Below are positions 1 through 26,105 of a stretch of 26,105 nucleotides of DNA, piece after piece. The stretch lies in IMG/VR virus record IMGVR_UViG_3300025115_000359, positions 1-26,105 of that record; one strand, given 5' to 3'. The stretch's first letter is position 1; each line of letters opens with the position of its first letter. Both the position numbers and the translations under genes were made by a program. A model generated the notes under the pieces. It saw only the letters and a list, made by a program, of their open reading frames with translations, was not told the origin of the DNA and did not search any database. Source of the stretch: a virus.

Positions 1-2
1 AC

Positions 3-815
3 AGCGACCGCGAGGAACTCGTCTGGGCGCGTCAGGCCACTATCGAGAAACTCGTCATCCCCTGGATTGAACGGGTTCGTTCGCTTCACGGACTGACCGT
101 CCTCGAACCGGGCTGCGGAACTGGCTCCACGACATGTGCCCTTGCCCAAACTGGCTGTTCGCTGTTCAGTTACGAAATCGACCCGCTGATGGTCGATGCC
201 ACGACGTCGCGATTGAACATCCTGGGATTTCACCTCCCGACAGTCTTTCATCTTCCAGTCGAATCCGCCATCGACGAACTGCCAGAACGATTCCCCGACG
301 GCGTGGACACAATTCCCTGCATCGGCATCCTGGAACATATCCCCGAAGTTCCGCGACTGGAACTCATGCGATGTTTCTGGGATCTACTGCGGCCGGGCGG
401 ATTGTTTATCGTCGCTCACACACCGAACCGGCTGACGTATCACGACCTGCACGCCACGCGAATGCCGTTCGGTCACATACTGCCGGACCCGATTGCCATT
501 CGCTACTTCGATCGCGCTCCGCACGACGCCTACCGGGAATCCATGAAATGGGCGGCGGCGCAATCCGAGAACCGTTTGATCGAAATGCGGCACGGATTCG
601 GAACTGGCGTGAGCTTCCACGACTTCGAGATCGCCTTTGAGACGCGAGACATTCAATCCCTGGTCGCCGACGACGGACTCGGCCCGGAAATGATGGCGTG
701 GTATCGGGACGATCTTGAAACCAACCTGCTGTGGCAGTACATACAATCCGTCAGCCTTCCGCTGTCCCGAGGCTGGAGCCGACAGTTTTTGAACCTGATT
801 TTCCGCAAACCATGA
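3..815 (+). CDS. SAM-dependent class I methyltransferase, 5' end outside the window
   Basis: The reading frame is open from the first base of the window, so the true start lies upstream. About 270 residues are visible. The SAM-binding motif I is clear (VLEPGCGTGS, about residues 33-42 of the visible part), followed by an acidic residue after strand 2 (YEIDP) and a post-motif segment typical of Methyltransf_11/25-type enzymes (LLRPGGLFIVAHTPNRLTY). The family transfers a methyl group from S-adenosylmethionine; the substrate cannot be read from the sequence. Its stop overlaps the next start as ATGA, and it sits at the head of a sugar and glycosyltransferase operon, so methylation of a sugar or glycan is the likely role (inference). 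Confidence 0.8.
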   Translation, partial: SDREELVWARQATIEKLVIPWIERVRSLHGLTVLEPGCGTGSTTCALAQTGCSLFSYEIDPLMVDATTSRLNILGFHLPTVFHLPVESAIDELPERFPDGVDTIPCIGILEHIPEVPRLELMRCFWDLLRPGGLFIVAHTPNRLTYHDLHATRMPFGHILPDPIAIRYFDRAPHDAYRESMKWAAAQSENRLIEMRHGFGTGVSFHDFEIAFETRDIQSLVADDGLGPEMMAWYRDDLETNLLWQYIQSVSLPLSRGWSRQFLNLIFRKP

Positions 816-2299
816 ACGTATCAATTGTCACTCTTGTTTGGAACAACTGGCGACTTGCCAAACACGGCCTTGCGTCAATATTTTCGCACCTTGGCCCGCG
901 CGATGACGTATCGGAAATTATTGTGCTTGACAACGGTTCGGACAGCGACACGCAATCGCAACTTGACGCATTCGCCACCCACTCTAAATGCCGCCTATGC
1001 CGCAGCAACCGAAATCTCGGCTGCGGCGGAGGACGAAACATTGCCTTTTCAATGGCAACTGGAGACAGAATCCTGAGCCTTGACTCCGATTCGTTTATTC
1101 AGGACACCAGCATACTAGATATTGCCGAACAGTCGTTGCAAACACAAGGCGTTGGCATCGTTGGTCCATTTGGTGGAGACCTCAAACGAAACCAAACGCC
1201 GGGATTTTCTACCCCGCCGCACGGTTTTGAAGGAAAAGTGGACTGCGTTTCCGGTTACTGCCAATACTTTTCAACCAGTCTTCTTTCTCACTTACCTCTT
1301 TTCGATGAACGCCTTTTCATGGGCGGCGCTGAAGACCTCGATTTTTGTCTGACTGTACGACAAAAAACTGGCCTGTCGTCCTACCTGCGACCATTGCCGA
1401 TCTACCACGTTGACAGCCACACGGCAAGGTATGACTACAAAGGTCTGTGGCAATACTTTGTCCGAAAGTGGCGTTCCGAATTTCCGAAGACACAATTCAG
1501 TTACCCACAGAACGTCCCGCAGGGAAAGTCGCGTTTGCCGTCCATTGGTTCACGAAACACCACGACATTACGCCCACCATTCCGGCACTGGAATGCGGAC
1601 CCGCAGACTCAGTACCAACCCTTGCTTTACGCCGCGCTAGCCCCGCAAGAACAAACGATACTCCAGCAATGGTATGATGCGACCTCAGTTCACGGGGATG
1701 CAGGTGAAATAGGAATAGCAATGGCCAGTATCGCAATCGGACTTATCAGCGGGTCAAACATTCGACGAATTGTTCAAACCGGGCACTGCTTCGGATATTC
1801 CACGCTGCTGATAGGATTCTGCCTGCGTCACATGGGGGCCAAGCACGGACTGTGGTCGGTGGATATCAATCCGTTATGCACGCAAGTCACAGCAGACTGG
1901 GTAATGCGTTCCGGGCTTCTTCCATACATCTGGCTTCATACCGCATGTTCGGCTGACCCTAACAACCCAACTCTTGCCAAAGACCTTTTGGGCGGTCGCC
2001 CTGAAATGCTGATTATCGACTCATCGCACCAATATGCCCATACACTTCGTGAACTGGAATTGTGGTACGACGAACTTGTTCCTGGAGGCATCGTTCTCAT
2101 GCACGATATCAGTCGGTTCGCCGAAGGATGGGACAGCACCAATCAAGGCGGAGTTCGCCGCGCGTTGTCGGAATGGCTTTTGAACCATGATGTCGATTGC
2201 CTTCTATTGAACAAAGATGTGCATGACTGGAGGCAAGGCGGAACTCCTGGGTATCACGACGTATCGGGCTTGGCGATTTTTCAAAAACTTACAACATGA
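812..2299 (+). CDS. Fusion: GT2 glycosyltransferase plus class I methyltransferase
   Basis: This is a 495-residue protein. I place the start at 812 because that ATG overlaps the upstream TGA (ATGA) and MNVSIVTLVWNNW is a typical GT2 beginning; the frame stays open further 5'. Residues 1 to about 240 form a GT-A family 2 domain with the nucleotide-binding strand (IIVLDNGS), a DSD motif at 91-93 in the usual DxD position, and a GGAEDLDFC segment (about 171-179) carrying the ED pair of rhamnosyl-like GT2 enzymes. Residues from about 290 form a second Rossmann domain like Methyltransf_24 enzymes (VQTGHCFGYSTLLI, then WSVDINP, then MLIIDSSHQY and LVPGGIVLMHDI). The enzyme probably adds a sugar and methylates it or its acceptor (inference). 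Donor and acceptor are unknown. Confidence 0.8.
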   Translation: MNVSIVTLVWNNWRLAKHGLASIFSHLGPRDDVSEIIVLDNGSDSDTQSQLDAFATHSKCRLCRSNRNLGCGGGRNIAFSMATGDRILSLDSDSFIQDTSILDIAEQSLQTQGVGIVGPFGGDLKRNQTPGFSTPPHGFEGKVDCVSGYCQYFSTSLLSHLPLFDERLFMGGAEDLDFCLTVRQKTGLSSYLRPLPIYHVDSHTARYDYKGLWQYFVRKWRSEFPKTQFSYPQNVPQGKSRLPSIGSRNTTTLRPPFRHWNADPQTQYQPLLYAALAPQEQTILQQWYDATSVHGDAGEIGIAMASIAIGLISGSNIRRIVQTGHCFGYSTLLIGFCLRHMGAKHGLWSVDINPLCTQVTADWVMRSGLLPYIWLHTACSADPNNPTLAKDLLGGRPEMLIIDSSHQYAHTLRELELWYDELVPGGIVLMHDISRFAEGWDSTNQGGVRRALSEWLLNHDVDCLLLNKDVHDWRQGGTPGYHDVSGLAIFQKLTT

Positions 2300-4491
2300 G
2301 CACCAATTCTTGGGACATCTTCGACACCATCATCGGCCGCAAGTGCGGTACGCCCGCTCGGCTGTGGTCGCTTCTCGGCGCACAAGTTGGCATCAACGGA
2401 TTCGCAGAACTACGCCGCAGCGCCGAGGCTGCTGTCCAGGCCGGGGGACGGGATTACTCCATCCACGACATCTACCGGCAACTCGCCAAGCACAACGGGT
2501 TCTCTAACAAGCAGGCCGACGAATTCTGCCGTCTGGAACTGGCCCTGGAATGCGAACAGGCATTCCCGATTGCGCAGTACGCACGTCGCGTGAAACCGGG
2601 CGACATAGCCGTCAGTGACATGTACCTCTCGGCAGCCCAGATCCGAACCATTCTCGATGCAGCCGGAATTGAAAAAGACGTGACGATTTACGTCACCTGC
2701 CACGGGAAAACGCAAGGCACGGTTTGGCGCGACGTGAAATCCAAACACAGTATTGCGTGCCATACCGGAGACAACCAGCGAGCCGACGTGGCCACGCCAC
2801 GGCGACTCGGCATCCGCACCGAACTTGCCGCAACCGGCCTGGATGCTCACGAACAGGCTTACGCCCGACACTCCGAATCCCTGGCGTGGTGGGTTCGCTA
2901 CCGCCGACTGTCCGACCTGCGCAGCGGAACGGCCGGAACCCTCGATCAGCTGCAAATCCAATTCAACATGCCCATGCTGCTGTCGTGGTGCCACGAACTG
3001 CGCGAGTTTGTCGCCGCCAAACAGGCCGCCAAAGTTCTGTTTCTCGCCCGCGACGGATGCCTGGCGAAACGCCTCTGGGACACCCTTTATCCCGAAGTAC
3101 CGTCCGAGTACCTGTATTCCAGCCGTGAATGCCTGCGCAACGGAACGGAATCCTATGTCGCCTATGCCAATCGCCGCGTCACTTCCGATTCCGTCGTAAC
3201 CGATCTTGCCGCCTCACTAGTTTCACTGTCATTCCTGCTTCCCAAACTTGCCGTCCAACCACACGTTTTCGTTCTGTTTCACATTCCCAAAGACGGCATT
3301 TCCTTCCCCTTCGGAAACCTTCTCAATCAGCGGCAGCACCGCATTAACAACACCTACTTGGAAATGCTGAACTACGCCACGCACTGGCACACCGCCGACG
3401 TGGACAGGTTCGAGAATCCGGTGTTCGATCAACCCGATGAATACGACATGAACCTGGTCGAAGCATACCACGGCACGTTCGACGCTCTGCTGGCCGATGT
3501 TCCATCTGAACCGTTTGACGGTCTCCGGGACGTGGCGTTTTATGCCGCGTCTCGTATTCACGAACGGGGTCCGTTTCTGACCAAGGCGTTCCCCGGCCAT
3601 TTTCAGTTCGAGGCCGTGCGGCACCTTTCGGAACCTCTCCTTCCGATTCACGTCTCGACGCCGAATGCCGAAGTTGCCATCATCGGCGCAGCGGACAATC
3701 TTCGCTGGCCGAGGTTTGAATCGTGGGCGCAGTCCATCAAACTATCAAAGTTCACTGGACCCGTCTACATGTTGTCTTACAGAATGGACGACAAGAGCGT
3801 GCGGAGACTGGCATCACACGGAATAACTCGCATCCCATGCCGCAACGACAGGCACGTTGTCGTGGATAGGTTCCGGGACATCGCCGCGCTAGCCGAGACC
3901 ATGCCAGACGACCTGTGGATGATCCTGCTGGACACGACCGACCTCGTTGTCCAGACCGACCCTGCCAAGTGGCTCGCCCGCCTGCCCGAAGAATATGAAA
4001 TCGTTGTCGGCAGCGAGTGCATCCGAATCAAGGACCAGTGGTGGGTCAGCAGGAACCTGCGAGACACATTTCCAGAACACTATGACGCCATTTCACCACA
4101 CCTTCTCTACAACGCAGGATCATTTGCTGCGCGTGCATCCACGATGCGGATGCTGGCAAAAGATACTTGGGATATGTGCTGCTCAAAGCCATACACGAAA
4201 AACAACGACCAAGACGCATTTAACATCCTGCTGCATACATCAAAATACAGACACAGGACAAAGTTCGCCGATCAGCAAGAGGGCTGGTGTGCGAATATTG
4301 CCGCCACAGTCATTGAGCCAGAGCACCTAGGAAAGAGGTATGCGACCGAGCCGCTTGCCACTATTGACAGAAGCGGCGTGTGCCATGTAGAAGACAGAGT
4401 CGTTCCAGTATTCTTGCACCACTACACGCGAGACAAGAAATGGACATCGCTTGTGGCGTCTCGCATTAAATCAGGAAGGAAGGCACAGTGA
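2296..4491 (+). CDS. Fusion: HAD-like domain plus C-terminal glycosyltransferase
   Basis: This is a 731-residue protein whose start overlaps the previous stop as ATGA. The N-terminus has HAD-superfamily motifs: WDIFDT (D7 and D10 in the nucleophile position), VSDMYLS (motif II) near residue 110, and a GDN-x3-DV motif near residue 157 in the motif IV position. This arrangement resembles predicted HAD hydrolases found fused to glycosyltransferases in polysaccharide clusters. The middle (about 215-450) is not recognised. The C-terminal 270 residues look like a GT-A glycosyltransferase, with LLDTTD near residue 545 as a DxD-like metal site, then LLYNAGSFAARAS, NNDQDAFN and HHYTRDKKW. The role is likely glycan assembly. 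Whether the HAD part is catalytic is unknown. Confidence 0.7.
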   Translation: MSTNSWDIFDTIIGRKCGTPARLWSLLGAQVGINGFAELRRSAEAAVQAGGRDYSIHDIYRQLAKHNGFSNKQADEFCRLELALECEQAFPIAQYARRVKPGDIAVSDMYLSAAQIRTILDAAGIEKDVTIYVTCHGKTQGTVWRDVKSKHSIACHTGDNQRADVATPRRLGIRTELAATGLDAHEQAYARHSESLAWWVRYRRLSDLRSGTAGTLDQLQIQFNMPMLLSWCHELREFVAAKQAAKVLFLARDGCLAKRLWDTLYPEVPSEYLYSSRECLRNGTESYVAYANRRVTSDSVVTDLAASLVSLSFLLPKLAVQPHVFVLFHIPKDGISFPFGNLLNQRQHRINNTYLEMLNYATHWHTADVDRFENPVFDQPDEYDMNLVEAYHGTFDALLADVPSEPFDGLRDVAFYAASRIHERGPFLTKAFPGHFQFEAVRHLSEPLLPIHVSTPNAEVAIIGAADNLRWPRFESWAQSIKLSKFTGPVYMLSYRMDDKSVRRLASHGITRIPCRNDRHVVVDRFRDIAALAETMPDDLWMILLDTTDLVVQTDPAKWLARLPEEYEIVVGSECIRIKDQWWVSRNLRDTFPEHYDAISPHLLYNAGSFAARASTMRMLAKDTWDMCCSKPYTKNNDQDAFNILLHTSKYRHRTKFADQQEGWCANIAATVIEPEHLGKRYATEPLATIDRSGVCHVEDRVVPVFLHHYTRDKKWTSLVASRIKSGRKAQ

Positions 4492-5432
4492 AGAGAATCC
4501 TTGTTACTGGGGCAGCTGGATACATCGGAAGTGCTGTATGCCACAAGCTACTGGAGCACGGCTACCAAGTCGTCGGGATCGACAACCTGAAATATTCCGA
4601 CCGAGATGCGGTTCCTGTCGGCGCAGACTTCTTTCATCGAGACATCTGCGACTCAGGCTTAGAGCGAAGCGGTGCGTTCTTTCGCATCGACGCCGTGATG
4701 CACCTTGCCGCAGAGTCAGAAATCCCTGTCTGCACCAGCGACCCACTCTTAGCGTTTCGCGTGAACCTTGCTGGAGGCATCAACCTGCTGTCCGCCATGC
4801 AGAAGAACGGATGCAATCGTCTCATTTTCAGTAGCACGGCCGCCGTCTACAGCCCCGATGCGCGGTCCCCGATTATCGAGGGCGCTGCCAAGGAACCGAC
4901 AACTCCCTACGGCGCATCAAAACTCGCCTTTGAACGCGCCTTGGGGTGGTTTCCGAATCTGAGCGCGATCATATTCCGCTACTTCAATGTCTGCGGCGCG
5001 ACAGAGCAAGCGTGGGAACGCCCTATACACCGGACCCGTCTGGTATCCATTGCAATGGACACCGCCTGCAAGATCCGTCCCGAGATGCCGTTGAACGGGA
5101 CCGACTTCGACACGCCCGACGGAACTTGCGTCCGGGATTACCTGCACGTAGACGACGTGGCCGAGGCGCATGTTCTAGCCCTTCAGAACGAGACCATGAC
5201 CGGCGCGTTCAATCTTGGCATCGGCAAGGGCTACTCGAATCGCGAAGTCATTCAAACCGTCGAGCGAGTCACCAAACGCCCTGTCCCTGTCGTCGAATCG
5301 TCCAGGCGGCTCGGCGACCCCGACACGCTGATTGCCGATTCGTCTCTGGCGCGAGCATTTTTGAATTGGAAGCCGAAGTTTACCGACCTTGAGGCCATGA
5401 TCGAAAGCGCATGGAGGTACGAAAACCTATGA
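4488..5432 (+). CDS. galE: NAD-dependent sugar epimerase, UDP-glucose 4-epimerase (GalE) type
   Basis: This 314-residue extended short-chain dehydrogenase starts at a GTG overlapping the previous stop (GTGA). The Rossmann motif TGAAGYIGS lies at residues 7-15. The catalytic set is visible as FSSTAAVYS (about 115-122) and the YxxxK motif (YGASK, about 141-145). The C-terminal half carries the GalE-like RYFNVCGA and a TPDGTCVRDYLHV stretch. GalE-type enzymes interconvert UDP-glucose and UDP-galactose by oxidation and re-reduction at C4. Related family members act on other UDP-hexoses, so the substrate is inferred. It sits between glycosyltransferase fusions and heptose genes, which fits donor-sugar supply for the glycosyltransferases of the operon. 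Confidence 0.85.
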   Translation: MKRILVTGAAGYIGSAVCHKLLEHGYQVVGIDNLKYSDRDAVPVGADFFHRDICDSGLERSGAFFRIDAVMHLAAESEIPVCTSDPLLAFRVNLAGGINLLSAMQKNGCNRLIFSSTAAVYSPDARSPIIEGAAKEPTTPYGASKLAFERALGWFPNLSAIIFRYFNVCGATEQAWERPIHRTRLVSIAMDTACKIRPEMPLNGTDFDTPDGTCVRDYLHVDDVAEAHVLALQNETMTGAFNLGIGKGYSNREVIQTVERVTKRPVPVVESSRRLGDPDTLIADSSLARAFLNWKPKFTDLEAMIESAWRYENL

Positions 5433-6346
5433 CCACAGCGTCTATCAGAGTCCCCCTCAGAATCACCCTTGCCGGTGGCGGGTCCGACAACCCGCAGTAC
5501 GCCCGTCGATTCGGCGGATTCTTCATCAGCGCCACCATCGACAAGTACCTCACGGTATCGCTGCATCAATGCAGAAATGGTGTATGTCAGTGCCGAAACA
5601 AGGAGCGAGTTGACCTGCGGTACTCCAGGGCGGCTGGCATTCCATTGAACATCTACGCCACAGCCAAGAGTGACGTGCCAAAAGGCAGCGGCCTTGGCGC
5701 AAGCGGCGCTTTGATGGTTGCCCTGCTGAAGCTGCGACACCCGGAACTCGAAGGCGAAGAGCTTGCTGGAGCCGCCTATAACATTGAACGCTACAGCGTC
5801 GGCAACCCCACCGGCATCCAAGATGCCTGGATTGCTTCTCTGGGAGGATGCCACGCCTTCTGGCTCGGCCGCCACGGTCAAGTTCGCACTGAACCAATTG
5901 CGCTACCAGAAGACCTTGCAGCAAGACTTGCCATGTTCTCCACGGGGCGATCAAGGGATGCCGCTACGATACTATCTGCTCAGTCATCCAACTTTGTCAG
6001 CGACTGCGACGCGACTGAGGCCATGCACGAAATCGTAGATATTGGAATCAAGACGCACCTTGATTTAGTAGGCAATGGCGCACGCGGGATCGGGCCACTA
6101 ATGCACGCTCATTGGCTTGCTAAACGAAAGACTGGACCAACATCTACTGACCAGATTGACACATGGTACGAACTGGCCCGAGAAAATGGGGCAGAGGGCG
6201 GCAAGTGCATTGGCGCTGGAGCGGGAGGCTACATGCTGTTCGTCTGTCCGCTCGACAAACGAGAACATCTGATTGCCACCATGTCGAACGCGGGCCTTGT
6301 TCACACCCCGTTTCAATTCGTCAACCAGGGAATCCAAACATGCTAG
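5429..6346 (+). CDS. hddA: GHMP kinase, D-glycero-D-manno-heptose 7-phosphate 1-kinase type
   Basis: This is a 305-residue GHMP-family kinase. I chose the ATG at 5429, which overlaps the galE stop (ATGA) and has GGAGG 11 bases upstream. The HddA-like N-terminus reads RVPLRITLAGGGSD (about residues 7-20), followed by GGFFISATIDKY. The GHMP phosphate-binding loop is KGSGLGASGA (about 84-93), and the C-terminal glycine-rich motif GGKCIGAGAGGYML (about 258-271) is typical of HddA. HddA phosphorylates heptose 7-phosphate at C1 to give the alpha-1,7-bisphosphate, in the GDP-heptose branch. The GmhA and GmhB genes that act just before and after it lie immediately downstream, which makes this assignment strong. 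Confidence 0.88.
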   Translation: MTTASIRVPLRITLAGGGSDNPQYARRFGGFFISATIDKYLTVSLHQCRNGVCQCRNKERVDLRYSRAAGIPLNIYATAKSDVPKGSGLGASGALMVALLKLRHPELEGEELAGAAYNIERYSVGNPTGIQDAWIASLGGCHAFWLGRHGQVRTEPIALPEDLAARLAMFSTGRSRDAATILSAQSSNFVSDCDATEAMHEIVDIGIKTHLDLVGNGARGIGPLMHAHWLAKRKTGPTSTDQIDTWYELARENGAEGGKCIGAGAGGYMLFVCPLDKREHLIATMSNAGLVHTPFQFVNQGIQTC

Positions 6347-6912
6347 AAATCGCCATTCAGTCTCTCAGAAACATCGACGTTCAATCTGTGGAATCAGTCG
6401 TCTATCACCTTGCCGCACTACGGCAGCGAAGTGGACGGCTCTTTTGTATCGGCAACGGTGGAGGCATGTCCCATGCGTCACATGCAGCATCCGATTTCCG
6501 AACGCTCTGTGGAATCGACGCCCACTCAGTTGGCGACAATCAAGCCTACATCACCGCCGCCGCCAACGACCACGGCTGGGACAATGCCTACACGCTATGG
6601 CTTGACTCCTTTACGCTCGGCAGCAAGGACGCTGTGCTCGTGTTCTCAGTTGGAGGCGGCTCTAAGGAACCGCCCGTCAGCCTCAACATCGTCAAAGCCC
6701 TTTCATTTGCTGACCGGCAGGACGCAACGATCCTCGCAATTGTTGGCCGCAACGGAGGATTCGCTGCAACCGTTGCAGAGACCACAATCTTGATTCCCGT
6801 TTCGGACCCCGAGTTCGTGACGCCAGCGACAGAGGGAATCCAGAGCGTCGTAGCTCACTGGCTCGTATCAAAACTGTCAACCAAAAAGGCCAAATGGGAA
6901 TCTCTTGCATGA
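6340..6912 (+). CDS. gmhA: SIS-domain sedoheptulose 7-phosphate isomerase (GmhA-like)
   Basis: This is a 190-residue single SIS-domain protein, close to GmhA length. The start at 6340 overlaps the hddA stop by seven bases. The sugar-phosphate loop GNGGGMSHASHAASDF lies at residues 38-53 and matches the GNGGSxxxAxHxA pattern of GmhA. A second SIS strand reads VLVFSVGGGS, and TEGIQSVVAHWL keeps the Gln and His that serve isomerisation in the family. GmhA converts sedoheptulose 7-phosphate to D-glycero-D-manno-heptose 7-phosphate, the substrate of the adjacent HddA-like kinase. One difference from the textbook motif is GGGM in place of GGSA. Confidence 0.87.
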   Translation: MLEIAIQSLRNIDVQSVESVVYHLAALRQRSGRLFCIGNGGGMSHASHAASDFRTLCGIDAHSVGDNQAYITAAANDHGWDNAYTLWLDSFTLGSKDAVLVFSVGGGSKEPPVSLNIVKALSFADRQDATILAIVGRNGGFAATVAETTILIPVSDPEFVTPATEGIQSVVAHWLVSKLSTKKAKWESLA

Positions 6913-7397
6913 CTCTTGCGAAGTGCGCATTTCTTGACCGAGACGGCGTCCTTGTGGAGGCATTCCCCGAAGGGAGATCCACGCGAGGGCCGAGAACCCT
7001 CGACGAAGTGAAGGTCCTTCCTGGCGCGCAAGAGGCGTGCGACATACTCCGAGACGCTGGATACAAGACTGCAATCATAACGAACCAGCCTGACGTGTCT
7101 CGCGGACGAATGACAAAATACCTCGCCGAGCAGATCAACGCCTGGGTAATGCACTCGCTCGCCATCGACGCATTTTACATGTGTACACATGACAACGGGC
7201 ACTGCTCCTGTCGCAAGCCTGCGCCTGGTTTGCTCTATGCCGCCGCCTATGAAATGAACCTCTGCCTTGCAGATTCCATAATGTTCGGAGACCGACCAAC
7301 CGATGAGCAGGCTGCAATTGCTGCCGGTGTTCGCTTCATCGGAGTTCCCACTAACCACGGATTACTGGAGTGCGTAACATGCTTGCTGAACACTTGA
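6909..7397 (+). CDS. gmhB: HAD-family D-glycero-D-manno-heptose 1,7-bisphosphate 7-phosphatase (GmhB-like)
   Basis: This is a 162-residue HAD-IIIA protein. Two in-frame ATGs exist; I chose 6909 because it overlaps the gmhA stop as ATGA. Motif I FLDRDGVL gives nucleophile and acid-base aspartates at D10 and D12, motif II is IITNQPDV, and the late acidic motif is FGDRPTDEQAA. A zinc-binding loop CTHDNGHCSCRKP (C92, H94, C99, C101) is diagnostic of the GmhB/HisB-N group. The enzyme removes the 7-phosphate of heptose 1,7-bisphosphate, leaving the 1-phosphate for nucleotidyl transfer. It follows the isomerase and kinase in pathway order, and its last 19 bases overlap the transaldolase gene. Confidence 0.88.
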   Translation: MTLAKCAFLDRDGVLVEAFPEGRSTRGPRTLDEVKVLPGAQEACDILRDAGYKTAIITNQPDVSRGRMTKYLAEQINAWVMHSLAIDAFYMCTHDNGHCSCRKPAPGLLYAAAYEMNLCLADSIMFGDRPTDEQAAIAAGVRFIGVPTNHGLLECVTCLLNT

Positions 7398-8083
7398 AAG
7401 TCTTCGCTGACACAGCCGACGTAGCCCAAATCAAAGCCGCGTTTCAAATCCCAGGCGTTCTGGGCGTCACGACCAATCCCAGTCTTGCAAAAAAGGCTGG
7501 CGTGAGCAACTACAAGGAGTTCATTCGCGAGGTCATTTCCATCGCTGGTGACAAACCCGCCAGCTTCGAGGTCATCGCCGACGAGTTTGACGAAATGAAG
7601 CGACAAGCCCTCTGGATCGCCGATCAAGGGCAGTCAGTCTATGTCAAGATCCCCATCACCAACACTCGCGGTGAGTCGTCCCTACCGCTAGTTGCGGAAT
7701 TGGGCAAAGAAGGCGTCTGTATCAACCTGACAGCCGTGTTCACCATCCAGCAGATCACCGCAGCGTGCGAGGCCCTAAGCGACACCGCGCCATCCATCCT
7801 CTCGGTCTTTTGTGGACGGATCAGTGACGCAGGCCAGAGATGCAAGCCAATTGTTCGCTCGGCAGTGCATCTCGCCAAAAGGAAGCCTATTGAAGTGCTG
7901 TGGGCATCCGCACGCGAGCCGTACAATATCATCCAGGCACAGGAGTGCGGCTGCCATATCGTCACGCTCTTTCCTGAGTTCATCAAGAAAATGAGTTTGT
8001 TCGGCAAAGACCTGAATCAGTTCTCGCTGGAGACGGTCCAAATGTTCTACCGGGATGCCGTTTCCTCTGGGTTTGACCTATGA
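7379..8083 (+). CDS. tal: Transaldolase, small TalC/Fsa-type
   Basis: This is a 234-residue protein of the short transaldolase/fructose-6-phosphate aldolase family. I use the ATG at 7379, with GGAG eight bases upstream, rather than the GTG at 7370. Family features are FADTAD (active-site Asp D11), GVTTNPS (residues 29-35), the Schiff-base lysine in VYVKIP (K90), INLTAVFTIQQ, and VLWASAREPYN. Transaldolase moves a dihydroxyacetone unit between sugar phosphates and can yield sedoheptulose 7-phosphate, the entry substrate of the adjacent heptose genes. This suggests that the phage diverts host pentose-phosphate carbon into heptose (inference). A fructose-6-phosphate aldolase activity cannot be excluded. 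Confidence 0.87.
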   Translation: MLAEHLKVFADTADVAQIKAAFQIPGVLGVTTNPSLAKKAGVSNYKEFIREVISIAGDKPASFEVIADEFDEMKRQALWIADQGQSVYVKIPITNTRGESSLPLVAELGKEGVCINLTAVFTIQQITAACEALSDTAPSILSVFCGRISDAGQRCKPIVRSAVHLAKRKPIEVLWASAREPYNIIQAQECGCHIVTLFPEFIKKMSLFGKDLNQFSLETVQMFYRDAVSSGFDL

Positions 8084-8478
8084 CACTGGGGCTTCTTGCC
8101 AGCGCGTTCAGTCCGTTTCCACACCCAGGCCACGTTTGGGCAATGGAACAAGCTATCGAGGCAGGTGCCTGCACTGGCATCATTGCCGCGCTTCACGAAG
8201 ACCCTTCCCTAGAGCGCGGCAAACCAAAGCCCGTCCTGACCCTTGAAGAGCGAGGATACCTACTGTCCCAACTGAGGCACGTCTACGAAGTCATTCCGTA
8301 CCAGACCGAGCAAGACCTGTACGACCTGATCCTTGCCGTGCGCCCGTCCGTGCGAATCCTTGGAAATGACTACATTGGCGAGCCTTATGTTGGCGATGAC
8401 CTGCCTATCCCTGTGTTCTACGCAAGAAGGCGAGACGACTGGAGCGGGACTCGATTCCGAGAAAGATTGAGGCAATGA
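8080..8478 (+). CDS. Cytidylyltransferase-fold nucleotidyltransferase (TagD / HldE C-terminal type)
   Basis: This 132-residue protein starts at ATGA, overlapping the transaldolase stop. It has the nucleotidyltransferase signature SAFSPFPHPGH, with the HxGH motif at residues 15-18. The segment RILGNDYIG occupies the usual position of the family's middle motif, and WSGTRFRERL near the C-terminus stands in the place of the ISSTxxRxRI motif. Family members join a sugar or alcohol phosphate to a nucleotide: HldE-C makes ADP-heptose and TagD makes CDP-glycerol. Given its neighbours, heptose 1-phosphate is the likely acceptor (inference). The base it uses, A or C, cannot be told by eye. The protein is about the size of TagD and stands alone, without a fused HldA kinase. 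Confidence 0.82.
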   Translation: MTLGLLASAFSPFPHPGHVWAMEQAIEAGACTGIIAALHEDPSLERGKPKPVLTLEERGYLLSQLRHVYEVIPYQTEQDLYDLILAVRPSVRILGNDYIGEPYVGDDLPIPVFYARRRDDWSGTRFRERLRQ

Positions 8479-9134
8479 CCAAGATTGTAATCGGTCTACT
8501 ATCCTGTGAACAACACAGCGACCGAGACGATCTCTGTCGCAGCACTTGGATTCCACACGCCACCGCCATTGGCATTGACGTGGTATTCCTGCGCGGTGGC
8601 TCACCTTCTGGTCAAACTGAGCGCCACGGCGACACCCTGCTGCTGCCAACTCCAACCGACTACAGAACCCTGCCCCAGAGAACCCGTGCGTTCTGTCAGT
8701 GGTTCCTGACCACGGATGCTACCGCTGCGTTCAAAGCGGACAACGATTCTCTGTTAATTCCAGAACGGCTCTTGCACTACGAACAGCTTGGTAGCGACTA
8801 TTTTGGCAATGAGCCAGGCAAGCGATGGCGAGGTTACTGTTCAGGCGGAGGTGGCTACGGACTGTCCAGGCGTGCCGCTGAAATCATCGCCACCCACATG
8901 ACCGTTCTCGCTGGCCCTGAAGACATGCACGTCGGCCGGGTTCTGGCTGAGCACAAGATCAAGCCCGTCATGCCCAACCCGAGGCGGTTCATTTCCTGGG
9001 GTGCTGACAAACCAGACCGCAAGCCGACGCTCGACAATCAAGTCATCACCACCCACCAAATCCCAGTCGCCTTGTGGCATAAAATCTGCGCCGAGTTTTG
9101 GCAAAACCCATGTTCCCTGGATATTATTCCGTAG
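8475..9134 (+). CDS. GT31-like (beta-1,3-galactosyltransferase/fringe type) glycosyltransferase
   Basis: This is a 219-residue protein whose start overlaps the previous stop (ATGA). It resembles galactosyltransferase-type enzymes of viruses: IGLLSCEQHSDRDDLCRSTW at the N-terminus (a cut-down R-x-x-IRxTW motif), FKADNDSLLI in the DxD position near residue 87, GGGYGLSRRAAEII around 125-140, and GPEDMHVGRVL, whose acidic pair is the usual EDV catalytic motif. It has no signal peptide or transmembrane segment, so it should act in the host cytoplasm. As the last gene of the coupled sugar operon, it probably transfers one of the sugars made upstream. Donor and acceptor are unknown. Confidence 0.72.
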   Translation: MTKIVIGLLSCEQHSDRDDLCRSTWIPHATAIGIDVVFLRGGSPSGQTERHGDTLLLPTPTDYRTLPQRTRAFCQWFLTTDATAAFKADNDSLLIPERLLHYEQLGSDYFGNEPGKRWRGYCSGGGGYGLSRRAAEIIATHMTVLAGPEDMHVGRVLAEHKIKPVMPNPRRFISWGADKPDRKPTLDNQVITTHQIPVALWHKICAEFWQNPCSLDIIP

Positions 9135-9172
9135 AACGCAGAAGCCACCTACCCTGGAAATGGAGGGCTCCA

Positions 9173-9328
9173 ATGGACTACTGGAAACGAGAACAGGAAA
9201 TGGACTGGAGAGACGAGGCCCTGCGATATCGGATGCGAAAAATCAACAGGCAGTCCTGGTCTGCAGCAGTCGTGCTTGCATGTGCCATTGGAATGGTGGC
9301 GTGCGTCCTTGCAGCGATTCTTCGATAA
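9173..9328 (+). CDS. Small single-pass membrane protein, unknown function
   Basis: This is a 51-residue protein. The start at 9173 is set by GGAGGG (9162-9167) at five bases' distance. The frame is open further upstream, but earlier Met codons lack a good ribosome binding site. The N-terminal half is highly charged (KREQEMDWRDEALRYRMRK) and is followed by a hydrophobic stretch AAVVLACAIGMVACVLAAIL to the C-terminus. That layout is a charged cytoplasmic head with a C-terminal membrane anchor. A holin or antiholin role is possible for so small a phage membrane protein, but no lysis gene is next to it, so I assign no function. Confidence 0.55.
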   Translation: MDYWKREQEMDWRDEALRYRMRKINRQSWSAAVVLACAIGMVACVLAAILR

Positions 9329-9515
9329 TCACCACTGAGGCAAAAAATGTTCGCGCTCTTTTTCCCGCCAGCGGCTACAGGCTGGCAGACCTTCGAAAAC
9401 ATGGGCCAGATTCCCGATGAGCCTGCCGCAAGGCTCGATGGAGGCTGGCCGCATACCGAGGCGCGTGTCTGTAGCCGAACCACCCGCGCCGCGCAAAGAA
9501 ATAGGTGGATCATAT

Positions 9516-9634
9516 GGGACCGTGGCGGAATGGTAGACGCCGGAGCGAACATAGCTGACGCTCACCGCCAGTTGATACCCTGCTACTTGGCAGGTTCGGC
9601 GAAACTGGTGCAGGTTCGAGTCCTGCCGGTCCCG
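9516..9634 (+). tRNA. tRNA-like element A (Leu-like ends, abnormal anticodon region)
   Basis: The acceptor stem GGGACCG (9516-9522) pairs perfectly with CGGTCCC (9627-9633). TG and a Leu-type D-arm (GCG, ten-base loop with GG, CGC) follow, and the T-arm is canonical (GCAGG, TTCGAGT, CCTGC, 9610-9626). The middle is 69 bases instead of the roughly 32 of a normal class II tRNA. It holds a GAGCG/CGCTC stem (9543-9547 with 9559-9563) with an 11-base loop, then a CCAGTT/AACTGG stem (9568-9573 with 9603-9608) enclosing CCTGC/GCAGG. GCAGGTTCG occurs twice, at 9590 and 9610, which suggests an internal duplication. No CCA is encoded. It may be a degenerate tRNA, a tRNA with an insertion, or a tRNA mimic. 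Confidence 0.5.
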
Positions 9635-9646
9635 CTTGGATTAGTC

Positions 9647-9739
9647 AGCGCGGAAGCCGAGAGGCGACCTTGGAACTCAGCAGAAAGCCATAACGCGGCT
9701 AGAGGTGTTGCCGCTGCCGGTGAGAATCCGGCCCGCGCT
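9647..9739 (+). ncRNA. tRNA-sized structured element B
   Basis: AGCGCGG (9647-9653) pairs perfectly with CCGCGCT (9733-9739). Directly inside the 3' strand is a T-arm-like hairpin, GCCGG, loop TGAGAAT, CCGGC (9716-9732). Before it lies GCGGC/GCCGC with a ten-base loop. The size of 93 bases and the acceptor-plus-T-arm layout are those of a class II tRNA, but no D-arm or seven-base anticodon loop can be folded and the T-loop lacks TTC. The loop fits the general U-N-N-R-A T-loop pattern. It also resembles the P5/L5 hairpin of cobalamin riboswitches, but their other conserved blocks are not seen. Confidence 0.35.
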
Positions 9740-9913
9740 GCTTACAGATAGCACCTACCGCACGAGGCGTCTGTTGACGCGAGTATTCCTCGGAACGACA
9801 CGGGGTACAGCCAGCAAGGATCGCGGTTAGCGATTGCAAGCCACGACACCGCTGGAGTCCGGCGAATAAGTCAATAACCGGGATCAGTCGTGACAGCCGG
9901 GAGAGACCGGCGT

Positions 9914-10004
9914 GGGACCGCAACGGTAGCCGAGTGGTTTGGCAGACCATACCGCGAATCAAGTAGCGGGCCAACGGCGGAGGGTTCGAGTCCCTCCGGT
10001 CCCA
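9914..10004 (+). tRNA. tRNA-like element C (class II size, abnormal anticodon region)
   Basis: GGGACCG (9914-9920) pairs with CGGTCCC (9997-10003), extendable to nine pairs with the flanking GT and AC. The T-arm is canonical: GAGGG, TTCGAGT, CCCTC (9980-9996). A Ser/Leu/Tyr-like D-arm is present (GCC, GAGTGGTTT, GGC, 9929-9943), but six extra bases separate it from the acceptor, and CGGTA (9924-9928) can pair with TACCG further on. The anticodon position shows CCGC/GCGG around a ten-base loop instead of five pairs around seven bases. The acceptor is identical in sequence to that of element A, so the two may be related by duplication. No CCA is encoded. Confidence 0.45.
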
Positions 10005-10009
10005 CTATG

Positions 10010-10040
10010 CCCGGCGGAACTCCGCTCGGGTGCAGCCGCA
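10010..10040 (+). repeat. 31-base leader repeat, copy 1
   Basis: This copy forms a hairpin, CCCGGCGG, AACT, then CCGCTCGGG with one bulged T, followed by TGCAGCCGCA. It matches the copy at 10381-10411 at 28 of 31 positions. Both copies stand in the 5' leader of a small gene, about 27-30 bases before its start codon, so a regulatory or RNA-processing role is likely (inference). Confidence 0.7.
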
Positions 10041-10070
10041 ACTAACGTTCACTTTTTGGGGGATTGCGAA

Positions 10071-10367
10071 ATGCCGTACAGTAAATCGGACCTGCGAAAT
10101 AAAATCGAAAATGCAGTCAACAGCGTAAGCGCCGAGCAAGGCAGTAACACGCCGGACTTCATCCTGGCGCAGTATTTAGTCGATTGCCTCGACGCATTTG
10201 ACCGTGCGGCCAACGCTCGTGAAAACTGGTATTCGGCAGACAGAAATCCGCCAGAAACCGAGCAACCGCGCGACGCCGTGTCCGCGTCCATACCCAACGG
10301 CGGTTCGTGCGGCGGCAACCTCACGTGGGCACCTCCCGGTTGTTCGCTGCTGGGACAGTCCAAATAG
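10071..10367 (+). CDS. Small phage protein of unknown function (TPDFILAQYL family)
   Basis: This is a 98-residue protein with ATG at 10071 and GGGGGA eight bases upstream. The N-terminal half is a well-formed helical segment, with SNTPDFILAQYLVDCL followed by DAFDRAANARENWY. As I recall, this pattern recurs in small phage proteins of unknown role. The C-terminal half is Pro/Gly/Ser-rich and looks disordered. The upstream leader carries copy 1 of the 31-base hairpin repeat. No catalytic motif is visible, and I cannot name a function. Confidence 0.7.
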   Translation: MPYSKSDLRNKIENAVNSVSAEQGSNTPDFILAQYLVDCLDAFDRAANARENWYSADRNPPETEQPRDAVSASIPNGGSCGGNLTWAPPGCSLLGQSK

Positions 10368-10380
10368 CACCCGAGGTTCA

Positions 10381-10411
10381 CCCGGCGGTACTCCGCTCGG
10401 GTGCAACCGTA
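10381..10411 (+). repeat. 31-base leader repeat, copy 2, with a competing upstream arm
   Basis: This copy differs from copy 1 at three positions. Here CACCCGAG at 10368-10375 is perfectly complementary to CTCGGGTG at 10396-10403, inside the repeat, so the repeat's own hairpin competes with a second, longer-range pairing. The element sits 27 bases before the ATG of the zinc-ribbon gene at 10438. Confidence 0.65.
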
Positions 10412-10437
10412 GTTACGCCTTTTGTTTGGGAGGTGAG

Positions 10438-10635
10438 ATGACGTTACGCGAAAGGAATCGCCGACGAGTGCGGATGTTTACGTGGAAATGTCGGCGGTGC
10501 GGATCGTGCGACATCCGAACGAAGACGTTTCAGTATCCGCGCCGTCCGTGTCCACACTGCGGCGACCGGAACGACAAGTCGTTTCTTGGATTTTTGGCCG
10601 CCTGCCTGTTTATTAGAGAAAGGAGCGTGACATGA
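10438..10635 (+). CDS. Small zinc-ribbon protein
   Basis: This 65-residue protein has a strong Shine-Dalgarno sequence (GGGAGGTGA, 10428-10436) just before the ATG. It is very basic at the N-terminus (LRERNRRRVRMFTWK) and then carries two Cys pairs, CRRCGSC and CPHCGD, in the spacing of a zinc ribbon. This suggests nucleic-acid or protein binding (inference). A short hydrophobic stretch FLGFLAACLFI follows near the C-terminus. It overlaps the next gene by ATGA and is preceded by copy 2 of the leader repeat. Confidence 0.7.
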   Translation: MTLRERNRRRVRMFTWKCRRCGSCDIRTKTFQYPRRPCPHCGDRNDKSFLGFLAACLFIRERSVT

Positions 10636-10925
10636 ATCAATCCCAAACGCCGATGGAAGAATCGCGTCAAAACGTGATTGCATCCAATGATTCCGGCAGG
10701 TGGAAGCAGTATTGGTCCCCACCGCCAGAACTAAGCAAAGACACATCGCCCGTTCCCGATTCATGGATCTTCGTTGATGCTATGTATCTTGGGGATAGGT
10801 GCATGAACATCTACGTCTTCCAGGACGAGTCAGGAAAATGGCGGCCCGCTAAGCATGTCTATCCTGTGTCGAAGGAGGAAATTTGTGATCTAGTATCTTC
10901 GGAATCAGATCCTGATCGCCAATAA
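10632..10925 (+). CDS. Hypothetical small acidic protein
   Basis: This is a 97-residue protein starting at ATGA over the previous stop. The N-terminal 40 residues are polar and Pro/Ser-rich. The rest, from WIFVDAMYLG to KEEICDLV, has alternating hydrophobic residues like a small beta-rich fold. I recognise no family. It is translationally coupled to the zinc-ribbon gene and is the last gene before a structured stretch with a terminator. Confidence 0.6.
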   Translation: MNQSQTPMEESRQNVIASNDSGRWKQYWSPPPELSKDTSPVPDSWIFVDAMYLGDRCMNIYVFQDESGKWRPAKHVYPVSKEEICDLVSSESDPDRQ

Positions 10926-11129
10926 CTGCCACCCGGCAGACATCGTACATGGGACCGTGGCAGAAATGTCTGCGCAAGGGTCTGGTACTTGCAGTGCCGC
11001 CCCAGCGGCATCAGCTGGCTGTCGTGTCAGGTCAGCATGGGAGCGTTGGTCGGTGTTCGCTTTGTAAACCCGACATGTGCCACTGCCCCCTGCTTACCCC
11101 TTTCATCAACCAGGGGGCAGTGGTTTTTT
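10926..11129 (+). ncRNA. Candidate structured small RNA or 3' leader ending in a terminator
   Basis: Five perfect hairpins precede the terminator within 200 bases. They are CTGCC/GGCAG (10926-10939), GCAGA/TCTGC (10960-10973), TGCCGC/GCGGCA (10995-11010), GTCGG/CCGAC (11049-11074) and then the terminator stem. GGGACCGTGGC at 10951-10961 is identical to the first 11 bases of tRNA-like element A, but no matching CGGTCCC follows, so this is not a full tRNA-like unit. An open frame crosses the stretch, but it would have to read through the terminator and has no ribosome binding site. I treat it as non-coding. Confidence 0.45.
11080..11129 (+). terminator. Rho-independent terminator
   Basis: A perfect 13-bp inverted repeat (CCACTGCCCCCTG at 11080-11092 with CAGGGGGCAGTGG at 11111-11123) encloses an 18-base loop and is followed by six T residues. 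It should end transcription entering from the 10.0-10.9 kb genes and from any RNA in 10926-11079. Confidence 0.85.
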
Positions 11130-11143
11130 ACTTCGAGGAATCA

Positions 11144-11464
11144 ATGGATAGAGAAGTTGCTGATATCGCAACTGAATGCCTATTGGAAATCGAATCGCAA
11201 ATCAAGCACGGCTACGTTTGCTGCCTGCTGTGTGGAGATCAGGCATCAAAGGCTGCGTGCTGGATTCCAAGAGGAAGAGACGCCATCATGCTGAACGTGC
11301 CGATCAATCGCCACCGCATTATTGGCTACGGCCTGTGCGAACCGTGCATGGGCCACTTATCCGAGATTGAACGAGGCATCATTGCAGAACGACTTTCTGA
11401 CTTCATCCTGTCCACCCAGCCACACATGGATCGCGGGAAACTTCCTGCGATCTTCCTGAATTGA
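11144..11464 (+). CDS. Hypothetical protein with two Cys pairs
   Basis: This is a 106-residue protein. I place the start at the ATG at 11144, after the terminator and with GAGGAA close upstream; the frame itself is open earlier. It contains CCLLCGDQ (residues 26-33) and LCEPC (about 76-80), which could make one zinc site with the Cys pairs about 50 residues apart. N- and C-terminal parts are helical. It probably begins a new transcript, as it follows the terminator directly. No family is recognised. Confidence 0.6.
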   Translation: MDREVADIATECLLEIESQIKHGYVCCLLCGDQASKAACWIPRGRDAIMLNVPINRHRIIGYGLCEPCMGHLSEIERGIIAERLSDFILSTQPHMDRGKLPAIFLN

Positions 11465-11471
11465 GGATTGC

Positions 11472-11828
11472 ATGGACCCGAACCAAGTTGCAGTCGAACA
11501 GCAAAGGCAGGTCATTGCGGCGCAGCAGAAGGCCGCGATCCAAGCCGACCTGATAAATCACGCACACATCTCCGCGATGGCAGCGACTTTCTCCGTGCTG
11601 CTCGACAAGTGGCTCAGCAGGCATCAACACATCAGCGGAGCGTACCCAATGCCGACGCCGAACGACCTACGCTGGCTATCCAAGATGGCGTTCCATTTCG
11701 CTGCCTACGTCCCCGAATCTGCCAAGCTGTGCAGAGTAGACGACTCCAAGCTCGACTCGCTGGCGGGAGTCAGCGCCGACGACGCGCTCTCGTTCGATCA
11801 CCTGTTTTCTGTCGGAGACCAGAAATGA
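11472..11828 (+). CDS. Hypothetical helical protein
   Basis: This is a 118-residue protein starting seven bases after the previous stop, with a GAGGA ribosome binding site. The N-terminal 30 residues are a Gln/Ala-rich helix (EQQRQVIAAQQKAAIQADL) that could form a coiled coil. MPTPNDLRWLSKMAFHFAAYVPE follows. The C-terminus is acidic. I recognise no domain. It overlaps the next gene by ATGA. Confidence 0.65.
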   Translation: MDPNQVAVEQQRQVIAAQQKAAIQADLINHAHISAMAATFSVLLDKWLSRHQHISGAYPMPTPNDLRWLSKMAFHFAAYVPESAKLCRVDDSKLDSLAGVSADDALSFDHLFSVGDQK

Positions 11829-12241
11829 ACGCGGTCATCATGGCAATGGCCATGCTCGGGCAGATACCACAGTTCGGACCACAATCCCAATGGGGATGGG
11901 ACGGTAGCGTCTACAACAATTCTGGATGGGGATATCGGAAACTATACGGGAATGGGTATTACCCTCCACAGGTCTTTATGCCGAAAATGGCGTTTGTGAG
12001 GCCACCGAGCCCCACGAACATTGTCGCAGCGCAAATGAGGGCGTCTAAGGCGTCTAGGCCGCGTTCCCTGTCGTCTGGGACAGTTTCGGGTCTGATGGAG
12101 CTTGCTGCTGAAAAAGAGCGCCTATGGGCCATCCTGCTCGAATCTGGGCCTGAAGACAAGGACGAAGCAAGGGAAGAGTATTGGGCCGCCAAGAGGCGAC
12201 TGGACAGGGCCAGGGTTGTGGCGTCAAAAGAACTGCGTTAG
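11825..12241 (+). CDS. Hypothetical protein with aromatic/Gly N-terminus and coiled-coil C-terminus
   Basis: This is a 138-residue protein with its start at ATGA over the previous stop. It begins with a short hydrophobic segment ([12 protein letters not shown]) followed by a stretch rich in Gly, Trp, Tyr and Asn (about residues 17-50), like a structural or low-complexity region. The C-terminal 55 residues are a charged helix ([15 protein letters not shown], then [18 protein letters not shown]) likely to form a coiled coil. It might be a virion or scaffold component, but no structural gene is nearby, so I give no function. Confidence 0.55.
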
Positions 12242-12272
12242 TTTCTCTGGATCTTCAGGAAGGAATCTTGCA

Positions 12273-12455
12273 ATGCTTGTCCTCTCAAGGCTTATGAATG
12301 AGGCGATTCAGATCGGCGACGACATTGTCATTCGGGTTGTTGAAATCCGAGGCAATAAAGTCAGAATCGGTATTGACGCTCCCGCTGAAACTCCGGTTCA
12401 CCGTATGGAAGTGTACCACGCCATCAAACGCAAACAGGAGCGAGACGGCAAATGA
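12273..12455 (+). CDS. csrA: CsrA/RsmA-type post-transcriptional regulator
   Basis: This 60-residue protein begins MLVLSR. The CsrA core is intact: ILVLSR-type strand 1 with L4, [21 protein letters not shown], and PVHRMEVY, with Arg at position 44. L4 and R44 are the RNA-contacting residues in the well-studied family members. CsrA dimers bind GGA motifs in mRNA leaders and block or stabilise messages. The ribosome binding site AGGAAGG (12257-12263) itself carries GGA-like sequence, so autoregulation is possible (inference). A phage copy could reset host carbon metabolism or control phage messages. It lies among small unknown genes and overlaps a 23-codon frame. Confidence 0.9.
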
Positions 12456-12523
12456 CAGCTCGATTTACCTTCGGATTTATGCTCTGGTTCAACCTGATTT
12501 TCTGGTTTTGTGGCAGAGCGTAG
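12452..12523 (+). CDS. Possible 23-residue hydrophobic peptide
   Basis: The frame starts at ATGA over the csrA stop, the same coupling used throughout the window. The peptide is mostly hydrophobic and aromatic ([15 protein letters not shown]) with basic residues at both ends, as in a tiny membrane peptide. It is too short for family recognition. The main evidence is the overlap start and the composition. Confidence 0.35.
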
Positions 12524-12533
12524 AAAACTCGTG

Positions 12534-12562
12534 TTGACACGGACAATGGGAATGGACATACT
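12534..12562 (+). promoter_or_regulatory. Sigma70-like promoter
   Basis: TTGACA at 12534-12539 is a perfect -35 box. Seventeen bases later, CATACT at 12557-12562 matches four of six -10 positions. It would drive the leader and gene at 12747. The only gene with this promoter inside its frame is the doubtful 5' extension of that same gene. Confidence 0.5.
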
Positions 12563-12725
12563 TGGCGGTGACAAGATTAGGACCAAATCCGCCAAGTCCA
12601 AACAATGTAGAGCTGGCTGCGCGTTTGGCTGCACTCTTCGGCTCTATGCTGGTTTGTGCTTGGCGGTACTAACCTTGTCGCAGCCAGACGCGCAACCCGC
12701 TCTATGTCGCGAACCGACTGGCTGC
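12562..12725 (+). promoter_or_regulatory. Structured leader with two sets of competing complementary arms
   Basis: TTGGCGG occurs at 12562-12568 and again at 12660-12666, and a single complement CCGCCAA lies between them at 12589-12595. CTGGCTGC occurs at 12613-12620 and 12718-12725, and its single complement GCAGCCAG lies between at 12680-12687. Each complement can pair with either copy, so two mutually exclusive folds are possible. This is the layout of an attenuator or riboswitch-like leader. The second CTGGCTGC ends 21 bases before the ATG at 12747. Confidence 0.5.
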
Positions 12726-12746
12726 AGTCCCGTCGAGGACAAAGCC

Positions 12747-13469
12747 ATGAAGTGTCCAAGCTCTTATCCGCTTGTCTTGAGGCGCAAGGACGATTCCGTC
12801 GTCCACGTCAACATGCCTTGCAACCGCTGGACCTGCGCCGTCTGCCGCCAACGGAAGTTGGCTGAATGGTCCAGGCACGCCTCCAGGTGCTTTCAGTCGC
12901 AAGAAGAAATGTCCTGGGCGACCTGCCCCATAGATGCAGTCGAAAGCCTTAATCGGTTCATCCTGCGCCATGAATGCGAGCGAATGACCGTTCAGCAAGA
13001 TAAGGTCGCTGTAGTGTTTGTCAACAAGCGACTAAGACACCCTAAAATCGAGTTTCACCCAATTTCACCGGAAGATGCTGCAGGTATGCTTGCCTCCGCG
13101 CTTGCCCTAGCCAAGTTTGCCAGGTATGGCCACCCGATCACAACATCCAGGAGCTGGAAGAGGCGCGATGACAAGGATCGCGAGTTCGAGTACATTGCTG
13201 GCGGCGTCAGCCGAGAGCAGTTCACGGCCTGCGCCGAGCACTTGGAAGTGCCCGTGAAGACGAAGAACATCCACGGCGCTGACGTAGCGATTGCCGTCGG
13301 CGACGAACGAAAATTGGATTCGCTCTGTAGCCTTCTGATTAAGTGTCCGAGAAAGCACCAATGGTGGATCTCGTTCAATAGTGGAAAGGCAGACAAGTAC
13401 GACCTCGCTTGCACTGAAATGCCACGGACAATCCCAAAATTCACTAACCCCGCCGCTTGCTGCACGTAG
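12747..13469 (+). CDS. Cys-rich N-terminal protein, possibly DNA-binding or replication-related
   Basis: This is a 240-residue protein. I chose the ATG at 12747, with GAGGA about eight bases upstream, because the open frame before it covers the structured leader and has no ribosome binding site. Residues 3-33 hold a Cys set (C3, C25, C30, C33 in MPCNRWTCAVCRQRK) like the N-terminal zinc finger of some phage and plasmid replication-type proteins. No relaxase or helicase motif is visible in the rest. Residues 60-160 include two basic segments (FVNKRLRHPK and SRSWKRRDDKDR). The gene ends in a CCCCGC/GCGGGG hairpin (13448-13474) without a T-tract. The functional guess is weak. Confidence 0.55.
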   Translation: MKCPSSYPLVLRRKDDSVVHVNMPCNRWTCAVCRQRKLAEWSRHASRCFQSQEEMSWATCPIDAVESLNRFILRHECERMTVQQDKVAVVFVNKRLRHPKIEFHPISPEDAAGMLASALALAKFARYGHPITTSRSWKRRDDKDREFEYIAGGVSREQFTACAEHLEVPVKTKNIHGADVAIAVGDERKLDSLCSLLIKCPRKHQWWISFNSGKADKYDLACTEMPRTIPKFTNPAACCT

Positions 13470-13543
13470 CGGGGCACTAGGCCGAAGCGCATGGAAGACC
13501 AAATCACGCCAATCGCAAGCAACCAAAGAAAGGTGTACGCGCA

Positions 13544-14002
13544 ATGCCGAGTGTGACCCGTCATAGAGTGTTCGAGACTAACTCGTCATCAACTCACTCC
13601 ATTTGCATCACGCCAGGAGACTTCAAGCCCGACACGTTTTACAGAACTGACAATGGGATTCTTCGGCTCCTTCCTGGCGAATTCGGATGGGAACAAGAGT
13701 CTTACCGTGATCCCTGGAGCAAGGCGTCCTATTGCCTAACCTACGTCAAGACAGGGGGCGACCCGGACGGAAGCAGAGAAGCAATGTTGAGGGAAGTCTT
13801 GGAGGAAGAGACCGGCGCGAAAGTAGAGTTCGTTCCATTCGAGAGCGACCCGTTTACTTCCGAATGGGGCTACATCGACCGCCAGAGCCACATCAGATGC
13901 GGAGACGCCTGCGGAGAAGCGTTTGAGTCCAAGGAATCCCTTCGCGCCTTCATCTTCAACCCAAACAGCATCCTGGTTACGGACAATGACAACCACGACT
14001 AA
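13544..14002 (+). CDS. Phage hypothetical protein of the ETNSSSTHS type
   Basis: This is a 152-residue protein. The N-terminus VTRHRVFETNSSSTHSICI is, to my knowledge, a recurring opening in phage proteins of unknown function. The rest is acidic and beta-rich, with LREVLEEETGAKVEF in the middle and EAFESKESLRAFIFNPNSIL near the end. No catalytic motif can be named. The last 17 bases overlap the start of the radical SAM gene, so the two are probably translated together. Confidence 0.7.
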   Translation: MPSVTRHRVFETNSSSTHSICITPGDFKPDTFYRTDNGILRLLPGEFGWEQESYRDPWSKASYCLTYVKTGGDPDGSREAMLREVLEEETGAKVEFVPFESDPFTSEWGYIDRQSHIRCGDACGEAFESKESLRAFIFNPNSILVTDNDNHD

Positions 14003-14945
14003 AGAAAAGCGGCGATGGCTTGCGTCGTACATGAACGGGAATATTCGGGTTCGCATCTACCCAGATGGCACCAAGACCCGCACTTGGCGCGAAGAGACCA
14101 CGCCACAGCCAGCGTTCCCTGAAAGCATCGACATGAAGATTACCAACTCATGCGATGCTGGATGCCCATTCTGCCATGAATCTGCAGTCCCAAACGGGAA
14201 GCACGCCACCACGCGAGACATTCAAAACCTGATCCGCGGCCTGCCTTATGGCGTCGAGGTTGCTATCGGCGGCGGGAACCCGCTGGACCACCCATGCCTG
14301 GAGGTCTTGCTCAGATACTTGTCGAGCAACCTGATTGTCAACCTGACCGTGAACGCGAAGCACCTTGAACAGCCAGTGCAGCACAATGGATTCACCATCG
14401 CTGCACTCAGGAACGCAGGATTCCTGCATGGGCTTGGAATCAGCTACGCCGAGGAATTTGAAGAGCAGATCAATACCTACGCCAACGAGAACACCGTCAT
14501 CCACTTCATTGCCGGAATAGACAAGCCCAGTCAAGCTGCCAAGATGCTGGAACAAGGTCGCAAGATCCTGATCCTTGGGTACAAGTCATTCGGGCGCGGC
14601 GTGAACCCGAGCGAAGATGTCCAGCAGAGCCTCTTGCACTGGAAAGCCAAGCTACCGGCCTTGCTGTCGATCAGTCGCTCGGTGGTCGCTTTCGACAACC
14701 TCGCATTGAACCAGCTTGACGCCAAGCAAATCCTAACAGAAGGCACATGGAATAGGCTGTACATGGGCGACGACGGAAAGTTCACCATGTATATCGACGC
14801 AGCAGCGATGCAATATGCTGCCAGCTCTACCAGTGAGCGATTCACAATCAGACACAGAATGTCCATTAAGCAATGTTTTCAGGAGCTGCAGCATGAAAGA
14901 GAAAGGAAAGAGAAAGAACAGTGGGAAAAAGAACAGGGAGCCTGA
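13986..14945 (+). CDS. Radical SAM protein
   Basis: This is a 319-residue protein. I chose the ATG at 13986, which overlaps the upstream gene by 17 bases; an in-frame ATG at 13923 would lie deep inside that gene. The iron-sulfur motif CDAGCPFC gives the CxxxCxxC cysteines at 56, 60 and 63, and AIGGGNPLDHP is the Gly-rich SAM-contacting strand. The fold continues with LIVNLTVNAKHL and HFIAGIDKPSQAAKML. Members generate a 5'-deoxyadenosyl radical for varied chemistry; no substrate is indicated. There is no second Cys cluster like a SPASM domain. The C-terminus is a charged helix (HERERKEKEQWEKEQ). Confidence 0.85.
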   Translation: MTTTTKEKRRWLASYMNGNIRVRIYPDGTKTRTWREETTPQPAFPESIDMKITNSCDAGCPFCHESAVPNGKHATTRDIQNLIRGLPYGVEVAIGGGNPLDHPCLEVLLRYLSSNLIVNLTVNAKHLEQPVQHNGFTIAALRNAGFLHGLGISYAEEFEEQINTYANENTVIHFIAGIDKPSQAAKMLEQGRKILILGYKSFGRGVNPSEDVQQSLLHWKAKLPALLSISRSVVAFDNLALNQLDAKQILTEGTWNRLYMGDDGKFTMYIDAAAMQYAASSTSERFTIRHRMSIKQCFQELQHERERKEKEQWEKEQGA

Positions 14946-15105
14946 GCCTCGGCCAGAAAAGCAACTATTCGTAGCCTGCCCGATGTGCGGTGAGCCACAA
15001 CTCATGCAGGGCGAACGGTTCGTGTACCAGTGCCATAAGTGCCAGGCGATGTTCGAGAAGCCGGACGACATTCCGTCGCGCTTCAGCTCGTCACGAATGC
15101 TGTAA
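14893..15105 (+). CDS. Small zinc-ribbon protein
   Basis: This 70-residue protein overlaps the radical SAM gene end by 53 bases. AGGAG at 14881-14885 stands seven bases before its ATG. A Lys/Arg/Glu-rich, likely disordered N-terminus (KEKGKRKNSGKKNREPEPR) precedes a zinc ribbon, with CPMCGEPQ and YQCHKCQAMF providing two CxxC pairs about 20 residues apart. A nucleic-acid-binding role is plausible, but nothing more specific is supported. Confidence 0.65.
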   Translation: MKEKGKRKNSGKKNREPEPRPEKQLFVACPMCGEPQLMQGERFVYQCHKCQAMFEKPDDIPSRFSSSRML

Positions 15106-15126
15106 ATTCGATAGAAATGGCAGGCC

Positions 15127-16011
15127 ATGTACAGTAAGTCGCTATGGGTCAGAGTCACGAAGCGAGAGCCATGCCCGATCTGCGGCAGGGACCACTTCTG
15201 CACGCGGTCGGCCGATGGCAAGCTGGCTCGCTGCACGAAGGTCGAATCGAGCTGGACCTCAGAGACCCGCGACGGCTCGCTCGCCTGGATTCATCGACTG
15301 TCCGAACCACTCCCTGAAGTCAAGCCACAAGAGGAAAAGCCAAAACCAAAAAAGGACGCCACAAAGATAGCCGAGAAGTGCTTTCAGGACCGAAAGGCAG
15401 AAGACGCCAGGAAGTCGCTCTCTGAGACTCTTGGCGTCTCCGAAAAGACCCTGGAAGACCTCTACGTCGGAGTCGGATGGGACCGCAACGGACAGCAGTG
15501 GTCCGCGTTCCCCTCCAGAGACTCGAAAGGCATAATCATCGGCATCACCAGACGATACCCAACCGGAGAAAAGAAGACGCTCTACGGAACATCCAATGCA
15601 GGAGTTTTCTGCAAGCAGTTCTGGTGGAATGGCAACGGGACCGTTTACGTCGTCGAAGGGCCATCAGACGTTGCTGCGCTAATCGACGCGGGACTTGCGG
15701 CTCTGGGCAGGCCATCCAATATCGGAGGCGTCTTAGTGCTCGCTGAGTACCTAAAGCGCCATGTTCCAGGCAGGATCATCGTCATCGGCGAGAACGACAC
15801 CAAACCAGAGAAACGAGGGACGATCGACTCCTGTAAAACAACCTGCACTGGCTGCCTACACTGTGCGCCAGGGCATAAAGGAGCCATAATCACAGCAAGC
15901 AGGCTATCTAAGAACCTGAAACGCAAAGTGGAAGTCGTCATGCCGCCAGACGAGTACAAAGATGCGCGGCAATGGTGGATAGGGAATCAACTTAAAGGAC
16001 TTGCTCGATGA
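15127..16011 (+). CDS. TOPRIM/zinc-finger primase-like protein
   Basis: This is a 294-residue protein. Its N-terminal zinc finger resembles phage primases (C16, C19, C25, C36 in EPCPICGRDHFC and LARC). A linker rich in Lys, Pro and Glu (about 63-80) and a TOPRIM domain follow. The domain shows VYVVEGPSDVAALI (about 173-186, catalytic Glu) and IVIGEND (the DxD-like position, here ExD). No helicase domain is present, so it is a short primase-like or TOPRIM-only protein. A second Cys cluster (CKTTCTGCLHC) follows the END motif and is unusual for this family. The SSB gene lies just downstream, which supports a replication role. Confidence 0.75.
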   Translation: MYSKSLWVRVTKREPCPICGRDHFCTRSADGKLARCTKVESSWTSETRDGSLAWIHRLSEPLPEVKPQEEKPKPKKDATKIAEKCFQDRKAEDARKSLSETLGVSEKTLEDLYVGVGWDRNGQQWSAFPSRDSKGIIIGITRRYPTGEKKTLYGTSNAGVFCKQFWWNGNGTVYVVEGPSDVAALIDAGLAALGRPSNIGGVLVLAEYLKRHVPGRIIVIGENDTKPEKRGTIDSCKTTCTGCLHCAPGHKGAIITASRLSKNLKRKVEVVMPPDEYKDARQWWIGNQLKGLAR

Positions 16012-16178
16012 CAATCAATGAGTACGCAAAGCTCGTGAACGAAATGCGGACGGCGCAGAAGGACTTCTTCCGCACCCGATCCGGGACCGCTCTGGAACAG
16101 TCCAAGAGGCTGGAGCGACAAGTTGACGAGGCAACCAGGAACATCTTCGACAGCCGTCAAGGCAGACTCTTTGAATGA
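16008..16178 (+). CDS. Small helical phage protein, unknown function
   Basis: This 56-residue protein starts at ATGA over the TOPRIM stop. It is almost entirely helical and charged, with [20 protein letters not shown] followed by [16 protein letters not shown]. It resembles small replication-module proteins found next to SSB genes in phages, but I cannot name a function. It ends ten bases before the SSB start. Confidence 0.7.
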
Positions 16179-16188
16179 AAGGCACGAC

Positions 16189-16632
16189 ATGGCAAGTTTC
16201 AACAAGGTCGTTATCGCAGGAAACCTGACCAGAGACCCGGAACTCAAATACCTGCAGTCAGGGACAGCCGTCTGTGATATCGGCTTGGCGGTCAACGACA
16301 AGCGGAAGAATCAGGCCGGTGAGTGGGTTGACGACGTTTCCTTCATCGACGTTACGTTCTTTGGTCGCAGCGCAGAGGTGCTAGGGGAGTACACCCGCAA
16401 GGGCAGTAACATCCTAGTCGAAGGGCGACTGAAACAAGAGTCCTGGGAGAAGGACGGGCAGAAGCGATCCAAGGTCAAGGTCATTGCCGAGCGAATGGTC
16501 ATGCTCGGGTCTAAGCCGCAAGGTGGCGACGAGCGACGAGAGCAGCCATCCAGCCGACCGCCACAACAACAGCCGCCTCCGCAACAAACCCACACCCCGC
16601 CACCAGACGCTGATGACTCTATTCCGTTCTAA
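16189..16632 (+). CDS. ssb: Single-stranded DNA-binding protein
   Basis: This is a 147-residue bacterial-type SSB. The start at 16189 gives [19 protein letters not shown], the normal N-terminus; AAAGG lies six bases upstream. The OB-fold strands are recognisable ([43 protein letters not shown]). A Gln/Pro-rich linker (about 112-138) precedes an acidic tip DDSIPF, the partner-binding tail. The gene abuts the convergent HNH gene with no spacer. Confidence 0.95.
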
Positions 16633-17148
16633 TTACGTTAAATACCGCATCTTTCCATGATGCTGCCTATGATGTTTAACGCACAGCCATCGAACATCAA
16701 GCGGCTTGCTGTAATCGTCGTGGTGAGCCTCTACTTCTAGCTCACCACAGACTTCGCACGGCTGTCGAGTTACACGGCCGCCACGGACTGCTTTGTTTAG
16801 TAAGTTATACGCCCTGGTCTTTTCTGGATTGCGAGCCCGCCTTCTCCGTTGATACTCAATTCGCTGCCGCTTACGCTTGGGCGTCGCATTTCTTTTAAGA
16901 TCATACTCTTGATGCTTGGCAATGTCGGAGTAATAGCTGGCAGACGCATCTTTTTTTGTGCATTCCTTGCACTTTCCAAGCAATCCATCTGCCATCTGAT
17001 GGTGCTTATAAAACTCCGATGACGCCTTTGTTTTTCCGCATTTGAAGCATGTTTTTTCAACAGGATACTCTCGCGGAATAGATTTGGATTTCGCGTACTG
17101 CTTGCGCAGACTCTCCGCATGAGACATGCTTACAGAATTGCGTGCCAT
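16633..17148 (-). CDS. HNH endonuclease with N-terminal zinc ribbon
   Basis: This 171-residue protein starts at 17148, with GGAG six bases upstream on this strand. The C-terminus is a phage HNH nuclease: CEVCGELEVEAHHDDYSKPL and then VRWLCVKHHRQHH, with the metal-binding His and two Cys pairs. The N-terminus has CFKCGKTKASSEFYK and CKECTKK, a zinc ribbon often seen in such phage enzymes. A very basic region (about 95-120) lies between. It is encoded opposite to its neighbours and touches the ssb stop exactly, as expected of a mobile, free-standing homing-type nuclease. Confidence 0.88.
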   Translation of the reverse strand: MARNSVSMSHAESLRKQYAKSKSIPREYPVEKTCFKCGKTKASSEFYKHHQMADGLLGKCKECTKKDASASYYSDIAKHQEYDLKRNATPKRKRQRIEYQRRRRARNPEKTRAYNLLNKAVRGGRVTRQPCEVCGELEVEAHHDDYSKPLDVRWLCVKHHRQHHGKMRYLT

Positions 17149-17390
17149 GACGATCTCCAAAACATTCAAGCCCCAAGGTGCCCAAAGGCCGGACAGGCAG
17201 AAGGACACGCAAGGAGCTAGAATGAGTTTTGCGATTGGCTGTCCGGCCCTGAAGTGACCATAGCTTACCTAATCCACAACAGATTGCAAGACAGATTTTA
17301 CCAGCCAAGGCAGTTTGCATCTGTTTTGTCAGTGATATTGCAATTTAAGTTGCAGATTCACGGAGCCGTGGATACTATTGCGTAGACAAC

Positions 17391-17422
17391 CGCCTGCTGG
17401 GATAGGGTAATCCAGGCAGGCG
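17391..17422 (+). other. Hairpin before tRNA-Pro; otherwise empty stretch 17149-17426
   Basis: CGCCTGCTGGGAT and ATCCAGGCAGGCG form a 13-step stem with one mismatch and one wobble around a six-base loop. No T-tract follows, so it is not a standard terminator; it may guide processing of the tRNA just downstream. A smaller perfect hairpin (CACGG/CCGTG) lies at 17359-17370. I see no gene in 17149-17426, which is more AT-rich than its surroundings around 17270-17360 and probably holds the promoter of the HNH gene and that of the tRNA/PP2C unit. Confidence 0.5.
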
Positions 17423-17426
17423 TTAT

Positions 17427-17500
17427 CATGGCGTAGCGAAGCCTGGTATCGCGCGTGGCCTGGGACCACGAGATCGCAGGTTCAAATCCTGCCGCCGTGA
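17427..17500 (+). tRNA. tRNA-Pro(TGG)
   Basis: A full cloverleaf can be drawn. The acceptor CATGGCG/CGCCGTG has one G-T pair, the D-arm is GCG/CGC with CCTGG in the loop, the anticodon arm CGTGG/CCACG has the loop CCTGGGA, the variable loop is five bases, and the T-arm is GCAGG, TTCAAAT, CCTGC. Anticodon TGG with G37 and the TAGCG-AAGCCTGGTA-CGCGCGTGG layout are typical of bacterial tRNA-Pro. Position 33, almost always T, is C here. The discriminator is A and CCA is not encoded. It is followed by another tRNA-like element. Confidence 0.85.
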
Positions 17501-17506
17501 CTAAAA

Positions 17507-17585
17507 CACCCAGTGGTGTATACCGAGCAGTACGCTCCGTAACATGTAACTCGGAGAAGAGTCGGTGCAAGTCCGGCCAGGGTGG
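17507..17585 (+). ncRNA. tRNA-like element D with a 12-base anticodon loop
   Basis: CACCCAG (17507-17513) pairs with CAGGGTG (17578-17584) except for one A-A mismatch. A T-arm-like hairpin GTCGG, TGCAAGT, CCGGC (17561-17577) sits directly inside the 3' strand. A CTCCG/CGGAG stem (17535-17539 with 17552-17556) is at the anticodon position, but its loop is 12 bases. The D-arm is weak and has no GG in its loop, and the T-loop lacks TTC. The 78-base length is otherwise that of a class I tRNA. It lies seven bases after tRNA-Pro and 58 bases before the PP2C gene, so it could instead be a leader structure of that gene. Confidence 0.35.
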
Positions 17586-17642
17586 CGCATAAGGCTTTCC
17601 AAATTCTCGACACCGCACTAAAACCAAAGAAAGGACTAGAAA

Positions 17643-18404
17643 ATGCGGAGCAGTCACCACTATGTCATCGGGAAGTCGCATGAAGTCTGCCAAGACTACT
17701 GCGCTTCGTGCGAAGGCTTTGCGGCCCTTAGCGACGGCTGCTCCGTCGTCAAGGACCGAGACGGGAAGCAAATCGACGCCCACACGGACGTGGGCGCTCG
17801 ATTGCTCGTACACGCGGCGATTCACTACAGAAACGTGAGTGGCTTCAGTGAGATTCAGTTGCTCTCAGTGCAACGAGCCTGCGCGCAAGCACTGCTACTT
17901 GGAACAGAAACCGATTCCGTGTCGGCAACGCTTGCCATACTCAGATCGAACGGAAGAAATTTAGCAGCCTGCATTATCGGAGACGGAGTTCTTGCTTGCA
18001 GAAACAGAGAATCAAAGCAGTGGTCGGTGTACGCAAATCATTACGATCCAGCACCATACTACCCACGCTACCTCATTTCCGGCATCGACTTCAATCCCGC
18101 CCTCAACGTCGATTTAGTTACTGGGTATGACGTTGGCCTTGGCAGCATTTCAAATCATTGTCAAATCCTGTGGCCACAGCACAGCGACATGATAGTTGCC
18201 ATGTCTGACGGCGCGTTCTCGTTCACAAAGAACGGCGCATCCGTCCCGTTCGACAAGGAACTTGCTCTGCGACTTCTGGACTTCAGACGCATGGGAGGTA
18301 AGTTCATGGTCCGTCACTTACGGGGTGTCCTCAAGGAATTGGAGCAAGATGGCATTGTCAATCAGGATGATTTGTCGATGATTGCCCTCTACGACGGGGA
18401 CTGA
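17643..18404 (+). CDS. PP2C-type serine/threonine protein phosphatase
   Basis: This is a 253-residue protein whose ATG follows a GAAAGGA site. PP2C (PPM family) motifs occur in order: CQDYC near residue 18 (place of the N-x-D motif), ALSDGCS with D31-G32, HTDVGARLLVHAA, SVSATLAI, CIIGDGVLACR, IVAMSDGAFSF near 184-194, and NQDDLSMIAL close to the C-terminus. The metal-binding aspartates are therefore present and the enzyme should be active. It acts in the cytoplasm; no membrane segment is seen. Its stop is two bases before the start of a protein kinase gene, so it most likely reverses that kinase's phosphorylation. Confidence 0.88.
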   Translation: MRSSHHYVIGKSHEVCQDYCASCEGFAALSDGCSVVKDRDGKQIDAHTDVGARLLVHAAIHYRNVSGFSEIQLLSVQRACAQALLLGTETDSVSATLAILRSNGRNLAACIIGDGVLACRNRESKQWSVYANHYDPAPYYPRYLISGIDFNPALNVDLVTGYDVGLGSISNHCQILWPQHSDMIVAMSDGAFSFTKNGASVPFDKELALRLLDFRRMGGKFMVRHLRGVLKELEQDGIVNQDDLSMIALYDGD

Positions 18405-18406
18405 AG

Positions 18407-20074
18407 ATGCCAACCTACTACATCAAGGGCGGAACGTCCCGCGTCACACTAACTGACAGAGACTTCGTGGCAGCGGGTGGCGAGAAGAAGGTGTTTGCCA
18501 AGGGCGGTACAGCTTACTGTGTCTACCACAACCCCAAGCAAGCAATTCCTATCGGCAAGATTCGAGAACTCGCTGGACTGAATCACCCAGGCGTCGTTCT
18601 CCCCACGGCAGAGCTTCTCGACTCTGGTAAGCAGCACTGCGGCGAGGTGATGAAATTCGTGGACGACAGCTACGCGCCGAAGTCGCCCGACATCAAGCCA
18701 CTGGTCCTGTGCCAGCTGTTCACCAATGCCTTCCGCCGCAAGCAAGGCATTGACAACTCAGGCGTAGCAAAGATCACCGACCAAATTCTGGAGATCGTTC
18801 GCCACTGCCATGCCAGCAACGTCGTGCTCGTGGACCCCAACGAAACCAACTGGCTGGTCCGACACGACCTGAAGTTCACCTACTTGATCGACACAAGTTG
18901 CGTCCAGACTGCCAGCTATCCAGGAACTGCAATCAAGCCAGCGATTCGAGACTGGTCGGCGCAGTCGTTCACGCCTGACTCTGACTGGTACAGCATCGCC
19001 GTGGTGCTCGGGTGGTTGTGGGCGGGGATTCACCCATACACGGCCTTCCACCCCGACTGGAAGCATCTGGACACCAATGCGGCCATGATCCCGAGAATGA
19101 AGGCGCACCACTCATTCTTTCGCCCAGGGACAGAATTCAATCGCGCCTGCCGACCGCTGTCCGACATTCCAACTGGACTTCGAGGCTGGCTGATAGACGT
19201 GTTAGACAATGGCAAGCGAGGCCCAGCCCCAGATGCGTGCGGAGCAGTTTCGGTGACAATCAGCGCGGCCCAAGTGCCATTACAGGCAGCAAGCTCGGGT
19301 CTTGTAGAACTAAAGCAGATCGACATGCGCGACGACGACATCACTGGAGTCTTCGGACCTATTGTGAATACAGACCCGTTCCTGTACGTGTTCACACCAC
19401 TGCAAGGTACTGCGATTGCCGTTGGCGTCGAGAATGGAAGCCTGGTCCTCATTGACGACATGGGAGATCCAGTTGATATTGCCGTCAACGCTAAGCGAGT
19501 ATTTGTCAGTGGAGGCAGGGCTTATGCCGTTGGCGACACCGCTGTTTCCGAGGTGGTCTTCAACGAGGTCAACGGAACAATCCGAGCCACTGTCCGCAAG
19601 GTCGGATCAATCGCAGACCTTCCAGCAACGAGAACATACCCAGGATGTGTGATTCAAAATCTGCTGGGCAAGTACCTGCTCAGCATCTTCCCTGAGTCTG
19701 GTAAGTGCTACCAGCACCAGCTATCCGAACTTGAAGGGTGGCAGATTCTGGATGCGAAGTACGAGTCAGGCGCGTTCGTCGCCTGTGCTGAACAACACGG
19801 CCAGTACAAGATGCTACTATACCGCATTCAAAAGAACACTAAGGATTGCATCGAAATCTGCCATGAACACGGAGACGTGAATTTCGCAGTGACAGACAGA
19901 GGTATCGTTGCCGTTATGGTGCCAAATGGTACGCTCCGTCTATGCAGCAACCGACCTGGGGCTCTCAACGTAAAGCGGGTCCAGTTTCCCGAGCCCGACA
20001 TGACCTTGTTCTCGCGGGACAGCAAGATTGTTGGGGCGCTGGGACGGAAGTTGTACGATATCATCCTGCGCTAA
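18407..20074 (+). CDS. Divergent Ser/Thr protein kinase with C-terminal beta-rich domain
   Basis: This is a 555-residue protein. The kinase-like part covers about residues 1-290: GGEKKVF stands for the Gly-rich loop, HPGVVLPTAEL for the helix C region, HASNVVLVDPNETNWLV (about 135-151) for the catalytic loop with its D-x4-N spacing, and LIDTS near 160 for the DFG motif. DSDWYSIAVVLGWLW resembles helix F with its conserved Asp. HRD and DFG are both altered, so activity is likely but not certain. Residues 310-555 form repeated short strands (for example YVFTPLQGTAIAV, VFVSGGRAYAV and LLGKYLLSIF) like a beta-propeller sensor. The convergent terminase gene overlaps its end by four bases. Confidence 0.75.
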   Translation: MPTYYIKGGTSRVTLTDRDFVAAGGEKKVFAKGGTAYCVYHNPKQAIPIGKIRELAGLNHPGVVLPTAELLDSGKQHCGEVMKFVDDSYAPKSPDIKPLVLCQLFTNAFRRKQGIDNSGVAKITDQILEIVRHCHASNVVLVDPNETNWLVRHDLKFTYLIDTSCVQTASYPGTAIKPAIRDWSAQSFTPDSDWYSIAVVLGWLWAGIHPYTAFHPDWKHLDTNAAMIPRMKAHHSFFRPGTEFNRACRPLSDIPTGLRGWLIDVLDNGKRGPAPDACGAVSVTISAAQVPLQAASSGLVELKQIDMRDDDITGVFGPIVNTDPFLYVFTPLQGTAIAVGVENGSLVLIDDMGDPVDIAVNAKRVFVSGGRAYAVGDTAVSEVVFNEVNGTIRATVRKVGSIADLPATRTYPGCVIQNLLGKYLLSIFPESGKCYQHQLSELEGWQILDAKYESGAFVACAEQHGQYKMLLYRIQKNTKDCIEICHEHGDVNFAVTDRGIVAVMVPNGTLRLCSNRPGALNVKRVQFPEPDMTLFSRDSKIVGALGRKLYDIILR

Positions 20075-21627
20075 TGCCGACTGAAATTCAACGCACGATG
20101 AACCCTTGGCATGGAGCCGCCATCCAGGAACGTCGGCGTATTGCAGCCAGCACCCATACCTGGCCCGTACTTCATGGCTGCCCTCGACTGGCCACTCACA
20201 GCTAGAATGTCGCCAGGATTCGCCACGCTACGTTCCTGGATGCGATTGAAAGCGCCACTAAGGCTATCCACCTCATCCATTCGCTTTGTCTCCGGGAAGC
20301 CCGCGACGATACTTAGCCAATTTCCCACGTCCTGCTCACGCCACATTCCATTGCGGAGGACGTATACATTTCCTGCTTCTACCTGGGCACTAACAGGTCT
20401 CGCTCGGACAATCTTGGCAAACCCCGGAACCTTCTGTCCTTCCTTCGTCTGGGTTCCGCGGGACCGCACTGGAATGTCCTTGTACACGGGAACCCCAGCC
20501 AACATGCGAATTTGTTGCTGGACCTGGTTCTTTCCAGCCGAACCGCCCTCCTGCTCGACGTACACGATGACCTGATTGTCGTACTTGTACTTGTCTTGCT
20601 GAGCCACTTCACACATCATGCCATCACGAACCATTGCAGACCACTGTCCAGAGACAACGTCCTCGACGTAGAACTTGCCGTCTGGAGTCTTGGCCAGAAG
20701 CGTCCCTACAGTCCAGCACCCAGAATCTTCTGTTCCAGCCAAATCCCAATACCTAACTCGGAGCGCATCAGTAGGAACCGAATCGCAGAACTTGAACCAT
20801 TCGCGACGGAACATCAATCCTTCGATATCAACGAACTCGCCGCCAAGCTCCTGCTCTGCCAACAGAGTGTTATACTGACTGCGAAGCGTGTCGTAGAACT
20901 CTTCAGGAAGAAACGGGCTTTCAGTCGTGGCCGCCGTCACCAGCGACACGCGATCCTTCACGCGATACCATTGGCCGCCAATGTCCACGTAGTCGCCCGA
21001 GCGATACAGGCCGGGGGTCTTCTTCCTGTCAGCGCCAAAGATCGCAGCCTCGGCCCCATCACTGGCCTCAAAGAACACATCAAACGTCCAGTGCGTCCTG
21101 CCCTTTGGCGTGAAGGTCATAAAACACGGCCCCATCACAGGCCCTTGAGGTGTCATGTAACGCAAGCAAGGCATGGCGTACAAATACGCCTCCTTGGGCA
21201 TGATACTCGCCTCATCAAACCAGATACCAGCCTTGCTCGAACCACGCAGCTTTTCAGGACGCTCAGCCCCCTTGAACACAACATTAGTCATCCCGCCATC
21301 GAACGTCTTGATCCATGCCTTATGGATCGGATGCCGGACGCCACGAACCCAGACGCCAAGATCCTGCGCCGTTTCCTCAAAGCACGGCCAAGTCGTGTCC
21401 TCGATCACGTTCGCATCAGGGGAAATGACCATCCAAGGCTGCTTTTTCCTGGCGGCGTAGATCAACTTGATGCAACCGATCTTCGTCTTCCCGATCCCGC
21501 GACCGCCAACAAAGCCCTGAATTGAGCAGTCCAAGTTAAAGAACAACTGCTGCTTGTTGTATATTTTTACAAATCGCCTGCGGTCTTTTGCCTGCTCAGG
21601 CGTGACCGTTATTGCGCTATCTGACAT
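20071..21627 (-). CDS. terL: Phage terminase large subunit
   Basis: This is a 518-residue DNA-packaging motor protein. I chose the ATG at 21627, with GGAGG six bases upstream; the frame extends a further 81 codons without a ribosome binding site. Walker A is GGRGIGKTK (41-49) and Walker B AGIWFDEA (133-140). The C-terminal RNase H-like nuclease shows RYWDLAGTEDSG (first Asp), VYVEQEGGSAGKN (middle Glu) and MDEVDSLSGAFN (last Asp). It cuts concatemeric DNA and drives it into proheads. It is encoded opposite to most of the window. No portal gene follows in this window; the 3' neighbour is the convergent kinase. Confidence 0.95.
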   Translation of the reverse strand: MSDSAITVTPEQAKDRRRFVKIYNKQQLFFNLDCSIQGFVGGRGIGKTKIGCIKLIYAARKKQPWMVISPDANVIEDTTWPCFEETAQDLGVWVRGVRHPIHKAWIKTFDGGMTNVVFKGAERPEKLRGSSKAGIWFDEASIMPKEAYLYAMPCLRYMTPQGPVMGPCFMTFTPKGRTHWTFDVFFEASDGAEAAIFGADRKKTPGLYRSGDYVDIGGQWYRVKDRVSLVTAATTESPFLPEEFYDTLRSQYNTLLAEQELGGEFVDIEGLMFRREWFKFCDSVPTDALRVRYWDLAGTEDSGCWTVGTLLAKTPDGKFYVEDVVSGQWSAMVRDGMMCEVAQQDKYKYDNQVIVYVEQEGGSAGKNQVQQQIRMLAGVPVYKDIPVRSRGTQTKEGQKVPGFAKIVRARPVSAQVEAGNVYVLRNGMWREQDVGNWLSIVAGFPETKRMDEVDSLSGAFNRIQERSVANPGDILAVSGQSRAAMKYGPGMGAGCNTPTFLDGGSMPRVHRALNFSRH

Positions 21628-21665
21628 AGGACTACCTCCATCGCCGATTATCTGCCAAACCCACG

Positions 21666-21694
21666 TTGCAATCAAGACGTTTTTGGGTAATAAT
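21666..21694 (+). promoter_or_regulatory. Sigma70-like promoter for the multi-HTH gene
   Basis: TTGCAA at 21666-21671 (four of six -35 matches) is followed after 17 bases by AATAAT at 21689-21694 (five of six -10 matches). It lies in the 97-base gap between the divergent terminase and HTH genes and points at the gene starting at 21725. Confidence 0.5.
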
Positions 21695-21724
21695 GGGTGT
21701 GTACAATTCATTGGAAGGGCCGAT

Positions 21725-22348
21725 ATGCCAAGATCGTACAACAGGGTTCTTGTTCGAGGAAAAACGATCAGTGAATGGTCTGAAATCCTTGGAATCAAGC
21801 TCTTTACCGCCTGGATGAGATACCGGAGGGGGACGCTCGAAGCAAGCATCGACGGCAAGACCTTTCGCACAAAGCTGTTTTACAATGGCTTGTCAGTAAA
21901 AGACATTCAGGAACGACTTGGCGTATGCTCCGCATCGGCATACAAATACATCCAAGACGGCACAGTTGGTGCAAGGCTAAGTGGGAAGCCGATTCCAAGA
22001 AAGAATCCTCCACCGCCAGTCATAATCGACAACATGACCACTGCTGACTGCCAAAAGGCGCTTGGCGGTGTAACGAGAGAACGGGTGCGGCAGCTCAAAG
22101 AAAACGGCCTCTTGAGGCGTAGACTGAATGGCATCAACTGTCTTGAAGTCGCTAGAGAGTCAATGAACAAGCAGTTTCAGGAGCGACGAAAGGCTATTCG
22201 AGACCAGAGAATGCCCGGCGAGTCAATAAGCCAGCTCGCCAAGAGATTGAAGATGCCTTACTCGACAGCGCTATACGCATTCGATGGCAGGGTTCCATTT
22301 GCAGAAGAGCGAAAGCAGTTGAAAGCGACCCAGGGCATGGAGGGATGA
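21725..22348 (+). CDS. DNA-binding protein with about four helix-turn-helix units
   Basis: This 207-residue protein has its start set by GGAAGGG upstream of the ATG at 21725. Four helix-turn-helix-like segments follow one another: TISEWSEILGIKLFTAWMRY (about 18-37), LSVKDIQERLGVCSASAYKY (about 57-76), TTADCQKALGGVTRERVRQL (about 105-124) and SISQLAKRLKMPYSTALYAF (about 168-187). Short basic or Pro-rich linkers separate them. It is divergent from the terminase large subunit, so a small-terminase or packaging-site role is possible. A transcription regulator acting on the shared gap is the other reading. I cannot choose between them. Confidence 0.65.
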   Translation: MPRSYNRVLVRGKTISEWSEILGIKLFTAWMRYRRGTLEASIDGKTFRTKLFYNGLSVKDIQERLGVCSASAYKYIQDGTVGARLSGKPIPRKNPPPPVIIDNMTTADCQKALGGVTRERVRQLKENGLLRRRLNGINCLEVARESMNKQFQERRKAIRDQRMPGESISQLAKRLKMPYSTALYAFDGRVPFAEERKQLKATQGMEG

Positions 22349-22349
22349 C

Positions 22350-22688
22350 ATGAGCAATCTGACTGAATTTGATCTGCACTCCCTTCAAAATGAAGTGAGG
22401 CTCCTGAGAAACGAACTGAAAAGCGCAAGGCGGCTACTCACGGCAATTATCTCAATGCACGGCGGCGAACTTTCTGTCGGGGAAATACATCTTCACGCAA
22501 CGTCTCCGCTTGACGAAACAAAAATCCACTCGTATCACGACAGCATCAATCGGCGACACGTCTTCACACTGAAAGGACCAAAATGGCAACCCAAGAACCA
22601 ATCGAACTCGCCTTTACTGAACTCGCAGCCGTCATCCGAGAAAAAGACGAGTCAGGACTCTCCTTCGCAGAGTACCTCGACAAGCTGA
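22350..22688 (+). CDS. Hypothetical protein, coiled-coil N-terminus
   Basis: This 112-residue frame begins two bases after the HTH gene and has GGAGG (22339-22343) before the ATG. Residues 6-35 form a coiled coil (LHSLQNEVRLLRNELKSARR). The last 45 residues are Ser/Thr/Gln/Pro-rich and overlap the next gene in another frame for 106 bases. That is much longer than the overlaps elsewhere, so the tail may be translated only by default or the frame may once have ended earlier. The function is unknown. Confidence 0.5.
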   Translation: MSNLTEFDLHSLQNEVRLLRNELKSARRLLTAIISMHGGELSVGEIHLHATSPLDETKIHSYHDSINRRHVFTLKGPKWQPKNQSNSPLLNSQPSSEKKTSQDSPSQSTSTS

Positions 22689-22831
22689 AAGACCTCGCTG
22701 CGCAAGCGTCTCGCAAACTGGAGATCGCTGAGGCAGCCAAGGACATGTGCTCGGAAACCAAGTCTCGCAGGACACGATCAGACAAAGGGAAGCCAAGAAA
22801 GAAACCAGGCGAACAATCGGACGAAAGCTGA
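22583..22831 (+). CDS. Hypothetical helical protein with basic tail
   Basis: This is an 82-residue protein with AAAGGACC before the ATG. It is helical and acidic in the first half (AFTELAAVIREKDESGLSF, then EYLDKLKDLAAQASRKLE) and has a Lys/Arg-rich, probably disordered tail (KSRRTRSDKGKPRKKPGEQ) that could touch nucleic acid. Its first 106 bases overlap the previous frame. No family is recognised. Confidence 0.6.
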   Translation: MATQEPIELAFTELAAVIREKDESGLSFAEYLDKLKDLAAQASRKLEIAEAAKDMCSETKSRRTRSDKGKPRKKPGEQSDES

Positions 22832-22845
22832 CATGGAAGATAGCA

Positions 22846-23019
22846 ATGACACTCCGCGACTACTTCGCTGCGACTGCGCTGCCTGCGATCCTAAATGCCA
22901 TGTTCGCTCTCGGCAGCGAGAAGCGATACACGTACCAGGAGTCGATCGACAGCGCAGTACAACTGAGCATTTATGCTGCCGACGCCATGTTTGCCGAGCG
23001 GGAAAGGAAGCGCGGTTGA
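22846..23019 (+). CDS. Small phage protein (MTLRDYFAA family)
   Basis: This 57-residue protein has its start placed at 22846, after GGAAG, seven bases upstream. The frame is open to 22747, but the MTLRDYFAATALPAILNAM beginning and the YAADAMFAERE ending match a pattern I know from many small phage and prophage proteins of unknown function. It is helical throughout. Confidence 0.7.
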   Translation: MTLRDYFAATALPAILNAMFALGSEKRYTYQESIDSAVQLSIYAADAMFAERERKRG

Positions 23020-23249
23020 CCGCACCCCTATCCACCCACGAAGCATTTTGCCCCCGCTCGCCGTGGTGGGGCTGGATGCCGTCGCCGGTGGCGTTGGTGC
23101 TGTACGTCTGCGACCGCTGCGGCTGCCGATCTGAACGGCGGGTGTGCGAGTTGTGCGAAGAGGATCTGATTCACCGGGCGGGCGTGGCCGTGAGCCCACG
23201 GAGATGCCATTGGCGTGCGACCCGTGCATTTGGACGCCCGCCCGGATAA
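23016..23249 (+). CDS. Probable small Cys-rich protein with TTG start
   Basis: A TTG at 23016 overlaps the previous stop (TTGA), and GGGAAAGGAAG lies upstream. The frame encodes 77 residues with a zinc-ribbon-like core YVCDRCGCRSERRVCELCEE. That core resembles the 30-residue product of the gene at 23538 (DCRSERRVSELCKE), which supports coding. The N-terminal part contains Trp/Pro-rich sequence and the C-terminus is basic. The TTG start lowers confidence. Confidence 0.45.
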   Translation: MTAPLSTHEAFCPRSPWWGWMPSPVALVLYVCDRCGCRSERRVCELCEEDLIHRAGVAVSPRRCHWRATRAFGRPPG

Positions 23250-23258
23250 TTGGCCCAC

Positions 23259-23282
23259 GAGCGGCAGATGGAGTTGATATGA
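23259..23282 (+). repeat. 24-base start cassette, copy 1
   Basis: GAGCGGCAGATGGAGTTGAT followed by ATGA, beginning exactly 20 bases before the ATG at 23279. It supplies the ribosome binding site GGAG. The same cassette occurs at 23518, 23907 and 25495. Confidence 0.75.
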
Positions 23283-23536
23283 AGCTAACTAAAGCCCAGC
23301 GCGGAGTGCTCCGCTGCCTCGCTGGAGGTTGGATTATGGACGCTACAGGGTGTGACGGGATGAGCGCCGTGCTTGCATTCGGCGCTGGCGTACCGAGCAG
23401 AAACGTGTCCGCACGGACGGTATCTCGGCTGCTGAATGAGGGGATGATTCGGGTGTCGATCGACGGCGTTTCCGATTACGAAATTACTACCCGCGGACTG
23501 CTGGCGATAAAGCATGAGAGCGGCAGAGGGAGTTAA
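23279..23536 (+). CDS. Small winged-helix-like protein
   Basis: This is an 85-residue protein starting inside start cassette copy 1. The sequence MKLTKAQRGVLRCLAGGW, then SARTVSRLLNEGMIRVSIDG and SDYEITTRGLLAIKHE, has the helix-turn-helix-plus-wing layout of small DNA-binding proteins, ending in the common 'T..G...'. A role as a small phage regulator is inferred. The cassette of the next gene starts before its stop. Confidence 0.6.
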   Translation: MKLTKAQRGVLRCLAGGWIMDATGCDGMSAVLAFGAGVPSRNVSARTVSRLLNEGMIRVSIDGVSDYEITTRGLLAIKHESGRGS

Positions 23537-23541
23537 CATGA
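23518..23541 (+). repeat. 24-base start cassette, copy 2
   Basis: GAGCGGCAGAGGGAGTTAAC followed by ATGA, beginning 20 bases before the ATG at 23538. Its first half also encodes the last residues of the winged-helix protein. Confidence 0.75.
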
Positions 23542-23630
23542 CCGACCTGGAACGCGACCTATTGACGCACTGCGGCACCGAAGACTGCCGCTCGGAACGG
23601 CGTGTGTCCGAGTTGTGCAAAGAGACTTGA
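23538..23630 (+). CDS. 30-residue peptide, truncated member of the MTDLERDLLTHCG family
   Basis: The start is in cassette copy 2. The first 13 residues (MTDLERDLLTHCG) are shared with the proteins at 23927 and 25515. The remainder (TEDCRSERRVSELCKET) resembles the Cys-rich core of the protein at 23016. It may be a functional micro-protein with four Cys, or a remnant where two duplicated segments were joined and the rest lost. Confidence 0.45.
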   Translation: MTDLERDLLTHCGTEDCRSERRVSELCKET

Positions 23631-23645
23631 TGAGGGAGTTTGAGC

Positions 23646-23897
23646 GTGAACGACGCAGAAAAGCGGTATTCAATGGTTGGCATGCTGGAAATTCCAGTCA
23701 ACCAGGATGACGTTAAGCGGTGCATCGCTGAGGCACGGCTAGCGCAGTTGTTCGTGCGATCCGAACTAGAACGGATTGCAGCCCACATCAGCGTGATTCA
23801 GCGGTTTTGCAAACATCCAGCAGCCGAGCAGGTTACAGGCAAGGATTACTCCGGATGGTCCTCGACGCTATGCAAGGTGTGTGGACTAGACAGATGA
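23646..23897 (+). CDS. Hypothetical small protein with C-terminal Cys/His cluster
   Basis: This is an 83-residue protein. I prefer the GTG at 23646, seven bases after GAGGGAG; a TTG at 23640 is too close to it. A helical middle (VKRCIAEARLAQLFVRSELERI) is followed by FCKHPAAEQ and LCKVCGLDR, which together could bind zinc. This motif resembles the 'C-x-H-P ... C-x-x-C' tails of small phage proteins. The function is unknown. Confidence 0.55.
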   Translation: MNDAEKRYSMVGMLEIPVNQDDVKRCIAEARLAQLFVRSELERIAAHISVIQRFCKHPAAEQVTGKDYSGWSSTLCKVCGLDR

Positions 23898-23906
23898 CCC
23901 TACCAC

Positions 23907-23930
23907 GAGCGGCATAGGGAGTTGATATGA
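23907..23930 (+). repeat. 24-base start cassette, copy 3
   Basis: GAGCGGCATAGGGAGTTGAT followed by ATGA, beginning 20 bases before the ATG at 23927. Confidence 0.75.
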
Positions 23931-24328
23931 CGACCGACTTGGAACGCGACCTGCTGACGCACTGCGGTAACGAGTCGTGCCTCGCGTGCCAAACGTGCCG
24001 CGACAGGATGGCGGCGGCGTCTTACGAGATTGAGAGGCTCAATGCCGCGCTGGCCGAGGTCCAGGCAGCACGGCGGCGCGGCGATGAGATCGTGGCGGGG
24101 CTGGAGCTGGAACGAGAGCGGCTACAGGCGATAGTTGACGGCGCAGAGGCAGCGAGAGAGGATTACGTGGTCGAGTACGGCTGGAACCACGAAAGAAACC
24201 TAATGGGGTACTGGTATGGGCCGAGGGGCTCATTTGTCAGCGATCGCCTGACATGGGCCGGGACTTCTCGACTAGACGCATGGTTGGCAATCGGAAAAAT
24301 GATTACCGAGAAAGCGAGGGCTTTGTGA
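23927..24328 (+). CDS. MTDLERDLLTHCG-family protein with coiled coil
   Basis: This is a 133-residue protein. After the shared N-terminus come two Cys pairs (ESCLACQTC), the shared segment DRMAAASYEIERL, and a long coiled coil (ERERLQAIVDGAEAARE). The C-terminal 50 residues (WNHERNLMGYWYGP, then SDRLTWAGTSRLDAWLAIG) form a separate small domain. It ends with the shared EKAR residues. The next gene starts at a GTG overlapping its stop. The whole looks assembled from modules found in the neighbouring genes. Confidence 0.65.
   Translation: MTTDLERDLLTHCGNESCLACQTCRDRMAAASYEIERLNAALAEVQAARRRGDEIVAGLELERERLQAIVDGAEAAREDYVVEYGWNHERNLMGYWYGPRGSFVSDRLTWAGTSRLDAWLAIGKMITEKARAL
24308..24320 (+). repeat. 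Gene-junction repeat GAGAAAGCGAGGG, copy 1
   Basis: It encodes the EKAR end of the upstream protein and at the same time provides the purine-rich ribosome binding site of the downstream start at 24325. Related copies lie at 24877, 25065 and 25716. Confidence 0.65.
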
Positions 24329-24894
24329 GTGACCTAAGCAGCAAGTTACGAGCGATCGTCAGCCAGATGCGAGACGGCGCGTTGATGCCGTGCGGCGCAG
24401 TCTATCAGCAGATCCTGGACGCCGCTGATGAGATCGAGCGGCTGCACACCCTATTCGGCGGCCGTTTTCACCTGGACGCAACCTGCGGCTCGTGTGGCGG
24501 GCCGCTGGAGTGCGACAGGGACGCGATTTGCCACAGGTGTACGGACAAGATGGAGATCGAGCGGTTGCGGACTGAACTCGATGAAGCTGGTCACGCAATC
24601 AATCGCCACCTGGAACTGCTGGTTGAGTCACGGCAAGAGACGGTGCGGCTGGAGACGATTGTTGATCCACTACCGAAGACGGCAAATGGTGCGATCATCG
24701 TGCTTGGAAAGACGGAACTATGGGCACGCGATGATTACAGCGACCCTCCGCTAGTGTTTCGGCTTGGGGTTGCAATTTCGCTGTCTGTAGGTGTGGCGAT
24801 GGGGCCGCCAAAAGTAATGGCGGATTCCTCGTCGTTCGTGGATTGCGACCAAACATACTCGACCCGCGAGGTCGCCGAGAAAGCGAGGGGATGA
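24325..24894 (+). CDS. Hypothetical modular protein with zinc ribbon and coiled coil
   Basis: This is a 189-residue protein with a GTG start overlapping the previous stop (GTGA) and GAGGG upstream. It contains LDAADEIERLHTLF, then a zinc ribbon (CGSCGGPLECD, then CHRC), then MEIERLRTELDEAGHAI as a coiled coil. The two EIERL segments echo the neighbouring proteins. The C-terminal part (TANGAIIVLGKTELWARDD, later FVDCDQTYSTREVAEKARG) is a separate domain and ends in the shared EKAR. The function is unknown. Confidence 0.6.
   Translation: MSDLSSKLRAIVSQMRDGALMPCGAVYQQILDAADEIERLHTLFGGRFHLDATCGSCGGPLECDRDAICHRCTDKMEIERLRTELDEAGHAINRHLELLVESRQETVRLETIVDPLPKTANGAIIVLGKTELWARDDYSDPPLVFRLGVAISLSVGVAMGPPKVMADSSSFVDCDQTYSTREVAEKARG
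24877..24890 (+). repeat. Gene-junction repeat GAGAAAGCGAGGGG, copy 2
   Basis: It ends the upstream frame (AEKARG) and supplies the ribosome binding site for the overlapping start at 24891. Confidence 0.65.
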
Positions 24895-25085
24895 TGACGA
24901 ACGAACTAATTGGATGCGACGGTCCATGTGTAGTTATCACAGCATGGTGCCCTGACTGCGACCGAGCGACGAAGCATGTCCTAATTTCACAGACGTGCCG
25001 TGAGTGCTGCGAGTGCGGGGAGTTGTCTGCGGATTTAACGCAGCATCTAACGACCGAGGCAGCGGAGAAAGCGAGGGCGAGATGA
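24891..25085 (+). CDS. Small Cys-rich protein
   Basis: This 64-residue protein starts at ATGA over the previous stop; a second in-frame ATG follows at 24894. It has Cys in CDGPC, CPDCDR and CRECCECGE, enough for one or two zinc sites. It ends LTTEAAEKARAR, the shared C-terminal module. The function is unknown. Confidence 0.55.
   Translation: MMTNELIGCDGPCVVITAWCPDCDRATKHVLISQTCRECCECGELSADLTQHLTTEAAEKARAR
25065..25077 (+). repeat. Gene-junction repeat GAGAAAGCGAGGG, copy 3
   Basis: It encodes EKAR at the end of the Cys-rich protein and supplies the ribosome binding site for the start at 25082. Confidence 0.65.
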
Positions 25086-25324
25086 TTCTGAAAGACCCAT
25101 TAGACCGAATGGCTGCTCGGCTTGCCGCGAGCACGTTATACGCACTGGAGCAGGACGAGGACACGTTTGGCTTGCTATGGCACATCGTCGGTCTAAACCA
25201 CACAGACCTGGCGCTGGTCCGAAACAGACTGCTGATTATCGCCAATAGGCTCGAATCACAAAGTGGCCTTCCGAAAAGGATGGTGGAATGGAAGGAGCGA
25301 CTGCAATGCGAATCCCAAACCTAG
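25082..25324 (+). CDS. Hypothetical helical protein
   Basis: This is an 80-residue protein starting at ATGA over the previous stop. It is helical throughout (MAARLAASTLYALEQDEDTF, later ALVRNRLLIIANRLESQ), with no Cys cluster and no recognised family. Its last 19 bases overlap a frame that begins at 25306 with its own AAGGAG site. Confidence 0.55.
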   Translation: MILKDPLDRMAARLAASTLYALEQDEDTFGLLWHIVGLNHTDLALVRNRLLIIANRLESQSGLPKRMVEWKERLQCESQT

Positions 25325-25486
25325 TCACCGGCGTCACGGCCCGCCGTGATTGCGAAGTCGCTGCACCGATCCGTAGTGAGCATGTGGCGAGAATACGGCG
25401 TGCCGTGGGCGTTTTGCTCGGGGCGGCGGCTGGCAGAGATTACGACGTTTCGTTTTTTTGAAAGTTTCTGGAAGCATCGGGATTGA
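25306..25486 (+). pseudogene. Probable frameshifted small HTH gene
   Basis: An ATG at 25306, with AAGGAG seven bases upstream, opens a 51-codon frame beginning MRIPNLVTGVTARR and ending at a TGA at 25459-25461. From about 25346 a second frame reads VIAKSLHRSVVSMWREYGVP, a good helix-turn-helix, and continues as FCSGRRLAEITTFRFFESFW to a stop at 25486, but it has no ribosome binding site of its own. Joining the two with a one-base shift near 25345 gives a single sensible small DNA-binding protein. I therefore read this as one gene broken by a frameshift, or a sequencing error. A T7 run (25453-25459) lies near the first stop. Confidence 0.4.
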
Positions 25487-25494
25487 CCGGTGCA

Positions 25495-25518
25495 GAGCGG
25501 CAGGGGGATCTGACATGA
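25495..25518 (+). repeat. 24-base start cassette, copy 4
   Basis: GAGCGGCAGGGGGATCTGAC followed by ATGA, beginning 20 bases before the ATG at 25515. It is the most divergent of the four copies. Confidence 0.7.
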
Positions 25519-25736
25519 CAGACCTGGAACGCGACCTGCTGACGCACTGCGGCAGTCTCCGCGATCGAATGGCGGCAGCGTCTTACGAGATCGAGCGGCT
25601 CACCAGCGAGCGAGACGAAGCGCAAGCGATTGCGATCGACCTATACAGATTTCTCGCGTACCATGAGGCTACGCCAGACATAGACGATAGCTATGGATGG
25701 TTGCGCGAGGCCGCAGAGAAAGCGAGTGGAGAATGA
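25515..25736 (+). CDS. MTDLERDLLTHCG-family protein, short form
   Basis: This is a 73-residue protein. It joins the shared N-terminus directly to RDRMAAASYEIERL, lacking the Cys segment of the paralogue at 23927, and then has its own middle (SERDEAQAIAIDLYRFLAYH) and the shared EAAEKASGE end. The DNA of the first 70 or so bases is closely similar to that at 23927-24040 with the Cys part removed. The function is unknown. Confidence 0.65.
   Translation: MTDLERDLLTHCGSLRDRMAAASYEIERLTSERDEAQAIAIDLYRFLAYHEATPDIDDSYGWLREAAEKASGE
25716..25728 (+). repeat. Gene-junction repeat GAGAAAGCGAGTG, copy 4
   Basis: It encodes the EKAS end of the upstream protein and precedes the GGAG ribosome binding site of the start at 25733. 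Confidence 0.6.
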
Positions 25737-26020
25737 CGCAGAAAGAAAAAATACTATCCGATACGCAGGTGCCGCCTGGCTGGGGGGTTATCTGCGCGTT
25801 TTGCGAACACACGCTACCAGATGAGGAAAAGTACATTCCGTTCCCCCCTGCTACGGCCTGCAAAAAGCTCAAGTACGACAGAGGCGGATACGACAGATCA
25901 ACATACCCGCCGACATACATCACGCCAGCGCCGATTTTCGATCTGCGGCGATATGTGGATGGGTCTGAGTCGTGTCCGCGATATGAGGCGGCAAGCGAGG
26001 GACAGATCGTGCCGTGCTGA
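25733..26020 (+). CDS. Hypothetical protein
   Basis: This is a 95-residue protein starting at ATGA over the previous stop. It has one CxxC (ICAFCEH) near residue 22 and a Tyr/Pro-rich centre (KYDRGGYDRSTYPPTYITP) followed by FDLRRYVDGSESCPRYE. No family is recognised. Its last bases overlap the start of a methyltransferase-like fragment. Confidence 0.55.
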   Translation: MTQKEKILSDTQVPPGWGVICAFCEHTLPDEEKYIPFPPATACKKLKYDRGGYDRSTYPPTYITPAPIFDLRRYVDGSESCPRYEAASEGQIVPC

Positions 26021-26105
26021 TCGAGTTGAACCCGGAGTACATCGAGCTAGCAAAGGAGCGGGCCGAGCCGGAAACACCAGTGGAACGCTTCCCGCTTTTT
26101 GGCCC
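25987..26105 (+). pseudogene. C-terminal fragment of a DNA methyltransferase, or a partial gene at the window edge
   Basis: After a TGA at 25984 this frame is open to the window end and reads GTDRAVLIELNPEYIELAKE, then RAEPETPVERFPLFG. The IELNPEYIELAKER stretch is the typical C-terminal segment of phage N6/N4 DNA methyltransferases, following the SAM-binding FxGSGT motif. Here no FxGSGT or DPPY motif precedes it. The only possible local start is the GTG at 26014. It is most simply the remnant of a deleted methyltransferase gene. What follows beyond 26105 could change this. Confidence 0.4.

Follow-up and report, generated by a model that had tools for sequence, protein, structure and literature searches.

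Short sequences reused at the starts of different genes are already known from a few other phages. Start Associated Sequences (SAS/ESAS) occur in the cluster K mycobacteriophages, including the right arm of TM4 (PMC3203893), and SAS-like motifs occur in the Microbacterium cluster EF phages (PMC7302621); what SAS do has been described as still awaiting experimental verification (PMC12699233). PeT/PeSL mobile regulatory cassettes of T4-type phages are summarized in an account that cites Arbiol 2010 and Comeau 2014 (PMC4503421). For mosaic phage genomes in general, two models have been put forward: recombination targeted to short boundary sequences, or illegitimate recombination whose products are then sifted by selection (PMC3233612).

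Here we describe a virus record of 26,105 bases in IMG/VR, the whole of which we call the window, in which a 20-nt leader (leader A) precedes four start codons. Like SAS, leader A is a short asymmetric repeat that lies in the ribosome-binding position before genes. It is also reused before different gene families, although with only two families here this likeness is weak. It differs from SAS in sequence, no copy lying within two mismatches of the consensus GGGATAGGAGCCC, and in arrangement: SAS are found in 11-19 copies along half a genome, whereas leader A has 4 copies in 2.3 kb, mostly on paralogues. SAS follow an upstream gap of >50 bp and half of them carry 17-bp inverted repeats (ESAS); the intergenic gaps upstream of leader A measure 1-29 nt and hold no such repeats. 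Since leader A has neither the sequence of SAS nor their gaps and inverted repeats, we do not file it as a SAS. Like the PeT/PeSL cassettes, which have been suggested to aid gene shuffling (PMC4503421), it is short, conserved and located where genes meet, but PeSL as characterized in that account combine an early promoter with a stem-loop terminator, and neither was detected at leader A. It likewise resembles conserved boundary sequences (PMC3233612) as a short shared gene-border sequence that could target recombination, except that those cases rest on comparing related phages and leader A on one phage's own array. Unlike a mobile genetic element, it does not occur as dispersed copies at unrelated sites, all copies lying within 23259-25518.

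The phage contig and its repeated gene junctions

The window is a tailed-phage contig whose right end carries small accessory genes arrayed in tandem. The terminase large subunit is encoded on the minus strand (20071-21870; Pfam Terminase_6N E=8e-16, PHROG 979), and the window also encodes a single-strand binding protein, CsrA (12102-12455, plus strand, the gene lying within 12273-12455; Pfam E=7e-23), a PP2C-like phosphatase that adjoins a weakly kinase-like 555-aa protein (17643-20074, plus strand) and a sugar-modification cluster (3-8478, plus strand). The cluster contains a methyltransferase, a glycosyltransferase, an NAD-epimerase, a GHMP kinase, a HAD phosphatase, a transaldolase-like protein, a cytidylyltransferase and, by eye, a probable SIS-type isomerase, and is reminiscent of nucleotide-heptose synthesis. 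A 731-aa protein without a Pfam family (2296-4491, plus strand) is related, at 34-37% identity, to proteins of Virus Rctr41k, which came from a DAMO/AAA enrichment, and of IMGVR_UViG_3300009506_000012. Two tRNA-like 3' ends (GGTTCGAGTCC...GGTCCC) lie at 9613 and 9983, within 9540-10010 on the plus strand, where neither ARAGORN nor Rfam made a call, and a 29-nt repeat on the same strand starts at 10010 and again at 10381 (second copy 10381-10409). The array itself consists of small plus-strand genes whose proteins are Cys-rich and coiled-coil; none of those scanned reached the Pfam cut-off, and their PHROG matches, to groups without an assigned function, were weak (E 0.026 or worse).

Leader A reads GAGCGGCANNGGGAGTTGAT. 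Its first eight bases, GAGCGGCA, occur at 23259, 23518, 23907 and 25495 (copies 1 to 4), each exactly 20 nt 5' of an ATG (23279, 23538, 23927 and 25515), so that leader and start codon together occupy 23259..23281, 23518..23540, 23907..23929 and 25495..25517 on the plus strand. The original prediction had these coordinates and this distance right. It had also placed GGAG and ATGA in every copy; ATGA is indeed present in all four, whereas the Shine-Dalgarno sequence of copy 4 reads GGGGGATC (GGGGGA) in place of GGAG. In copy 2 the same bases encode the end of the upstream gene, ESGRGS-stop. Exact matches to GAGCGGCA number five over both strands of the 26,105 bases, four of them being the leader A copies. 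The six pairs of copies are identical at 15-18 of 20 positions, copies 1 and 3 at 18. Among plus-strand ATGs in the window there are nine leader pairs at least 15/20 alike, six of which are contributed by the four copies of leader A, whereas 60 dinucleotide shuffles yielded 0.5 such pairs on average and never more than 4. A scan that tolerated small offsets and considered only ATGs opening at least 25 codons returned 11 edges where shuffles averaged 0.33. The octamer GAGCGGCA, which lies outside the Shine-Dalgarno core, is invariant while 7 of the 12 remaining leader positions vary (p about 0.01 for an 8-mer picked by eye for its invariance); with that selection in mind, the pattern hints that the leader may be under selection beyond ribosome binding.

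Upstream of the leader, similarity falls to chance: the 22 nt preceding GAGCGGCA align no better than random 22-mers from the region (p 0.43-1.0), apart from a CCAC common to copies 1 and 3. Homology extending upstream to the preceding stop codon (GATAA/GATGA/GATTGA) had seemed plausible by eye and was dropped, as the alignment scores were at background. We also rejected a reading of leader A as the remains of a gene's coding end (ER[QH]x[ED]L[IT]-stop): one frame is open in all four copies, but its substitutions lack a coding pattern. The leaders contain no matches to a sigma-70-like promoter, their predicted RNA folding is in no way unusual, terminator-like sites are at chance level and on the opposite strand, and no inverted repeat or conserved element was found upstream of leader A. 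Downstream, the match of copy 1 to the others ends after ATGA, whereas copies 2-4 continue to match as a 61-nt DNA repeat.

A second repeated junction, overlooked in the original prediction, is present in the same array. Junction B consists of GAGAAAGCGAGGG plus a start codon at four further genes; its bases code for EKAR at the C-terminal end of one gene's product while supplying the Shine-Dalgarno sequence of the gene that follows. All four copies are on the plus strand. The first (24307..24327), with GAGAAAGCGAGGG and the EKAR C-terminus, serves a GTG start at 24325; the second (24876..24896) a start at 24891 or 24894; the third (25064..25084) a start at 25082, in an ATGA overlap; and the fourth (25715..25735), degenerate as GAGAAAGCGAGTG, a start at 25733. 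With leader A and junction B both repeated, at least two kinds of gene junction recur within 2.5 kb. At 25990-26007 of the window, AAGCGAGGGACAGAT resembles junction B in another reading frame and may be a decayed copy or a chance match.

Genes behind leader A and a chimeric reading frame

The gene behind copy 1 shows no protein similarity to those behind copies 2-4. Its 85-aa product gives a weak winged-helix/YjhX-like hint (Pfam YjhX E=0.08, under the cut-off), and confidence in its predicted fold was too low for use. The genes behind copies 2-4 are paralogues (E 1e-7 to 1e-14 within the set). All four copies thus have just the leader in common, and three of them share the protein head as well. 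The gene at 23927..24328 (plus strand) encodes 133 aa with a Cys-rich head and a long predicted coiled coil, modelled as a helix over residues 22-93 with pLDDT up to 98 in blocks; its 73-aa paralogue at 25515..25736 (plus strand) is 64% identical to it over 45 aa.

The original prediction had three of the four copies followed by an identical 13-residue N-terminus. Copies 2-4 do share 12 residues plus the Met, except that copy 3 carries an extra Thr (MTTDLERDLLTHCG). Over the 13 shared codons, each pair of copies differs at 3-4 codons, and all of the differences are synonymous; in RDRMAAASYEIERL, found in copies 3 and 4, five codons differ, again all synonymously. Because every difference in the head is synonymous, the N-terminus is selected as protein, as would be expected of duplicated genes under protein selection. 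It is therefore a protein segment conserved among duplicated genes and no passive attachment to a start unit. Gene paralogy explains three of the four leader copies.

The reading frame behind copy 2 has a composite structure. This 30-codon ORF (23538..23630, plus strand) joins the head MTDLERDLLTHCG to the RSERRVxELCxE tail of a small Cys-rich neighbour on the same strand (23016..23249). After the head comes CRSERRVSELCKET, which is homologous to CRSERRVCELCEED of that neighbour (blastp E about 5e-5 within the set); the corresponding segment, 23108-23170, is 78% identical, and the local DNA alignment scores 31.5 where 500 shuffles reached at most 16. A 1-nt gap in this alignment, just before the stop codon of the ORF, suggests a truncated remnant, the truncation probably being due to a 1-nt frameshift. 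The union of the family head with a neighbour's Cys-rich tail is direct evidence of recombination.

Distribution and control genomes

An exact IUPAC pattern for leader A, searched against 2.9 million viral contigs, found no match outside one sister contig, which shares 99.99% identity across 13,994 bases and so is not independent. Elsewhere in the 26 kb window the leader does not occur, its copies being confined to 2.3 kb (23259-25518). Relatives of the array were likewise absent beyond the sister contig among viral contigs (queried with three array proteins, the copy 2-4 protein alignment, the terminase and DNA patterns), genome contigs (queried with the terminase and copy 2-4 alignments) and phage records (blastn/tblastn). 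SAS are further characterized by conservation across related genomes; these searches yielded no relatives in which to compare leader A. The lack of dispersed copies in the window and the contigs speaks against autonomous mobility.

For comparison with other phages, we measured the largest clique of ORF starts, meaning the biggest set in which every leader agrees with every other at 15 or more of 20 positions. This clique numbers four in the window, three in the right arm of TM4 and two in each of lambda, 50 kb of T4 and 50 kb of T5. The offset-tolerant scan recovered 8 SAS in TM4 as a component of 8. In 55 IMG/VR stretches (468 kb) that had been fetched for another reason, the clique value was 0 or 2 in 54 and 3 in the remaining one, IMGVR_UViG_3300044712_000339 (L019). 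A simple leader-clique scan thus picks out the SAS in TM4 plus one more phage contig.

L019 is an unrelated viral contig and not a random pick, having been drawn by a search of viral contigs with the junction B pattern, which returned 56 stretches, most of them with just one match and in unrelated surroundings. In it, GAGAAAGGCGGYGAGTG-ATG stands ahead of three consecutive genes among which no mutual similarity was detected. The leader bases form the in-frame tail of the upstream gene in one case (REKGGE-stop), follow a stop codon in the second and lie in another frame in the third, a variation in context which suggests that what is shared is the leader and not an encoded tail. Taken alone, L019 shows a modest excess of similar leaders (6 edges against a shuffle mean of 1.25 and maximum of 4). 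By eye, a second repeated junction is also present, three further junctions at 5900-6420 (minus strand) carrying GARCGGAAAGAGARGG before the next start.

Origin of the shared leaders

We consider it probable that leader A and its companion junctions arose by duplication and by short-homology or illegitimate recombination within an accessory array, in which junctions bearing a Shine-Dalgarno sequence were retained. The array would have grown and been reshuffled by these processes, its gene junctions (leader A four times, junction B four times) being copied along with the genes, and one copied leader would have landed ahead of an unrelated gene. Such junctions may persist because each holds a Shine-Dalgarno sequence at a working distance from an ATG, so that a newly joined gene would be translated at once. 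The shared leaders, the chance-level similarity before them, the paralogy, the chimeric ORF and the second type of junction are observed directly; how the recombination took place, what the junctions do in translation and that they were retained for this purpose are what we infer from them. Leader reuse in L019 counts in favour of the same reshuffling account. Weighing against it, the collections searched gave no relative of the array, and hence no direct sight of a gene gained or lost between leaders, and the invariance of GAGCGGCA hints at selection on more than ribosome binding.

A possible alternative, though one we think unlikely, is that leader A acts as a regulatory site of the start-associated kind, phage-specific and resembling SAS, bound by a phage or host factor or tuned for translation and selected before chosen genes. 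It matches SAS in position, length and asymmetry and in standing before an unrelated gene, the scan that finds it also recovers SAS in TM4, and GAGCGGCA is invariant outside the Shine-Dalgarno core. The phage, moreover, encodes CsrA, a GGA-binding translational regulator, and ANGGA occurs in three of the four leaders; a regulatory link between the two is conceivable, as speculation. A site of this kind is harder to reconcile with four copies that all lie within 2.3 kb and of which three head paralogues, with the lack of further copies in the window and with the lack of a conserved upstream or inverted-repeat element. We attach still less weight to a bolder version of the recombination account, in which phages of this group would use short phage-specific junctions (two types here, others in L019) as landing pads, recombination at the leaders inserting instantly translated genes, possibly as a CsrA-controlled set.

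The original prediction saw in leader A a mobile or recombining translation-start unit able to bring new genes under a ready ribosome binding site. Part of this holds: the same leader is carried by non-homologous genes, similarity upstream of it is at chance level and the ORF behind copy 2 is recombinant. A mobile cassette that inserts itself ahead of new genes is nevertheless very improbable, given that the leader is not dispersed across the 26 kb window, nor through IMG/VR outside the sister contig, that three of its copies belong to duplicated genes and that no target-site duplication was noticed on reading the sequence. Chance or convergent likeness of good ribosome binding sites is hardly credible even though every copy has a purine-rich Shine-Dalgarno sequence at standard spacing, for all six pairs match at 15-18 of 20 positions, including eight nucleotides that are not Shine-Dalgarno, where shuffles average 0.5 pairs, and neither lambda nor the 50 kb of T4 or of T5 has a clique above two; the shuffles rule out chance similarity unless the host has an unusual 16S 3' end that matches GAGCGGCA.

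It has long been asked how phages acquire single accessory genes already equipped with working expression signals. On the account that we favour, in which duplication and recombination would carry ready-made junctions to new neighbours, this array, with its two repeated junction types and one visible chimeric gene, would be a compact natural example of accessory-gene addition.
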